Positions 1-64,000 of a stretch of 64,000 nucleotides of DNA are shown here, in pieces. The position numbers and the translations under genes are program-made. Each line of letters begins with the position of its first letter. The stretch's first letter is position 1. The DNA is taken from assembly GCF_000297395.2 (NCBI RefSeq), contig NZ_HF570108.1, positions 1,148,276 through 1,212,275 on the forward strand, read 5' to 3'. A model generated the notes under the pieces. That model ran no database searches, was not told the DNA's origin, and worked only from the letters and a program-made list of their open reading frames with translations. Source of the DNA: Micromonospora lupini str. Lupac 08 (lineage in GTDB: Bacteria > Actinomycetota > Actinomycetes > Mycobacteriales > Micromonosporaceae).

Positions 1-1034
1 TCGTCCACCGGCTCGCCCGGTCGACCGCCGCCCGGGTTGACCAGGTCGTCGTCGGCGAGCAGGTCACCGTCCACATCGCGGCGGTCGGTAGTCCCGGCCG
101 AGCCCGCCGCTTGGGCGCTGCCTGCCGGTGCGGTGCTGCCCGCCGGTGCGGTGCTGCCCGCCGGTGCGGTGCTGCCCGCCGGGGCGGTGCTGCCTGCCGG
201 TGCGGTGGGCTGGCGGCGGGTGGGCAGCAGCGCGGCCGGTGCGGTCGCCGGGACGTACCGGGCGATGAAATTGCCGAAGACCGGCCCCGAGATGATCACC
301 GTGGGGATCGCCACCAACAGGCCCAGTCCGAGCGTCAGGCCCAGATCGGCGTTGAGTGACGAGATCGCCACCAGCGGCCCCGGGTGGGGTGGCACGAGGC
401 CGTGCAGCACCGACAGGCCGGCCAGCGCGGGGATGCCGATCTTCATCAGCGGTACGTCGGTGCGCATCGAGACGAGCAGCACGATCGGCACCAGCAGCAC
501 CACGCCGACCTCGAAGAAGAGCGGCAGGCCGATCAGCCCCGCCACCCCGGCCATCGCCCAGGGCAGCGCTCTGCCGGACACCCGGCCGACGACCCGGGTG
601 ACGATGCCGTCCGCGCCACCGGACTCGGCGAGCAGGCCGCCGATCATGGCCCCCAGCGCGATCAGCAGCCCGACGCCGCCGACAGTGGTGCCGACGCCAC
701 CGGTGAACGAAGTGATCATCTTGTCGGGCGCGACGCTTGCGACCACGCCGAGCACCGCCGCGCCGAGGATCAGCGACAGGAACGGGTGCACCTTGGCCCA
801 GGCGATCAGCAGCACCACGGCGACGATGCCGAGCAGCGCGGCGACGACGAGTTGACCGTCGCCAGCGGTGGTGACCGGCTCGGCCGGCGCCGCGAGCGAT
901 GCCGGCGCGGCGAACGAAGCCGGCGCGGCGAACGAAGCCGGCGCGGTGAGCCAGGCCGGCGCCGCGAGCGAGGCCGGCGTGGCGAGGGAGGTCAGCGGGT
1001 CGGCGAGGGCGAGGGGTGGGAGCACGGCGATCAC
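1..1034 (-). CDS. gntP: Gluconate:H+ symporter, GntP family (partial, runs off the left edge)
   Basis: Reading the minus strand gives a hydrophobic, multi-helix protein with GntP-family stretches such as GGVGTTVGGVGLLI, GLPLFFEVGVVLL and HGLVPPHPGPL. These permeases import gluconate across the inner membrane with protons. It lies about 46 bases downstream of gluconokinase on the same strand, so import and phosphorylation are probably co-transcribed. Start codons GTG at 1034 and GTG at 1025 both lie behind a GAAGG motif; the choice is uncertain. The family usually begins almost directly with the first membrane helix, but here about 45 Ala/Pro-rich residues precede it, encoded by an 18-base tandem repeat (883-990). 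A second 18-base repeat (118-207) encodes an Ala-Pro-Ala-Gly-Ser-Thr tract in a loop after the FGNFIARYVP segment. The C-terminus lies outside the window. Confidence 0.85.
   Translation of the reverse strand, partial: MIAVLPPLALADPLTSLATPASLAAPAWLTAPASFAAPASFAAPASLAAPAEPVTTAGDGQLVVAALLGIVAVVLLIAWAKVHPFLSLILGAAVLGVVASVAPDKMITSFTGGVGTTVGGVGLLIALGAMIGGLLAESGGADGIVTRVVGRVSGRALPWAMAGVAGLIGLPLFFEVGVVLLVPIVLLVSMRTDVPLMKIGIPALAGLSVLHGLVPPHPGPLVAISSLNADLGLTLGLGLLVAIPTVIISGPVFGNFIARYVPATAPAALLPTRRQPTAPAGSTAPAGSTAPAGSTAPAGSTAPAGSAQAAGSAGTTDRRDVDGDLLADDDLVNPGGGRPGEPVD
118..207 (-). repeat. Five tandem 18-bp repeats inside gntP
   Basis: Five consecutive 18-base units (118-135, 136-153, 154-171, 172-189, 190-207) differ at only a few positions. 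In the permease frame each encodes Ala-Pro-Ala-Gly-Ser-Thr, so copy-number change would keep the frame and alter only loop length. Confidence 0.9.
883..990 (-). repeat. Six tandem 18-bp repeats encoding the gntP N-terminal extension
   Basis: Six 18-base units start at 883, 901, 919, 937, 955 and 973; the units at 901 and 919 are identical. In the permease frame they encode variants of Ala-Ser-Phe/Leu-Ala-Ala-Pro ahead of the first membrane helix. Confidence 0.85.
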
Positions 1035-1080
1035 GACCTTCGGGACGGGGGTCGGCCCTGGGCGGGGCCGGCCGAAGGGC

Positions 1081-2634
1081 CTACATCGGTGGTCCTGCGG
1101 GGGTGGTCGGCTCGGCCGGTAGGCCGGGCGCCAGCCGACGCATCGAGGTGAAGGTGGGCACCAGCGCGTCGTACAGCTCGGCGAAGAGGGGCAGCAGTGA
1201 CGCGTACGTGGCGGCGGCGGCCGGGTCGGGGCGGATGACCTCCTCGATGCGGACCAGGTCGGCGGCCACGTCGATGCTGGGGATCAGGCCCAGCGCCTGC
1301 ATCCCGAGCAGTGCGGCGCCGAAGCTCGACCCTTCGCGGCCGGCCGGGAAGCTCACCGGCATGCCGAGCACGTCGGCGAGCATCTGTCGCCACAGGCCGC
1401 TGCGGGCGAAACCGCCACCGGCGCGGATCTCGCGGACCTCGTTGCCGGCGGCGCGCACCGAGGTGAGCACCAGCGCGAGCTGTTGGCACACCCCCTCCAT
1501 CGCGGCCCGGACGAGGTGTTCGCGGCGGTGCCCGTGGGTCAGCCCGACGTACGCGCCGCGGGGCAGGGCGCTCCAGTGTGGAGCGCGTTCGCTGTGCAGG
1601 TACGGCAGCATGATGAGCCCGCCCGAGCCGACCGGCGCGCGGGCGGCGAGGGCGACCAGCTCCTCCTCGGGGTGCTCGCCCAACTCCGGCGCGAGCGCCG
1701 CACCCGCCCACTTGAGGACGATGCCGCCGTTGTTGATCGCGCCGCCGACCGCCCAGCGGTCCTCGGTCAGCGCGTAGCAGAACACCCCGCCCAGCGGGTC
1801 GACGCCGGGGCGTTCGACCATGACCCGCATGGCGCCGCTGGTGCCGATCGAGCAGGCCACCATGCCGGGGTGTACCGCGCCCAGGCCCAGGTTGGCAAGC
1901 GGCCCGTCACCGGCGCCGACCACCACGGGGGTGCGCTGCGGCAGGCCGAGGGCGGTGGCGGCCTGCGGGGTGAGGCCGGGCAGGACGGCAGTCGTGGCGA
2001 CCAGGTGGGGCAACTGCTCCTCGGTGATGCCGGCGATGGTCAGCGCCTCGGTGTCCCACCGGAGGGTGTGGATGTCAAGCAGGCCGGTGGCCGAGGCGAT
2101 CGAGTGGTCGGTGACCAGCGCCTCGCAGAGTCGCAGCAGCACCCATTCCTTGATGCCGACCCAGTGCGCGACGCGCTCGAAGAGCTTCGGCTCCTGCTCG
2201 GCGAACCAGAGCAGCTTGGGCAGCGGCGACATCGGGTGCATGGGCGTCCCGGTGCGCCGGTGCAGGGCCAGCCCGGACGGCACCGCCCGCAGCCGCTCGG
2301 CCTGGCGGGTGGCCCGGGAGTCGGCCCAGGTCACCGAGGGCGTGAGCGGGTCGCCGGCCGCGTCGAGGCCGATGAGGCTGTGCATGGCGGAGCAGAAGGC
2401 CAGGCCGGACACCGGAACGGTCAGGTCGGTCACCACGGCCCGGATCGACTCGACGACGGCGGCGAGGATCAGCTCCGGGTCCTGCTCGGCGTACCCGGGA
2501 AGCGGGTCGTCGAGGGGGTAGCCGGCGGAGTGGCTGGCGAGCAGCCGCCCGTCGGTGTCGTACGCCATGGCCTTGGTGCTTGTGGTGCCGATGTCGACCC
2601 CGACGACCACACCGGGCAGGGTGTCTGGCGGCAT
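1081..2634 (-). CDS. gntK: Gluconokinase, FGGY carbohydrate kinase family
   Basis: This 517-residue protein phosphorylates gluconate to 6-phosphogluconate with ATP in the cytoplasm, feeding the pentose phosphate pathway. The N-terminus has the FGGY phosphate-binding pattern VGVDIGTTSTKA (residues about 9-20). The central GAGDGPLANLGLG and SIGTSGAMR segments and the C-terminal IRAGGGFARSGLWRQMLADVLG segment are typical of gluconokinase/xylulokinase relatives. The ATG at 2634 has a strong GGAGGGGGTGAGG ribosome site just upstream. Gluconate permease follows on the same strand, which supports gluconate over other sugars. No gntR-type regulator is seen between 2635 and 2878. Confidence 0.92.
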   Translation of the reverse strand: MPPDTLPGVVVGVDIGTTSTKAMAYDTDGRLLASHSAGYPLDDPLPGYAEQDPELILAAVVESIRAVVTDLTVPVSGLAFCSAMHSLIGLDAAGDPLTPSVTWADSRATRQAERLRAVPSGLALHRRTGTPMHPMSPLPKLLWFAEQEPKLFERVAHWVGIKEWVLLRLCEALVTDHSIASATGLLDIHTLRWDTEALTIAGITEEQLPHLVATTAVLPGLTPQAATALGLPQRTPVVVGAGDGPLANLGLGAVHPGMVACSIGTSGAMRVMVERPGVDPLGGVFCYALTEDRWAVGGAINNGGIVLKWAGAALAPELGEHPEEELVALAARAPVGSGGLIMLPYLHSERAPHWSALPRGAYVGLTHGHRREHLVRAAMEGVCQQLALVLTSVRAAGNEVREIRAGGGFARSGLWRQMLADVLGMPVSFPAGREGSSFGAALLGMQALGLIPSIDVAADLVRIEEVIRPDPAAAATYASLLPLFAELYDALVPTFTSMRRLAPGLPAEPTTPAGPPM

Positions 2635-2878
2635 GACCCTCACCCCCTCCGTACGGGCGGTGCGGCGGCGTCGCCACCCGGCTGCGGCTGACGTTACCGA
2701 GACAGCGACCGCCCCGCACGACACGACGGAAGGTGAATCGACGCAGCAGTATCGACCTATCGTCCCGGTTGCTCCGCCGTTCGGGTAGTTCGCCCGTCCT
2801 GGCGTGTCCCGGCCTGCCGTCACGGCTGTTAATCCGAGTGCACCCCGGATTGGTGGCCTGCGCGGCGAAGGAGTCGGC

Positions 2879-4027
2879 GTGGCAAGGACTGAATCGACGG
2901 GTTCCACATGGCGATACCGCTGGGCGCAGCGGCAGAACGTGCGGCGGGTCAGCACGTACCGCGGCGCCGAGACGGCCTGGCGGCGACGCGACGACGAGTT
3001 ACGGCGGCTGCGCGCCCTGGCCGCCGACTTTGAGGGTTCCGCGGCGGCCGGCGCGGGCCTCCCACTCGAGCTGGTCGACGACGAGGTCGTGCTGTGGGCC
3101 CTGCCCGCCGCGCAACTGGTCGAGGTGCGACACACGACGGTGCTGCCCGCGCCGGACCTGACGGTCGCCGCGTCGGCCGCGCCGCTGCGCCCACGCCGGC
3201 CCGACGGCGTACGCGTCACCGACGCCGGCATGGCCGTCATCACCAGCCGTCGCCTGGTCCTGCTCGGCGGACGCGGCCGGCGCGACTGGGCGTACGGCCG
3301 GATGACCGGCCTGGCCCACGACCCGGCGGCGCCGGTGACCCTGATCCAGGTGCTGGACCGGCGGCGTGCCTCCGGGTTGTTGCTGCCCACCGACGCGGCG
3401 GCGGACTTCCGGTTCAAGCTGACGCTTGCCTTCGCCGACGCGATCGAGCAGCGCGCCGCGGTGCTCGCCCAGCTCGACGAGCTGATCGCGGAGCACGACC
3501 AGCTCAAGCCGTTCCGGCCGGCGGTGGCCACGCCGGCGCAGGCCCGGCTGTCCTCGTTCGTTCCCGGTGGTCGCCGGACCATAGCGGTGGCGGCGGGCAT
3601 CGCCCTGCTGGTGCCGGCGGCGCTGTTCGACTCGAACCCGTCGGATCCGACCGGCGGCGCGGAGGTCGCGGCGGCGGCCACGCCGGGGTCGCCGCCCGGT
3701 GCGCCTCCCGCGCTGCTGCGCCCGGCGGTCCCGGCGCCCGCGCGCACCACCGCGCCGAAGCGGACGTCCGCGCCGCGCCCGTCGTCCACCGCGACCACCG
3801 GGCCGCGCTGCGGCGCGCCGGAAAATCCCCTGGGGTACGACTTCTGCGGCGGAACCCGGATCCGCAAGCCGGCGGCCGAGGTCTGCGACTGGTTCGACTG
3901 CGTGCCGCAGTTCTGGGCGGGCCGGGGCTATCTGGTGCAGTGCCGGGACGGCTCGGTCAGCCTGACCGGTGGCCGGGCGGGTGCGTGCGCCGACCATCGG
4001 GGCGTCCGGCGGACCATCTCTCAGTAA
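2879..4027 (+). CDS. One-helix membrane protein with DUF3761-like C-terminus (paralogue A)
   Basis: The function is unknown. The GTG at 2879 is chosen because GAAGGAG lies 5 bases upstream; an earlier in-frame start at 2804 has no good ribosome site. The protein (382 residues) has a charged N-terminal region (WRYRWAQRQNVRR), a soluble segment containing GMAVITSRRLVLLGGRGRRDW, one hydrophobic helix (TIAVAAGIALLVPAALF), a Pro/Ala/Thr linker and a cysteine-rich tail. The tail's CRDGSVSLTGGRAGACADH resembles DUF3761 (Cys-x-Asp-Gly ... Gly-x-Cys-x-x-His). The tail is probably outside the cell. The first two-thirds are clearly homologous to the protein at 8660-9898, which has a different tail. Confidence 0.75.
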   Translation: MARTESTGSTWRYRWAQRQNVRRVSTYRGAETAWRRRDDELRRLRALAADFEGSAAAGAGLPLELVDDEVVLWALPAAQLVEVRHTTVLPAPDLTVAASAAPLRPRRPDGVRVTDAGMAVITSRRLVLLGGRGRRDWAYGRMTGLAHDPAAPVTLIQVLDRRRASGLLLPTDAAADFRFKLTLAFADAIEQRAAVLAQLDELIAEHDQLKPFRPAVATPAQARLSSFVPGGRRTIAVAAGIALLVPAALFDSNPSDPTGGAEVAAAATPGSPPGAPPALLRPAVPAPARTTAPKRTSAPRPSSTATTGPRCGAPENPLGYDFCGGTRIRKPAAEVCDWFDCVPQFWAGRGYLVQCRDGSVSLTGGRAGACADHRGVRRTISQ

Positions 4028-4073
4028 CCTGGTTTGGGAGTTATTGTCCGCTTCGGTCGGCGAGAATGATCGG

Positions 4074-4607
4074 GTGGAGATCCGGTCCGACGATGGTGCC
4101 CGGGTGCGGATCCGCCCGGTCGGTTACCAGCCCGGCATCGACCCGCCCGACGATCCCGAGCGGGCCGCGCCGGGCTGGCAGGACTGGCTGTTCATCGAGG
4201 TGGACGCCCGCACCGCCGACGGCCAGACCTGGTCGCACCACTATCCGAGCCTGCTGGTCGAGGAGGCCCGCGCGCTGGGCAGTTGGCTGCACGGCCAGGC
4301 GACGGCGGCCAGCGGGCCGACCCCGCCGCCGGCGATGGTCCGCTTCACCGAACCCAACCTGGTCCTGCGCACCCGGGCGATCCGCCGTCGCCGGCTGGAG
4401 CTGACAGTCGAGTTCTCCGCCGAGTCGCTGCCCCCGTGGATGCGCCGACCGGCGACCGCCGTCTACCCGCTGATTCTCACCGTCTCCGCGGACGCCCTCG
4501 CCGCAGCCGCCGACCAGTGGGCCGGGCACTGCGAGGCGTACCCGCCGCGTACCCGGTCGCGCTTCCCGGCCGACGGTCCACTGCGGCGCCACAGGCGCGC
4601 CGGGTGA
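4074..4607 (+). CDS. WapI-like immunity family protein
   Basis: A predicted cytoplasmic protein of 177 residues from GTG 4074. Segments such as RIRPVGYQPG, WLFIEVDARTADGQTWS, VRFTEPNLVL and the spacing of the Trp residues match my memory of the actinobacterial WapI immunity-protein family, which protects against contact-dependent toxins. No polymorphic toxin gene is adjacent, so an immunity role is not supported by context. An upstream in-frame start at 3969 would overlap the preceding gene; GTG 4074 is preferred. A strong hairpin directly follows the stop. Confidence 0.6.
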   Translation: MEIRSDDGARVRIRPVGYQPGIDPPDDPERAAPGWQDWLFIEVDARTADGQTWSHHYPSLLVEEARALGSWLHGQATAASGPTPPPAMVRFTEPNLVLRTRAIRRRRLELTVEFSAESLPPWMRRPATAVYPLILTVSADALAAAADQWAGHCEAYPPRTRSRFPADGPLRRHRRAG

Positions 4608-4654
4608 CACCGCCGCGCCACCGCCGGGCGGGCTGCCGCCCGGTGGTGCGGTGT
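4607..4654 (+). terminator. GC-rich hairpin after the WapI-like gene
   Basis: Arms at 4607-4631 and 4636-4654 pair through CCGGGCGG/CCGCCCGG and outer ACACCGC/GCGGTGT blocks. It lies right after the stop codon and before the sigma factor gene, as expected of an actinobacterial terminator without a long T-tract. Confidence 0.65.
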
Positions 4655-4694
4655 TCCTTGTCCCCACCGGGCGGGCCTGCTGTGATGGGCGGTC

Positions 4695-5969
4695 ATGGGG
4701 AACGAGCAGGTGCACCGCACCGTCGAGGCGGTGTGGCGGATCGAGGCCGGGCGGGTGATCGCGGCCCTGGCCGGCGTGGTTCGTGACGTGGGCTGGGCCG
4801 AGGAGTTGGCCCAGGACGCGTTGGTCGCCGCACTGGAACAGTGGCCGCGCGACGGGGTACCGGCCAACCCGGGCGCCTGGCTCACCACCGTCGGCAAGCG
4901 ACGGGCGATCGACGCGCTGCGCCGCCGGACCCTGCTGGAACGACGGGTCGCCGACCTCGGGCGAGATCTCGGCGACGAGCAGTTCCTCCCCGACTTCGAC
5001 GCCGCCTTCGAGGAGCGGATCGACGACGACCTCCTGCGGCTGGTGTTCACCGCCTGCCATCCGGTGTTGTCGCCGCAGGCGCGGGCGGCACTGACCCTGC
5101 GGATGCTCGGCGGGCTGAAGACCGACGAGATCGCCCGCGCGTTCCTGGTGCCGGAGACCACTGTCGCGCAGCGGATCACCCGAGCCAAGAAGACCCTCGC
5201 CGATGCGGGGGTGCCGTTCGAGGTGCCGAGCGTCGAGGAGCGCGGCGAACGGCTCGCGTCCGTGCTGGAGGTGATCTACCTGATCTTCAACGAGGGTTAC
5301 TCGGCGACCGCCGGCGACGACTGGATGCGCCCGGCCCTCTGCGCGGAGGCGCTGCGCCTGGCCCGCGTCCTCCAGGGGCTGATGCCCGCGGAACCGGAGG
5401 TGCACGGGCTCGCCGCGCTGCTGGAGATCCAGGCGTCCCGCACCGCGGCGAGGATCGACCCCGAGGGAGAGCCGATCCTGCTCCTGGAGCAGGACCGCGG
5501 ACGGTGGGACCAACTGTTGATCCGCCGAGGTCTGGCCGCCCTCGACCAGGCCCGAGCGGCCGACATCCCCGCCGGTCCGTACACGCTCCAGGCGGAGATC
5601 GCCGCCTGCCACGCGCGGGCGCGTACACCGCAGGAGACGGACTGGGCGCGGATCGCAGCCGGGTACGCGGAGCTGGCCCGGGTCGTACCGTCGCCGGTCG
5701 TGGAGCTGAACCGGGCCGTCGCGGTGTCCTTCGCCGACGGCCCCGCCGCCGGCCTGGACCTGGCGCGGGCGCTTGCCGACGAACCGGCGCTGGCCGGCTA
5801 CCACCTGCTGTCCAGTGTGCTCGGGGACCTGCTGGCGAAGCTGGGCCGCTACGACGAGGCGCGCGTCGAGTTCGACCGGGCGGCCCACCTCACCGGCAAC
5901 GAACGTGAGCGGGCGCTGCTGTTCGCCCGTGCCGCCGACTGTGCCCGCGGCGTCGCGCCGACCCGCTGA
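4695..5969 (+). CDS. ECF42-type RNA polymerase sigma factor with C-terminal TPR-like extension
   Basis: A 424-residue alternative sigma factor. Region 2 spans roughly residues 15-80 (WAEELAQDALVAALEQW) and region 4 residues 110-165, with the helix-turn-helix TDEIARAFLVPETTVAQRI. A DUF6596-like block (LIFNEGYSATAGDDWMRPAL) and a long alpha-helical tail follow. This length and tail mark the ECF42 group, which is known to lack a classical anti-sigma factor and to sit beside DGPF (YCII-like) proteins. Both predictions hold here: a YCII/DGPF gene follows after one membrane protein. The tail is thought to replace anti-sigma control in this group. ATG 4695 follows the upstream terminator by about 40 bases. 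Confidence 0.9.
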   Translation: MGNEQVHRTVEAVWRIEAGRVIAALAGVVRDVGWAEELAQDALVAALEQWPRDGVPANPGAWLTTVGKRRAIDALRRRTLLERRVADLGRDLGDEQFLPDFDAAFEERIDDDLLRLVFTACHPVLSPQARAALTLRMLGGLKTDEIARAFLVPETTVAQRITRAKKTLADAGVPFEVPSVEERGERLASVLEVIYLIFNEGYSATAGDDWMRPALCAEALRLARVLQGLMPAEPEVHGLAALLEIQASRTAARIDPEGEPILLLEQDRGRWDQLLIRRGLAALDQARAADIPAGPYTLQAEIAACHARARTPQETDWARIAAGYAELARVVPSPVVELNRAVAVSFADGPAAGLDLARALADEPALAGYHLLSSVLGDLLAKLGRYDEARVEFDRAAHLTGNERERALLFARAADCARGVAPTR

Positions 5970-6085
5970 GAAATTCTTCGACAGTCATGTCGTATCCCGT
6001 GCCCGCCGCTCGACGCGTCTGTGAAAGCCGGCTCGCGCCGGCGCGCGGGACCGGCGACCGGCCGGGCAGAGACGAGGAGAAGGAC

Positions 6086-6760
6086 ATGACGACGACGGCG
6101 AACGAGACGAGCGCACGGTCCGCGGTGGCCGGCGCCGACCCCCGGCGTACGACGACCAGGGCGCTGCTGGCCGGGGGAGTCCTGGCCGGGCCGCTGTTCG
6201 GGGTGGTGGCGGCCGCCCAGGTGCTCACCCGCGACGGGTTCGACCTGAGCCGGCAGCCGCTCAGCCTGCTCGCTCTCGGCGACCTGGGCTGGATCCAGAC
6301 CGCCAACTTCCTGCTGACCGGGCTGCTCGCCCTGGCCGGCGCGGTCGGGCTGCGCCGGGCGCTGAGCGGCGAGCCGGGCGGGACGTGGGGGCCCGCGCTG
6401 ATCGCCGTGCACGGCCTCGGCCTGATCATCGCCGGGGTGCTGGTCTCCGACCCGAGCATGGGCTGGCCGGCCGGCGCACCCGAGGGCACGCCCGACACGG
6501 TGAGCTGGCACGCCATCGGCCACGGCGTCGGCGCGGGGCTGGCCTTCGGCTCACTGCCCATCGCCTGCCTCGTCTTCGCCCGCACGTGGTGGCGGGACGG
6601 GCAACGCCTGTGGGCGGCACTCTCGCTCGGCTGCGCGCTGGCCGTCGTCGTCGTCCTGGCCTGGCCCGACCAGGACACCCTCAGCGTGCGGATGGCGCTC
6701 GCCTGCATCCCCACCTTCGGCTGGCTCACCGCGCTCTGCGCTCGACTGATCACCCGCTGA
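6086..6760 (+). CDS. DUF998 family membrane protein
   Basis: The protein has 224 residues from ATG 6086, with AGGAGAAGG just upstream; an earlier in-frame ATG at 5987 lacks such a site. Six or so hydrophobic segments run from LLAGGVLAGPLFGVVAAAQV to the C-terminal LACIPTFGWLTALCARLI, with the LSRQPLSLLALGDLGWIQ motif typical of DUF998. Function unknown. It lies between the ECF42 sigma factor and its DGPF partner and is likely co-transcribed with them, perhaps as a regulon member. Confidence 0.85.
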   Translation: MTTTANETSARSAVAGADPRRTTTRALLAGGVLAGPLFGVVAAAQVLTRDGFDLSRQPLSLLALGDLGWIQTANFLLTGLLALAGAVGLRRALSGEPGGTWGPALIAVHGLGLIIAGVLVSDPSMGWPAGAPEGTPDTVSWHAIGHGVGAGLAFGSLPIACLVFARTWWRDGQRLWAALSLGCALAVVVVLAWPDQDTLSVRMALACIPTFGWLTALCARLITR

Positions 6761-6792
6761 CCGACACTCATCGATCTGGAGAGGACCGAACC

Positions 6793-7173
6793 ATGCGCTA
6801 CATGATGATGCACAAGCTCGACGAGAACCTGCCCGGAGCGTTCAACCCGAGTCCGGAGTTCATGGCCCGGATGGAAGGTTTCATGAAGGAGGTCGCGCAG
6901 GCCGGGATCCTGGTCGCCGCCGAAGGGCTCTGCCCGACCGTCACGGACGCCACCCGGATCACCGTGAGCGGCGGCAAGACCACGGTCACCGACGGGCCGT
7001 TCACCGAGACCAAGGAACTGATCGCCGGGTTCGCGCTCGTGGACGTGCGCTCCCACGAGGAGGCAGTGGAGTGGGGGCGACGGTTCGTGGACGTCTTCGC
7101 CGAGACGATCGGTGAGGTGGAGGTGGACATCCGCCGGGTCTACGAGGCCCCCGAGCCCGGTCACTCGGTCTGA
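6793..7173 (+). CDS. YCII-related (DGPF) domain protein
   Basis: A small soluble protein of 126 residues. It carries the diagnostic TDGPFTETKELIAGF motif (DGPF) and the N-terminal MRYMMM strand. These proteins are the conserved neighbours of ECF42 sigma factors and are the usual targets of the sigma factor; their biochemical role is not established. ATG 6793 has GGAGAGGACC upstream. A strong hairpin closes the three-gene module at 7181-7216. Confidence 0.9.
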   Translation: MRYMMMHKLDENLPGAFNPSPEFMARMEGFMKEVAQAGILVAAEGLCPTVTDATRITVSGGKTTVTDGPFTETKELIAGFALVDVRSHEEAVEWGRRFVDVFAETIGEVEVDIRRVYEAPEPGHSV

Positions 7174-7180
7174 CCCCCGC

Positions 7181-7216
7181 CGCGCCGCCGTCCGGGTCGC
7201 CCCGGGCGGCGGCGCG
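7181..7216 (+). terminator. Terminator hairpin after the ECF42/DUF998/YCII module
   Basis: Sixteen-base arms 7181-7196 and 7201-7216 pair with one G:U-type mismatch around a 4-base loop, 7 bases after the YCII stop codon. Confidence 0.75.
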
Positions 7217-7239
7217 AACCGGGGTGGGCCGTCCTGACG

Positions 7240-7268
7240 TTCACGCCCCACCCGGCGATGGGTAGGGT
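7240..7268 (+). promoter_or_regulatory. Housekeeping-type promoter upstream of the epoxide hydrolase
   Basis: TTCACG at 7240-7245 and TAGGGT at 7263-7268 are separated by exactly 17 bases, close to the actinobacterial main-sigma consensus (TTGAC / TANNNT). Transcription would start near 7275, giving a leader of about 120 bases before the epoxide hydrolase ATG. Confidence 0.55.
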
Positions 7269-7301
7269 GATCGTCGTCAGCCACGAGAGGAGGTGAGCCC
7301 G

Positions 7302-7355
7302 GTGACCACTCGTCGTCATTCCTGGGCGCTCCTCTCCGCCGTCCCCCACAGCTGA
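7302..7355 (+). CDS. Possible 17-residue leader peptide upstream of the epoxide hydrolase
   Basis: GTG 7302 is preceded by a very strong GAGAGGAGGTGA site and opens 17 codons (MTTRRHSWALLSAVPHS) ending in TGA at 7353-7355. It lies in the presumed leader RNA, between the promoter and the epoxide hydrolase. Its codons overlap the 5' arm of a hairpin (7324-7332). The Arg-Arg-His start resembles the short leader peptides found ahead of some actinobacterial operons, but I cannot name a regulated amino acid. It could instead be chance, although the ribosome site is better than that of most genes here. Confidence 0.4.
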   Translation: MTTRRHSWALLSAVPHS

Positions 7356-7377
7356 CCATCCGCGTCGGGGAGCGCCC
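7324..7377 (+). promoter_or_regulatory. Inverted repeat in the epoxide hydrolase leader
   Basis: GGGCGCTCC (7324-7332) and GGAGCGCCC (7369-7377) are perfect complements with a 36-base loop. The 3' arm lies just before the GGAGGAC ribosome site of the epoxide hydrolase. Ribosomes on the small leader frame would open the 5' arm. Confidence 0.4.
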
Positions 7378-7394
7378 TCCTTATCGGAGGACCC

Positions 7395-8525
7395 ATGTCT
7401 GTCTCCCCGTTCCGCATCGACGTACCCGATGCGGTCCTCGACGATCTGCGGGCCCGGCTGGCCCGTACCCGCTTCACCCACCGCAGCGGCGACCGACCGT
7501 GGCAGGGCGGCACCGATCCCGACTACCTGCGGGACCTGGTGTCGTACTGGCACGACGGGTTCGACTGGCGTGCCCGCGAGGCCGCACTCAACGCGTACCC
7601 CCAGTATCTGGCGCTCGTCGGCGGCCGGAAGCTGCACTTCCTGCACGTCCGCGCGGCCCGTCCGGCCGGCGTGCCCGCGCCGCCGCCGTTGCTCCTCACC
7701 CACGGCTGGCCAAGCAGCTTCGTCGAGATGCTGCCCCTGGTCGACAGGCTCACCAGCCCCACCGGCGGCGCGTTCGACGTGGTGGTGCCCTCGCTGCCCG
7801 GCTTCGGCTGGTCGGAGCTGCCCGACGAGCCGTTGACCCGGGCGGTGCTGGCCCGGACGTTGCACGAGCTGATGACCGACGTGCTCGGCTACCAGCGGTA
7901 CGGCGCGTTCGGTGGCGACGTCGGCGGGGTGGTCACGGGCTGGCTCGGTGCTCTGCACCCGGAGCAGGTGGCCGGCATCCACATGATCCATCCGCCGTTC
8001 CCGGCCAGCTTCGACGCCCGTCCGCTGTCGCCCGCCGAGCAGGCGTACCTGGACGCCGAGGCCGCGTACGACGAGACCGACGGCGGCTACAGCGCCATCA
8101 TGGGAACCCGGCCTGACACCCTCGCGACGGCGCTCGCCGACTCGCCGGCGGGGCTGGCCGCCTGGCTCGTCGACAAGTACCGGGACTGGAGCGACAACCG
8201 CGGCGACCTGTCGAACAGTTTCGACACCGACACCCTGCTCACGATCATCACGGTCTACTGGGTGACCGGCACGATCGGCTCGTCGTTCCGGCAGTACGCC
8301 GACTTCGACCACAACACGCCACGTCCTCAGATCACCGTGCCCGCCGCGTTCACGGTGAGCCACGAACCCTCGCAGGCCAACTTTCCGCGCGAGATCGCCG
8401 AGCGGGCCTGCACCGACATCCGGCACTGGAGCGAACCGGGTCGCGGCGGACACTTCATGCCCCTTGAGGAGCCGGACCTGCTCGCCGCCGAGCTGAGGGA
8501 CTTCTTCACCTCGCTGCGGCCGTAG
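7395..8525 (+). CDS. Epoxide hydrolase, EHN-type alpha/beta hydrolase
   Basis: The 376-residue protein hydrolyses an epoxide to a diol; its natural substrate is unknown. The N-terminal epoxide-hydrolase domain (residues 1-110, with DYLRDLVSYWHDGFDWRAREAALN) is followed by the alpha/beta hydrolase core. Visible catalytic features are the oxyanion motif HGWP (residues 103-106), the nucleophile Asp175 in GGDVGG, and the catalytic His353 in GRGGHF. Length and layout match the microsomal-type bacterial family. ATG 7395 is preceded by CGGAGGACCC. It is a single-gene unit: its own promoter candidate lies upstream and a perfect terminator lies at 8535-8570. Confidence 0.9.
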   Translation: MSVSPFRIDVPDAVLDDLRARLARTRFTHRSGDRPWQGGTDPDYLRDLVSYWHDGFDWRAREAALNAYPQYLALVGGRKLHFLHVRAARPAGVPAPPPLLLTHGWPSSFVEMLPLVDRLTSPTGGAFDVVVPSLPGFGWSELPDEPLTRAVLARTLHELMTDVLGYQRYGAFGGDVGGVVTGWLGALHPEQVAGIHMIHPPFPASFDARPLSPAEQAYLDAEAAYDETDGGYSAIMGTRPDTLATALADSPAGLAAWLVDKYRDWSDNRGDLSNSFDTDTLLTIITVYWVTGTIGSSFRQYADFDHNTPRPQITVPAAFTVSHEPSQANFPREIAERACTDIRHWSEPGRGGHFMPLEEPDLLAAELRDFFTSLRP

Positions 8526-8534
8526 TGCTCGTCC

Positions 8535-8570
8535 CGGCGGCTGCTCCGGTTTCCACCGGAGCAGCCGCCG
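8535..8570 (+). terminator. Perfect 16-bp terminator hairpin after the epoxide hydrolase
   Basis: Arms 8535-8550 and 8555-8570 are perfect complements around the loop TTCC, beginning 10 bases after the stop codon. Confidence 0.85.
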
Positions 8571-8659
8571 ACGTCCGTCAATTCTCTCCTTTCGGGACCA
8601 AAGGGGAGCATCGATCCCCAATGCGTTCCCTGTCACGTACATGAGCGGTTGTACCGCGT

Positions 8660-9898
8660 GTGACCGTGACCGCACTGGCACCTTCCTCCTGGCAGCTCGC
8701 CTGGGCCGAGCGCGAGAACGACAGGCGTCGGCGCGCGTACCGCGACGCCACCGCCGCCTGGCAGCGTCGCCAGGACCACCTGGTCCGGCTCCGCATCGAA
8801 GCCGCCGGGTTCCTCGGGTGTACGCAGCCCCGCGCCGGCCTCCCCGTCGACCTCGACGAGGACGAACTCGTCTTCCGGGTCGTACCCGTCGCAGAGCTGG
8901 TCGAGGCGGAGGCCCGGCACGTCGCCGGCCTGCCCACGCCCGGCGGTTGCGCCCTCGCCGAGACGGTCGACGCGGCCCTGCCGGCGGGCCTGCGGGTCGT
9001 CGACAGTGGCATGGCGGTCGTGACCAGCCGCCGCGTGGCCTTCGCCGGCCGCGAACAGCGGCGCGAATGGCGGTACGCGGACCTGCGCGGCATCGCACAC
9101 CACCCCGACGTGCCGGTCACCCTGCTGCACGACAACTGTCGACTCGCCGGGCTGCGGGTCCCGGCCAGCGCGGCAGTGAACTTCCGGTTCTACCTCACCC
9201 TCGCGGCCACCGAGAAGCGCGCCGCCGTGACCGCGCAGGTCGACGCCCTGCTTGCCGCGCACCGGGCGACCCCGCCGGTGCCGCTGCCGCCTGTCGCGCC
9301 GGCCGACGCGCCCCTGACGGCCGTACGCCCCGACCGCCGGGCCCTCGCCGTCGCCACCGTGGCGACCGTGGTGTTCGCGACGCTGGGCCCGGTCGGCGTG
9401 GGACCACAGCAGGCCGGCCCCCTGCGCCGGGCGGAAGCGGCGACCAGCGCGCCCGTGCGGACCACCGCTGTGCTCGCCCCACTGCGGGCGTCAGCCGTCC
9501 TGGTGGCACCGCAGAGCCCGGCCACGCCCGCCCGTCCGGCCGAGCCGGCGCGGCCCGCGACGGCCGAACCGCCGCGGCCCGCCGCGCCGGTCCCGTCCAC
9601 CGTCGTGGCTGCTGCGCCGGTCCCGGCCACTGTTCCGGCCACCGCTCCAGCCGCCGAGCCGATGCCTTCCGCCGCTCCGGTGCCGTCCGCCGAGCCGACG
9701 CGGTCCAGCGCGCCGGCGCCCTCCGGCGCTCCCGCCCCGTCGGCAAGCGCGACGCCGACGCCCACCGGGACGCCGACGGCCGCCCGGCCGACCGCACCGT
9801 CGCCCACCGCGACGCCCGATCCCGCGCTGCTGACGGCATGCCTGGATCCTCTGCTGCCGCTCGTGGAACGGCTGCTCTGCCCGCCGGCCGGGCCATGA
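8660..9898 (+). CDS. One-helix membrane protein with Pro/Ala-rich tail (paralogue B)
   Basis: Function unknown. A 412-residue protein from GTG 8660. Residues 1-220 match the protein at 2879-4027: WQLAWAERENDRRRRAYRD, a GMAVVTSRRVAFAGREQRREW block, and the ADLRGIAHHPDVPVTLL segment. A single membrane helix (ALAVATVATVVFATLGPV) is followed by about 140 residues of Ala/Pro/Thr/Ser repeats, probably cell-wall spanning. The tail ends in a short segment with two cysteines (LLTACLDPLLPLVERLLC) instead of the DUF3761-like domain of its paralogue. The pair therefore shares a cytoplasmic part but differs outside the membrane. Confidence 0.75.
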   Translation: MTVTALAPSSWQLAWAERENDRRRRAYRDATAAWQRRQDHLVRLRIEAAGFLGCTQPRAGLPVDLDEDELVFRVVPVAELVEAEARHVAGLPTPGGCALAETVDAALPAGLRVVDSGMAVVTSRRVAFAGREQRREWRYADLRGIAHHPDVPVTLLHDNCRLAGLRVPASAAVNFRFYLTLAATEKRAAVTAQVDALLAAHRATPPVPLPPVAPADAPLTAVRPDRRALAVATVATVVFATLGPVGVGPQQAGPLRRAEAATSAPVRTTAVLAPLRASAVLVAPQSPATPARPAEPARPATAEPPRPAAPVPSTVVAAAPVPATVPATAPAAEPMPSAAPVPSAEPTRSSAPAPSGAPAPSASATPTPTGTPTAARPTAPSPTATPDPALLTACLDPLLPLVERLLCPPAGP

Positions 9899-9903
9899 TC
9901 CCG

Positions 9904-9927
9904 CTGTCGCTGTCGCTGTCGCTGCTG
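9904..9927. repeat. Short 6-bp microsatellite in the convergent intergenic gap
   Basis: Three copies of CTGTCG (9904-9921) run into CTGCTG. A second run of GGGTC units lies near 9951-9966. No gene is seen between 9899 and 10006, where two genes converge. Confidence 0.6.
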
Positions 9928-10006
9928 CCGCGCCCGGGTCAGGTTGTTGTCGGGTCGGGTCGGGTCAGCTCGTGGTCGGGTCGCTTGCGGCTGCGGCTGC
10001 GGTTGG

Positions 10007-10447
10007 TCAGGTCGCGGCGCCGAAGTCGGGGAGGGTGAGGGAGCCGTCCGGGCCGAGCGTGAGGCCGGGGTTCCAGGCGATCTCCCAGACGTGACCGTCC
10101 GGGTCGGCGAAGTAGCCGGCGTAGCCGCCGTAGAACGTCTCCCGCGCCGGCTGGGTCACCTCGGCGCCGGCCTTGCCCGCGGTGGCCATCACCTCGTCGA
10201 CCTCCACGCGTGAGCGGACGTTCTGGGCGAGGGTGATTCCGCCGAAGCCGCCGGTGTCCGGGTTGGGGACGCCCGCGTCGGCGGCGAGCTTGTCGCGGCT
10301 CCACAGGACGAGGGCCAGGCCGCCGCCGGCCTGGAGGAAGACCGTCTCCTCGACCTCCTGGCCGCGCCAGCCGAGCTGCTCGTAGAAGGCTCTGGCCCGC
10401 GTCAGGTCGGAGACGCCGAGGGTGATCAGGCTGATCCGCTGCTCCAT
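10007..10447 (-). CDS. VOC (glyoxalase/bleomycin-resistance fold) family protein
   Basis: A 146-residue cytoplasmic protein with the paired beta-alpha-beta-beta-beta modules of the vicinal oxygen chelate fold. The N-terminal half begins ISLITLGVSDLTRARAFYEQLGW. The C-terminal half ends in GGYAGYFADPDGHVWEIAWNP, with the metal-ligand-type Glu in the HVWEIAWNP strand. Substrate cannot be inferred. It is encoded alone, divergent from the NACHT gene. Confidence 0.88.
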   Translation of the reverse strand: MEQRISLITLGVSDLTRARAFYEQLGWRGQEVEETVFLQAGGGLALVLWSRDKLAADAGVPNPDTGGFGGITLAQNVRSRVEVDEVMATAGKAGAEVTQPARETFYGGYAGYFADPDGHVWEIAWNPGLTLGPDGSLTLPDFGAAT

Positions 10448-10617
10448 CCTCGTAACCTAACGCGATCACCCGACGGGAGTGCAGGCGTCGGCGGGCGGTC
10501 CGGTCGGCCCTTTCGGTCCAGGTGGCGGCGCGTCCGCCCGTCTGGCTGATTACCGTGCGGTTGCGGTCTCGTCACACTGGGCAAGTCCAGCTGTCGAACG
10601 GACGCCGGGGTGGGCCT

Positions 10618-13600
10618 GTGACACGTGCATCCGATCAGTACGACGAGCTTCTCGCCAGCTACCTTGACGACGACGACCGGATCACCCTCTACGAGTACCT
10701 GGCCGCCCTGGACTTCTCGCTCCGCTTCACGATGCTGTGCACGGCCGCCGCCATGTACGACAGGGATCCGCAGCAGGTGAACATCGGACGGGCCCCCGGG
10801 TTCGGCGGCTACCTGGCCTATCTGCGGACGGCCCGATCGATGCTCGGCAGCACGTCCGGCACCCAGCACGCGCACGTGATCGGGTTGGTCCAGCAGACGT
10901 TGGATGTCGTACGGGCGTACCGCAGCGGCAGCCCTGAGTTCGCCACCCTGGAGAAGTTGCGCAACCACGCGAACCACGGGGGACCGATGCCCGCCGGGCC
11001 GGCCAGGGACGAGCTGGCCAAGCAGGTCCAGGAAGCACTGTCCGGGATCACCGCCGCCGTCCACGATTTCCTCGACGGCGCATCGGTCGACCTGGCGGCG
11101 GGGGCGACCGACCAGTCGTTTCGTCGGCCCACGCTCCGGTGGTCCAACCGGTCGCTGGCGCTCTGGCCGTTCATCTGTGCCGACGACCTCGACCGTTGGT
11201 GTCTGTACGCGCAGTACACGTCCCAGCAACCCGTCTACATCCGACCCGGGCGCAGTGACGTGCGGGTGCCGGGGAGGGACGAGGATCTGGTCGCGGCGAT
11301 GAATGACGCGCGGACGGCCAAGCGGGAGGACGCCGAGTTCGCGGTGTTCGTGGAGGGCTTGCGGACCGACCTCGCCGGTTTCCGGGACCCCGACTACGAG
11401 CTGCATCACTACGAGGCGGGGGGCGTCGTCACCTTCTTCTGGATGCAGCGGCGGGAGGCCGGCGCCGAGGAGCGCGTCGACAGTTTCCGGATCGGTCCTG
11501 GCGAGGAGCGGCAGTGGCTGGCCGAGGGCAACAAGTGGCTCCGCTACGCCTCGTTCCTGCGGCACATCACCAACTGGCCGATAGTGGCCAGGCGCGTCCG
11601 TCAGTACCTGCAGGGGCTCGAGCTGCAGATGCTCAACGAGGAGCAGACGCTGCTCGGTTGGTCTCGGCCGACCACCCTGCAGATCGAGCCGACGGTCCAG
11701 ATGACCGACCTCGGCGGGTCGCAGCGCGTCGGCAACGCCATGCCGTTCACGGACCTCATGCGCGACATCGACCGTCGACTGGAGATCCGGGGGCCCCAGA
11801 CCCAGGTGTACTTCGTCGCCGGCGAGGCCGGGATCGGCAAGACGCGGGCACTGCTCAAGACCACCCTGAACCGTGCACGGACGGTCGAGGAAGAGCCGGA
11901 CGATCTGCACACGAGCGATCAGGCGCCACTGTTCCTGTACGTCCGCTCGACCGGGCTCGACGACCTGCAGAAGGCGATCGGATCCGCAGTGGTCGACGTG
12001 CCGAACGTCAACGACGACGCGGTGCGGACGCTGTGCCGTAACGGCCTGATGGCGGTGTTCATCGACGGTTTCGACGAGTTGCGGGGTGGCGTCGGCTACG
12101 GGGACGCGCTCAGCTCGCTGCGTACCTGGATCGCTGATCTCGGCGGTCGCGGCGTCATCGTGGTGTCCGCCCGCTCGTCCTACTACCTCAGCCAGTACCG
12201 CTCCGACCTGCAGAACAACGCCCAGAACATGGATCTCTCGGTGGCCCACCGGGTGGCGTTGGTGCAGCGGTGGACCGACGACCAACTGCACGATTTCCTC
12301 GGGCAGTGCGGCGTCGATCCACAGGCGCTTGACGAGATACCGCCCGAGGACCGCGACCTGCTGCGACTGCCGTTCTTCGCCAAGGTCTACGTGGAGGCGT
12401 ACCGGCCGCTGCCCGCACCGGACGCCCACCCGGGCAAGGGCATCAGCGACGAGCTGCCCGATCTCGTTCTCGACCAGTACATCAGTCGTGAGGCCATGAA
12501 GCTGACGGTCGGCGCGGACCAGCCGCCGTTGATATCCGTCGACGAGCTGCGGAACCTGTTCCAGGTCGTCGCCGAGCTGATGGCGGTCGAGCACGAGCGG
12601 TTGGTGACCGTCGCCGAGTTGGAGCTGGCGGCGACCGTGGCCATCGACAACGAGGACCTCGACCAGCGGCGAGGGCTGCGGCGCCGGTTGACCGCCCTGT
12701 GCGGCATGGCTGTCACCACCGCCGGCAACGAGCGACGCTTCGCCTTCTCCCACGAGCTGTTCTACGACTACTTCCTCGCCGACGCCATGCTGGCCTCGAT
12801 GACCGACGGCAAGATCCGGCAGGTGGTGGGCGCTCTCGGCCTGTCCGAGTGGCGGACCGCGACAGTCAAGCGGATCGTCCGCCGCGCGCCGGACGCGACG
12901 TTGGAAGCCCTCCGAGCCGCAAACGGCCAGGCCGGGATGCTCAGCGAGCGACGAGGCGTCGCGTTCCGGGCCAACGTCGGCGCCCTCTGGAGCGCCCTCG
13001 TCGAGCAGTCGGGCCGGCTGGGCAACGAGACGATCCAGGACGCCACGTTCGAATCACTCGATCTTGTCGGCACGAACTGTCAGTTCGTTCGTTTCCAGGG
13101 TTGTCGGTTCCAGAAGTTGTCGATGCCACCGGCCTCCGCCTGGGAGATCAGCCTGAAGGACTGCGAGGTGGACACCCTTGAGGTTCGCACCCGCAGCGCG
13201 GATCTCAGCGGCATGAGAGACGCCGTCGCGTCGACCTTCTCCCAGATCGTGACGGCCGGCGTGCTCAGCGACACGCCCCGCGAGGTGTCCGCGGCGCTCC
13301 GGCTGCTCGGCGTCGACCTACCGAGCCAACCGGAGAAGGGCGAGCCCAGCCTGTTGGCCGAGGCGGCGCTCTACTACCTCGGCAAGATCGTGGATCGCGG
13401 TGACACGCTCGTCGTGGAGCGGGATCACACAGTCGCGGACGGCCACGCGCCATGGACGAGGAGGTACGGGTTGTGGCCGGAGTTCGTCAAGCTCCTTGAG
13501 CGGTCGGGCGCCGCCACCCTCGCGCAGATCCAGGCCGGCGGCCAGCGCAAGTTCCGGGTTCGGTTCCAGGCGCTTCCGATCGCGCTCCTGCAGCGCGACA

Positions 13601-13647
13601 CCGAGTTGGAGCCGGTGGCGAGGTTCTGGGGGATGGCCGAGGCCTAG
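10618..13647 (+). CDS. NACHT/STAND NTPase with HEPN-like N-terminus, candidate antiphage protein
   Basis: A 1009-residue protein from GTG 10618 (an in-frame ATG at 10522 lacks a clear ribosome site). An all-helical N-terminal region ends in LRNHANHGG (R115-x4-H120), the pattern of HEPN ribonuclease-like domains. Residues about 150-390 are an unrecognised domain. The NACHT core has Walker A GEAGIGKT (402-409) and Walker B AVFIDGFDEL (about 479-488), followed by the winged-helix region and the FSHELFYDYFLADAML motif. Near residue 810 short repeats (ATFESLDLVGTNCQFVRF) resemble a pentapeptide-type beta-helix. NACHT proteins of this build act as single-gene antiphage sensors in bacteria. A defence role here is inferred from architecture and from the defence genes further along. 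The IS701-type element begins directly after its stop codon. Confidence 0.8.
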   Translation: MTRASDQYDELLASYLDDDDRITLYEYLAALDFSLRFTMLCTAAAMYDRDPQQVNIGRAPGFGGYLAYLRTARSMLGSTSGTQHAHVIGLVQQTLDVVRAYRSGSPEFATLEKLRNHANHGGPMPAGPARDELAKQVQEALSGITAAVHDFLDGASVDLAAGATDQSFRRPTLRWSNRSLALWPFICADDLDRWCLYAQYTSQQPVYIRPGRSDVRVPGRDEDLVAAMNDARTAKREDAEFAVFVEGLRTDLAGFRDPDYELHHYEAGGVVTFFWMQRREAGAEERVDSFRIGPGEERQWLAEGNKWLRYASFLRHITNWPIVARRVRQYLQGLELQMLNEEQTLLGWSRPTTLQIEPTVQMTDLGGSQRVGNAMPFTDLMRDIDRRLEIRGPQTQVYFVAGEAGIGKTRALLKTTLNRARTVEEEPDDLHTSDQAPLFLYVRSTGLDDLQKAIGSAVVDVPNVNDDAVRTLCRNGLMAVFIDGFDELRGGVGYGDALSSLRTWIADLGGRGVIVVSARSSYYLSQYRSDLQNNAQNMDLSVAHRVALVQRWTDDQLHDFLGQCGVDPQALDEIPPEDRDLLRLPFFAKVYVEAYRPLPAPDAHPGKGISDELPDLVLDQYISREAMKLTVGADQPPLISVDELRNLFQVVAELMAVEHERLVTVAELELAATVAIDNEDLDQRRGLRRRLTALCGMAVTTAGNERRFAFSHELFYDYFLADAMLASMTDGKIRQVVGALGLSEWRTATVKRIVRRAPDATLEALRAANGQAGMLSERRGVAFRANVGALWSALVEQSGRLGNETIQDATFESLDLVGTNCQFVRFQGCRFQKLSMPPASAWEISLKDCEVDTLEVRTRSADLSGMRDAVASTFSQIVTAGVLSDTPREVSAALRLLGVDLPSQPEKGEPSLLAEAALYYLGKIVDRGDTLVVERDHTVADGHAPWTRRYGLWPEFVKLLERSGAATLAQIQAGGQRKFRVRFQALPIALLQRDTELEPVARFWGMAEA

Positions 13648-15014
13648 TACTGCAACGGCAGTTGGTCAGGGGTAGCCGTGTCGTCGGTAGTGGCAGGTTC
13701 GGGCTTGGTGTTGGCGTCGTCGGCGCCATCGCGACCAGGCCCAGACGTGCTCGGGTGGGTGGGTTGATCGCACTATGAGTGCGGTGAGCAGTCTTCGGAT
13801 CTCCGGTACCGTGTAGCCGATCATCATGTCGTCGCCGGGACTGGATCCCCTTTTGCGGTAAGGGATCGGGCCACGGACAGCCAGGCGTGAGCGGCCATGG
13901 ACAGGGTGATGTGGGCGTACCAGGCTCGCCAGTCGCGGACCTGGTATTCGTCGAGGCCGGCTTCGTTCTTGGCCTGCTGGAAACACTCCTCGATCGCCCA
14001 ACGGGCTCCCGCGATGCGGGCCAGGTCGAGCAGTCGGGTGCGGCGGGGTCCGTAGCAGACGTAGTAGGCGATCTCCCCGGTGGTCATGCTGCGCCGGGCC
14101 AGGAGCCAGTGGCCCCGGCCGGGTTGCCAGCAGATCCGCACCGGCACCCGCGCCCACCAGTACTCGCGCGGGCCGTGGGCGCCCGCGCCGGCGGACAGCC
14201 GGCACCACGCCCGGGCCGGCAGAGCGGCGATCAGCTTGTCTGCTCGGCAGGTGCCCATCGTGGTGGTGATCATGTCGTCGTTGCGGCGGGTCGCGACCAC
14301 ATAACCCACATCCCGGTGTTCCAACCAGACCCGCAACGATTTCGACTGCCCGTAGGCCTCGTCCATCGTCACCCACCCGACCGGCACCCCGGCATCCAAC
14401 GCGCGGGCCAGCATCTCCCGGGCCATCTGCACCTTCGTGGCGAACTGCACCGCGTCCGGGATCCCCCGCGGCCCGGCACCGGTCCCGGTCATCGGTCCAC
14501 GACGCCGGAAGGTAGAGCTGCCGATCGATCAGCGCGTGGCCCTTCGCTGAGCGGTAGGCCAGGAACGCACCGACCTGGCAGTTCTCCGTCCGCCCGGCGG
14601 TGCCGGAATACTGACGCTGCACTCCGGCCGACCGGGTGCCCTTCTTCAGGAACCCGGTGTCGTCGACGATCAGCACTCCGGCCGGGTCGCCGAGGTGCTC
14701 GACCACGTAGTCCCGCACATCGTCGCGGACCGCGTCGACGTCCCAGTCCGCCCACCGCAACAACCTTTGCATCCCGTCCGGCGACGCATCCCCGGCCTGC
14801 TCAGCCAAGGTCCAGCCGTTCTTACGACCCAGACCAGAGACCAGCCCACACAGGTACTGACGGACCCGCAGCCGCGGCTCCGACCGCCGAAACCTGGGCC
14901 CGATCCGGGCATGCAGCCGGTCCAACTCTCCATGCCAACGATCGACATCAACATCCGTCACAGTCGGACCAACGAACACGAGTCGAACTCGATTCGCCTA
15001 CTGCCGTTGCAGTA
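13648..15014 (-). mobile_element. IS701-family insertion sequence with intact ends
   Basis: The 1367-bp element is bounded by perfect 14-bp inverted repeats, TACTGCAACGGCAG (13648-13661) and its complement (15001-15014). They are flanked by a 4-bp target duplication CTAG (13644-13647 and 15015-15018). The CTAG target fits the YTAR rule known for IS701. The left copy of the target contains the TAG stop codon of the NACHT gene, so insertion left that reading frame unchanged. Confidence 0.93.
13666..14979 (-). pseudogene. IS701-family transposase, interrupted by two compensating frameshifts
   Basis: The N-terminal part from GTG 14979 ([17 protein letters not shown], then [13 protein letters not shown] with a catalytic Asp) is in one frame. 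At a run of five C on the plus strand (14463-14467) the homologous sequence moves to another frame. That frame carries [12 protein letters not shown] and [21 protein letters not shown], the rest of the DDE core. Between about 13825 and 13855 it returns to the first frame for the C-terminal [10 protein letters not shown] and [11 protein letters not shown] segments. As written no single full-length transposase is made. Either the copy is dead or two sequencing indels lie in homopolymers; intact ends and target duplication suggest recent arrival. Confidence 0.85.
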
Positions 15015-15115
15015 CTAGGGGTCGTGGCGACGGCGAAGAGGTAGACCAGATCAACCCAACGAATCTACACTCTTCTCTGTTAACGCTCACACTCGTCCCA
15101 GTGCTGAGGCAGTAA

Positions 15116-17640
<2,525 letters not shown>

Positions 17641-17752
17641 GCAGTCGTCGGCGGTGAACGCCCGCCGTCTGGCTTGGAGCGCAGCCACCGGTTGATCGCC
17701 GCGTCCTCGGCCAGCGTCAGGTGACGCCAGCGCCGAGGGCGCGGTGAGCCGG

Positions 17753-17935
17753 CTACGCGGCGATGGTGCGGGTGGTGGCCCAGACGTCGGCAGGTAGGGC
17801 GGGGCGGAGCCGCCAAAGAATCCGCATAGGCCGGTCGCCGGTGTGCGACTCGTACGTCATGGTGCCGGCGTAGAGGTACGGCGGTGCGCTCAGGTCGCGG
17901 TCGGCAATCCGGGTCTGCGTGAGGCTGGTTCGCGC
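17753..17935 (-). pseudogene. C-terminal remnant of a DUF3427 helicase (copy A)
   Basis: About 60 codons on the minus strand encode PYLYAGTMTYESHTGDRPMR and WRLRPALPADVWATTRTIAA, then stop. This is the extreme C-terminus of DUF3427 SF2 helicases. The same tail occurs at 26057-27477, where it reads AYLYAGPMTYRSHTGD. No upstream helicase domain is present; the sequence beyond 17935 is unrelated and the flavoprotein gene ends at 17983. Confidence 0.7.
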
Positions 17936-17982
17936 ACGGCGCATATCTCCAAGGGCCGCCCGATGTGGGAGGATGGCGATCC

Positions 17983-18495
17983 TCAGGACGGACGAACGAT
18001 CCGCAGCGCCTCGATGACCACGCTCCAACGATCCGGAGCCCGGTTGAGCAGCTTCCCGTCGGCGACGGCAACACCGGCCCCGCGCAGCGTCGCCACGTGA
18101 TCCGCATACGCCGGATGGGCGGAAAGTTCGGCCTTGACGTGTGGAAAGGCAAGAATGGGCAGGCCCGCACCCAGCGACTCGTTGAGGACGCCGAGCGCCA
18201 ATGTGTCGTTGATGCCCAGCGCCCACTTCGTCACCGTGTTGAATGTGACCGGCGCGGCCAGCACCACGTCGGCCGGCGGGTGTGGCTCCGGGTCGCCGGG
18301 CATCCGCCACTCGACGCGTACGAGATAGCCGGTCTTGTCTTGCAACGCCGCTCGGTCGAGCCACGGCGCGGCGGTGGGGCTGACGATCATGCACACCTGC
18401 CACCCGTCGGCGATCAGCAGGTCGACCAGCTCGTCGATGTGCTCCGCGGGGCCAGCGGCGCAGACGACCAGATACAGCACCGGGCGTTCCGTCAT
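17983..18495 (-). CDS. Flavoprotein (DFP/PPC decarboxylase-like)
   Basis: A 170-residue protein with a Rossmann-like flavodoxin start (VLYLVVCAAGPAEHIDELVDLLIADGWQVCMIVSPTA) and the PADVVLAAPVTFNTVTKWALGINDTLALGVL segment. That segment corresponds to the FMN-binding PxTxNT-type motif of flavoprotein decarboxylases. Substrate is unknown. It is probably the third gene of an operon with the XRE regulator and the isochorismatase-like hydrolase. ATG 18495 is used because all family-like sequence starts there. Confidence 0.82.
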   Translation of the reverse strand: MTERPVLYLVVCAAGPAEHIDELVDLLIADGWQVCMIVSPTAAPWLDRAALQDKTGYLVRVEWRMPGDPEPHPPADVVLAAPVTFNTVTKWALGINDTLALGVLNESLGAGLPILAFPHVKAELSAHPAYADHVATLRGAGVAVADGKLLNRAPDRWSVVIEALRIVRPS

Positions 18496-18563
18496 GACCG
18501 CAGTCTGCCCGAGTCGGACGACGTTCGATCGAGTGGATACGAGCCGCGTCCTCGCGGCGCCTC

Positions 18564-19103
18564 TCAAAATTTTACGCGCACGTCGTCGGTGCTGATAAGC
18601 TGCCCGGCTCCGATGAACCGGCGGGCAACCAACAGGCCCGCCTCGTGTGCGGGTTGTCCGCCGTGGCTGGCGGACGCGTCCGTCACGAACCACGGTGTCA
18701 GGTCACGTTCGAAGGCGTCGACCGCTGACTTCAACACGCAACTCTCCGTCGCTACACCACAGAACAGCAGGTCGGTCCATGCCTCCTGGTCCGTCAGGGC
18801 AGCGCCATCGGAGGAGAAGTACGAGTAGATCTTCTTGTCGATCACCGCTCTGGCACGGCTCACATGCTCCGCCAGCTCGGGCACGATCTCCGTCTCGGGA
18901 GGATGCCGCACCGAGGACCAATGGATCAGTCGTTCGAATGGGCTGCCGAGGTAGTTGTGGTAGCGAGTGAACACCACCGGCCGCCCGGTCGCCTCCCAAT
19001 GCTCGACCAGCTCGACGACCTTCGGGATGACGCCCCGGCTTCGATCGTTGATGAAGCCGTTCTGCATGTCGATGACGATCAGCGCGGCACGTCTCTCACT
19101 CAT
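18564..19103 (-). CDS. Isochorismatase-like cysteine hydrolase
   Basis: A 179-residue cytoplasmic hydrolase with the complete catalytic set: Asp12 in VIDMQNGF, a Lys in DKKIYSYF (Lys90 or Lys91) and Cys122 in GVATESCV. The family includes nicotinamidases and isochorismatases; the substrate cannot be assigned. ATG 19103 overlaps the TGA of the upstream regulator gene (ATGA). A 68-base gap separates it from the flavoprotein. Confidence 0.88.
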   Translation of the reverse strand: MSERRAALIVIDMQNGFINDRSRGVIPKVVELVEHWEATGRPVVFTRYHNYLGSPFERLIHWSSVRHPPETEIVPELAEHVSRARAVIDKKIYSYFSSDGAALTDQEAWTDLLFCGVATESCVLKSAVDAFERDLTPWFVTDASASHGGQPAHEAGLLVARRFIGAGQLISTDDVRVKF

Positions 19104-20283
19104 CCGTCGACTCTGCCACTCAACGCCGCAGTCTCGCGAAGGGCGACCTGCGCCTGCATCAGACGTGCCGGTAGGCCGCTCGTTGAGAGCGTCGCCTCGC
19201 GCATCATGCAGTGCTGCGCTGTCCCGCGGGCCCTGGCTGTCGTCAATCGGGAGTGGGCAGCGCGCAGAAAACGCCAGCCGAATTCGGGCGGCACCACCGG
19301 GTCTCGCCCGTCTTCGACCTGTCGCTCGATGTGGCGGCAGTAGGCCCAAAGCATCTGCACGTCCACCTCACAGGACACCAGGTCGTCAACCATGAGCGCC
19401 CGCTCGGGTGACAGGGCATGGTAGGCGACTCCTGCCCAACTGGCGTAGCCGACCGAGACTCCCTGCACCCCGAAGGGCTGAAGGGAGGGCTGATCGAAGC
19501 CTAGGGCTAGCAACCGGCGCTCGACGTGGTCACCCACTGGTTCGGGACAGGACTTCGCGTAACGGTTGACCAGCACGGACGGCAGGCTCATCAAGCGCAG
19601 GGCGTTCTCAAGCTCGTCCCCCGTCCAGGCAGACTCCTCTAGGACGTACATCGACAGCACGTACTCGGGCCCGACGTGGGCGGAGGACGGAAGAGGCGAT
19701 AGAAGTTCTGCAACCTGATCGGCCGCCCAGGGCAGTCATTCTCGTAGCTGGCGTATCGCCATGCCGCCAGGGCGGCCAGAGCGGAAAAGTGCAGATCCTG
19801 CGCGATGTGCAGTACCACGACACCGCAGGCGAAGACGTGAGCGGTACACGTTCCCGCGGCGTGTGGTAACCCCGCGGCTGCAACCTCCAGCCACTCGTGG
19901 TGACGTGGCTGGAAGCCTCCTTGCGCCATCAACTCGCCGGCTGCGGCTGCACCCACGTAGGCCGGTATGAACTTGTGGGACTGCACCCGATAGCCCGTGC
20001 TAACGGTGCTGGGGTGGGGGACGGCTCTGCTGGTGGTGCTGACGAAGCGATCTGCCACCTGACTGCCGGCTCTACCCAGCATGGTGTCCAGAGCGGCCTG
20101 CATCTCCGGCCGAGGATGAACTGCTTCTCGGCCTGCCTCCCACTTGGAGACCGTGCGCTCACTGACACCGAGGTTCTCCGCGAAGTCGCGAATGCTCATC
20201 CGCAGCGCTTGGCGCAGCGCACGGGTTTCGCGACCTGTCCACGCCTCGACAGTCGGCAAAGCATTCGCCTCCCATCGCATCAT
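19100..20283 (-). pseudogene. XRE-family transcriptional regulator, split by a one-base deletion
   Basis: The N-terminal half (from ATG 20283) has an XRE helix-turn-helix, RQALRMSIRDFAENLGVSERTVSKWEAGRE. A hydrophobic helical region continues to WRYASYEND near 19735. There the frame breaks: inserting one base would join GAA-AAT-GA to CTG-CCC-TGG and continue LPWAADQVAELLSPLPSSAHVGPEYVLSMYV, which leads into the C-terminal half (ends 19100). Intact, it would be a regulator of roughly 395 residues. A deletion of one C is the simplest explanation. It may be a real loss of function, leaving the downstream pair unregulated, or a sequencing error. Confidence 0.78.
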
Positions 20284-20324
20284 GGCCGCTTCCGGCAGCC
20301 TATCGGCTCCCGGTGCAGCGTAGG

Positions 20325-20342
20325 TACAGCGCAGATACAGCG
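20325..20342. promoter_or_regulatory. Direct repeats TACAGCG at 11-bp spacing in the divergent promoter region
   Basis: TACAGCG occurs at 20325-20331 and 20336-20342, one helical turn apart, between the XRE gene (minus) and the globin gene (plus). It is a plausible operator for the XRE protein; no consensus is known to me. Confidence 0.3.
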
Positions 20343-20492
20343 AGTAGTCATACCGGGAAGCCGAGCGCCTGGCCAGGGTAGACGCATGGCCCGGGGCGGG
20401 TGCTGGCTCCGGAGCTGCGCCGACCCTCAACAGTGCAGCCCCGCACCCGCCCGCCCCGGCGCCACTCCATCCGTCGACGTCTCGGAGCCGCC

Positions 20493-20783
20493 ATGACCAC
20501 CCCTGAACAACCCACGACACCGGCCGACCTGGTCGCCCGCTGGCTGCGCCTGGTGGCGGCGGACGCGGAGCTGTCGCCGTACCTCATCGGGGTTGATCTG
20601 GGCCGGCTCGCCGCGCACCTGGTGACCATGCTCGACGAGAACGCAACCCAATGGTGCGGTCTGGGGCTGTCGGAGGCGCAGCATCGGCGGGTCGTCGACT
20701 ACCTGGAGGCCGTCCTGAGGGCGGCCGAGCTGCCGGACGGCCGGATTGCCCAGGTCAAGCGGGCGTTCGAGATGGCCGCATGA
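20493..20783 (+). CDS. Small group I truncated-haemoglobin-like protein
   Basis: A 96-residue protein that looks like the C-terminal two-thirds of a truncated haemoglobin: AELSPYLIGVDLGRLAAHLVTML matches the E-helix region. LGLSEAQHRRVVDYLEAVL matches the proximal-helix region, with His64 in the place of the haem ligand. ATG 20493 has GGAG upstream. The stop overlaps the start of a globin-like reductase (ATGA at 20780), suggesting one functional unit. Confidence 0.65.
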   Translation: MTTPEQPTTPADLVARWLRLVAADAELSPYLIGVDLGRLAAHLVTMLDENATQWCGLGLSEAQHRRVVDYLEAVLRAAELPDGRIAQVKRAFEMAA

Positions 20784-21841
20784 GCCTCGCCGCCGCCTGG
20801 GCGTCGGTCGACGACCGGGCGGCCGCCGACTTCTGGTGCACCCTGGAGGACCGCCGTCCCAGGCTGCTGCCGCAGCGCGAGGCGTCGCTGTTCTTCGCCG
20901 CGCTTGGCGGTCTCGTGGCCGGCGATGACGACCGGGCGGGCCACGCGGCGCTGCTGATGGTGCTCGGCCGCGCGTACCGCCGCTACGACCTGCTCCCACA
21001 CGCCACCACCATCGGCGACGCGCTGCTCGCCACCCTGGCCCGGCACGCACCGCATCCCCTGTGGACGACCGTCGGGGAGCGAGCCGTGGACTACGCCACG
21101 CACGCCGTCCGTCGCGCCGCCGCCGGCGTCGGCGGCGGCCCGGCCTGGTGGCCCGCCCAGGTGATCGGCCACGAACGGCCGTCGCCGGGCATCGCCATCC
21201 TGACGGTACGTCCCTGGCGGCGGCTGCCCCACCACCCCGGCCAGGCCATCCCCGTCTGCACACCACGACTGCCCGGCCGCTGGCGCTGGCTCTCCCCGGC
21301 CAACCTCCCACGCGCCGACGGCACCGTCGAGCTGCACGTCCGCGCCGTACCCGCCGGCGCCGTCTCCCACCGCCTGGTCCATGAGGTACGCCCCGGAGAG
21401 CTGCTCTGGCTCGGCCCACCCGGCAACACCGGTCTACGCCTCGACCCGACGCGTACCGGCGATCTGCTGCTCGTCGCCGGTGGCACCGGCCTGGCGCCGC
21501 TGCGCGCCCTGGTCGAACAGGTCGCCGCCGCACCGGGCGGCCGGCAGGTCACCCTGGTCGTCGGCGTCCGCGCCTTTGTCGACCTGTACGACGCGATAGC
21601 GCTCGACAAGCTGCAATGCGCCCACGACTGGCTGACGATCGTGCCGGCGTTCTCCGACGACCCCTGCGCCGAGCCCGCAGAGCAAGGCGACGCCCTCACC
21701 ATCGCCCTCGACCACCACCGCCCCGACCAGCACATCTACCTGTGTGGCCCGCCCGCGATGCTGGCCGCCGCGCGACGACGGCTGTTCGCCCTCGACGTCC
21801 CCGCCGTCCGCATCCACCTGCCCGAGAGCTTCACCCGCTGA
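20780..21841 (+). CDS. Flavohaemoglobin-like protein: degenerate globin domain plus FAD/NAD(P)H reductase
   Basis: A 353-residue protein. The N-terminal 120 residues resemble a flavohaemoglobin globin domain (ALLMVLGRAYRRYDLLPHATTIGDALLATL). The position aligned with the proximal haem His is Ala65, so haem binding is doubtful. The FAD-binding domain has HPGQAIPV, and the NAD(P)H domain has LLLVAGGTGLAPLRALV (about 229-245) and HIYLCGPPAML. It may supply electrons to the co-encoded small globin, in nitric oxide or oxygen chemistry; that is inference. The start and end both overlap neighbours. Confidence 0.8.
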   Translation: MSLAAAWASVDDRAAADFWCTLEDRRPRLLPQREASLFFAALGGLVAGDDDRAGHAALLMVLGRAYRRYDLLPHATTIGDALLATLARHAPHPLWTTVGERAVDYATHAVRRAAAGVGGGPAWWPAQVIGHERPSPGIAILTVRPWRRLPHHPGQAIPVCTPRLPGRWRWLSPANLPRADGTVELHVRAVPAGAVSHRLVHEVRPGELLWLGPPGNTGLRLDPTRTGDLLLVAGGTGLAPLRALVEQVAAAPGGRQVTLVVGVRAFVDLYDAIALDKLQCAHDWLTIVPAFSDDPCAEPAEQGDALTIALDHHRPDQHIYLCGPPAMLAAARRRLFALDVPAVRIHLPESFTR

Positions 21842-22134
21842 CGGCCGTCTACCGCAGTCGACACACCCTCACCGGCCCGCTCAGCCCCGACCGGATCACC
21901 ACCCTCGACCTGCCCCGCACCCGACTCGGACGCCGTGGCTACGAACCCGAGCACGTCAACGCGCTGCTCCACCGCCTCGCCCACGAGTTGCACGAACAGG
22001 GCCGCCAACTCGGCCTCGCCCCGGCCGAGAACCACCGCATCAAGAACGCCCTGCGCACCTGGCAGACCCACCAGACGAGACTTCGGTACGACAGGACACA
22101 CCCGCCGGATTTACCAGGACATCCGGATGCGTGA
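21838..22134 (+). CDS. DivIVA-like domain protein with apparent CTG start
   Basis: The reading frame begins TAVYRSRHTLTGPLSPDRITTLDLPRTRLGRRGYEPEHVNALLHRLAHEL, typical of short actinobacterial DivIVA-domain proteins that start near this VYRS motif. The only start candidate at that position is CTG 21838, which overlaps the previous TGA as CTGA, the same geometry as the upstream ATGA coupling. The next in-frame ATG is at 21616, deep inside the reductase gene. The C-terminal 20 residues (RYDRTHPPDLPGHPDA) look unrelated. The sequence from 22135 to the IS at 22252 holds only scraps. Confidence 0.5.
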   Translation: MTAVYRSRHTLTGPLSPDRITTLDLPRTRLGRRGYEPEHVNALLHRLAHELHEQGRQLGLAPAENHRIKNALRTWQTHQTRLRYDRTHPPDLPGHPDA

Positions 22135-22316
22135 CCTGCTGGATGGGGTCAGGCGACAGTGGCTGAGCCTTGCTTAGTACGACGTCGACTTCTACACGAC
22201 CGTCGAATCGACCGGCGGCCCCATCCTGAAGAGCGAGCGGATCCAGACCTAGGCCGTGTTTCGTAAGTGGGCGTGGGCCGGGTGAGGTCACGGCGTGGCG
22301 GTGATCGATAACTGAA

Positions 22317-22370
22317 GAGGTCTCCGGTAAGTGGGTTAGCGACCAAGCAAACCTGAATACCGGAGACCTC
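22317..22370 (+). promoter_or_regulatory. Hairpin that buries the transposase ribosome site
   Basis: GAGGTCTCCGGTA (22317-22329) and TACCGGAGACCTC (22358-22370) are perfect 13-base complements with a 28-base loop. The only Shine-Dalgarno-like sequence, CGGAG, lies inside the 3' arm, and the GTG start at 22371 follows with no gap. Confidence 0.7.
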
Positions 22371-23273
22371 GTGGCCAGCCTAGCGGCGGCGGCGCGGCAT
22401 GACCTGAGCGACATCCAGTGGCAGCACCTGCACCCGTTGCTGCCTGCGGAATCGTCGCGGGGAAGACCGTGCAAGTGGACCAGACGACAGATCATCGACG
22501 GCATACGGTGGCGGGTACGCACCGGTGCACCCTGGCGCGACGTGCCCGCGAACTACGCCCCATGGCAAACGCTGTATCGATGGTTCCGCCGCTGGCAACG
22601 TGACGGCACCTGGGCCCGCATCCTGGCCGGGCTCCAAGCCGCCGCCGACGCGGCCGGGCGCATCGACTGGAGCGTCAGCGTCGACTCCACGATCAGCCGC
22701 GCCCATCAACACGCCGCCGGTGCCCGTCGTGACGGCGATCGGCAGAAAGAACCACCCGGCGGGATCCATGCCGAGCCTGCCGATCACGCGCTGGGCCGGT
22801 CGCGGGGCGGGTGGACCACCAAGACTCATCTTGCCTGTGAACAGGGCCGCAAGGTCCTGGCCACCGTCGTCACGGCCGGACATCGCGGTGACAGCCCGCA
22901 ATTCACCACGGTCCTCGACCGTATCCGCGTCACCCGGTCCGGGCCCGGTAGGCCCCGGACCCGCCCGCAGCAGATCTTGGCGGACCGGGCCTACACGTCC
23001 AAGGCCAACCGCGCATACCTGCGCCGACGCGGAATCAAGGCCTGCATCCCGAGCAAGAGCGACCAAGACGCCCACCGCCTCGCGAAAGGCTCCCGCGGCG
23101 GCCGGCCACCCGCCTTCAGTCCTGAAACCTACCGCCGACGCCACGCAGTCGAGTGCGGCATCAACCAGCTCAAGCAACACCGCGCCATGGCCACCCGCTA
23201 CGACAAGCTGGCCGTCCGCTACGAAGCCACCCTGACCATCGCCGCCATCAACCAGTACCTCCGAGCTTTATGA
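22371..23273 (+). CDS. IS5-family transposase, intact single frame
   Basis: A 300-residue DDE transposase. The N-terminal helix-turn-helix region has [14 protein letters not shown] and the DUF4096-like [28 protein letters not shown]. Catalytic residues are visible as Asp in [15 protein letters not shown], Asp in ILADRAYTS and Glu in [24 protein letters not shown]. Many members of this group need a frameshift between two frames; this copy reads through in one. Start is GTG 22371, directly after the 13-bp hairpin. Confidence 0.9.
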
Positions 23274-23284
23274 AACACGGGCTA

Positions 23285-24084
23285 GCGGCTGGGCAGATTC
23301 GTTGTGGGCAAAGCGTGGTGGGTGATTGCCGGGTGGGTGCTCGCGGCAGCCGCCATCATCCTCACCACACCATCGCTGAGCGCCATCACCTCCGCCGATC
23401 AGGAAAGCTTCCTGCCCCGCTCGTACGAGTCCGTGCAGGCCACCGAGCTCGGGCAGAAGGCGTTTCCGCAGCAGGCCACAGCGACGGCGATCATCGTGGT
23501 CAAGCGCGCCGACGGACAGAAGCTCACGCCGGCGGACGAGGCGAGAGTGGGCCAGCTCGCCCAGTCGCTCAAGGCCAAGAACATCCCCCACACGACCGGC
23601 TACCTGACCAGTCCGCCAGCTGTGGCGCCGGACAAAGTCGGTGCAGGCGGTCAACGTCGGGCTCGACGCCCCGGCCCCAGACGACCCGGCGTTGCTCGAC
23701 GTCGTACGCGATCTGCGCGCGGACATCGGCCCGGAGCTGGCGAACAGTGGGCTGACCGCGGGCGTGGCCGGCGACGTGGCGAGCTTCGTCGACAACGAGG
23801 ACACCTTCAACGATGCCTTCGCCGTGGTCGGCGTCGCGACGATCATCCTGATCATCGGACTAATCCTGATCATCTTCCGCAGCCCCATCGCCGCGCTGCT
23901 GCCCGTGGTGGTCGTCGGCGTCGTTCTGAGCATCACGACGGGTCTCGTCGCCGCCGCGGGCAAGGCATTCGATCTCAGTGTCAGTCAGGATCTGCAGACG
24001 ATCCTGCTGATCGTGTTGTTCGGCATCGGCACCGACTACATCTTTTTCCTGCTCTTCCGCCCGCCGCTTCGAGTAACCGCATGA
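23285..24084 (+). pseudogene. MMPL-family transporter remnant
   Basis: The frame opens just inside the IS junction with RLGRFVVGKAWWVIAGWVLAAAAIIL, the first helix of an MMPL/RND exporter. A one-base insertion in GACAAAGTCG (23631-23640) shifts the frame; homology resumes at QAVNVGLDAPAPDDPALLDVV and reaches GIGTDYIFFLLFR. It then ends abruptly near 24060 in PPLRVTA and a stop. Full-length MMPL proteins are 700-1000 residues, so at least two-thirds are missing. It is non-functional: start lost to the IS, frameshifted and 3'-deleted. Confidence 0.88.
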
Positions 24085-24180
24085 AGCGCTGGCCTAGATG
24101 CCTTGGACGGCACGGCGAGGCTTACACCGACGGGCTGGTGCCAGTACTGTTCCCGCATCGCTGAGTAGGGGAGTGCGTGC

Positions 24181-26019
24181 ATGAAGGCGGATACTGTCCA
24201 GCTTGTTCATATCTTCGGCACTGACCGGCGCCACGTGGTTCCCGTCTTCCAGCGCCCCTACGTCTGGGACGAGGAGCGCAACTGGGCACCGCTCTGGTCG
24301 GACGTCCGGGCGGCGGCCGAGGAGGTTGAGACGGAGATGAGCGGGGTCCCCGACGCGTACACCGCGACACCGCGCACCCACTTCCTCGGGGCGATCGTGC
24401 TGGAGCGGATGCCTCCGGCGCCCGGCCGGATCCTCGCGATGAACGTGATCGACGGGCAGCAGCGCCTAACGACCCTCCAGGTCCTGCTCGCCGCCTGCTG
24501 GGTCGCCGCGCGGGAGCACGGTGCCGAGAACGCCGAGGGGCTGCTGAAGCTGCTGCTCAACAACACCGAGCAGCTGATCCACAAGCAGCACCCGTACGAG
24601 CGTTACAAGGTCTGGCCGTCGCTGCCGGACCGCGACGCGTTCAAGGCGCTCTTCGCCGCGAAGCTTCCTGCGGAGCGGCCCGGGGAACACCGGCTGATCG
24701 CAGCGCGCCGGTACTTCGACGACGAGCTGCGTGCCTGGCTTGCCGAAACAACCGAACCCGTCGAGCGGGCCGATGCGCTGGTCATCGCCCTTCGGGAGCG
24801 CCTGGGTCTGGTGGAGATCCAGTTGGAGGGGCACGACGACGCCCAGGTCATCTTCGAGACGCTGAACGACCGGGGCACCCGCCTGCGCGCCTCCGACCTG
24901 GTGAAGAACACCCTGTTCCGGCTGGCCGAGCAGCAGGGCGAGGACGTGACTGACCTGCACCAGAAGTATTGGGTGCCGCTCGAAGCCGCGCGGTGGGGTG
25001 AGGAGGTCACCACGGGCCGGTTCAGGCGAGCCCGCATCGACCTGCTGCTCTCCTACTGGCTGTCAATCCGGACTGGGCTGGAAGTTCCCGTGGAGCAGCT
25101 GTTCGCCGACTTCCGCCGGTGGCTGGGGGAGAAGAAGGCGTCCGCTGCAGAGGTCCTGGCCGACCTGGCCCACCACGGCCATGCCATGCAGCGCATGGAG
25201 AGCCTGCCCGGCTCAGACCCGACCGGCCGTCTCCTGCAGGTGCTCGACCTGCTCAGCACCACCACGCCGGTGCCGATCCTGCTGCACCTGCAGGCGAAGG
25301 ACGGCATCAGCGCCAAGCAACGTGCCATCGCCGCCGGCGCCATCGAATCCTTCATCGTCCGGCGGTTCGTCTGCGGCCTGACGACCAAGGACTACAACCG
25401 GCTGTTTCTTTCGGTGCTGCAGAACCTCCGCAAGGTCGACGACACCGTCGCCGGTGAGCAGCTGCGGGACCAGCTCGCCGGGCAGACCGCCGACTCGCGC
25501 TACTGGCCGGAGGACGGCGAGTTCGCGACGGGTCTGCTTCAGCGGAACCTGTACAGGCTGCTGCGCGGTCCCCGGCTGCGTGTCCTTCTCGGCGGCTTGG
25601 AAGCCCAGCTGCGAGGTGAAAAGTCGGAGATGGGCTTTAGCCCGGCTCAGGCGGCCAAGCTCAGTGTCGAGCACCTGCTCCCGCAGCAGTGGGAGCAGCA
25701 CTACCCGCTTCCCACCGAGGTGCCCGCCGAGAAGGCCAGGGAGCGACGGGACGAAGTCATTCACATGCTCGGCAACCTGACCCTAACTACCACCAAGCTC
25801 AACTCGTCGATCAGCAATGGGCCTTGGTCCGCCAAGCGGGTGGCACTGACCAATCACGCGGTGTTGCTGCTGACCGCCGCCAGTGTCCTGCAAGCATCTC
25901 CGGGCGTGCCAGACGGAAAGATCCCCAACTGGTCCGGAGGGTGGACCGAGGACCACGTCTGGATGCGGAGCCTGGTGCTCGCCAACCTCGCCAACACGGC
26001 TTGGCCACGGCCAAGCTGA
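24181..26019 (+). CDS. GmrSD-type (DUF262/DUF1524) restriction protein
   Basis: A 612-residue single-chain protein. The DUF262 half has VFQRPYVWDEE and the nucleotide-binding VIDGQQRLTTLQ (about 89-100). The DUF1524 half has SVEHLLPQQW (His-Leu-Leu, about 498) and HMLGNLTLTT, the His-Me finger nuclease motif with its partner Asn. Proteins of this family, including GmrSD, cleave glucosylated or otherwise modified phage DNA in an NTP-stimulated way; some relatives such as BrxU act on several modifications. Modified DNA as target here is inferred from the family. ATG 24181 follows AGGGGAG. It stands alone between two remnants at the edge of the defence locus. Confidence 0.88.
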   Translation: MKADTVQLVHIFGTDRRHVVPVFQRPYVWDEERNWAPLWSDVRAAAEEVETEMSGVPDAYTATPRTHFLGAIVLERMPPAPGRILAMNVIDGQQRLTTLQVLLAACWVAAREHGAENAEGLLKLLLNNTEQLIHKQHPYERYKVWPSLPDRDAFKALFAAKLPAERPGEHRLIAARRYFDDELRAWLAETTEPVERADALVIALRERLGLVEIQLEGHDDAQVIFETLNDRGTRLRASDLVKNTLFRLAEQQGEDVTDLHQKYWVPLEAARWGEEVTTGRFRRARIDLLLSYWLSIRTGLEVPVEQLFADFRRWLGEKKASAAEVLADLAHHGHAMQRMESLPGSDPTGRLLQVLDLLSTTTPVPILLHLQAKDGISAKQRAIAAGAIESFIVRRFVCGLTTKDYNRLFLSVLQNLRKVDDTVAGEQLRDQLAGQTADSRYWPEDGEFATGLLQRNLYRLLRGPRLRVLLGGLEAQLRGEKSEMGFSPAQAAKLSVEHLLPQQWEQHYPLPTEVPAEKARERRDEVIHMLGNLTLTTTKLNSSISNGPWSAKRVALTNHAVLLLTAASVLQASPGVPDGKIPNWSGGWTEDHVWMRSLVLANLANTAWPRPS

Positions 26020-26056
26020 CGCGCAGGTAGCTCAGTCGAGTTCGGGCGGTCGTCGC

Positions 26057-27477
26057 TCAGGCGGCGATCGCCCGAGCGGCCGAGTACATGTCGGCCGGGA
26101 GCGGGTGGCTCAGTTGCCACTCGATCTGCGTCGGTCGCCGGTGTGCGACCGGTAGGTCATGGGCCCGGCGTATAGATATGCCGGCACGCCCAGCGCGCCG
26201 CCGGCGATCTTGGTCTCCCGGACGAACAGATGCACCGTCGACCTGCGCTCAACGTGGTGGATGTAGCGCTGGCCGGTCATCGACGTTGACGAAGTGGTGC
26301 TCTGCGACTCCCAGTGGAACAGGCTGTCGGTGATGGCCCGGTCGGTGTACATCGTCGTGGGGGAGTAGTGTTTCGCGGACTTGACCAGGGTGACGAAGAA
26401 GAGGTCCGCCTTCTCGTCGGCTAGCCACTTCACCCCCTCGCGTAGCGATCCCGGCTTCGTCATCCCGAAGGCCGCGCACGCCTCGTTGCGGCTGTAGCGC
26501 GCGTGCACCCGCAGCGGCACCCGCCCCGACTCCGGCGCCACCGACACCCGGTGGATCCGATCCCGCAGCACCTCGGCGACCTGGCGCAGCTCCGCGCAGC
26601 GCGCCGGCTCCGCCCAGAGCCGCTTCAGCCGGGCGTCGCGCTCGGTCAGCGGCACCGGCGGCCCACAGACACTGAAGTGCAGCATGTCCAGCAGCGGGCC
26701 GCCGCCGGGGTGTTCGCTGCCCGCGACCCGAGCGAGGAGGTCCAGGCGGTCGACGTCATCGATGTGCAGCATCCACACGATGGCCCGGGCGAGCTCGCGG
26801 TCGTCCGGGCCGGCGGCCGAGCTGTCGATGCCCACGAGACGGCGCAGCCCGCGCCACCCGCCGATGCTCGCCGACCGGTAGACGTCCTCAATCTTTAGGC
26901 CGGTCTCGCGCAGGAACTCGGCCAGGCTCACATCGCCGAGCTGCCGCAGCTCCGCCACCAGGCCGTTCTTCGACGTCGGCAGGGTCGACTTCAGGTTGGC
27001 GAGCACGACCTCCTTCGCCACCCGGTCCAGCTCGATGTGGCAGCCACTCGGCAGCGACGGGAAGTCATCCCGGACGGCCGCCTCGACGGCCCGACGGCTG
27101 TCGCCTGTCAGCGCCTGCCAGCGCAGGTCGAACCGGAAGTTGGCGTTTTGGCCGCCGATGAAGTCGAGCACGGTCAGGCAGGACTTGTCGTCGTCCAGGC
27201 GCAGACCACGACCGAGCTGCTGCAGGAAGATCGTGGCGCTCTCTGTGGGGCGCAGCCTGAGGATCGTGTCGACCATCGGCAGGTCGACGCCCTCGTTGAA
27301 CAGGTCGACGGTGAAGAGCACCCGCAGCTCACGCTTGCGGAAGGCGGTCAGCAACGCCTGCCGCCCGGCGGCGTCGACCCGCGAGGTCACCGCCGCCGAC
27401 GGTACGCCGTGCTTGGTGAACCAGTCCGCCATGAACTCGGCGTGCCCGATGCTCACGCAGAACCCGAGCGCCCGCAA
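26057..27477 (-). pseudogene. DUF3427 SF2 helicase, N-terminal half missing and C-terminus frameshifted (copy B)
   Basis: The minus strand encodes the second helicase domain and DUF3427 region: ALGFCVSIGHAEFMADWF, LFTVDLFNEGVDLPMVDTIL, then TIFLQQLGRGLRL (motif VI). The first helicase domain and any N-terminal PLD nuclease are absent; homology starts abruptly at 27477. Near 26130 the frame breaks; about four bases appear lost. The true tail IEWQLSHPLPADMYSAARAIAA continues in another frame to a stop at 26057. These helicases are common in defence islands; this copy cannot be functional. Confidence 0.85.
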
Positions 27478-27479
27478 CG

Positions 27480-27599
27480 GTGAACAGCGACACCCCCGTC
27501 AACTGGTTCTCGATCGACATCGCCGGCAACGTGGAGAGCAACTACAAGCCGGACGGTCAGGGCACGAACTACAACAAGCAGCGGGTGGGCGTCCAATAA
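27480..27599 (+). pseudogene. 3' fragment of an unrecognised secreted-type gene
   Basis: Forty in-frame codons (NSDTPVNWFSIDIAGNVESN to RVGVQ, stop TAA 27597-27599) begin exactly where the helicase remnant ends. The S-x-D-x-AGNVE motif occurs in bacterial Ig-like surface repeats. It has no ribosome site or own start context, so I read it as the tail of a deleted gene. Confidence 0.4.
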
Positions 27600-28149
27600 C
27601 CCAATTCACCGCTTGAACACTGGTGGCCGCCGACCATGGGTCGGCGGCCATCAGCCTGTGAGAGGCTGGCCCCCTGCCGACTGGGGCCGACGTCGGGGTC
27701 CGGCGTCGGTCGTTGCGGTGCGGCCCGCGCCCGTTGGTACGTCCGCCCCCAGGCGTCCTCTCGGGCCTTCCGACCCCGCCGGTATCCGCTCGACTGCCGG
27801 GCCGAGGACGTCCCCCTGGCGCCGCTGGCGCTCCACCTGCCTCGAGTGGCATGTCGACGGGTGTTCTGGTCGTTGGTCGCGCTGCGGATGAGCGCCGGCC
27901 GTGGCCGAGCGCCTTGTCCCCGACGAGGCGACGGCGCAACGCGGCGTATGTCCGCTCTGCTCGCGCCAGGTGCACCCGCTCGATGACAATTGTTGCTGCG
28001 GGCAATATTGCCTGTGCAGGTTCTTGACAGGGTTTGAGCGGGCCGACGGGGCCGCCCGATCGGGTGAATGCTTGGGGTCCCGCTGGCTGGCGTGCCGCAG
28101 GTAGTGTTTCGGACACCGCCGGTGGGGAGGTGGGAGTGCCGCATCACGT
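27600..28149. other. 550-bp gap before the large defence gene
   Basis: No convincing gene. A plus-strand frame at 27901-28104 contains CPLCSRQVHPLDDNCCCGQYCLC, which looks like a zinc-ribbon scrap, but codon use is poor and no homologue comes to mind. The segment must hold the promoter of the gene starting near 28150; GGGAGGTGGGAG at 28122-28137 could serve as ribosome site. Confidence 0.35.
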
Positions 28150-31100
28150 GTGCTGACGCCGGACCAGACTCGTCACCGGGGCCAGTCCCACCCGCAGAAC
28201 CAAAGGTGCCGCATGCTTTCCCGCTCCCCGTCCGCCACGGAATCGCCGGCGCTGATCCTCGACCGCGCCACCTCCCTGGTCGACTATCTGATGGCCGTGC
28301 GGGCCCAGATGGAGAAGCCGGCCCGGACGGTGCCGCAGGCGGACGCGTTCTGGCAGCACGACCTGCCGGCTCACCCCGACTGCCAGGTGGGCGTCTCCTC
28401 TGACGGCAGCAGCTGGTTGCGGGTCGGTCTGCCGCCCGCGCCGAAGCAGCTGCGGGCACCCGCCGAGTTCGGCCCGTATCTCGCCGGGCCGCTGTCGTAC
28501 GAGAGCGAACCGCGGCTGGCCGGCGACGAGGAGACGGTTGAGCGCCTCCGTACCCGGTTCGAGCAGTGGCGGGAGCGGGAGTGGCGGCCCTGGGCCGAGC
28601 AGGCCCGACGTACCGAGGCGGTCCGCAGGCTGCACCGGAGCCTGTTCGACCTGAAGCACCGCATCGACATGAACGCCGCCACCCACGAGCTGGTGTGGGG
28701 GCACGGTGTCCTGCGCACGGACGTGGTCGGGAACCGGGTGCAGTACCCGCTCGTCGTGACCCCGGTCGCCATCGAGTTCGACGCCGACCGGTCGACGATC
28801 CGGGTGGTGCCGCAGGGCGCCGGCCGGCTCCAGACCGACCCGCTGACCGGCCTCGACGAGCGGTACCTCAGCCAGCTGCTCGCGCTCGCCGGCTCCGGCG
28901 GGCAGCTCGACCTCGACGTCTGGGACGACTTCGCCCGCCAGGAGTTCCTCGAGCGGGCCCTGCGCCGCCTCGGGCTCGATCCGACCGTCCGGGCCGACGA
29001 CGCACCCGCTCCGGTCGGCCCGTACGTCCACGACACCGGCGTGCTCTTCGTCCGGCCCCGGCAGCGGATGTTGCGCCGCTTCCTCGAGGAACTCCGCGCC
29101 CGCCTGCTCAGCGGCGATACCGCGAGCATCGGTGCGCTGGCCGCCATCCTCGCCCATGAGCCGAGCCGCCTGGAAATGCCGCACGACCAGCCGGCACGGT
29201 GGGCGCCGCTGGGGGAGCGGCTGCTCATGCCGCTGCCCACCAACGAGGCGCAGGAGTCCATCGCCCGGCGGCTCGCCCAGCACCGCAACGTGGCCGTTCA
29301 GGGTCCGCCCGGCACCGGCAAGACCCACACCATCCGCAACCTGATCTGCCACCTGATGGCGCACGGAAAGCGGGTGCTCGTGGTCGCGCAGAAGGAGGAT
29401 CCGCTGCGGGTCCTGCGGGACGGCCTGCCCGAGGAGATCCAGTCGCTCTGCCTGGCGGTGCTCGGCCGCTCCACCGACCAGCTCGTCCAGCTCCAGCTCG
29501 CCGCCCGGGAACTCTCCGACCGGGGCGCCACCCTCGACAAGCGCAGCGAGCAGCAGCGGGTGGATCGGCTGCGCCGCCAGCTCGAGGAGGCCGAACGGGA
29601 CCTCAGCCAGGCGCTCGGGGCGCTGCGCACCCTGGCGGAGAACGAGTCCGCGCAGTACGAGATCGACGGCATCCGGCTGTCGCCGAGCGACGTCGGCAGC
29701 TGGCTGCGGGACCGGGCCGACCGGTACGGCGACATCCCCGACGAGATCCCACCGGACCTCGACGCGCCGCTCACCGTCGAGGAGTTCACCGACCTGCTCG
29801 ACATCGCCCGTCGTACCGCCCGTCAGGACCGCACGCAGGCGCTGCGGCACCTGCCGACGGTGGCCGCGCTGCCGACCGCCTCGGCCGTTCTCGCGGCACG
29901 GCGGGAACTCGCCGCCACCCGTGCTGAGCTGGACCGCCTCGCCGCCGCGGGTGTGGTGCTGCCGGAGGTACGGGCGTTCGGCCGGCCCGCCCTCGACGAG
30001 CTCGCCGGGCACCTGCGGGAGGCGCTCACCCTGCTGACCGCCCGGGAGGGTGCCTGGACGGACACCCTCGCCAAACTCCTGCAGGCTGACCCGAACTGGC
30101 GGGCCATGTGGGAGGACCACGTCGCCGCCTGCCAGCGGGCGCTCGCTGAACTCGCCACGGCAACCCGGGTCGTCGCTGGCCGCCGGGTGACCGTCGCCGA
30201 CCCGCATCTCGCCGAACCGCGCCGGCTGCTGGCACAGCTCGGCGACCTACGCCAGCGCTTCGCCGCCGGCAAGGGCGTCAACAAGTTCTTCCAGGGCACC
30301 CTCGCCAAGCTCGCCGCGGACTGCCGCATCGACGGTGAGGTCCTGCGCACCGCCGACGACGTCGAAATCGTCGTCGCGTACGTCAACCGTCTCCGGTTGC
30401 GGCAGGAACTTGCCACCCGGTGGACCGAGTGGCGGAACCTGCTCAACCTGCCGCAGGAACCCGGCGACCAGCCCGAACTCTGGGCCGGTCGACTGCTCAG
30501 CGACGCGGCGACCGCCCTGGACTGGGACCGCCGCCGCTGGCCCGCCCTGCACGCGACCGTCAGCCGACTGGTGCCCCGGGTCGAGCCGGCGGTCGACGTA
30601 CGCCGGCTGACCGCGCTCACCGACCTGGTCGCCCGGTGCGCGACCGTCTTCACCCACGACCGGCTCGTCGCCGAGGAGCGCGAGCTGGGCGCCCTGCTCC
30701 AGGCCGGCATGTCCACCAGCGACGCCAGCGAACTGTGGCGGCTGCTCGACCAGAGCCGACAGCAGGACGACCTGCCTGGCTGGGACGGCATCCTCGACGA
30801 GGTACGCCGCCTGGCCGGCCTGCGCCCCGACGCGCAACGGTTCACCCAGCTCGCCGACCGGCTCCGCCCGGCCGCCCCCGCCTGGACCGCCGAGATCGAC
30901 GCCGGCACCGCGTCCGCCCTCGCCGGCAGCGGCGGCGACTGCCTGCACCGCTGGCAGTGGCGCCGCGCCCAGACCTGGTTCGACACCGTCGTGGGCAGCC
31001 TCGACCCGGTCTCGCTCGGGCGCCGGGTCGAGCAGACCCGGGACCGCATCCGGCGACTCACCCAGGAACTCGTCGTCGCCTCCTCCTGGCTGGAGGTCTC

Positions 31101-34100
31101 CAAGGCCCTCGACGACCGCAGGCGGGCCGCGCTCGCCGACTGGACCACCGCCCTGAGGAAGATCGGAAAGGGTACGGGCAAGAACGCCGCCCAATGGCAG
31201 GCGCACGCCCAGCGGGCCATGAGCGCCGCCGTCGACGCCGTACCGGTCTGGGTCATGTCCGTCGACCGGGCCATCGAGCAGTTCGCCGGCGGGGCGCACT
31301 TCGACGTGGTCATCGTCGACGAGGCCTCTCAGGCGGACATGTTCTCGCTGCCCGTGCTGAGCCTCGCCGAGCGCGCCGTCGTGGTTGGCGACGACCAGCA
31401 GATCGGACCGCAGCTGTCATTCGTCGGCACGGTGACCGGCCTGATCAACTCGCACCTGGTCGACGTGCCGTCCGCCGAGCACTTCGACCCGGAGAGCAGC
31501 CTGTACGACCACGCCGTCCGTCGCTCCCCGGAGCGCATCCTGCTGACCGAGCACTTCCGGTCCGTGCCGGCGATCATCGGCTTCTCCAGTGAGACGTACT
31601 ACGGCGGGGAGATCGAGCCGCTGCGCACCGACCGGCCCGCCGGCATCGGCGACCCGGTCAACGCCGTGCATGTGCCCGACGGCATCCGCCAAGGCCTCAT
31701 CGGCTACGGCGATGTCAACGTCCCCGAGGCTGAAGCCCTCGTCGCACGGGTCGCGGCGATCGTCGCCGACCCGGCCTACGGGGGACGCAGCATCGGGGTG
31801 GTCAGCCTGCTCAGCACCAGCGGACAGGCCCTCTACCTGCTCACCCGCCTCCGCGAGGAGGTCGGCGAGGAGGAGATGGAACGGCGTCGGCTGCGCGTCG
31901 GCGACTCGTACACCTTCCAGGGCGACGAGCGGGACGTCGTCCTCGTGTCGATGGTCGTCGAGCCGCATCACGGCCCGGTCTCCGCCTTCACCAAGCGCGA
32001 CCACCACCGGCGGGTCAACGTCGCCGCCTCCCGCGCCCGGGACCAGCTGTGGGTGTTCCACTCAGTGCAGCCGGCCGACCTGCGCGAGGACGACGCCCGC
32101 GGGCTGCTGCTCACCTACTGCCAGAACGTCAGCCCCGTCGACGAGGCGTACGACGACCTGGAGAAGCGCTGTGACAGCGACTTCGAACGCGAAGTGCTGC
32201 GCCGTATCCTGCGTCGCGGGTACCGGCCGCTGCCGCAGTTCCGCATCGGCGGGTACCGGATCGACTTCGTCCTGCCGGCGCCCGACGGCCGGCGGCTGGC
32301 CATCGAGTGCGACGGCGACGCCTACCACGGGCCGGAGCAGTGGGAGAGCGACATGCGCCGGCAGGCGGTGCTGGAGCGGGTCGGCAACTGCGTCTTCGTG
32401 CGGATCCGGGGGAGTGTGTTCAGCCGGGACCCGGAGGCGGCAATGGAGCCGCTCTGGCAGCGGATCGACGAGCTGGGTATCGTCGTTCCGCCTAACCCGC
32501 CGGCGCCGCCGACTCCACCCCATCGGCCTGGCCCGGGGGGCGGCACGCTCGTCCGAGCGCGGTCCGCACTGCCCGGTCCGCGCATCGGCCCGGCAGCACC
32601 CTCGTGGTCGTCCGCACCGGTGCCGCCCGAAGCGGCCTTGAGGGCCGCTCAGGGCAGCACTGCCGTAGCCGTGGCAGGCAGGATCTCGCCGGTGCGGGAC
32701 GTTCCGCTCGTGGCAGAACCGGCCGAATTCTCTGCACGCCCGGCAGCGGTGGGGATTCTCCGCGACCAGCTACCGTCCACACCGTCGCCCACGTTGGTCC
32801 ATGCGCCGTCCGAGACGGAGACGGTGGGCGGAGGACCTACCCCGCAAGCAGTGGCTGCACCTGACTCGTCATCCGACTCGGAGACGCTCCCGACCGCCGA
32901 AGCATCCGCCAATCCTCCGGTCGAGGCCGCCGTCCTCGAACTGCCCTGCTCTCGCGTGGTGAAGGCGGAGATGCCGGCCAACGACGTGGTGGCGGAGCCT
33001 CCACCGCTGAGCGGGGGACCGATGGTGGTCACGCCCTCGCCGCAGCGGGTCACCGCAACGAAGGCAGCGCCACTCGTCACGGACCCGTTGGTGGACGAGC
33101 TGCGCACGATGCTCGACCGGCGTGGTGCACGAGCGGCGCAGTCGGTCGTAGCCGACTTCGTTGCCCGGCACCGGTTGACCAACCGGCAGGTCGATGCGCT
33201 GGTGGTCGCGCTGCTCCGAAAGCCCTCGCACGCGGCACCGCAGGAGGATCCGCCTGCTACGACGGGCCCGTCCATCGACGGTTCAACGGCGGATGGTGCA
33301 GAGGGCAGTTCCGAGCCGGCGGAACTCTCGGAGGCCCAGGCCGACGCATCGGACGTCGAGGCGGCACAGGCCGAGAGCGATGGCCCGGCGGACGACGACC
33401 TCGCATGGATGTTCGGAGGTGACTCGCAGGGCTTAGCAGCGAGAGCGGTCGATGACGTCGTAAGTCAGACGTTCGACGACCTCCTAGGTGACTGGGTACG
33501 TAGCGGTCAGCTGAGCCGTGCCGACGTCGCCTTGCTGGCCACGAAGCGGAAGTTGTCGTCGGCGCAGCACGGCGAATTGCTGAGCCTGCTGGAGGACGCG
33601 GGCGTCGAGCTTCCACGGTCGACGGACGTTCGACCGAAGCAGGCTGCGCCCAAGGGGTACGAACATGACGGTGACTCCGTCGGCCAGTACCTGCGGGCAA
33701 TTAGCCGTCTCCCCCTCATCGGCGCGTCGCGCGAGGTCGAACTGTGGTCGCTGATATCTCAAGGCGTCGCTGCTCGGAAGGAGTTGGAGGCTGGAGGTAA
33801 AGAGCTGGCGCCGAGCGCCCGCTTGAGTCTCGAACGCCGCGTAGCGGACGGAAGGCGCGCACATGCAGAGCTGGTTTGCGCCAACTTGCGATTGGTGGTC
33901 TCGATCGCCAAGCAGCGCCACTACGACCGCAGCGGCGTCGAGTTCGCTGACCGGATCCAGGACGGCAACATCGGCCTGATGCGGGCCGCCGACAAGTTCG
34001 ACGGATCGATGGGCAACAAGTTTTCGACGTACGCGACCTGGTGGATCAGGCAGAGCATCGATCGGGGCGTCGCAGACCGAGGAAGAACGATCCGCATCCC

Positions 34101-34647
34101 GGTTCACCTGCACGAAAAGGCGCGGAAGGTTCGCAGGGCGGTCTCGAGACTGACGTGGAAGCTCGACCGTGAGCCCACCTTGGCGGAGATCTCCGAAGAG
34201 ACGGGCGTTGAGCCCGGATCTGTTCAGGCGATCCTCGATCTCGATCGCCCGCTGGTCAGCATCGACATGCTGCTCGGAGAGGAGGGCGACCTACGCCTGT
34301 CGGACATCCTGCTCGACGACGACAACCGCGATGGGCGGACAGATCCTGCCGAGGTCGTCATCCACGCCATGTTCAGTACCGATGTCGCCCGCGCTTTGGC
34401 CGCGCTTCTGCCGGACCGGGCTGTCCGCATCCTCGAACGCAGGTTTGGTTTCGGAACTGGCGAGGAGGAGACGTTGGACGCCATCGGTGCCCACTTCAAC
34501 GTCACCCGTGAACGCATCAGGCAGATCCAAGGAAAGTCGTTGGCGACGCTGCGGGAGAGCGAGGAGGCCGTGGCGTTGCGGTCGTACCTGGTCGACGATT
34601 CGAAGGCCGGCGAGTTCGGCGTTCCCGTGAGGAGGAAGGCGTCATGA
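28150..34647 (+). CDS. SF1 helicase - PD-(D/E)XK-like nuclease - sigma-70 factor fusion protein
   Basis: A 2165-residue protein from GTG 28150 (ATG 28213 is possible). Residues 1-1340 form a UPF1/Dna2-like SF1 helicase: Walker A GPPGTGKT (385-392), a long helical insertion, VIVDEASQ (about 1054-1061), GDDQQIGPQ, TFQGDERDVVLVSMV and VAASRARDQLWVF. Residues 1340-1440 resemble the DUF559/MTES_1575 nuclease fold with Asp1372 (RIDF) and Glu1386/Asp1388 (IECDGD). After a Pro/Ala linker and a sigma-1.1-like helical block (about 1776-1822) comes a nearly complete primary-type sigma factor (1835-2146). It has FSTYATWWIRQ in region 2, TIRIPVH, a region 3.2-like acidic finger and the VTRERIRQI helix of region 4. 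It heads the DISARM-like operon; drmA starts within its stop codon (ATGA). The helicase-nuclease should act on phage DNA; the sigma part's job is unknown. Confidence 0.9.
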   Translation: MLTPDQTRHRGQSHPQNQRCRMLSRSPSATESPALILDRATSLVDYLMAVRAQMEKPARTVPQADAFWQHDLPAHPDCQVGVSSDGSSWLRVGLPPAPKQLRAPAEFGPYLAGPLSYESEPRLAGDEETVERLRTRFEQWREREWRPWAEQARRTEAVRRLHRSLFDLKHRIDMNAATHELVWGHGVLRTDVVGNRVQYPLVVTPVAIEFDADRSTIRVVPQGAGRLQTDPLTGLDERYLSQLLALAGSGGQLDLDVWDDFARQEFLERALRRLGLDPTVRADDAPAPVGPYVHDTGVLFVRPRQRMLRRFLEELRARLLSGDTASIGALAAILAHEPSRLEMPHDQPARWAPLGERLLMPLPTNEAQESIARRLAQHRNVAVQGPPGTGKTHTIRNLICHLMAHGKRVLVVAQKEDPLRVLRDGLPEEIQSLCLAVLGRSTDQLVQLQLAARELSDRGATLDKRSEQQRVDRLRRQLEEAERDLSQALGALRTLAENESAQYEIDGIRLSPSDVGSWLRDRADRYGDIPDEIPPDLDAPLTVEEFTDLLDIARRTARQDRTQALRHLPTVAALPTASAVLAARRELAATRAELDRLAAAGVVLPEVRAFGRPALDELAGHLREALTLLTAREGAWTDTLAKLLQADPNWRAMWEDHVAACQRALAELATATRVVAGRRVTVADPHLAEPRRLLAQLGDLRQRFAAGKGVNKFFQGTLAKLAADCRIDGEVLRTADDVEIVVAYVNRLRLRQELATRWTEWRNLLNLPQEPGDQPELWAGRLLSDAATALDWDRRRWPALHATVSRLVPRVEPAVDVRRLTALTDLVARCATVFTHDRLVAEERELGALLQAGMSTSDASELWRLLDQSRQQDDLPGWDGILDEVRRLAGLRPDAQRFTQLADRLRPAAPAWTAEIDAGTASALAGSGGDCLHRWQWRRAQTWFDTVVGSLDPVSLGRRVEQTRDRIRRLTQELVVASSWLEVSKALDDRRRAALADWTTALRKIGKGTGKNAAQWQAHAQRAMSAAVDAVPVWVMSVDRAIEQFAGGAHFDVVIVDEASQADMFSLPVLSLAERAVVVGDDQQIGPQLSFVGTVTGLINSHLVDVPSAEHFDPESSLYDHAVRRSPERILLTEHFRSVPAIIGFSSETYYGGEIEPLRTDRPAGIGDPVNAVHVPDGIRQGLIGYGDVNVPEAEALVARVAAIVADPAYGGRSIGVVSLLSTSGQALYLLTRLREEVGEEEMERRRLRVGDSYTFQGDERDVVLVSMVVEPHHGPVSAFTKRDHHRRVNVAASRARDQLWVFHSVQPADLREDDARGLLLTYCQNVSPVDEAYDDLEKRCDSDFEREVLRRILRRGYRPLPQFRIGGYRIDFVLPAPDGRRLAIECDGDAYHGPEQWESDMRRQAVLERVGNCVFVRIRGSVFSRDPEAAMEPLWQRIDELGIVVPPNPPAPPTPPHRPGPGGGTLVRARSALPGPRIGPAAPSWSSAPVPPEAALRAAQGSTAVAVAGRISPVRDVPLVAEPAEFSARPAAVGILRDQLPSTPSPTLVHAPSETETVGGGPTPQAVAAPDSSSDSETLPTAEASANPPVEAAVLELPCSRVVKAEMPANDVVAEPPPLSGGPMVVTPSPQRVTATKAAPLVTDPLVDELRTMLDRRGARAAQSVVADFVARHRLTNRQVDALVVALLRKPSHAAPQEDPPATTGPSIDGSTADGAEGSSEPAELSEAQADASDVEAAQAESDGPADDDLAWMFGGDSQGLAARAVDDVVSQTFDDLLGDWVRSGQLSRADVALLATKRKLSSAQHGELLSLLEDAGVELPRSTDVRPKQAAPKGYEHDGDSVGQYLRAISRLPLIGASREVELWSLISQGVAARKELEAGGKELAPSARLSLERRVADGRRAHAELVCANLRLVVSIAKQRHYDRSGVEFADRIQDGNIGLMRAADKFDGSMGNKFSTYATWWIRQSIDRGVADRGRTIRIPVHLHEKARKVRRAVSRLTWKLDREPTLAEISEETGVEPGSVQAILDLDRPLVSIDMLLGEEGDLRLSDILLDDDNRDGRTDPAEVVIHAMFSTDVARALAALLPDRAVRILERRFGFGTGEEETLDAIGAHFNVTRERIRQIQGKSLATLRESEEAVALRSYLVDDSKAGEFGVPVRRKAS

Positions 34648-37600
34648 GCGGCGTGGGGGACCAGTCTCTGGAGCAGGCCTGCGAGGCGTTCGTCGACTGG
34701 CTCGACCGGCGGGTGGTGGCGGCGGGCCGTGGCGACGGTTTGAGCCGTCTCGAGGTGGCACCCTCCGGCACGTTCTGGCTGGGCCGTCTCGCCTGCGAGG
34801 ACGAGGTGCGCAAGGACGCCCCCGACGATCGGTCGGAGCGTCTGGACCCATGCGCGATCGCCATCCGGCTCCGCCCTGCGGCGGCGCCACCCTGGTCGAT
34901 GACGGTGATCGTCCGGGCGCGAGCGTGGGTGAAGGATCCGAAGGACGGGCCGGACCCCGACCGGCGCTGGTGGCGGACGGACCTCGTCGAGGAGGTCGTG
35001 TCGGTCCTGGTCTCCGGCGAGGGCGAAACGTTCGGCGGCAAGCAACTCCGGGATGCATTCGCCGCGGTGGGTGCCCCCGGTCTCTCCGCCGAGGTGCGGG
35101 TGGACGTGGAGGACTGGCATCGGCAGACCGAAGTCGTGGTGCAGCTGGTCAACACGAGCCCGGAGAAGGCGCCCGGCCTGACCGACTCCCACCTGTACGA
35201 GACGCAGCTCGAAGTCTCTGGCCTTCCTACCGTGCCGTTCGAGCTGGAGGCGCTACCGGACAGCTTCCGATACGACCGGAAGGTGCCGGCCTACGGAGTG
35301 AACGTCGGCGTCGAGGTAGTGGCACCAGGCGTGTTCCGCACGTCGGACACCGTGGGCGTGCAGACCTACCGTCCCGACTACTGGAGTGGCGCAGCTCCGC
35401 AGCCGGATCTATCGTTCACGAGGCTCGCATCCGACCCGCTCCCTCAGCTCCAAGCCTTGGTCGATGCGCTCGACGCGTACGACCACATCCATTGGTCTTC
35501 GACAGCTCTCGATGCTCGGCAAGTCGCCGAGGGCTGGACGTTGACCATGCGAGCCAAGGCCGACGAGTCTGCCGAGCAGGTGTTCGAGGAACTGAATAGG
35601 CTCCGGGCCGGTCTCACGCTGCTAGGGGACCGACCTGAGATCCTCCGCTCCTTCCGGCTGATGAACAAGGCGATCGCCCGTAGCGCCGAGGGGCGCGGGT
35701 ATACCACCTGGCGGCCGTTCCAGGTCGGCTTCCTGCTCTCGGCCATCCGCTTCCTCGCCGAGCCGGAGGACGAGGCGAGGTACGTCGACACGGTCTGGTT
35801 CGCGACCGGTGGCGGCAAGACGGAGACCTACCTGGGGTTGCTCCTGACGGCGGCGTTCTTCGACCGCCTCACCGGCAAAGCCCTGGGAGTGACGGCCTGG
35901 TCGCGCTTCCCGCTGCGGTTACTGAGCCTCCAGCAGACCCAGCGGTTCGCCGACGCTCTGGCCGGCGCGGAGATGGTGCGCCAGGAGGAGGGCGTCAAGG
36001 GCGCACCCTTCAGTCTCGGGTTCCTCGTCGGTCGCGCGGGAACGCCCAACAAGATCGTGCCGAAGACCGAGACCGACGAGATCACCCCGGACAGCCCAGG
36101 CATGCCGGACAAGTACCGCGTGCTGTTGCACTGTCCCTTCTGTCGGGACGAGAACCTCCAGATGCGCTTCGACCGCCAGCGGTGGAAGCTCGACCACCGC
36201 TGCACGAACCGGAGCTGCCCCTGGAAGGGGCAGGCCCTGCCGATGTACGTCGTTGACCAGGAAGTGTTCAGGTTCCTGCCGACGGTGGTGGTCGGCACCC
36301 TCGACAAGGCCGCATCGATCGGTCTGCAGCAGGCGATGCGCGGCCTCGTGGGGGCGCCACAGAAGCTCTGCCCAGTGGAATGGCACGGCTTCACGTACGC
36401 GGAGCGGTCCAAGAGCCCCAACGGCTGTCTGGTGCCGGACTGCCAGGGCGGCAAGGCCCTCAGGCCGCTGCCCATGGACGCCAAGCGGTTCGGCCCGTCA
36501 CTGCGGCTGCAGGACGAGTTGCACCTGCTCCGGGACAGTCTCGGCGCGGTCGATTCCCACTACGAGAGCCTGCTCGATCATCTCCAGTTCGAGCTGTGTG
36601 GCACTCGGGCGAAGATCGTGGCGAGCAGCGCGACGTTGACCGGATACGAACACCAGACCAAGGTCCTCTACCAGCGGGAGGGGCGGGTCTTTCCGCAGCC
36701 GGGCCCGCGAGCGGGTGAATCGTTCTGGACGACCCCGACGGAGAAGCCGTTGCGGCGGTTCGTCGCCGTCGCGCCCCGTGGCGTCACGTTGGAGCACGTC
36801 AGCGACCGGACGCTCGACGCCTTGCAGCGCTGCGTCCGCCAGCTCAAGGACGACCCTGCGACCGTGTGTGCCGAAGCCGGCATCGACCGGAAGTACGTGG
36901 ACACGCTGGTCAGCCTCTACGGCACCGACGTGGTCTACGGCTCGACGCTCTACGACGTGGAAGCTGCCGGGCGAAGTCTTGGCAGCAACAACACGGTCGA
37001 GGGCATCAACGTCGAGCAGCTCACCGGGCAGACCGAGTTCGACGACGTCCGGGCCATCCTGGACCGGTTGGAGAAGCCGGAGGAGGACTTCGCCGAGCGG
37101 ATCCACGTGGTGGCCGCCAGTTCGATGCTCTCGCACGGTGTCGACGTAGACCGGCTGAACACCATGGTGATGCTGGGCCTGCCGCTGACGACTGCCGAGT
37201 TCATCCAGACCACGGCGCGGGTCGGTCGTAGGCATCCTGGCCTGGTCTACGTCCTGCACAAGATCGGCCGGGAACGCGATGCGCAGACGTTCCGGCAGTT
37301 CACGCAGTACGTGCGGCAGGGCGACCGCTTCGTCGACGCCATTCCGATCACGCGTCGCAGTCGCCGGGTCCTGGACCTCACCGTGGCTGGCGTCGTGGGC
37401 GCACGGACGTTGATGATCCGCGAGCCGGCCAGCAAGCAGCGGCTCAGCACGCCGGCGAAGCTGCGCCAGTACGCGCGTGATTCCGGGATGACGCCCGCGG
37501 CCGAGGCAGCCGCAGTGGCCAAGGTCCTGGGCCTCGACGGGGCGGAGGACTCCCTGCATCGCGAACAGATCGCCGATTGGCTGCAGGCTTGGTTCGCCGA

Positions 37601-37706
37601 TCTCGAAGACCCTGCCACCAAGGCCACGTTCGTCAGCGAACTGGGCCCCCGATCACCGATGACGAGCCTCCGAGACGTCGAGGCCAGCGCTCCCATCCAC
37701 GACTGA
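34644..37706 (+). CDS. drmA: DISARM helicase DrmA
   Basis: A 1020-residue SF2 helicase-domain protein. The N-terminal 370 residues contain no familiar motif. Helicase motifs follow: WFATGGGKTETYLGL (Walker A about 387-394), RLQDELHLL (QDEL at 623-626 in place of DEAD/DEAH), VASSATLTGY and the motif VI region TTARVGRRHPGLVYVLH. A cysteine cluster (HCPFCRDENL, CTNRSCPWKG) lies between motifs I and II. QDEL, the cysteine insert and the partner DrmB downstream mark DrmA. In characterised DISARM, DrmA and DrmB form a DNA-loading complex that blocks entering phage DNA. ATG 34644 overlaps the previous stop. Confidence 0.88.
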   Translation: MSGVGDQSLEQACEAFVDWLDRRVVAAGRGDGLSRLEVAPSGTFWLGRLACEDEVRKDAPDDRSERLDPCAIAIRLRPAAAPPWSMTVIVRARAWVKDPKDGPDPDRRWWRTDLVEEVVSVLVSGEGETFGGKQLRDAFAAVGAPGLSAEVRVDVEDWHRQTEVVVQLVNTSPEKAPGLTDSHLYETQLEVSGLPTVPFELEALPDSFRYDRKVPAYGVNVGVEVVAPGVFRTSDTVGVQTYRPDYWSGAAPQPDLSFTRLASDPLPQLQALVDALDAYDHIHWSSTALDARQVAEGWTLTMRAKADESAEQVFEELNRLRAGLTLLGDRPEILRSFRLMNKAIARSAEGRGYTTWRPFQVGFLLSAIRFLAEPEDEARYVDTVWFATGGGKTETYLGLLLTAAFFDRLTGKALGVTAWSRFPLRLLSLQQTQRFADALAGAEMVRQEEGVKGAPFSLGFLVGRAGTPNKIVPKTETDEITPDSPGMPDKYRVLLHCPFCRDENLQMRFDRQRWKLDHRCTNRSCPWKGQALPMYVVDQEVFRFLPTVVVGTLDKAASIGLQQAMRGLVGAPQKLCPVEWHGFTYAERSKSPNGCLVPDCQGGKALRPLPMDAKRFGPSLRLQDELHLLRDSLGAVDSHYESLLDHLQFELCGTRAKIVASSATLTGYEHQTKVLYQREGRVFPQPGPRAGESFWTTPTEKPLRRFVAVAPRGVTLEHVSDRTLDALQRCVRQLKDDPATVCAEAGIDRKYVDTLVSLYGTDVVYGSTLYDVEAAGRSLGSNNTVEGINVEQLTGQTEFDDVRAILDRLEKPEEDFAERIHVVAASSMLSHGVDVDRLNTMVMLGLPLTTAEFIQTTARVGRRHPGLVYVLHKIGRERDAQTFRQFTQYVRQGDRFVDAIPITRRSRRVLDLTVAGVVGARTLMIREPASKQRLSTPAKLRQYARDSGMTPAAEAAAVAKVLGLDGAEDSLHREQIADWLQAWFADLEDPATKATFVSELGPRSPMTSLRDVEASAPIHD

Positions 37707-37718
37707 CAGGCGGACGAC

Positions 37719-39458
37719 ATGACGGTCCTCGGATCCCGCAGCGGCAGCCAGATCCTGCGTACCTTCCTCCCCGACCAGACGGTCGACCTCCGCGGCGACA
37801 TCTACCGGGTCGCGGAGTGGTCCGCGCCCAGTCCCATCCTGGTCGACACCGATCTCGTACGACGCCACCTGCTTCATGAGGTCAGCGCGTGGTCGAAGGA
37901 ATTCGACAGCGGCGTTGTCGACGACCTGATGCGGAAAGCTCCTGTCGAAGTGGTCGAGCTCGACGAGCGACGCGGCGTCACCGTCGAGCGGTATCCGCAG
38001 GTGTGGCTCTGCCGGACGTGCAAGCGCATCGGAAAGTCCATCGACCGGCCGTGCAAGTGCGGCCAGCGCAACAAGTGGGGCCAGCTGCACTTCGTCGGCG
38101 TCCACGAGTGTGGCGCAATCGCCGAGCCATACATCAAGAGGTGTCCGACGCACGACGACGTCAAGGTCGTGATTCCCAAGAGTGCCAAGGCTGCCGACAT
38201 CACGTTCGTCTGCCCAGTTTGTAGTGCACAGACCATGCAAGGGCTCGGCTTCAACAAGCCCTGCGCATGCGGGAATGGCAAACTCCGCTGGAACGTGCAC
38301 AAGGCCCGCATGGTCTACACGCCGCGGGGCATGGTGTTGATCAATCCACCGCGACCCGAGCACCGGGAGGGGCTCAAGCTCGCCGGTGGTGCTCGCAAGG
38401 CGTTGGTCTGGGTGGTCGATGGGTTGGCGGTGGCCCGGCCTGCCGACGTGGTTTCACCGCCGACCCTCGAAGAACTGATCGAGCAACTCATGCGTACCGG
38501 TCTTCCTCGGGAGATCGCGGAGGTTGCCGCGAAGAGCGCTGCCGATCAGGGGGGACTTGCGAAGGCCGGCGACCACCCGATCGACGGGCTCTCGGGCGAA
38601 CGGCGCGAGGAAGCAGAGCGGGAAGCGGTCGACATCGCCATGGCGCTTGCGGAGAGTCGCACGCCGACGACGGCACCGCGCAGTGCGACGCCCGGTGACG
38701 CCCTGGACGTGCGTTACCGAGACCGCTACCCGGCGGCGCTCGACCGGGCCGGGATCGACGGCCTGGACCTCGTCGACCGGTTCCCGGTGCTGAACGCGAT
38801 GTACGGCTACACGCGGGGCGAGGACGACCCGTCGAAGTGTCGGCTGGTGCCCTTCCGCCGGAAGAAGGGCGGCTATCGGCTCTACGGCAACCTCGCCGAG
38901 ACGGAGGCCTTCCTGGTCCGCCTGGACCCGGTACGGGTCGCCACCTGGCTGGTGGGGAGAGGGCACCGGTTGCCGGGATGGACCTCCGGAGACGGGGCGG
39001 TTGCGGCGCGAGTCGCGATCCTGCAGGAGGTGCAGGTGCCGTCCAAGCGTGACGACCCGTCGGTCGAGTCCGCCGGCACCGACCTGCTCAAGCTGGTGCA
39101 CACCTACGCCCACAGGTTCATTCGGCAGGCCGCCGTCTTCTCGGGGATCGAGCGGGACGCGTTGAGCGAGTATTTGGTACCCGGTCACCTGGGCTTCTTC
39201 GTCTACGCCGCCGCTCGTGGTGACTTCGTGCTTGGCGGCATGCAGGCGGTGTTCGAGTCGAACCTGGACGAGTTGCTCGACGCGTTCGTCGACGCAGAGC
39301 ACCGCTGTCCACTGGATCCTGGGTGTGCCCGTGGCAGTGGCGCGTGCAGCGCTTGCGTCCATCTGGGGGAGCCGTCATGCCGGTTCTTCAACCGTTTCCT
39401 GGATCGAAAGGTGCTCTTTGGGACCAACGGATACCTGCGTACGCCGGTCAGGGCGTAG
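37719..39458 (+). CDS. drmB: DISARM protein DrmB (DUF1998)
   Basis: A 579-residue protein starting 12 bases after drmA. The N-terminal half carries many zinc-type cysteines (CRTCKRIG, CKCG, CPTHDD, CPVCSAQT, CACGNGKLRW). The C-terminal half is DUF1998: LLKLVHTYAHRFIRQAAVFSGIERD and a final cysteine cluster CPLDPGCARGSGACSACVHLGEPSCRFFN. DrmB partners DrmA in DISARM. The usual next gene, drmC (phospholipase D-type nuclease), is missing; its place is taken by a convergent vsr gene whose 3' end overlaps drmB by 11 bases. Confidence 0.88.
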   Translation: MTVLGSRSGSQILRTFLPDQTVDLRGDIYRVAEWSAPSPILVDTDLVRRHLLHEVSAWSKEFDSGVVDDLMRKAPVEVVELDERRGVTVERYPQVWLCRTCKRIGKSIDRPCKCGQRNKWGQLHFVGVHECGAIAEPYIKRCPTHDDVKVVIPKSAKAADITFVCPVCSAQTMQGLGFNKPCACGNGKLRWNVHKARMVYTPRGMVLINPPRPEHREGLKLAGGARKALVWVVDGLAVARPADVVSPPTLEELIEQLMRTGLPREIAEVAAKSAADQGGLAKAGDHPIDGLSGERREEAEREAVDIAMALAESRTPTTAPRSATPGDALDVRYRDRYPAALDRAGIDGLDLVDRFPVLNAMYGYTRGEDDPSKCRLVPFRRKKGGYRLYGNLAETEAFLVRLDPVRVATWLVGRGHRLPGWTSGDGAVAARVAILQEVQVPSKRDDPSVESAGTDLLKLVHTYAHRFIRQAAVFSGIERDALSEYLVPGHLGFFVYAAARGDFVLGGMQAVFESNLDELLDAFVDAEHRCPLDPGCARGSGACSACVHLGEPSCRFFNRFLDRKVLFGTNGYLRTPVRA

Positions 39459-39882
39459 CAGGAGGCACCCGGCGCCGCCATTCGGCCTCCACTCGGTCGG
39501 CGGCGGCGTCGGTGGCCTCGTGCTCCCAGACGTGCAGCGCCAGCCAGCCCAGCTCGGCTAGGGCAAGGTCCTTGGCGCGGTCGCGGGCCACGTTGCGGTC
39601 GAGCTTTTGCTGCCACCAGTCCCGGTTGTTGCGAGGCAGGGTGCCGTGCTCGGGGCAGCGGTGCCAGAAGCAGCCGTCGACGAAGACCGCCACCTTCGCC
39701 CGGGTGAAGGCCAGGTCGGGGCGTCCGGGCAGGCCGGGATGGTTCACCCGGAAGCGAAGGCCGCGGCGGTGAAGCTCACGACGCAGCGACAGCTCGGGCT
39801 TCGTGGAGGCACGAGGCATTCGCCGGAACCGGGCGGAGGTCGCGGCGTCCAGAGGCCTTGGCAAGGTGGACTTTCGGTCCAT
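39448..39882 (-). CDS. vsr: Very short patch repair (Vsr) endonuclease
   Basis: A 144-residue T:G mismatch nicking endonuclease. Diagnostic segments are RMPRASTKPELSLRRELHRRGLRFRVN, LPGRPDLAFTRAKVAVFVDGCFWHRCPEHG and RNVARDRAKDLALAELGW. The catalytic Asp lies in RPDLAF and the zinc/His elements in the CFWHRCPEH region. Vsr repairs mismatches formed when 5-methylcytosine deaminates, so it normally accompanies a cytosine-5 methyltransferase; one is encoded about 17 kb away at 57434-58531. It is the only minus-strand gene in the locus and is divergent from drmD. Confidence 0.93.
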   Translation of the reverse strand: MDRKSTLPRPLDAATSARFRRMPRASTKPELSLRRELHRRGLRFRVNHPGLPGRPDLAFTRAKVAVFVDGCFWHRCPEHGTLPRNNRDWWQQKLDRNVARDRAKDLALAELGWLALHVWEHEATDAAADRVEAEWRRRVPPATP

Positions 39883-39932
39883 CTCTCCAACCTATCCGGG
39901 GACATCATGAAAGATCATTCATAGTTAGGCTC

Positions 39933-39956
39933 CGAGGGAAATAACATCTTCCCTCG
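39933..39956. promoter_or_regulatory. Perfect 8-bp inverted repeat in the vsr/drmD divergent promoter region
   Basis: CGAGGGAA (39933-39940) and TTCCCTCG (39949-39956) flank an AT-rich 8-base spacer, 17 bases before the drmD GTG. The whole 90-base gap (39883-39973) is unusually AT-rich for this window. It may be an operator for a repressor or a hairpin in the drmD leader. AGGGA/TCCCT half-sites recur at 61874-61898. Confidence 0.45.
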
Positions 39957-39973
39957 CATTAGGTGCCCTTTTC

Positions 39974-42889
39974 GTGACGAATGCAAAGATCGCCCCGTCA
40001 GTGGCCGTGAAGGCCGACCTCAAGGGTGCATACGCTCCAGGCTCGGTCGTGGTGATCCGCGACGAGGAGTGGCTCGTGCGGGCGACCGAGAAGACCACCG
40101 ACGGCACCTTGCTCCACGTCCAGGGCCTCGGCGAGTTGGTTCGCGACGCCACCGCCTCGTTCTACGACAGCCTCGACGTGGTGACTCCTTTGGAGCCGTC
40201 GGCAGCCCGGGTCGTCGCTGATGGCAGTCCGCGGTATCGCACCGCCCGGCTCTGGCTGGAGTCGACGATCCGCAAGACCGCCGTACCACTCGGGGAGGGT
40301 TCGCTCTCCGTGGCGACCCGCGGACTCGCCGACGTGCTCAGCTACCAGCAGGCTGCGGTCCGTAAGGCGCTGGACCGCCAGAACCTGCGCCCAAGGATGC
40401 TGCTCGCCGACGCGGTTGGCCTCGGTAAGACCCTCGAGATCGGCATGATCCTCGCGGAGCTGGTCCGCCGTGGTCGCGGTGATCGGATCCTGATCGTGAC
40501 GCCGCGTCACGTACTCGAGCAGATGCAGCACGAGCTGTGGACGCGATTCGCGCTTCCGTTCGTCCGCCTCGACTCGGCCGGCATCCAGCGGGTGCGGCAG
40601 AAGCTCCCGGCCACCCGCAATCCGTTCACCTACTACAAGCGGGTCATCATCTCGATCGACACCCTGAAGTCCGACAGGTACGTCGCGAGCCTGCGGAAGC
40701 ATCGCTGGGACGCCGTCGTCATCGACGAGTCGCACAACCTGGCGAACGCCACGACACTGAACAACCGGCTTGCGCGGCTGCTGGCGCGGAACAGCGAGGC
40801 GCTCGTCCTCGCCTCGGCGACCCCGCACAACGGCCGAGCGGAGTCGTTCGCTGAGCTGATCCGACTGCTGGACCCGTCAGCCGTCAGGCCGGACGGAGAA
40901 CTCGTCCCGGACGAGGTGCGGCGACTGGTGGTGCGGAGGCATCGGCATAGCCCAGAGGTCGCGCAGGTCGTCGGCGCCGACTGGGCGGAGCGGCAGGAGC
41001 CGAACAACGTCCTGGTGCCGGCGACGCCAGCGGAGAACGCTGTGGCTGAGGAACTGGAGCAGACGTGGCTATGGCCCGGCAAGGGCGGTAGCCCCTACTC
41101 GGGGAAGACCGCTTCACTCTTCCCGTGGACCCTTGCCAAGGCATTCCTCTCCTCGCCGGCGGCGCTGAAGGAGACGATCGAGGCACGGCTGGGCCGGCTT
41201 AGTAACGACGACAAGGGAGACCCGGAGCGGCAGGCGCGCGAGTGCGAGGCGCTGGAAAGGCTGGCCGCGCTCAACGAGAAGACGCTCAGGCAGCGCTCTG
41301 CGAAGTACACCCGGCTCGTGGCGCACCTGAAGGACTGCGGGGTCGGCCGCGGCTCTCCCGCCCGCGTGGTCGTGTTCGCCGAGCGCCTGGCGACCCTGAG
41401 CTGGCTGCACCGGAACCTGCCGAAGGATCTCGGCCTGCCCGCCGAGGCGGTGCAGATGGTACGCGGTGGGGAAGACGACGAGCAGCAGCGCATCGTGGAG
41501 GAGTTCAAGCAGGAGCAGGCGGCGGTACGCGTTCTCGTCGCCGGTGACGTGGCGTCCGAGGGCGTCAACCTGCACGCGCAGTGCCACGAGCTGGTCCACT
41601 ACGACATTCCCTGGAGCCTTATCCGGATCGAGCAGCGCAACGGCCGTATCGACCGATACGGGCAGAAGCATCCGCCGCGGGTGACGGCTCTGCTGCTGGA
41701 CCCTGCGAGTCGGCGCTTCGCCGGTGACGTGCGGATCCTCGCGAAGCTGGTGGAGAAGGAGGACGAAGCCCACACCGCGCTAGGTGACGCTGCCTCGCTG
41801 ATGGGCTGCTACGACGTCAAGGGCGAGGAGGACCAGATCCGTGACGTCCTCGCCGGCAACAAGCAACTCGACGATGTGGTACGCCCGCTGGCAGCGGTGG
41901 CGGCTGGCAACGACCTGGCAGCCATGTTCGCCCAGATGTTCGAGGGGCCGAGCGAGCAGCCCGCCCAGCCGGCCGAGGACCAGCCGGAAGCCGGCCTAGA
42001 CCTCGACTCGGGCCTCTACGACGACGACGTCTCCTACCTGGAGGACGCGTTGCAGGAGGCATTCATCGATCCGACGGCGCAGCCGAGCCGCGGTGGTGTG
42101 GGCTGGCGTCGAGACGAGGCCTTCGGCACCGTAGAGCTGAGTCCTCCGCCGGACCTTGTGCAACGCCTGGAGGTGCTGCCGCAGGCGTATCTCGCCGAGC
42201 GCAAGGTGACCGAGCGGCTGGTGCTCGCCACGACCCAGGTACGCGGCAAGGACCGACTGGCTGCCGCACGCCGGGAAGACAAGATCTCCTGGCCGGACGC
42301 CCACTACCTCAGCCCGTTGCACCCCGTGCTGGACTGGGCAGCCGACCGGGCACTGGCAGCGCTGGGCCGGAACGAGGTCTTCGCCGTACGCGGCACCGTC
42401 GAGGCTCCGACGGTGCTGCTGCTGGGCACGCTGACCAACCGGCGCGGCCAGGTCGTCTCTACCGCCTGGCTGACAGCGGAGTTTCCGACACCGGCGAACC
42501 CATCCTTCACGCTGATCTCTCCCCATGAGTCGGCTCGGGCGGCGCTGCGGGCCTTCGGCTGGGACACCGCACGCAACAATCCCGCGCCTGTCACGGATGT
42601 CGAGGCGCTGAGCGAGCTGGTGGCTCCTGCCGTCCACCAAGCGGAGAGCCACCTGCTCAACGTCTTCAAGGCAGCCGAGCGGGACGCAGGACAGCTGGTC
42701 GAGGAGTGGACGCGGCGGTTGGACCACTGGGACGCAGAGGCCGATGTGCTCATTCAGCGCAGCGACCTCAAGCAGCGTAGGACGAGCGTGGAACAGGAGA
42801 AGGCGCTGGTGCAGGCGATGGCTCCCGACCGCCAGCTCGTACGGCCGCTGCTAGTGGTCGTGCCGGACGTGGAAGGTGGTAAGTGGTGA
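39974..42889 (+). CDS. drmD: DISARM SNF2-like helicase DrmD
   Basis: A 971-residue SNF2/SF2 ATPase with Walker A LLADAVGLGKTLEIG (Asp146 onward), VIDESHNLAN (DESH about 251-254), LASATPHNG and the C-terminal helicase motifs VFAERLATLSWL, AGDVASEGVNLHAQC and RIEQRNGRIDRYGQ. DrmD is specific to class 1 DISARM and is normally followed by the DrmMI methylase, as here. GTG 39974 is used. The stop overlaps the methylase start, giving translational coupling. Confidence 0.88.
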   Translation: MTNAKIAPSVAVKADLKGAYAPGSVVVIRDEEWLVRATEKTTDGTLLHVQGLGELVRDATASFYDSLDVVTPLEPSAARVVADGSPRYRTARLWLESTIRKTAVPLGEGSLSVATRGLADVLSYQQAAVRKALDRQNLRPRMLLADAVGLGKTLEIGMILAELVRRGRGDRILIVTPRHVLEQMQHELWTRFALPFVRLDSAGIQRVRQKLPATRNPFTYYKRVIISIDTLKSDRYVASLRKHRWDAVVIDESHNLANATTLNNRLARLLARNSEALVLASATPHNGRAESFAELIRLLDPSAVRPDGELVPDEVRRLVVRRHRHSPEVAQVVGADWAERQEPNNVLVPATPAENAVAEELEQTWLWPGKGGSPYSGKTASLFPWTLAKAFLSSPAALKETIEARLGRLSNDDKGDPERQARECEALERLAALNEKTLRQRSAKYTRLVAHLKDCGVGRGSPARVVVFAERLATLSWLHRNLPKDLGLPAEAVQMVRGGEDDEQQRIVEEFKQEQAAVRVLVAGDVASEGVNLHAQCHELVHYDIPWSLIRIEQRNGRIDRYGQKHPPRVTALLLDPASRRFAGDVRILAKLVEKEDEAHTALGDAASLMGCYDVKGEEDQIRDVLAGNKQLDDVVRPLAAVAAGNDLAAMFAQMFEGPSEQPAQPAEDQPEAGLDLDSGLYDDDVSYLEDALQEAFIDPTAQPSRGGVGWRRDEAFGTVELSPPPDLVQRLEVLPQAYLAERKVTERLVLATTQVRGKDRLAAARREDKISWPDAHYLSPLHPVLDWAADRALAALGRNEVFAVRGTVEAPTVLLLGTLTNRRGQVVSTAWLTAEFPTPANPSFTLISPHESARAALRAFGWDTARNNPAPVTDVEALSELVAPAVHQAESHLLNVFKAAERDAGQLVEEWTRRLDHWDAEADVLIQRSDLKQRRTSVEQEKALVQAMAPDRQLVRPLLVVVPDVEGGKW

Positions 42890-45800
42890 GCGGGTCTGAC
42901 GCGATCATCGTCGGTGAGGGTTGGATCTCGGAGCACTACTTCACCACCGAGGCGAAAGGTGAGTCGTTCCGCGCGGAGGTCAAGAAGCGCCGGGACGAGT
43001 GGGACGCCGAGGCGAAGGCGGGCCGGGAGACGCCGCGGTCGCGGTTCGTTGACGCGCGCCAGAAGCTCGAGGCCGAGCTCGCGAAGCTAGCCGAACTGCT
43101 CGACCCGAGCGAGCGCAGAGAGGTACGCGAGGGCCGCGACACCGACGGCCGCAGCCCTGACGCGGTGGCGGCAGGGGTGCACCGTCACATGCTCGACGTA
43201 CTGGAGTTGCGGGGACACGGCCTCGTCCTCGACCAGGAGGGGCCGCTGTGGCGGGTGTCGTCGCCCGGCATCACCGATCGCGCGCCGCTGGTCGTGGTCT
43301 CCGCACGACCGGTCACCACGGTCGAGGAACTGTTGGTTCGCGACGCAGTGACGCTGCCCGAGTCGGTGAGGCTCACCGACGACGGGGACGAGCTGAAGTC
43401 CGCGGCCCGCTTGGTGTCGGCGCTCTTCGTCGCCGACGACGCTCCGGACCTGATCCTCGTGCTCGCCGGCCGATGGGCGCTGCTCGCCGAGCGGGAGCGC
43501 TGGGCCGAGGGACGCTACCTCGCCGTCGACGTGCAGCTCGTCTGCGAGCGCAACGACGGCAAGAAGGGTGGTGAGATCGACCGGGCCCTGACCTGCCTCT
43601 GTGCGCAGTCGATCGCGCCGGACGCCGACGGCAAGCTGTGGTGGCACAACATCCTCGAAGCCTCGGTCAAGCACACCGTCGGCGTCTCGAAGGACCTGCG
43701 CGACGGTGTCCGCCTCTCCATCGAGATCATCGCCAACGAGGTCGTCAACCGCCGGCGTGACCAGGGGCTCGACCCGCTGCCGGCAGGTGAGGCCCAGCCG
43801 CTGGCGAAGCAGTCGCTGCGTTTCCTCTATCGCATCCTGTTCCTCCTGTACGCCGAGGCGTCGCCCGAGCTGGGCGTGCTGCCGGTAGGTGCGCCGGAGT
43901 ACGACCAGGGCTACAGCCTGGACCGGTTGCGGGAGCTGGTCCAGGTGGAGCTGGCCACGCCGCGCGCCCAGAACGGCACTCACCTCTACGACTCCCTCGG
44001 CGTGCTGTTCCGGCTGGTCGACCTCGGCCACTCCACGGCCACGGCCGTCGTGGAGGACGATGACAGTGATGGACCTGCGAGCGCGCAGGGCTTGACGTTC
44101 AACGCGCTCAAGGCGGATCTGTTCCGGCCGGAGGCGACCGCGCACATCGACGCGGTCGGGCTGGGCAACCAGGCGATGCAGAAGGTCCTCTCCCACCTGT
44201 TGCTCAGCAAGGAGGCGCGGGGCAAGGACCGGGGCTTCATCTCGTACGCGGAGCTGGGCATCAACCAGCTTGGCGCGGTCTACGAGGGTCTGATGTCGTA
44301 CACCGGGTTCTTCGCCGAGACCGATCTTTACGAGGTCGCCAAGAACGGCGACGCGTCGAAGGGCTCGTGGGTGGTGCCCGCCGAGCGGGCCGAGGGGATC
44401 ACGCCGGCCGACTTTGTGAAGACGGTGCATCCCGTGACCGGTGAGCTGCAGCCGGTGGTGCACGAGCAGGGCTCTTTCGTGTTCCGCCTTGCCGGACGAG
44501 AGCGCCAGCAATCGGCGTCGTACTACACCCCGGAGGTGCTGACCCGGTTCACCGTCGGGCAGGCGCTGGAGGAGCTGCTCGACCAGGACGGGCAGCAGAA
44601 CACCGCCGCCGAGATCCTGGAGATGACCGTCTGCGAGCCTGCCCTTGGGTCGGGCGCGTTCGCCATCGAGGCGGTGCGGCAACTCGCCGAGCAGTACCTC
44701 AAGCGTCGCCAGGTCGAGCTGGGCGAGCGGATCGACCCTGACGCCTACCCGCGCGAACTGCAGAAGGTCAAGGCATACATCGCGCTGCACAACGTGTACG
44801 GGGTCGACCTCAACGCCACGGCCGTTGAGCTGGCAGAGATCTCGCTCTGGCTCGACACCATGGTCGACGATCTATCTGCACCGTGGTTCGGGCTGCACCT
44901 GCGACGCGGCAACTCGCTGGTCGGCGCGCGGCGGGCCGTGTACCGGCGCAGCCAGGTGAGTGACAAGTCGTGGCTGAGTGAGATAGCGCGCGAGTTGCCG
45001 CTCACCGCACTGGCCGAGGACGTCGAGGCGGGTCGGGTCGCCGGCGACGGCGTCCACCACTTCCTGCTTCCCGCCGAAGGTTGGGGCGCCGCTGCCGACG
45101 CCAAGGAGGCCGCCGCAATCGCGCCGGATGCGGCCAAGCGTCTGAAGAACTGGCGACGTGGTGTGAAGGTGAAACCAGCCAGGCAGCAGGTCGAGGCACT
45201 GGTCGAGCTGGCGCACCGGGTCGAGGTGCTGTGGCAGATCACCTACCGCCGCCTACAGATCGCCCAGCAGGAGATCCGCCGTGCCATACCTGTATGGGGG
45301 AAGGACGACCTTTCCTCTGGCGGTGCCGTGCAACGTGAGCAGATCGAAACCGAACTGGCCGACGTCAACGGGTCCTACCAGCGACTACGTCGGGTCATGG
45401 ACGCCTGGACGGCCCTCTGGTTCTGGCCACTCACCGACGAGCCGACCACGGTCGACGGGGTACGGGTCGAGCCGCCCACTTGGACGGAGTGGATCGCCGG
45501 CTTGCGGGCATTGCTCGGCCGCGCCCACGACCTACGACCGGAGAGGACCAAGGTCAAGGCGTCGACTGGCCAGCTCAGTGCCGCGACGGACTGGGAGGAG
45601 CTGAGCCAGGCCGAGCAGATCGACCTAGGGTTTGCACACGCCAAACCGGTCGCCGAGGTGCTGCGCGAGCACCCGTGGCTCGTGGTGTGCGAGCGGGTCG
45701 CGGAACAACACGGCTTCTTCCACTGGCACCTGGACTTCGTCACGGTGTTCGCCAAGGGCGGCTTCGACCTCCAGGTCGGTAACCCGCCGTGGGTTCGACC

Positions 45801-47631
45801 TCGGTCGGATGTCGATGCCTTATTAGCCGAAGGCGACCCGTGGTGGCAGCTTGAGACCAAGCCGACGCAGGTGCAGATCCGGGCACGACGCGAAGCGACG
45901 CTGGCATTGCCCGGTATTCGGAACCTCGTGATCGATGGCACCACCGATGTCGCCTGCCTCGCCGATTTCGCCGGATCAGCGCAGTACCCGCACCTCCAGG
46001 GCCTCCAGCCGGACCTCTACCGGTGCTTTATGGAGCAGGCCTGGCGCAACACCTCAAAGCGTGGCATGGTCGGGCTCATCCACCTTGAGTCCCATCTCAC
46101 AGACGAGAAGGCCGGGCTATTGCGTGCAGCGACCTACCAGCGCCTTCGGCGACACTGGGAGTTCATCAACGAACTAAAGCTGTTCGAGATTCAGGACCAG
46201 AAGCACTACGGGGTAAATATCTACGGTCCGGCTAGGGTTCGCCCGCACTTTATCAACGGTGTTTCGATGTACCACCCAGACACCGTCGTGCGCTCACTTA
46301 ACCATGACGGCTCTGGACCGGAGCCTGGGCTGAAGGATCCGGACGGAAACTGGGACCTGCGTCCGCACCGAAGCCGAATCACCGTCGTCAACGAAAAAAC
46401 TCTGGCGAGCTGGCATGCGATCCTGGAGTCATCCCAGGTGCCGGTGAGGCAGGCACGGATGGTCTATGCCGTCAATCGCTCCACCGCGTCGGTGCTCGAC
46501 AAACTGTCGCATGCCCGCCGTGTCGGCGAGTTGGGACTCCACTTCTCGCGCGGATGGGACGAGAGCATCGACCGCAAGAAAGGTTACTTCGAGTCGGAGT
46601 GGGGTAAGCCCGATTCGTGGAATGAGGTAATCCTGCAAGGGCCACACCTGTTCGTGGCGACCCCGTTCTACAAGTCGCCGAACAAGACGATGTTGCACCA
46701 ACAGGACTGGTCGGTTACCGACTTCGAAACGCTGCCACCGGATGCCATCCCGGTCACGGCCTACAAGCCGGTGGGTGACCAGCATCGCTACGACCGCGAC
46801 TACACCCACTGGGGCGAGGACGAGCGACTTCCCGCCCGTGGCTTCTACCGCGTTGCCTGGCGGAAAATGGCCGCCAATACCGGTGAGCGGACGCTCATCG
46901 CCAGCATGATCCCTCCCGGGACATGCCACATCGATGGCGTTTTTTCGCTGGGTATCCCGGCTGGCGCTACAACCGACCTTGTAGTAGTCGCCGGCTTCAC
47001 GTCGTCGCTGATACTTGACTTTGTCGTTAGAGTAGCGCCGAAAGCGAACATTCGCTCCGGAACACTTGCTCGACTTCCGCTTTCCATGAACCATTCTCTT
47101 CAGCCTGAGCTGGTGTTGCGTTCACTTCGGCTTAACTGCGTGACGAATGCGCTTGGTGCTCTCTGGGGTGAATGCTACTCGCCGTCCTTCAGAAACAGCG
47201 CTTGGGTGGGCGGCTTCGAGCACGCACGGCGCAGACCCCTCGGCGAGGTCGGGCCGGAGTGGAGCATCGAAACTCCACTACGCATCGCCGCCGACCGGCG
47301 GCGGGCGCTGGTGGAGATCGATGCGCTCGTCGCACTCATGCTCGGGTTGACGGCCGACGAGCTGTGCACAATCTACCGGACCCAGTTCGCCGTGCTTCAT
47401 GGCTACGACCGCAACGTTTACTACTACGACACCAATGGGCGGCTTGTACCCAACTCGGTGTTGAGCATGTGGCGGAAGAAGGGAAGCCGGATCACCGAGG
47501 AGGAGCGGACCGCGACCAACCAGGCGGGCAACACATACACCTACGAATTGCCGTTCGCGACGTTGGACCGGGAAAAGGACATGCGGCAGGCGTACGCCCA
47601 CTTCGAGCGGCTGCTGACGGAGCGTTCGTGA
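42886..47631 (+). CDS. drmMI: Class 1 DISARM adenine-N6 DNA methyltransferase DrmMI (Eco57I-like)
   Basis: A 1581-residue protein starting at GTG 42886 within the drmD stop (GTG 42883 is equally placed). Methyltransferase motif I is CEPALGSGAF (583-592) and motif IV is GNPPW (965-969), as in Eco57I/BREX-PglX-type N6-adenine enzymes. QQSASYYTPEVLTRF precedes motif I. Residues after about 1050 form the probable target recognition region; between about 46.9 and 47.2 kb this part is visibly less GC-rich than its surroundings, suggesting exchange of specificity. In DISARM this enzyme marks self DNA and prevents autoimmunity. Confidence 0.88.
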   Translation: MSGSDAIIVGEGWISEHYFTTEAKGESFRAEVKKRRDEWDAEAKAGRETPRSRFVDARQKLEAELAKLAELLDPSERREVREGRDTDGRSPDAVAAGVHRHMLDVLELRGHGLVLDQEGPLWRVSSPGITDRAPLVVVSARPVTTVEELLVRDAVTLPESVRLTDDGDELKSAARLVSALFVADDAPDLILVLAGRWALLAERERWAEGRYLAVDVQLVCERNDGKKGGEIDRALTCLCAQSIAPDADGKLWWHNILEASVKHTVGVSKDLRDGVRLSIEIIANEVVNRRRDQGLDPLPAGEAQPLAKQSLRFLYRILFLLYAEASPELGVLPVGAPEYDQGYSLDRLRELVQVELATPRAQNGTHLYDSLGVLFRLVDLGHSTATAVVEDDDSDGPASAQGLTFNALKADLFRPEATAHIDAVGLGNQAMQKVLSHLLLSKEARGKDRGFISYAELGINQLGAVYEGLMSYTGFFAETDLYEVAKNGDASKGSWVVPAERAEGITPADFVKTVHPVTGELQPVVHEQGSFVFRLAGRERQQSASYYTPEVLTRFTVGQALEELLDQDGQQNTAAEILEMTVCEPALGSGAFAIEAVRQLAEQYLKRRQVELGERIDPDAYPRELQKVKAYIALHNVYGVDLNATAVELAEISLWLDTMVDDLSAPWFGLHLRRGNSLVGARRAVYRRSQVSDKSWLSEIARELPLTALAEDVEAGRVAGDGVHHFLLPAEGWGAAADAKEAAAIAPDAAKRLKNWRRGVKVKPARQQVEALVELAHRVEVLWQITYRRLQIAQQEIRRAIPVWGKDDLSSGGAVQREQIETELADVNGSYQRLRRVMDAWTALWFWPLTDEPTTVDGVRVEPPTWTEWIAGLRALLGRAHDLRPERTKVKASTGQLSAATDWEELSQAEQIDLGFAHAKPVAEVLREHPWLVVCERVAEQHGFFHWHLDFVTVFAKGGFDLQVGNPPWVRPRSDVDALLAEGDPWWQLETKPTQVQIRARREATLALPGIRNLVIDGTTDVACLADFAGSAQYPHLQGLQPDLYRCFMEQAWRNTSKRGMVGLIHLESHLTDEKAGLLRAATYQRLRRHWEFINELKLFEIQDQKHYGVNIYGPARVRPHFINGVSMYHPDTVVRSLNHDGSGPEPGLKDPDGNWDLRPHRSRITVVNEKTLASWHAILESSQVPVRQARMVYAVNRSTASVLDKLSHARRVGELGLHFSRGWDESIDRKKGYFESEWGKPDSWNEVILQGPHLFVATPFYKSPNKTMLHQQDWSVTDFETLPPDAIPVTAYKPVGDQHRYDRDYTHWGEDERLPARGFYRVAWRKMAANTGERTLIASMIPPGTCHIDGVFSLGIPAGATTDLVVVAGFTSSLILDFVVRVAPKANIRSGTLARLPLSMNHSLQPELVLRSLRLNCVTNALGALWGECYSPSFRNSAWVGGFEHARRRPLGEVGPEWSIETPLRIAADRRRALVEIDALVALMLGLTADELCTIYRTQFAVLHGYDRNVYYYDTNGRLVPNSVLSMWRKKGSRITEEERTATNQAGNTYTYELPFATLDREKDMRQAYAHFERLLTERS

Positions 47632-50600
47632 GTGCCCTCCTCCCCACGCTCCAGGCGGGCAGTATCCGGCAGAGCCTCGTCGACTACCTGACGACCACGT
47701 TCGGCCTGACCGACGGAGACGCCCGCGACAGCCTGGACCGGTTCCTATCGGATCCCGAGTCTGGCATGTTCAAGGGCCCGTACGTCCGGTTGCGCCTGCC
47801 GTTCCGTCCCGCCGATGAGGGCTGGCGGAACATGCTGGAGTGGTACGAGGGCTTCCCGCCATACGGCCACCAGGCGGCGGCGTTCGCCCGGCTCGCTTCG
47901 TCGGCGGGTGGTCAGCCGCGCCGGCCGCTGCCGACGCTGGTCACCACCGGCACCGGCTCGGGTAAGACCGAGGCCTTCCTGTACCCAATCCTCGACCACG
48001 TGCTGCGCGCCCGCCGCAAGGGCGTGTCGGGAACGAAGGCGCTGATCCTCTATCCGATGAACGCGCTCGCCAACGACCAGGCGGCGCGACTGACGAAGCT
48101 GCTCACCACGCACGCGGAGCTGGCCGAGGTCACCGCTGCCCTCTACACCGGGCAGTCCGGTCCGACCCGCATCGCCGTGACGCCCGACGGACTCATCACC
48201 GATCGGGGGATGATTCGGGACACCGCGCCGGACATCCTGCTCACCAACTACAAGATGCTCGACCAGCTGCTGCTGCGTGCTGAGGACCAGGAGCTGTGGC
48301 GGCAGTCGGCGACGAGCCTGCGCTACCTCGTACTTGACGAGTTCCACACCTACGACGGCGCGCAAGGCACCGACGTGGCGATGCTGCTGCGTCGCCTCGG
48401 ACTGGCGCTCAAGAGTCACTGGAACGACGACGATCCGCAGGTCGACGAGGCCGCCCGCAACCGCCCGCTCGGTTTGATCACGCCGGTGGCGACGTCGGCG
48501 ACGCTCGGCGACAAGGGCGACCCGGCGGTGATGCTCGACTTCGCTCGCACCGTGTTCGGCGAGCGGTTCGACGCCGACGCGGTCGTCACCGAGACGCGGC
48601 TCAGCCTCGACGAATGGACGCGCGACGCCAGCGAGGCAGTGGCCGCCGCCGGGTTCACCCCTGCAGACATCGGCGCACTCGACGTTCCCGCCGCAGTCGA
48701 GGCCGTCACGGCGCTGGGCCATAGCCCAGCCGGCGAAGAGGTCACCGCCACCGTCCTCGGTTTCCTCTACGGCGTAGAGCCCGAGCGGTTCGCCGACGCA
48801 ACCCCGGAGCTGCTCTTGGCGCTCTGTCGCGCGCATCCCCTCGTCTGGGACCTCGCCCGTGAGGCGGAGCATGCCGTCGCGCTCGACACTCTGATGGCAC
48901 GCGGGCTCGGCCATGTCAACGGCAACACCGCTCGGGCCGAAACTCTACTGTCGTACCTGCTCGCCATGCTCGGTCACGTCCGGGCCGTCGTCGGCCGTGA
49001 CGCCCTCTCCGTGGACGTCCACCTCTGGGTGCGCGAACTCACCCGTATCGACCGCGCCGCCGCCGCGACCACCCGCTTCCGGTGGAGCGACGACGGGCCG
49101 CCGGTCGCCGGCACCGACGCCGAGGAATCGCGGCCGTCGTTCCCTGCGATCTACTGCCGGCACTGCGGTCGCTCTGGCTGGGGGATCGGTCTCGCCCCTG
49201 TGGGCCACAGCCTCGCGGCTGAGGACGACGGGATCCGTCGCAACCATGCGTCTAGGGAAGGGCGCTTCCGGCCACTGCTGTATGCCCCCGCCGAAGCCGC
49301 CGTCCACATCGACGAGGGCAAGAAGGTCGAGGGACTGGTCTGGTTCTCCGTACGTAACCGGGAACTCCTCGGCGACGTAGCTGAGGACGACCGGGACCTC
49401 CGGGACGGTTGGGTGCTGCCGGTGCTCACCAACCTCGGGGAAGACGCGGACGAGCAGAGCCGCAAGGACACCTGTCCGTCCTGTGGGCAGGAGGACGGCA
49501 TCCGGTTCCTGGGCAGCGCCGTCGCCACCCTGCTGTCGGTGTCGCTCTCGACCTTGTTCGGCTCGCCGGCCATCGACGCCAGCGAGAAGAAGGCCCTGGT
49601 CTTCACCGACTCCGTGCAGGACGCCGCCCACCGGGCCGGCTTCGTGCAAGCCCGCTCCCACACCTTCACCCTGCGCTCGGTGCTTCGCGAAGCAGTGGCC
49701 GAGGGTGCGCTCACGCTCGACGCGCTCGTGAACGAGGTGATCCAGCAGGCGGGCGACGACACCTTCACCCGGTACCGCATCATCGCCCCCGACTGTGCCG
49801 ACCGCGAGTCGTTCACGCCCTTCTGGCAGGCGAAGACCCTGCGGTCCGTGCCCCCGGAGGTGCGGGCGCGAGTCCGTAAGCGCGTCGCCCTCGATGCCGC
49901 ACTGGAGTTCGGGCTCAACTCGCATCTCGGCCGCACCCTCGAACTCACCGGTTCCGTCGCGGTCGAGGTCGAGGCAGGTAAGGCGGCGCGGATGGCCCGG
50001 ATCGCCCGCGCCGCACTACAGGCCGCTTCCTGGCAGGACAAGCTCGGCGCCGAAGGCCCCGACGACGCTGCGTTGGTGCAGTGGGTCCGTGGCGTGTTGG
50101 AACGGATGCGGGCCCAAGGCGCCATCGATCACCCGTGGTTCACCCGGTACCGGATGGAAGACGGGCGCCGCTGGTCGATCTGGATCGGACGCCCCCGTAG
50201 CGACGGCATGCCGGCGTTTCCCCACGGCCGCCCCGCCCCGGCGTACCCGAAGGTGGGTGGTTCCAGCGAACCGGTCCGCGGCGGAGGGCTGGACCCGGTC
50301 ACCTCGCCGAAGTCCTGGTACGCCCGCTGGACCTCCCGGGTGCTCGACGTCTCGCCGCCAGACGGCGGACGCCTCGCCCGCGGCTTGCTCGACCGGCTCG
50401 CCCGGGAAGGCCTGCTCACCACCACGACGAGTGACTCCGGTGCGACCGTCTACGCGATTCCGCCATCAGGGGTCGTCGTCACTCCTACCAGCAAGGACGA
50501 CCTCGACGAAGGGCGTCATCTCCTCGTCTGCGGCACCTGCCGTGCCGCTACGCCGGGTACGACCGCCACTGTCGAACAGCTCGTCCGCGCACCCTGTCTC

Positions 50601-53600
50601 AACGTGCGCTGCGGTGGTCACCTTGAGACCAGCAAGCTGCCCGACAACTTCTACCGGCGTCTCTACGCCTCCCCGGACATGCGCCGGATCGTCGCTCGTG
50701 AGCACACCAGTCTCCTGGACGACGAGACCCGGCTGCAGTACGAGGACGGCTTCCGGGACGCCGCCACCAGTCCGCAGGCACCCAACGTGCTCGTCGCCAC
50801 GCCCACCCTGGAGATGGGCATCGACATCGGCGACCTGTCTGCGGTCTTCCTCGCCTCGCTGCCCCGCACCGTTGCCTCCTATCTCCAGCGCGTCGGCCGT
50901 GCCGGGCGTCTCTCCGGCAACGCGCTCAACCTCGCCTTCGTCGCCGGCCGCGGCGAGCACCTTCCCAAGCTCGGCGACCCCCTCTCCGTCGTCGACGGCG
51001 AGGTACGGCCACCCGCCACGTACCTGGCGGCAGAGGAGATCCTGCGCCGGCAGTACACGGCCTACCTGGTGGACGGCTTCGCTCGGGACCCCAAGCGGCG
51101 AACCCCACAGTCGGCGGTCGGCGCCATCAAATCGAGTGCGCCGGGCACCTTCCTCGGCGACCTGGTGCTGCACGCCGAGCAGACCGTGGACCAGAACCTA
51201 CCCCGGTTCCTCGCCACCTTCGGCGAGCTGCCAGAGGAGGTCGCGGCCGGGCTGCGCGACTGGGTACGTCCTTCCAACGGACCGAGGACCAGCGGTTTCG
51301 CCGACCACGTTCGGGTGGCCAGTCGGCGCTGGCAGGACACCGTCGAGACGCTGACGCGTCGGCAGAAGGACATCGACGCACTTCTGCCCGAGCTCGAGGC
51401 GCGCTTCCAGTCGCCTGCCAAGACCGACGACGACGAGCAGGCACTGCGGTCTGCCAAGGCCACCCGGAAGCTCACCGCAGGTCAGCTCGCCCACCTGCGG
51501 AGCGTCTACTGGATCAGCGTCCTCGAAGAGTACGGGCTGTTGCCCAACTACACTCTCCTCGACGACACCGTCACCCTCGACGTCGGGCTGTCCTGGACCG
51601 ATCCCGACAGCGGCACCCACGAGTACGGCAGCGCGCGATTCGAGCGGGGCTCTGCGCAGGCCCTCGTCGAGTTCGCCCCTGGCGCTACCTTCTACGCCCG
51701 TGGCTGGGAGATCGAGATCGACGCGGTCGACCTTGGCCTCGACGGTGCCTCCATTCGCACGTGGGCCTTCTGCCCCGACTGCGGATACGCGGTCGACGTC
51801 GCGGAGTCCGGCCGAGAGTTGCCGGTCTCGTCGTGCCCGCGCTGCGGTAGCACCGGAATCGGTGACACTGGTCAACGCCTGGACGTGGTGGAGCTGACCC
51901 GCGTGTCGGCGGAAGTGCGGCGCGACGAGGTGGCGATCTCCGACCGCAAGGACGAGCGGGGAAGGGTGGCCTTCCAGATCGTCCCGACCGCCGACGTCGA
52001 CCCCGCCAACGTCACCCGTCGCTGGTTCGCCGAGAGCACCGGCCTCGGCTGCACCTACCTGCGCACCGTCGACCTGCGATGGCTCAACATGGGCCCGTCC
52101 GGCCATGGAACGACTCGCACCATCGCTGGCGCCGAACGTCAGGGCACGCTCTTCCGGGTGTGCGCCGGCTGCGGCAAGAAGGACACCGAGTCCGGGCGGA
52201 ACCGGGCCCACGAGCATCGGCCCTGGTGTCCGTACCGGAAGTCGCCGAAGGAGACGACCAAGACCGTTGCGCTGGCCCGGACGCTGCGCACCCAAGGTCT
52301 GCTGATCCGGCTGCCGCAGGTGGTGAGCCTCGGCGACGACTTCGCCTTGCCCAGCCTTTCCGCTGCACTCCTGCTTGGCCTACGTGAGCAGATGGGGGGC
52401 CATCCGGACCACATCCGCGTCGAGCACGTCGTCGATCCGACGCTCTCGGACGGCACCGACAACCACGAGGCGCTCCTGCTGCACGACGTGGTTCCCGGCG
52501 GCACCGGTTACCTCGCCGAGACCGCCGACCCGGCGCGCCTGCGCAACCTGCTGATCTTGGCGTGGAACCGGGTTCGTGACTGCGAATGCCGGCACGAGGA
52601 GCGGCTCGCCTGCCATCGATGCCTGCTACCCTTCACTGCTCCGGGCGCCATCCGGCGGGTCTCGCGGGCGTCGGCAGAGCGGCACCTGCGTACCCTCCTC
52701 GGCTTGGCTCCCGACGCGGAGACCGCCGAAGGAACGACCTGGACGGTGACCGAGGTGCCACCCCACGAGGAGCCCGAATCGCACCTGGAGCGCGCGTTCC
52801 ACCGGCTGATCGTCGGTCGGCTGCGGAGGAACGGTGCGGCGGTCACGGAGGTGCCCGGACCGAGCGGAAACATCGTGCGCTTCACCCTGCCCGGCGCACA
52901 CCGCCAGTGGACGCTCACCCCGCAGGTCAACGTCGCAGGCTCCCGGCCCGACTTCCTGCTCGAGACGAACGACATGAACGTGCCCGAGGTCGCAATCTTC
53001 ACCGACGGCCGGGCCTACCACGCGAGTGCGGCGGTCAACCGGCTCGCAGACGACGCCCGGAAACGCGCGGACCTGCGGGACGAAGGGCTGATCGTCCTCG
53101 GCGTCGCCATGCAAGACGTCGCCGTCGAGGACGGCAACGGGTCCGCCCCGGACTGGTACAACCCTGGGCTGGCCGGCAACCTGATGAACATCCCGCAGCT
53201 CCAGGCACCGCCCGAGGCCTACAAGGCGCTCGGGAGGGGTCCCGTCGACTGGCTCATCGATTGGGTCGTCGATCCGAACCCGTCGGCGGTCCGGGCCGTG
53301 GCCCGAGCCGTACCCATGTTCGTCTCCAGCAAGGCACAGCCCGTCCAGGTCTCCGAGACGGTGGCGCTGGAGGAGGTCGGCCGGGCGGTCCTGGTCGACG
53401 AACACCTGCCGGCCGGTGACCGGCGTGTGTTCGTCCGCCGCGCGGGCGCGCTCGCTGTCGTGGTCGAGATGTCGTCGACGATGGTCGTGCAAGTCGCCGC
53501 CGTCCTCGACGATCGTGACGAGGTCCTCGACGATGCCCACGCGAAGGCGTGGCGGGCCTGGCTCCGCTTCTCCAACGCCCTCGCGCTGCGCGACTGGCCG

Positions 53601-53978
53601 ACCGTCGTGACGACGACGAGCCTGGTTGCTGGACCGTCGGGCAGCGCCTCCGTCGCAGACCCTGTCGGACCTGGCCGTCCACTGGGTGCGTGGGCGGACG
53701 TCTACGACGCAGCCGCCCCCGGCGAAGAGCGCAACCTCGTCGCCGCCCTCGCCGCCCAGGACGGCCTCGCTCCACCCGTGGTCGGTGCCGAAGGCCCTGA
53801 CGGCATCCCGCTCGACCTATCCTGGCCCGACCAACGGGTCGCGGTTGCGTTCCCACACATGCCACGCCAAGATCGAGTCGATCTTGCCGCTGCGGGTTGG
53901 CGCGTCCTCGATCCCTCGCCCGACCGCGTGGCCGCCACCTTGGCCGGCGCCGCCCCTGAGAAGCACGGAGACGGTTGA
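47628..53978 (+). CDS. DruE-like DEAD/DEAH helicase with DUF1998 and C-terminal nuclease-like region
   Basis: A 2116-residue protein, GTG 47628 overlapping the drmMI stop (GTGA). The helicase has TTGTGSGKTEAFLYPI (about 106-121), LVLDEFHTYDGAQG, TPVATSATLG and, far downstream, VLVATPTLEMGIDIG and YLQRVGRAGRLSG. Zinc-type pairs lie between (CRHCGRSG, CPSCGQEDG) and near residue 1375 (CPDCGY, CPRCGS). A DUF1998 domain (about 1570-1680) ends in CECRHEERLACHRCLLPF. The last 400 residues include SRPDFLLE and VAIFTDGRAYH, resembling a PD-(D/E)XK fold. Size and order match DruE, the common protein of Druantia systems; relatives also occur in Dpd clusters. No druA-D or druH is present. Helicase assignment is firm; the Druantia link is by resemblance. 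Confidence 0.82.
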   Translation: MSALLPTLQAGSIRQSLVDYLTTTFGLTDGDARDSLDRFLSDPESGMFKGPYVRLRLPFRPADEGWRNMLEWYEGFPPYGHQAAAFARLASSAGGQPRRPLPTLVTTGTGSGKTEAFLYPILDHVLRARRKGVSGTKALILYPMNALANDQAARLTKLLTTHAELAEVTAALYTGQSGPTRIAVTPDGLITDRGMIRDTAPDILLTNYKMLDQLLLRAEDQELWRQSATSLRYLVLDEFHTYDGAQGTDVAMLLRRLGLALKSHWNDDDPQVDEAARNRPLGLITPVATSATLGDKGDPAVMLDFARTVFGERFDADAVVTETRLSLDEWTRDASEAVAAAGFTPADIGALDVPAAVEAVTALGHSPAGEEVTATVLGFLYGVEPERFADATPELLLALCRAHPLVWDLAREAEHAVALDTLMARGLGHVNGNTARAETLLSYLLAMLGHVRAVVGRDALSVDVHLWVRELTRIDRAAAATTRFRWSDDGPPVAGTDAEESRPSFPAIYCRHCGRSGWGIGLAPVGHSLAAEDDGIRRNHASREGRFRPLLYAPAEAAVHIDEGKKVEGLVWFSVRNRELLGDVAEDDRDLRDGWVLPVLTNLGEDADEQSRKDTCPSCGQEDGIRFLGSAVATLLSVSLSTLFGSPAIDASEKKALVFTDSVQDAAHRAGFVQARSHTFTLRSVLREAVAEGALTLDALVNEVIQQAGDDTFTRYRIIAPDCADRESFTPFWQAKTLRSVPPEVRARVRKRVALDAALEFGLNSHLGRTLELTGSVAVEVEAGKAARMARIARAALQAASWQDKLGAEGPDDAALVQWVRGVLERMRAQGAIDHPWFTRYRMEDGRRWSIWIGRPRSDGMPAFPHGRPAPAYPKVGGSSEPVRGGGLDPVTSPKSWYARWTSRVLDVSPPDGGRLARGLLDRLAREGLLTTTTSDSGATVYAIPPSGVVVTPTSKDDLDEGRHLLVCGTCRAATPGTTATVEQLVRAPCLNVRCGGHLETSKLPDNFYRRLYASPDMRRIVAREHTSLLDDETRLQYEDGFRDAATSPQAPNVLVATPTLEMGIDIGDLSAVFLASLPRTVASYLQRVGRAGRLSGNALNLAFVAGRGEHLPKLGDPLSVVDGEVRPPATYLAAEEILRRQYTAYLVDGFARDPKRRTPQSAVGAIKSSAPGTFLGDLVLHAEQTVDQNLPRFLATFGELPEEVAAGLRDWVRPSNGPRTSGFADHVRVASRRWQDTVETLTRRQKDIDALLPELEARFQSPAKTDDDEQALRSAKATRKLTAGQLAHLRSVYWISVLEEYGLLPNYTLLDDTVTLDVGLSWTDPDSGTHEYGSARFERGSAQALVEFAPGATFYARGWEIEIDAVDLGLDGASIRTWAFCPDCGYAVDVAESGRELPVSSCPRCGSTGIGDTGQRLDVVELTRVSAEVRRDEVAISDRKDERGRVAFQIVPTADVDPANVTRRWFAESTGLGCTYLRTVDLRWLNMGPSGHGTTRTIAGAERQGTLFRVCAGCGKKDTESGRNRAHEHRPWCPYRKSPKETTKTVALARTLRTQGLLIRLPQVVSLGDDFALPSLSAALLLGLREQMGGHPDHIRVEHVVDPTLSDGTDNHEALLLHDVVPGGTGYLAETADPARLRNLLILAWNRVRDCECRHEERLACHRCLLPFTAPGAIRRVSRASAERHLRTLLGLAPDAETAEGTTWTVTEVPPHEEPESHLERAFHRLIVGRLRRNGAAVTEVPGPSGNIVRFTLPGAHRQWTLTPQVNVAGSRPDFLLETNDMNVPEVAIFTDGRAYHASAAVNRLADDARKRADLRDEGLIVLGVAMQDVAVEDGNGSAPDWYNPGLAGNLMNIPQLQAPPEAYKALGRGPVDWLIDWVVDPNPSAVRAVARAVPMFVSSKAQPVQVSETVALEEVGRAVLVDEHLPAGDRRVFVRRAGALAVVVEMSSTMVVQVAAVLDDRDEVLDDAHAKAWRAWLRFSNALALRDWPTVVTTTSLVAGPSGSASVADPVGPGRPLGAWADVYDAAAPGEERNLVAALAAQDGLAPPVVGAEGPDGIPLDLSWPDQRVAVAFPHMPRQDRVDLAAAGWRVLDPSPDRVAATLAGAAPEKHGDG

Positions 53979-56113
53979 TGCCGACGATCATCATGGGCAA
54001 GCTCGCCAGCAAGATCGACGGCTCGATCCGCGGCAAGGCGATGACCTTCCTGCAGAAGCTCGGCGCCGACGACACGACGCCGGGCCTGCACGTCGAACCG
54101 ATCAACGACTGCGTCGACCCGCGGGTGCGCACCGGTCGTGTCGACGACTTTTGGCGAGCGGTCATGTTCCGGCTTGATGGAGACGGCGAGACCCACTACG
54201 TCATCCACGGCATCTGGGCGCACGACGACGCGATCGCCGTCGCCCGACGTGTACGGCTCAAGGTCAACCCGATCAACGGCCTACCGCAGATCGACGAGAT
54301 CGCCCCGCCGACCGCGGCCTTGCCCGTCACCCCTCCGGCGGCAGAACAGCCGGCGAAGCCGCTCTTGGTTCGCCTGGGGCACGATCCCGTCGATCTCGTC
54401 GAGACCCTTGGCCTGCCCGACGACATCGTCGATCGGGCGATGGCCGCCGCCGACGAGGACGCCGTGCTCGATCTCGCCCAACGTCACGAAGGGTGGATCG
54501 GCAGCATCCTCGTCGATCTTGCCGCAGGCGACACGGTCGATTCGATCGTCGTCCGCATGCAGCTCGAGAAGACCCCGCCGTCCGACGACGCCGACGCCGA
54601 CGTCCTCCAGTCCCTCAGGCGACCCGCCGCTGCACTGCAGTATGCGTTCATCGACGATCAGGACGAGCTTCGCAGGGTCATCGAAGGGGGCGACTTCACT
54701 GCGTGGCGGATCTTCCTGCACCCCGAGCAGCGTCGCTACGTAGACCGCAGCTACAACGGCCCGTTCCGACTCTCGGGCGGGGCCGGCACCGGCAAGACGG
54801 TGGTGCTCATCCACCGTGCTCGCTCTCTCGCCCAGCGCAACCCCGATGCCCGCATCGTCCTGACGACCTTCACCACGAACCTCGCGGAAGCTCTCGGCGA
54901 CGGTCTCACTCAGCTCGACCCGCGCGTGCGTCAAGCCAAGGCGCTCGGCCAGCCTGGTGTCCACGTCGCCGGCGTCGACGCCCTTGCCGCCGCGGTGCTC
55001 CGCGGGGCCGGCAGCAGCCTCACCGAGGCCGTTCGCAAGGTGCTCGGCGAGGAACGCTCCGCCCCGCTGGCTCGCACGGTTGGAACGCGGTGGCGTGAGG
55101 TTGTCGAGTCGACCGGCACAACCCTGCCGCACGAGCTGGCCAACGAGACCTTCCTGTCCACCGAGTACGCCCACGTCGTGCTGCCGAACAAGATCCACGA
55201 CGAGGCCGGCTACCTCCGGGTACGCCGCCCCGGGCGCAGCGTCGCCCTCGACCGCGCAAAGCGGTCGGCCGTGTGGGCGTTGATCTCCGCGTATCGGTCC
55301 CAGAGCCGTATCGACGGAAGCCTCGACTTCACCGAGGCCGCTGCCGTCGCTGCCACCCACTTGGCGCAGCAGGGCGACCACCCCGCCGATCATGTGCTCG
55401 TCGACGAGGGGCAAGACCTCTCTCCCGCCCACTGGCTGTTCCTGCGTGCCCTCGTCGGGGAACACGCCGACGACCTGTTCATCGCCGAGGATTCCCACCA
55501 GCGCATCTATGGCACACGGGTCGTCCTCGGTCGATACGGCGTCGCCATCGTCGGTCGTTCCCAGCGGCTCACGCTGAACTACCGCACCACCGCGCAGAAC
55601 CTGCACTACGCGATGAGCATCCTCGACGGCGGCCAGTACGTCGACCTCGAGGAAGAAGGCGAGACGACGGGCTACCGTTCCGCTCGCACCGGTCCGGCAC
55701 CCGCCATCGAGTCGGTCGACTCACTCCCCGGCGAGCTGGGGGCGATCGTCGACCACGTTCGCGGCTGGCTCGACGACGGAGACGCCCCCGAGACCGTAGC
55801 GGTCCTGGTGCCGGACCGGTTCCATCGAGACCGCGTGGTCACCGCCCTCACCGAAGCGGACGTCCCGGCCCGCGCCGTCGATCGTGAACGGCCGCAGGCC
55901 GACAGAGTGCCGGTCATGACCATGCATCGGGCGAAGGGTACGGAGTTCTCCAAGGTCGTCCTCGTGACTGGCAACCCGTCGCCCGCCGAATTGGCACGTC
56001 TCGAGTCGTTGGACCCGTCTGAACGGGCGGATGCGCAATTGCGGGCCCGATCCCTGAGGTACGTGGCAGCTACCCGAGCCCGAGACCGACTGGTGGTGGT
56101 GACCCGAGGCTGA
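53978..56113 (+). CDS. UvrD/Rep-type SF1 helicase with RelE-like N-terminal domain
   Basis: A 711-residue protein, ATG 53978 overlapping the previous stop (TGATG). Residues 1-100 (MGKLASKIDGSIRGKAMTFL, TTPGLHVEPIND, VRTGRVDDFWRAVMFRL, YVIHGIWAHDDAIAVARR) have the spacing of the RelE/ParE toxin fold that occurs fused to such helicases. SF1 motifs follow: LSGGAGTGKTVVLIHRA (Walker A 267-274), LVDEGQDLSPAHWLFL, LTLNYRTT, and VMTMHRAKGTEFSKVVLV with YVAATRARDRLVVV. It probably translocates on single-stranded DNA in the defence complex; ribosome targeting by the RelE-like part is not shown. Confidence 0.85.
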   Translation: MPTIIMGKLASKIDGSIRGKAMTFLQKLGADDTTPGLHVEPINDCVDPRVRTGRVDDFWRAVMFRLDGDGETHYVIHGIWAHDDAIAVARRVRLKVNPINGLPQIDEIAPPTAALPVTPPAAEQPAKPLLVRLGHDPVDLVETLGLPDDIVDRAMAAADEDAVLDLAQRHEGWIGSILVDLAAGDTVDSIVVRMQLEKTPPSDDADADVLQSLRRPAAALQYAFIDDQDELRRVIEGGDFTAWRIFLHPEQRRYVDRSYNGPFRLSGGAGTGKTVVLIHRARSLAQRNPDARIVLTTFTTNLAEALGDGLTQLDPRVRQAKALGQPGVHVAGVDALAAAVLRGAGSSLTEAVRKVLGEERSAPLARTVGTRWREVVESTGTTLPHELANETFLSTEYAHVVLPNKIHDEAGYLRVRRPGRSVALDRAKRSAVWALISAYRSQSRIDGSLDFTEAAAVAATHLAQQGDHPADHVLVDEGQDLSPAHWLFLRALVGEHADDLFIAEDSHQRIYGTRVVLGRYGVAIVGRSQRLTLNYRTTAQNLHYAMSILDGGQYVDLEEEGETTGYRSARTGPAPAIESVDSLPGELGAIVDHVRGWLDDGDAPETVAVLVPDRFHRDRVVTALTEADVPARAVDRERPQADRVPVMTMHRAKGTEFSKVVLVTGNPSPAELARLESLDPSERADAQLRARSLRYVAATRARDRLVVVTRG

Positions 56114-56235
56114 GCGGAGGTCGGGGAGGCAGGTGCCCGCCAGCAGGCGAGCGAAAGGATCGGGACCGTGGCGGCGGCAGCTGGCGGAAGTTGCGGCTGT
56201 GCCCGCGGTCGAAGGGCATGCAAAGGAGCGCATCG

Positions 56236-57222
56236 ATGCCGACCATCGGCGACTATCTCGATCTGAGCGCCGGGCAGGCGGTGAGTCAGTGGAGGTCGAT
56301 CCTCCGACGGACTCCCAGGCCTGGAGCCAGGCAAGAGGACTTCACTCCCGTCGAGACCCTCCTGTGCCTTGCGGCCAGTCTCGTCTTCAACCATCGCCGG
56401 TACCGCGGATCGACCGCCCACCTCGCCGAAGAACCGATCCCTACGCTCGCCCGGCTGTTCAGGCGCCCGAACGGCAGCCTGATCGCCAAGATGGGGAACC
56501 TCGATGGTGGCCTGGCCCACGGGGCCCGGTACGAGGTTCATGTCGCATCGACCCTCCTCGCCGACCCCGGGCGGCTGGAAGCGACCTACCGGCTCATCCT
56601 GGAAGCAGGCCGTGAGGCAGGGATCGGGCCGGACGACCTGCCCGACTTCCTAGGCTTGGAGAGCGGCGACGAGCTGCAGCTCCTCGGGCAGGAAGAGCTG
56701 ACCCACTCGGACCTGGAGGTGGCGGTCCGGGAGAAGGTCGCCGCCTGGTCGCGGAAGGCACCGGACCTTTCGGAGCAAGTGACCGAAAGACTGCTCATGG
56801 CTGCGGTGCGGGTCGGCCAGCATCGGTTTGCGCGCGACGTCCTCCATAACCATGGCCATCGGTGCGCCTTCTGTGGCTTGGGCGTGAAGACGAAGGGCCG
56901 CGCGGCCCAACGGATGCTCGTCGCCAGTCACATCAAGCCGTGGCGGGTGAGTACCTCCGCCGAGCGGCTAGACCCGCAGAACGGTGTTGCTGCCTGCCCC
57001 ACGCATGACGTCGCCTTCGACACTGGGCTCCTAGCAATCGACCACGAGCTGCGGGTGCACGTCCGTCCAGACGTGCAGGAGGCGGTCCGAGCGGATCCGG
57101 CGGCGCGTTCGTCCTTCGGAAGTCCACCGCTATCACGTCGGCTGCTGCTGCCAGAGGGAGCCACGGCACCTGCAGAGCGCTACCTGGCCTGGCACTACGC
57201 GAACATCTATCAACGGTCGTGA
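56236..57222 (+). CDS. HNH endonuclease
   Basis: A 328-residue protein; ATG 56236 has AAAGGAG 8 bases upstream. The N-terminal 200 residues are an uncharacterised helical region (GSLIAKMGNLDGGLAHGARYEV). The C-terminal HNH domain shows CAFCGLGV (Cys211, Cys214), VASHIKPW (the first H) and LDPQNGVAACPTHDVAFD (N and second H), a zinc-supported beta-beta-alpha nuclease. The layout is that of many restriction-type HNH proteins. Its place between the UvrD-like helicase and the cytosine methyltransferase suggests a restriction partner for that methylase. Confidence 0.88.
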   Translation: MPTIGDYLDLSAGQAVSQWRSILRRTPRPGARQEDFTPVETLLCLAASLVFNHRRYRGSTAHLAEEPIPTLARLFRRPNGSLIAKMGNLDGGLAHGARYEVHVASTLLADPGRLEATYRLILEAGREAGIGPDDLPDFLGLESGDELQLLGQEELTHSDLEVAVREKVAAWSRKAPDLSEQVTERLLMAAVRVGQHRFARDVLHNHGHRCAFCGLGVKTKGRAAQRMLVASHIKPWRVSTSAERLDPQNGVAACPTHDVAFDTGLLAIDHELRVHVRPDVQEAVRADPAARSSFGSPPLSRRLLLPEGATAPAERYLAWHYANIYQRS

Positions 57223-57433
57223 TCGAGGTGCAAACCAGCCCAGACGGTCCTATCAACCTGAAGGAGTCGGGCTCACAGTCGCTCCGGCATGTCCTGCTGT
57301 CAGTTGCTGCTGATCTTTACTCCCAGCCGTGCGTGAGAACGGTAGGGTCGGCTGAATTTTGTCCATGCGATGGAGCCCACGTCGCGCACCCGCCCGACAC
57401 CGCCTCCGCTCCGTGATCTACTACAGTCCCAGC

Positions 57434-58531
57434 ATGCCCGCCCGAGCTGTCAGGATCTCCGCCGTCGATCTCTTCTGCGGCGTCGGAGGGCTCTCGCACG
57501 GGCTGCAGGATGCAGGCATCCACGTAGCTGCCGGCGTGGACCTCGACCGTACGTGTGACTATCCGTACCGACGGAACGTTGGGGCGCCATTCCATAGGCG
57601 AGACGTCCGTGACCTCACCGTCGAGGAACTGTCGGCCATGTGGCCCGCCGGCGCCGTCCGCGTCCTCGCTGGGTGCGCTCCGTGTCAACCATTTTCCTCT
57701 TACCGCCGCGGCGTCGACACGTCGAAGGAAGCCCAGTGGCCACTCGTAGATGAGGTTCGCAGGCTGGTCCAAGGCACGATGCCAGAAATCGTCACCATGG
57801 AGAACGTCCCTCGGATCGGCGGCACGCGGATCTTCAGGGACTTCGTCGAGCAGTTGCGCGAGTACGGATACCAGGTGGACTTCGGGTCCTGCTATTGCCC
57901 GGCCTACGGCGTGCCTCAGCACCGCCGACGTCTGGTCCTGGTCGCCTCGTTGCTTGGTGACATCGCCGTGCCCAAGGGTTCCATCACTCCCGCCGAATAC
58001 ACCACCGTCCGCCAGGCGATCGGCAGCCTGCCGCCGATCGGAAACGGCGAAACCCACTCCGGGGACCCCCTTCACAAGAGCCGCACTCTGACACCGCTGA
58101 ACCTCGAGCGAATCAAGCGGTCCAGCCCCGGCGGCAGTTGGGAGGAGTGGCCGGAAGAACTGCGCGCTCCTTGTCACCGCAAGGCGTCAGGTGCAACGTT
58201 CAGGAACGTGTATGCCCGCATGATGTGGGACGAGCCGTCGCCCACCATCACCACCTTGGCGTACAGCTTCGGTGCGGGACGATTCGGGCACCCCGAGCAG
58301 GACCGAGCGATGACACTCAGGGAGGCTGCCATCTTGCAGAGCTTTCCCGAGGACTATGAATTCGTCCGACCGGGTGAGCCGGCGCAGTTCGCGCCGCTTG
58401 GACGTCTCATTGGCAATGCAGTGCCGCCACTGTTGGCGAGGGCTGTAGGTGCGACGGTCGTGGAGCACGTCGCAGCGGTGAAGGGTGGCGTGCGCAAGGT
58501 TGCGCGTACTACGGCCCTGGTAGAGGGCTGA
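57434..58531 (+). CDS. DNA (cytosine-5) methyltransferase
   Basis: A 365-residue C5-methyltransferase. Motif I AVDLFCGVGGLSHG (about 10-23), motif IV PCQPFSSYRR (catalytic Cys84), motif VI MENVPRI (Glu123), motif VIII QHRRRLVLVA and motif X GNAVPPLLARAVG are all present in normal order. The small variable region between VIII and IX should set specificity. It may be class 2 DISARM-like DrmMII or the partner of the HNH nuclease. The Vsr gene in the same locus fits cytosine methylation. It starts 211 bases after the HNH gene, so it may have its own promoter; none is certain. ATG 57434 is chosen because motif I follows closely. Confidence 0.92.
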   Translation: MPARAVRISAVDLFCGVGGLSHGLQDAGIHVAAGVDLDRTCDYPYRRNVGAPFHRRDVRDLTVEELSAMWPAGAVRVLAGCAPCQPFSSYRRGVDTSKEAQWPLVDEVRRLVQGTMPEIVTMENVPRIGGTRIFRDFVEQLREYGYQVDFGSCYCPAYGVPQHRRRLVLVASLLGDIAVPKGSITPAEYTTVRQAIGSLPPIGNGETHSGDPLHKSRTLTPLNLERIKRSSPGGSWEEWPEELRAPCHRKASGATFRNVYARMMWDEPSPTITTLAYSFGAGRFGHPEQDRAMTLREAAILQSFPEDYEFVRPGEPAQFAPLGRLIGNAVPPLLARAVGATVVEHVAAVKGGVRKVARTTALVEG

Positions 58532-58747
58532 GGAGTCCCGCAACTGCCGTATCGTCATCGATCGGGACGGCGGCTGCCCCGTTTCTGCATGACGAGTCGC
58601 TGGGCTGTCTATCCGTCGCGAGCGCGAATCCAGCCTCGACGGCCCGCGCTGTCGCAACGACCGCGCACCCCAACCCTGCCGGCTGCACCGCTGGGGCCGC
58701 CGGGTCCGCCACGCAGCTCAAGGTTCCCCGAACAGCCGTTGGCGGCG

Positions 58748-58996
58748 ATGACCTCACCCCGGTGGATCATCCACCTTCCCACGACCCTCACCAGCCTCGA
58801 CAGGGCCACCACCCTGGCCGCAGCCCTACGCGACTCGCTCGGCCACGTCACCGCCCTCGACTTCGGCGAGACCACCCTCAGCGAGGAAGATCAGCAGTTC
58901 TTGCGTACCCGAATCTGGTGTGACGCCCCGCTCGACGGTGCCGGCCCGCTGCCGACGCCGCGAGGACCACGACGGCCCATGCGGGGCCACGGATGA
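58748..58996 (+). CDS. Small hypothetical protein upstream of the GIY-YIG gene
   Basis: An 82-residue frame from ATG 58748. The segment RWIIHLPTTLTSLDRATTLAAALRDSLG is followed by ALDFGETTLSEEDQQFLRTRIWCDAPLDG. I recognise no domain. It precedes the GIY-YIG gene by 25 bases, and the tail after residue 70 is Pro/Arg-rich, which may mean the true C-terminus is lost. The 58532-58747 gap shows nothing else. Confidence 0.5.
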   Translation: MTSPRWIIHLPTTLTSLDRATTLAAALRDSLGHVTALDFGETTLSEEDQQFLRTRIWCDAPLDGAGPLPTPRGPRRPMRGHG

Positions 58997-59021
58997 GGAC
59001 CCACCCCGGTAGCGTCCGGGG

Positions 59022-59419
59022 ATGCCCGACACCACGCACGAGGTCCTGCTGGCCGGCTTCGGCGCTGCTCAGCCTTACACCATGGAGGCCGCCGCCCCCC
59101 GCTCGCCCGGCGGGCACGTGGTCCTGGACCGCGGCGTGGTCGTCTACGTGGCCACACCCGAAACCTGCGGGCTCGTCTCCGGCAGCACCTGACCGGCAAC
59201 CGGGGCTCGTCGGTGCTGCACGAGCAGGTCGGCCAACTCCTCGACACCCCGGGCAGCGCGGCGTCGGCCGCCGACATCGCCGACTGGCTGGGCCGGTGCG
59301 AGGTCCGCTGGCAGGAGACCGACAACCCGGAGGGTACGAAGGAGGCCCTGGTCCTGGCCCTCAAGCCCCGCTTCAACCGGCAGGAGCCGAAGCCGCGTCA
59401 CGCGAACGGTGGTGAATAG
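59022..59419 (+). pseudogene. GIY-YIG nuclease-like protein, frameshifted
   Basis: The first frame (ATG 59022) encodes GGHVVLDRGVVVYV and then drifts to a stop at 59190-59192. If one G is restored in GTGGCCACACC near 59150, it reads VVVYVGHTRNLRARLRQHLTGNRGSSVLHEQVGQLLDTPG and continues to TGA-free sequence ending at 59419. YVGHTRNLRARLRQH is the GIY-YIG signature region with its Arg and His. The intact protein would be about 132 residues. A single-base deletion in a GGG run, or a sequencing error, explains the break. Confidence 0.75.
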
Positions 59420-59957
59420 GGGATCTCGCCCGCCGGCCGGATTCCTCTATGTTGGCCTGCGTGCCCGGCGTCCGACCTGGTGGATTGCGGGCATCGTCTA
59501 CCTGGTGATCGGCTGGACGGCCTTCGCCACTATCTGCGAGAACGGCGTGACCGGTGAGGGCGTCGTCGACGACTTCCGCCCCAACGGTGGGGTTGCGGCC
59601 GCACCGACCTCGGTGAACGTCGGCGCATACGAGTCGGACGCCACCGTCCTGAACTTGTCCGTGACCGCGTACGCCATCTGCGCCAACCCGCTGCCCGGCC
59701 TGGTGCGGGCGTCCGTGGTGGGCGCCAGCAACTCCCTCGACTTCCGCAGCGTCGTCGCCACCTGCCCGGTCGGGAAGGTGCTGACTGGCGCCGGCTACGA
59801 GCTGAACGGCGTCACCGGCGAGGGCATCGTGGACGACTTCCGCCCCAACGGTGGTCCCGCGACCGCCCCGGTGTCGGCCGCCTCGGGTGCGTACGAGGAG
59901 GACGCGTTCGCCGGCAACTGGTCCGACACGGGGTACGCCATCTGCGCGACGGCGTAA
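59409..59957 (+). CDS. Chimeric ORF: membrane-helix fragment joined to a repeated secreted domain
   Basis: A 182-residue frame from GTG 59409. Residues 15-40 (LRARRPTWWIAGIVYLVIGW) look like the first helix of an unrelated membrane protein. The rest holds two copies of one domain, each with NGVTGEGxVDDFRPNGG and ending YAICA. The second copy is complete, from CPVGKVLTGAGYEL. The first copy lacks its N-terminal third and joins the membrane fragment at TICENGVTGEG. I infer a deletion that fused two genes. No function can be assigned; it may be a surface protein or an inactive remnant. Confidence 0.5.
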   Translation: MVNRGSRPPAGFLYVGLRARRPTWWIAGIVYLVIGWTAFATICENGVTGEGVVDDFRPNGGVAAAPTSVNVGAYESDATVLNLSVTAYAICANPLPGLVRASVVGASNSLDFRSVVATCPVGKVLTGAGYELNGVTGEGIVDDFRPNGGPATAPVSAASGAYEEDAFAGNWSDTGYAICATA

Positions 59958-59971
59958 CAACAACTCATCCG

Positions 59972-60007
59972 GTGTAGCCGCCCCGCTAACGCGCGGGGCG
60001 ACTACAC
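59972..60007 (+). terminator. Strong terminator hairpin
   Basis: Fifteen-base arms (59972-59986 and 59993-60007) pair with a single mismatch around a 6-base loop, 15 bases after the stop of the chimeric ORF. Confidence 0.85.
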
Positions 60008-60454
60008 CGTTGACGGGTTAGATCAGGAGCCTCCCTGACGGTGTACGCGTCCCTCCCGGGCGACAGTGGATCGGCCCTGGTCGCGTTCAGTGCCGGCGGA
60101 GCCGGTCGCGGTACGGCGGTGCCGTTGGTCGGGCGAGTGTTCCATGGGCGAGCCCTGGCGGCCCGGAGCGCCGCTGCCCGAATGCCGCCGGCCTCGTGCC
60201 GACTCGCCGCCGCTGTCGTGTTTGTTCTGCTTGTGGCTACCCATGCATCGCGCGTACCCGGCCACTGTGCGGCTAGTCCTGAGCCCAGGTCCGGCTGTGG
60301 GCCGTCTCCCCGGCGGGCGCAATCGGACACGGTGGAGACGCGATACCGCGATATGGCGTTCTCGGGCAGCCGGACGGTTGAGGCCGGCCATAACGTGCTG
60401 GCGGCGGACATCCCCACGTAGGGCGGACTGCTCCGCGACCTGAGGGAGGTAACC
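60008..60454. other. Gap without a convincing gene
   Basis: Frames on both strands here lack codon bias or recognisable motifs. A plus-strand frame 60041-60421 is open but shows mixed, low-complexity residues. The ribosome site GAGGGAGG (60443-60450) at the end belongs to the next gene. Confidence 0.5.
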
Positions 60455-61147
60455 ATGCGCAGGCCATGGCCGGGAGAGCGGGCCCCGATCATCGTGAAGG
60501 TCGACCGGTGGCGGGCGGGGCTGCCGCCAGATGCCTGGCCCGACAACTTTCCATCGAGCGGCGAGGTCTGGCGGCGTGACGTCTTCGCCGTTGCCGATGC
60601 GTACCGAGCGGGCAACGCCAGCGCGCGGCAACTGCTGACCGCGGTGCTGGTCTGGGGCTACGGCCCCATCGGGTACGGGCCGTGGCGGGCCGCCAGGTCG
60701 CTCGGTGCCGATCCGGACGGCAAACGCCTGGCGTACGCGCTCGAGGAGGTGTCCGCGTCAGCGCCCGACGAGGACGGGCTCCGCACGGCTTACCGCCGCT
60801 TCCGCGACCCCAACCACGCTCGCCTGCCGTGGTTGGGGCCGGGGCTGTTCACGAAGGTCCTCTACTTCGTCGGCTACCGGCGAGGGGTTGGCGGTGTGCA
60901 GCCGCTGATCCTCGACCGCGTCGTGGCCAGCCGTCTCCCTGCGGAGGCCGGTGTCGGCCGCCCGAACGGCTGGTCAGCCGAGGAGTGGCTGGCCTATCTG
61001 CGCTGGGCGGCCGAGCAGGCCCACCGCCGCGGTGTGGAAGCGGACGCGGTGGAGATGGCGCTACGCCGTGGCGCGGAGGCGGGCGTCGAGGGCGTCGAGG
61101 TCGGGGACGAACCAGATGTGCCCGGCCTGGTTCGACTCGTGCACTAG
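60455..61147 (+). CDS. 8-oxoguanine DNA glycosylase OGG-fold-like protein
   Basis: A 230-residue protein from ATG 60455 with a strong GGGAGG site. LLTAVLVWGYGPIGYGPWRAARSL and LPWLGPGLFTKVLYFVGY recall the helical HhH glycosylase fold in a divergent family annotated as OGG-fold proteins; LILDRVVA follows. The catalytic Lys of true OGG could be the one in LFTKVLYF, but I cannot confirm this. Function in base excision is uncertain. Its 3' end overlaps the convergent DUF4180 gene by 87 bases. Confidence 0.6.
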   Translation: MRRPWPGERAPIIVKVDRWRAGLPPDAWPDNFPSSGEVWRRDVFAVADAYRAGNASARQLLTAVLVWGYGPIGYGPWRAARSLGADPDGKRLAYALEEVSASAPDEDGLRTAYRRFRDPNHARLPWLGPGLFTKVLYFVGYRRGVGGVQPLILDRVVASRLPAEAGVGRPNGWSAEEWLAYLRWAAEQAHRRGVEADAVEMALRRGAEAGVEGVEVGDEPDVPGLVRLVH

Positions 61148-61429
61148 GGCCCGTAGCGCCGAGCTGCCGTCCAGGTGCGCCGAGATGTCACCGACGACGG
61201 CCAGGCGCAGCCGGTAGTTGACGAACTTCTGCATCACGTCGCCGGCGAAGCGGGTGCCCAACGAGAAGAAGCGTTCGTCGAGTCGGTTGGCCGGCACTGC
61301 GACCACCTGCGCGCCGGCGAAGGCCGCGCCGATCAGGTCCAGCGCGTCCTGTTCGGTGGCGACGGTCGGGCCGGCCGGGTCGCAGACCAGCACCGGCACT
61401 CCGGCGCGTTCCTGGATCTCGTCAGGCAT
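61061..61429 (-). CDS. DUF4180 domain protein
   Basis: A 122-residue protein from ATG 61429. RFFSLGTRFAGDVMQKFVNYRLRLAVVGDIS and ALVHESNQAGHIWFVPDLDAL are typical of DUF4180. Function unknown. It overlaps the upstream helix-turn-helix gene by 8 bases and is clearly co-transcribed; such pairs are common in actinobacteria. Confidence 0.85.
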   Translation of the reverse strand: MPDEIQERAGVPVLVCDPAGPTVATEQDALDLIGAAFAGAQVVAVPANRLDERFFSLGTRFAGDVMQKFVNYRLRLAVVGDISAHLDGSSALRALVHESNQAGHIWFVPDLDALDARLRATA

Positions 61430-61871
61430 CGTGGACCTTCCGGTGGAGTAGGCCGTTGTCGGCATTGAGGACGGCGTCGAGCAGGTGCAGCACCTCGGCG
61501 GTGCCGGCGGGATCACCGAGGATGATGATCTTCAGGCGGCGACGGTCATCGTCGTGCACGGTCTGCACCCGCAGCGGCCGGGCCGGGTCGTGCCCGGTGT
61601 TGACGCTGGCCAGCACGAGCGTGCCGAGTCGGTCGGCGGCGGCCCGGTCGACGCCGTCGATCTGCACGATGCTCGACACCTCGGCCTGCCCGGCCACGGT
61701 GGTGGTGGGCGGCCGTCCGGTGAGCGCGTCGAGATCGCTGGCGGCGATCCGGTACTGCTTGCCGATCCGCACGGCGCGCAGCCGGCCAGAGCGGATGTAG
61801 CCGCGCACCGTCCGCACGTGCAGGCCGAGTCGGTCGGCGACCTGTTCAACTGAATACATTTCTTCCGTCAT
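61422..61871 (-). CDS. Helix-turn-helix (excisionase/MerR-like) regulator
   Basis: A 149-residue protein. Residues 1-55 form a winged helix of the excisionase type: YSVEQVADRLGLHVRTVRGYIRSGRLRAVRIGKQYRIAASDLDAL. The C-terminal half (VSSIVQIDGVDRAAADRLGTLVL to LLDAVLNADNGLLHRKV) is probably a dimer or ligand domain. A perfect palindrome lies 2 bases before the start codon, so autorepression is likely. DUF4180 is the second gene of the unit. Confidence 0.85.
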   Translation of the reverse strand: MTEEMYSVEQVADRLGLHVRTVRGYIRSGRLRAVRIGKQYRIAASDLDALTGRPPTTTVAGQAEVSSIVQIDGVDRAAADRLGTLVLASVNTGHDPARPLRVQTVHDDDRRRLKIIILGDPAGTAEVLHLLDAVLNADNGLLHRKVHDA

Positions 61872-61873
61872 CG

Positions 61874-61898
61874 TTCCCTATCCTAACCTCATAGGGAA
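61874..61898. promoter_or_regulatory. Palindromic operator candidate TTCCCTAT-N9-ATAGGGAA
   Basis: Perfect 8-base arms at 61874-61881 and 61891-61898 with a 9-base spacer give 17-bp centre-to-centre spacing, suited to a dimeric helix-turn-helix protein. It lies directly upstream of the ATG at 61871 and would also cover the promoter. Confidence 0.6.
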
Positions 61899-62057
61899 GT
61901 TTGAGGAGGCATGGGATCGATTCGTTGCCGACATCAGCTCGACAGGCTCCGGCTGGCAGGTGGTGCGTGGCCACAGCAGTTGCCAGGGAGCCGGGGTGCC
62001 CGCGGCGTTCGAATCTCGACGCTCAACGTCGGTGGGGTCCAGTACCGTCTGGGAACC

Positions 62058-64000
62058 ATGGACGCGCGGGTCGGCGACGCCATCATCGGGCGGGATCACC
62101 CCGCGGGTCTGCTGCGCGCCGAGCTGGATCGGGCCGCCACCAGCCACGGCGGTCTCGTCCTGGTCACCGGTGAGCCGGGCATCGGCAAGACCACCCTCGT
62201 CACCACCGTGGCGCGGGAGGCCCGCAGGCGCGGGGCGCTCGTGCTCGGCGCGGCCTGCTGGGATTCCGACAGCGCCCCCGGCTACTGGCCGTGGGTGCAG
62301 GTGCTGCGCGTCCTGCGGCGCTCCGCCGACGACTGGGCGCTCGCCCGGCCGGACGCCGAGCCCGCCCTCGCCGCCCTGCTCGGCGAGACCAGCACCGCCG
62401 ACGTCCCCAACCTCGCCGCCGCCTGGCCCGCCCCCAACGACGGTCGGGACGACGGCCGGGACGTCGCCGATCAGGAGGCGTTCGCCCTGTACGACGCGGT
62501 GACCGCCGCGCTTGTCGCGGTCTCCCAGCACCGGCCGGTGGTGGTCGTCCTCGACGACCTGCACTGGGCCGACCCGGCCTCGCTGCGGCTGCTGGCGTTC
62601 GCCGCCCAGCACACCTGGTTCGAGCGGCTGTTGCTGATCGGCACGTACCGCGACGCGGAGGTCGAGGCGGGCGAGCACCCGTTGCGCCCGCTGCTGATGC
62701 CGCTCGTCGCCAAGGCCACCACGATCACCCTCACCGGCCTCGCCCGCGACGAGGTGGCCGCGTTGATGGCGCGTACCGCCGGGCGGGAGCCCGACGCCGA
62801 CCTGGCCGACGAGGTGCACAGGCGTACCGGCGGCAACCCCTTCTTCGTCGAACAGACCGCCCGGCTGTGGCACGCCGACGGCACGACCGGCACCATCCCA
62901 CCCGGCGTACGCGAGGCGGTGCGCCGACGGCTCGACCAGTTGCCCGCGGCGGTGGTCGAGGCGCTCACCGTCGCCGCCGTGCTGGGCCGCGAGTTCCACC
63001 GGGAAGTCCTATCGGCCAGCGTGGCGGCCCCGGCGGCGCAGCTCGACCGCCTGCTCGACCAGGCGGTGACCGCCCGGCTGGTGGTCGCCCGAAGCGGCGG
63101 CCGGTTCGCCTTCGCCCACGACCTGGTCCGGGAGACCCTCTACGACGGGCTCACCGCCGACGACAGGCACGCCCGGCACGCCGCGGTGGTCCGTGCGGTG
63201 GACCCGCCGACGGCGCTGACCGACCGGCTGATCCCGGCCGACCTGGCCCGCCACGCCTACCTGGCCGGCCCGGCGCTCGACCGGGCCCGGGTCGTCGAGC
63301 TGCTGGTCGCCGCCGGGCGGGACGCGTTCGCCAGGCTCGCCGCCGACGAGGCGGCTGTGCACTTCCGCCGGGCGTTGGAGGTCGTCGAGGACCGGGCGCA
63401 GCGGGTCCGGCTGCTCGTCGACTTCGGTGAGGTGCAATATCACCACGCCGGTCGGGACGAGGCCGTACGCCTGCTCGCCGAGGCCGCGACGCTGGCCCGC
63501 ACGCTCGACGACCCGGTGCTGCTGGCCCGCGTCGCCCTCACCGTGCACCGCTCCCGCCAGGTGGACACCATCCACTCGGTCGACACCGCGGACCTGGTAC
63601 GCGAGGCGTACCAGCGGTTGATCGGCGAGCCGGCCGCCACCGCGTCGGTGGGCACACTGGTGGCGGATCTGATCACCGCGACGGAGACCATCGCCCGTTC
63701 CGGCCGCGACGACGAGGCGCTCACCTTCAGCCTGTGGGCCCGCCACGACACCACCTGGGGTCTGGGCACCGCGGCGGCGAGAGCCGCGCTCACCGCCGAG
63801 ATCCGGGACGTGGCCCGCCGCTCGGGCGACCGGGAGACCGAGCTGTGGGCCACCTCGCTGCGCTGGGTGGCGCTGCTGGAACTGGGCGACCCGCGCTTCG
63901 TCGAGGAGTTCACCGCCTTCGTCACCGCGGGCCAGCAGGATGACCTGGCCCGCCCTCGGATGGCGGCAGCCGTGGACGGCGGGATCATCGCGGCGTTCCG
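62058..64000 (+). CDS. Large AAA-type ATPase regulator, N-terminal part (LuxR/LAL-like), runs off the right edge
   Basis: About 647 residues are visible from ATG 62058. An AAA ATPase domain of the AAA_16 type begins IGRDHPAGLLRAELDRA, with Walker A VTGEPGIGKTTLV, Walker B VVVVLDDLHWADPASLRLL and the GNPFFVEQTARLW sensor region. Helical TPR-like repeats follow (AAGRDAFARLAADEAAVHFRRAL). Proteins of this build usually end in a LuxR-type DNA-binding domain or act as a regulator with guanylate cyclase-like partners; the C-terminus lies outside the window, so the class is not settled. Confidence 0.8.
   Translation, partial: MDARVGDAIIGRDHPAGLLRAELDRAATSHGGLVLVTGEPGIGKTTLVTTVAREARRRGALVLGAACWDSDSAPGYWPWVQVLRVLRRSADDWALARPDAEPALAALLGETSTADVPNLAAAWPAPNDGRDDGRDVADQEAFALYDAVTAALVAVSQHRPVVVVLDDLHWADPASLRLLAFAAQHTWFERLLLIGTYRDAEVEAGEHPLRPLLMPLVAKATTITLTGLARDEVAALMARTAGREPDADLADEVHRRTGGNPFFVEQTARLWHADGTTGTIPPGVREAVRRRLDQLPAAVVEALTVAAVLGREFHREVLSASVAAPAAQLDRLLDQAVTARLVVARSGGRFAFAHDLVRETLYDGLTADDRHARHAAVVRAVDPPTALTDRLIPADLARHAYLAGPALDRARVVELLVAAGRDAFARLAADEAAVHFRRALEVVEDRAQRVRLLVDFGEVQYHHAGRDEAVRLLAEAATLARTLDDPVLLARVALTVHRSRQVDTIHSVDTADLVREAYQRLIGEPAATASVGTLVADLITATETIARSGRDDEALTFSLWARHDTTWGLGTAAARAALTAEIRDVARRSGDRETELWATSLRWVALLELGDPRFVEEFTAFVTAGQQDDLARPRMAAAVDGGIIAAF

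Follow-up and report, generated by a model that had tools for sequence, protein, structure and literature searches.

A helicase-nuclease with a primary-type sigma factor as its tail opens a DISARM-related operon in Micromonospora lupini

The window (the whole stretch of 64,000 nucleotides analyzed here, from Micromonospora lupini str. Lupac 08) contains a single open frame at 28150..34647 on the forward strand. Its 2165 amino acids run from an SF1 helicase through an MTES_1575-type nuclease to a primary-type sigma factor, and a row of defence-type genes follows it. The features are as follows.

28213..32489, forward strand: helicase-nuclease half, with AAA_11/AAA_12 and an MTES_1575 PD-(D/E)xK-type nuclease (Pfam, PDC-S37; the ORF opens with GTG at 28150)
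32490..33021, forward strand: proline-rich linker behind the nuclease domain, the point at which C-terminal tails are swapped (comparison with relatives)
33022..33600, forward strand: N-terminal part of the once-separate sigma, made up of two modules of three helices each plus an acidic linker that carries a conserved WMFG-type motif (comparison, model)
33673..33744, forward strand: sigma-70 region 1.2, match just below the cut-off (Pfam)
33874..34086, forward strand: sigma-70 region 2, core binding, -10 recognition and melting, FSTYATWWIRQ (Pfam, alignment, HrdB match)
34114..34329, forward strand: sigma-70 region 3 (Pfam)
34408..34557, forward strand: sigma-70 region 4, -35 recognition helix VTRERIRQI (Pfam, alignment)
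34644..37706, forward strand: DrmA-like helicase, its start overlapping the sigma stop codon (DrmA, 3e-102)
37719..39458, forward strand: DrmB-like protein (DrmB, 1e-31)
39448..39882, reverse strand: Vsr-type endonuclease (profile matches)
39883..39973, no strand: divergent vsr/drmD gap with putative -10-like hexamers, TAGGCT toward drmD and TAGGTT toward vsr (comparison of loci)
39974..42889, forward strand: SNF2 helicase, DrmD/BrxHII-like, ArmA-like (DrmD 8e-92, BrxHII 6e-55)
42883..47631, forward strand: DNA methyltransferase, type IIG/DrmMI-like, ArmB-like (profile matches)
47622..53978, forward strand: DruE-like helicase with an MrfA-type zinc-binding domain, ArmC-like (DruE3 1.5e-78; DEAD, Helicase_C, MZB); the ORF opens at 47172 and the start is probably near 47622
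53975..56113, forward strand: UvrD/GajB-like helicase, ArmD-like (profile matches)
56191..57222, forward strand: HNH_2 endonuclease (profile matches)

Translation of the fused gene likely starts at ATG 28213 and not at GTG 28150, because the relatives P0001 and P0121 open with MLSRSP..., which corresponds to window residue 22. Pfam places AAA_11 at residues 364-428, AAA_12 at 1116-1303 and the MTES_1575 nuclease at 1345-1439 (1e-26). Three sigma domains score above the Pfam cut-offs: Sigma70_r2 (1909-1979, 6e-15), r3 (1989-2060, 2e-13) and r4 (2087-2136, 3e-13). Region 1.2 (1842-1865) reaches 19.7 bits in the whole protein and 21.6 bits in the sigma part alone, against a cut-off of 22. The region 1.1 model (PF03979) has no match in the sigma part; the second three-helix module of the N-terminal part is region-1.1-like by position only. 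Among solved structures the best relative is HrdB of a Streptomyces holoenzyme (E 1e-64), with which the sigma part aligns colinearly from region 1.2 to region 4. A structure model had high local and low global confidence (pTM 0.33). The domain matches and the joined frame bear out the original prediction: sigma regions 2, 3 and 4 share one chain with a helicase-nuclease, and this gene stands first in a defence-type operon. The helicase-nuclease half matches the PADLOC candidate PDC-S37 (1e-52), likewise an SF1 helicase with a nuclease; the window protein adds a sigma tail. Similarity to helicase-nucleases that lack a sigma stops at 32415-32492.

Comparison with other genomes shows that the fusion is genuine and derived. 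The window's joined frame recurs in genome G030 and in the Micromonospora database proteins P0001-P0005 (P0005 is probably G030's own copy), which rules out an assembly or frame artefact. The fused form is found in 2 of 160 genomes of the genus that were compared. Of 21 sigma loci, 19, all from other actinobacteria, carry the sigma as a separate gene directly 5' of drmA-drmB, so the fusion is not universal in the family; the two fused cases are the window and G030. The original prediction had named separate-gene homologues and an assembly artefact as what would speak against it; the former are thus the rule, and the latter fell away.

The sigma almost always travels with one clade of DrmA/DrmB. 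Among 18 close loci located via DrmA, 17 have it immediately 5' of drmA, as do all nine loci located via sigma (five loci are common to both sets). The one close locus without it, L049, has no sigma over the 23 kb covered. Beside 13 distant DrmA loci we found no sigma with four sigma queries (E <= 1e-6; at L120 the search covered ~0.9 kb upstream), which rules out the sigma as a general DISARM part. At four Salinispora loci (ORFs were listed for two), sigma-drmA-drmB is present and the rest of the window operon is unmatched, over ~14 kb past drmB in three of them and ~6.6 kb in the fourth (G022).

Judged by gene content and order, the operon is a sigma-bearing, DISARM-related subtype, followed here by genes in ARMADA-II order. 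It shares with DISARM the DrmA-, DrmB-, class 1 DrmD- and DrmMI-like proteins, although type IIG models score higher than DrmMI (6e-54) on the methyltransferase. It differs from DISARM in that DrmC is missing (the PLD-type model PF13091 has two matches in the genome and none within the window), the sigma comes first, Vsr is present, and drmA and drmB precede drmD and the methyltransferase. From 39974 to 56113 the window shares the gene order of ARMADA type II as given in the accessible text of PMC12458937: a BrxHII/RapA-like helicase comes first, then a methyltransferase (on which PglX itself reaches only 1e-6), then the DruE-like and the GajB-like helicase. That text describes no sigma, the word occurring twice as the name of a supplier, whereas the window operon has one. 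The Vsr domain (C-terminal, on the YprA homologue) and RelE-like domain (N-terminal, on the GajB homologue) that it reports for ARMADA II, from structure comparison, gave no Pfam match on the corresponding window proteins.

The closest precedent is Mza. In the accessible text of PMC9523054, mzaA from the validated mzaABCDE system is called 'a sigma factor', and the PADLOC MzaA profile (positions 411-667) matches the sigma part of the window protein only (1e-45). MzaA is likewise a sigma factor within a multigene antiphage system, which contradicts the earlier statement that a full sigma factor was not known from any antiphage protein described so far. The partners differ: the window sigma stands with DrmA/DrmB and ARMADA-like genes, none of MzaB-E is among the matches listed for the window operon's proteins (at most 25 each), and that text of PMC9523054 makes no mention of a helicase-nuclease fusion. 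A literature search, at the level of result entries, returned no paper linking a sigma factor to DISARM, ARMADA or helicase-nucleases.

The window and its near relative G122 differ at one chromosomal site by the block at 32.49-58.99 kb of the window: G122 has a different helicase-nuclease tail and an Mza-like operon, and the window has the sigma tail and its operon. A truncated DUF3427 gene (26110-27477) was rejected as the insertion junction, since most of its stretch is also in G122 and the breaks lie at 32.4-32.5 and ~59.0 kb. Tail type tracks the neighbouring operon (Fisher p 0.015, kinship ignored). The site shows a cassette exchange: one helicase-nuclease swaps its C-terminal tail along with the partner operon. 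Such an exchange, and the rarity of the fused form in the genus, would also fit a simple by-product, in which the left end of the cassette fell by chance in the helicase-nuclease linker and the two halves do not cooperate. We consider this improbable. The sigma parts of the five fused database entries besides the window are 83-97% identical, and both halves of the window/G030 pair are under purifying selection (dN/dS of the sigma part, 0.134; eight pairs gave 0.13-0.38). Moreover, a Kineococcus helicase-nuclease gene (MTES_1575, 1e-29) directly precedes a separate sigma gene, and sigmas of a different clade sit on other helicase-nucleases.

The fused Micromonospora sigmas form one clade (support 100), and their helicase-nucleases fall in five places of their own tree. 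Sigma tails from another clade occur on distant helicase-nucleases (P0112, P0236, P0247, P0248), which apparently gained a sigma independently. W434 is replaced in three of these four tails, and P0247 and P0248 also lack part of the -35 helix residues, a loss that a mere polymerase dock could show. Sigmas are joined to DpdF-like and PbeA-like helicases as well, and other helicase-nucleases carry GreA_GreB tails (P0264 and P0349 tested); a GreA_GreB domain is by itself no proof of polymerase binding. Eight rows of the sigma tree greatly exceed the length of a sigma, column filling being the only trimming applied to them, and the host's own three sigmas are not in the tree. The two most diverged sigmas do not fall firmly in the clade (L047 lies across the tree, support 81; L050 is on a long branch). 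Long sigma matches that look like chimeras, with rpoB or primase domains (e.g. P0058, P0080, P0022), were kept out of the argument, although P0022, P0050 and P0054 are rows of the sigma tree.

The sigma is colinear with HrdB/SigA over regions 1.2-4, its region 1.2 match lying just under the Pfam cut-off, and is 41-43% identical to the host's three nearest sigmas. It differs from HrdB/SigA in an acidic T440 position, the absence of a Pfam region 1.1 match, its own N-terminal modules and its tie to a defence operon. Equivalents of W434, Q437, E585, R586, R588 and Q589 are present in all 20 aligned sigmas, and those of R584 and W433 in 19 (E. coli numbering). The residues expected to contact the -10 and -35 elements are thus kept in nearly all of these relatives. 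The position of T440 is acidic in 19 of the 20, a clade-specific trait (Thr in the two closest host sigmas, Ser in the third) that suggests a shifted -10 preference.

Upstream of the separate sigma genes we found a LexA-type box (GAAYN4GTTC; the reference type of the LexA regulon is tCGAAC-N4-GNNCGa near the promoter) in 12 of 18 cases and a PafBC-type promoter in 10 of 18. The fused window has neither motif. By eye, no sigma-type promoter was seen ahead of the sigma gene; the LexA- and PafBC-type motifs stand there instead. L049 retains both motifs before drmA and TAGGCT before drmD. Because it keeps this promoter without a sigma, its operon need not rely on a sigma for transcription. These promoter data weaken the earlier proposal of a sigma that turns the locus on. 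Within the vsr/drmD gap, TAGGCT is found in 11 of 13 vsr-bearing loci and AACCTA in 7 of 13, with no conserved -35 element as judged by eye.

These data bear on a possible though doubtful reading, that the sigma, produced in response to DNA damage, serves as a dedicated transcription factor. In a second induction stage it would guide host core polymerase to promoters of the locus (e.g. in the vsr/drmD gap) or to others in the host, and the fusion would only tie its amount to that of the helicase-nuclease. The retained promoter-reading residues, the acidic T440 position, the conserved TAGGCT and the regulated-looking promoter of the separate sigma genes all fit. However, inspection by eye revealed no conserved sigma-type promoter upstream of the sigma's own gene, L049 has the damage-type motifs and TAGGCT but no sigma, and the four Salinispora loci have the sigma but no drmD match. 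This reading also leaves unexplained why sigmas were repeatedly joined to helicase-nucleases and to DpdF-like and PbeA-like helicases. In a second alternative, the sigma competes with the principal host sigma for core and starves phage (or host) transcription, the helicase-nuclease acting independently on the same chain. A primary-type sigma with a conserved core-binding region and damage-type promoter motifs on the separate genes could serve this role, but competition alone needs neither conserved -35 readers nor a fixed link to DrmAB, and we think it very unlikely.

We tentatively prefer, over an operon regulator, the reading that the sigma is a polymerase dock that likely loads defence helicases onto opened DNA, in line with the earlier idea of a nuclease steered to promoter-melted DNA. 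The sigma part is predicted to bind host RNA polymerase and, with the core enzyme, would open promoters on phage DNA, delivering the defence helicases there. Serratia DrmAB binds single-stranded or 5'-tailed DNA and not duplex, according to the accessible text of PMC9142583. The single-stranded bubble could be its entry point, and in Micromonospora the tethered helicase-nuclease would be brought to the same bubble. Host DNA would be spared via the operon's methyltransferase, an assumption of the model. Under LexA- and PafBC-type control, the separate-gene forms would be made in larger amounts after DNA damage; the fused form appears to have left this promoter behind. Several points speak against a dock. 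It would act on promoters of the chromosome as well, intact -10 and -35 readers would be just as useful to an ordinary transcription factor, DrmAB operons without a sigma exist (L049 and the 13 distant loci), and the four Salinispora loci show no match to the rest of the window operon over the stretches covered. The insecure placement of the two most diverged sigmas and the low global confidence of the structure model count against it too.

In its broadest form the proposal is restriction loaded at the transcription bubble: the operon's sigma lets host polymerase open the invader's promoters, and the exposed single strand docks DrmA/DrmB and the sigma-tethered helicase-nuclease. RNA-polymerase-binding parts (sigma, possibly Gre-type) repeatedly bolted onto restriction helicases would then make up a class of RNA-polymerase-docked nucleases. 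We offer this as speculation that may well not hold.

Across many actinobacterial genera, a sigma factor of its own defines a subtype related to DISARM, and the joining of sigma factors to restriction-type helicases has happened on more than one occasion. Should the sigma be a dock, defence enzymes would find and enter foreign DNA by way of host transcription, and DrmAB, which needs single-stranded DNA, would have a natural entry point.

As first noted, one uninterrupted frame encodes helicase, nuclease and sigma factor: 28150-34647 (+) is a single open frame of 2165 aa. The ATG at 28213 is the likely start, because relatives begin at MLSRSP.... The encoded protein is organized as follows:

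Residues up to about 1446: SF1 helicase and MTES_1575 nuclease
After the helicase-nuclease part: proline-rich linker
From about residue 1625 onward: whole sigma protein

Sigma regions 2, 3 and 4 all score above the Pfam cut-offs. Region 1.2 scores slightly under its cut-off, and the Pfam model for region 1.1 has no match in the sigma part. Among solved structures, HrdB and SigA in actinobacterial holoenzymes are closest in sequence (E 1e-64). A structure model from 20 relatives (mean pLDDT 70.5, pTM 0.33) gives confident sigma domains in an uncertain mutual arrangement. Foldseek searches with it put sigma chains at the top, with E-values of 5e-18 and above and low TM-scores (0.22-0.27 by query length among the 50 matches listed).

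We searched the sigma part against 160 genomes from the genus as GTDB defines it, which includes Salinispora. Nine match at E <= 1e-72, and in all nine a drmA-like and then a drmB-like gene directly follow the sigma. It is fused in two (the window's genome, G000, and G030) and separate in seven (open frames of 515-627 aa); the N-terminal part of the separate sigma persists within the fusion. Scanning named genomes with the DrmA alignment gave 18 loci, five of them on contigs already found by the sigma search (L040, L041, L042, L044 and L046). They come from Dactylosporangium, Pilimelia, Plantactinospora, Haloactinopolyspora, Saccharothrix, Salinispora, Actinoplanes (Paractinoplanes), Amycolatopsis, Micromonospora, Kutzneria, Kineococcus, Actinopolymorpha and one Pseudonocardiaceae bin. 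The sigma lies immediately 5' of drmA in 17 of the 18 and is fused in none; at L035 its frame reaches the edge of the available DNA, yet promoter motifs fall inside that frame. The two surveys pooled give 22 distinct loci; a sigma precedes drmA at 21 of them, as a separate gene at 19 and fused at 2. Because the search patterns came from sigma-bearing loci, this set consists of close relatives. The PADLOC DrmA model matches 15 of 396 actinobacterial genomes, two with close loci (G000 and G085) and 13 with distant ones (28-35% identity), and sigma is absent from the stretches read at these 13.

The helicase-nuclease has matches at E <= 1e-100 in 26 of the 160 genomes. In G122, another genome of this set, it is 97% identical in protein to the window's and occupies the same chromosomal site. 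Its flanks match the window's to the left and to the right, solidly over 26.5-32.4 kb and 59.0-64 kb and in patches over 17.9-26.3 kb. Where the window has 32.49-58.99 kb, G122 carries another tail and a convergent operon:

L100 (the G122 locus), 4656-18369: Mza-like operon with MzaB twice, MzaC, MzaE and a 914-aa protein

About 128 residues of this 914-aa protein are 45-49% identical to the tail region of other helicase-nucleases. We counted tails at 22 close helicase-nuclease loci (20 unfused, 2 fused), leaving out five more distant matches. The sigma tail with the drm operon occurs in 2 of the 22. Tail A occurs in 14, adjoining an Mza operon in eight, with a distant Mza-like operon in one and with none in reach in five, two of which are near a contig end. 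The other six have neither tail nor either operon. At four of the 22, a single TGA lies within the match. The window's protein and five Micromonospora proteins with the same fused frame (P0001-P0005) fall in five places on the helicase-nuclease tree and in one clade on the sigma tree; most simply, therefore, the sigma fusion had a single origin and later recombined with other helicase-nuclease alleles. In G085 the sigma and the helicase-nuclease are separate genes about 136 kb apart. Two further genes lie 5' of the fusion, and most of the second stretch is also present in G122:

24181-26019 (+): GmrSD-type type IV restriction gene
26110-27477 (-): DUF3427 helicase / type IV restriction protein, C-terminal half alone (profile 460-919 of 945)

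Comparable joinings occur elsewhere. P0112 is a distant helicase-nuclease with a sigma tail; among 120 listed of its 2249 relatives, at least four (P0112, P0236, P0247 and P0248) carry sigma regions 2-4 and at least three more a partial sigma. At least four listed relatives (P0264, P0349, P0350 and P0353) have a C-terminal GreA_GreB domain in precomputed annotation, which we confirmed in P0264 and P0349, and at least three have a GerE-type domain. Sigma was apparently joined to P0112-type helicase-nucleases independently, by convergence. The four P0112-type sigmas group in a separate clade (99), apart from window-type sigmas, and the diverged L047 sigma lies on the P0112 side of the tree (support 81). 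Sigma-70 is also fused to DEAD-type helicases (P0055, P0073, P0101, P0107, P0059 and P0105); a scan of three found a DpdF-like helicase in P0055 and PbeA-like ones in P0059 and P0105. At Kineococcus L050, a helicase-nuclease gene (3482-8014; AAA_11, AAA_12, MTES_1575) lies directly 5' of a separate sigma, followed by drmA, drmB and vsr. An arginase-family domain (PF00491) is joined to helicase-nucleases P0203, P0206, P0209 and others from Actinoplanes relatives. Very large sigma proteins (P0008, P0030 and similar) are about 1340 aa long in Ktedonobacteria and 2100-2500 aa in cyanobacteria, where some contain AAA_22.

Using what we take to be the E. coli residue numbering, the equivalents of W434, Q437, E585, R586, R588 and Q589 are kept in all 20 aligned sigmas, and those of W433 and R584 in 19 (the exception for both is L036). 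At the T440 position, 19 of the 20 carry D or E and L050 carries L; of the three sigmas closest to it in the host, two have T and one has S. Among P0112-type tails, W434 is replaced in P0236, P0247 and P0248, E585 and R588 are changed in P0247 and P0248, and Q589 is changed too in P0247. For the fused pair, dN/dS is 0.134 in the sigma part and 0.199 in the helicase-nuclease half; seven other sigma pairs give 0.168-0.375.

After the sigma, the operon encodes DrmA, DrmB, an opposite-strand Vsr, a DrmD/BrxHII-like helicase, a type IIG/DrmMI-like methyltransferase, DruE-like and GajB-like helicases and an HNH protein; no DrmC (PLD protein) was found within the window. The DrmD/BrxHII-like, methyltransferase, DruE-like and GajB-like genes follow the order outlined for ARMADA type II (PMC12458937); Pfam did not find the fused Vsr and RelE-like domains described there in the DruE-like and GajB-like proteins. 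Shorter operons exist: only sigma, drmA and drmB were matched at four Salinispora loci, and the Kineococcus operon has Vsr and a C5 methyltransferase (the latter named by eye). In the divergent vsr/drmD gap (39883-39973 in the window), TAGGCT occurs in 11 and AACCTA in 7 of 13 loci with vsr; where both occur (n=6), their spacing is 37 in five and 35 in one.

We read 18 upstream regions of separate sigma genes, from 16 of the 17 sigma-bearing DrmA-scan loci (L050 was excluded, its start being unclear) plus G130 and G085; four of the 18 are close Salinispora kin. In 12 of 18, GAAYN4GTTC lies 72-97 nt upstream of the sigma start; it agrees with the LexA consensus of Streptomyces, given as tCGAAC-N4-GNNCGa (PMC9380542). 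About 25 nt after it, 10 of 18 have TTGTCR-N11-TANNNT, whose spacing fits the LexA-independent promoter of mycobacteria (tTGTCRgtg-8nt-TannnT in PMC5656591), with the GTG not kept. In S. venezuelae the PafBC motif is apparently not conserved, according to an initial search mentioned in PMC9380542. Across 17 loci (377,711 bases), 9 of 17 GAACN4GTTC and 9 of 11 TTGTCR-N11-TANNNT occurrences fall at the sigma/drm promoter. The own-genome control was weak, with 10 strict LexA boxes vs 6 for the reversed control and 10 TTGTCR-N11-TANNNT sites vs 9. In that genome, one CGAACACATGTTCG box lies at a dinB-like start. Three of the 10 TTGTCR sites are near-identical, each directly before one of three similar genes, presumably 13E12/DUF222-like; a further site precedes what we take to be a ligA-like gene. 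Neither GAAYN4GTTC nor TTGTCR-N11-TANNNT occurs anywhere in the fused window. At L049 (Salinispora oceanensis), the single sigma-less locus among the close ones, LexA-box and PafBC-type motifs precede drmA (upstream of 10001) with no sigma gene there, as if the sigma had been lost from the locus and its promoter retained.

Sigma-70 on core polymerase opens promoters. Serratia DrmAB is described as binding single-stranded or 5'-tailed DNA and not duplex (PMC9142583). Going beyond sequence, gene order and selection, we infer a function for the sigma and favour docking of the defence helicases over control of the operon, because the link of sigma to DrmAB is near-constant, because the locus without a sigma keeps the promoter, and because sigma or Gre-type tails recur on restriction-type helicases. 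The sigma would thereby dock defence helicases on transcribed DNA.
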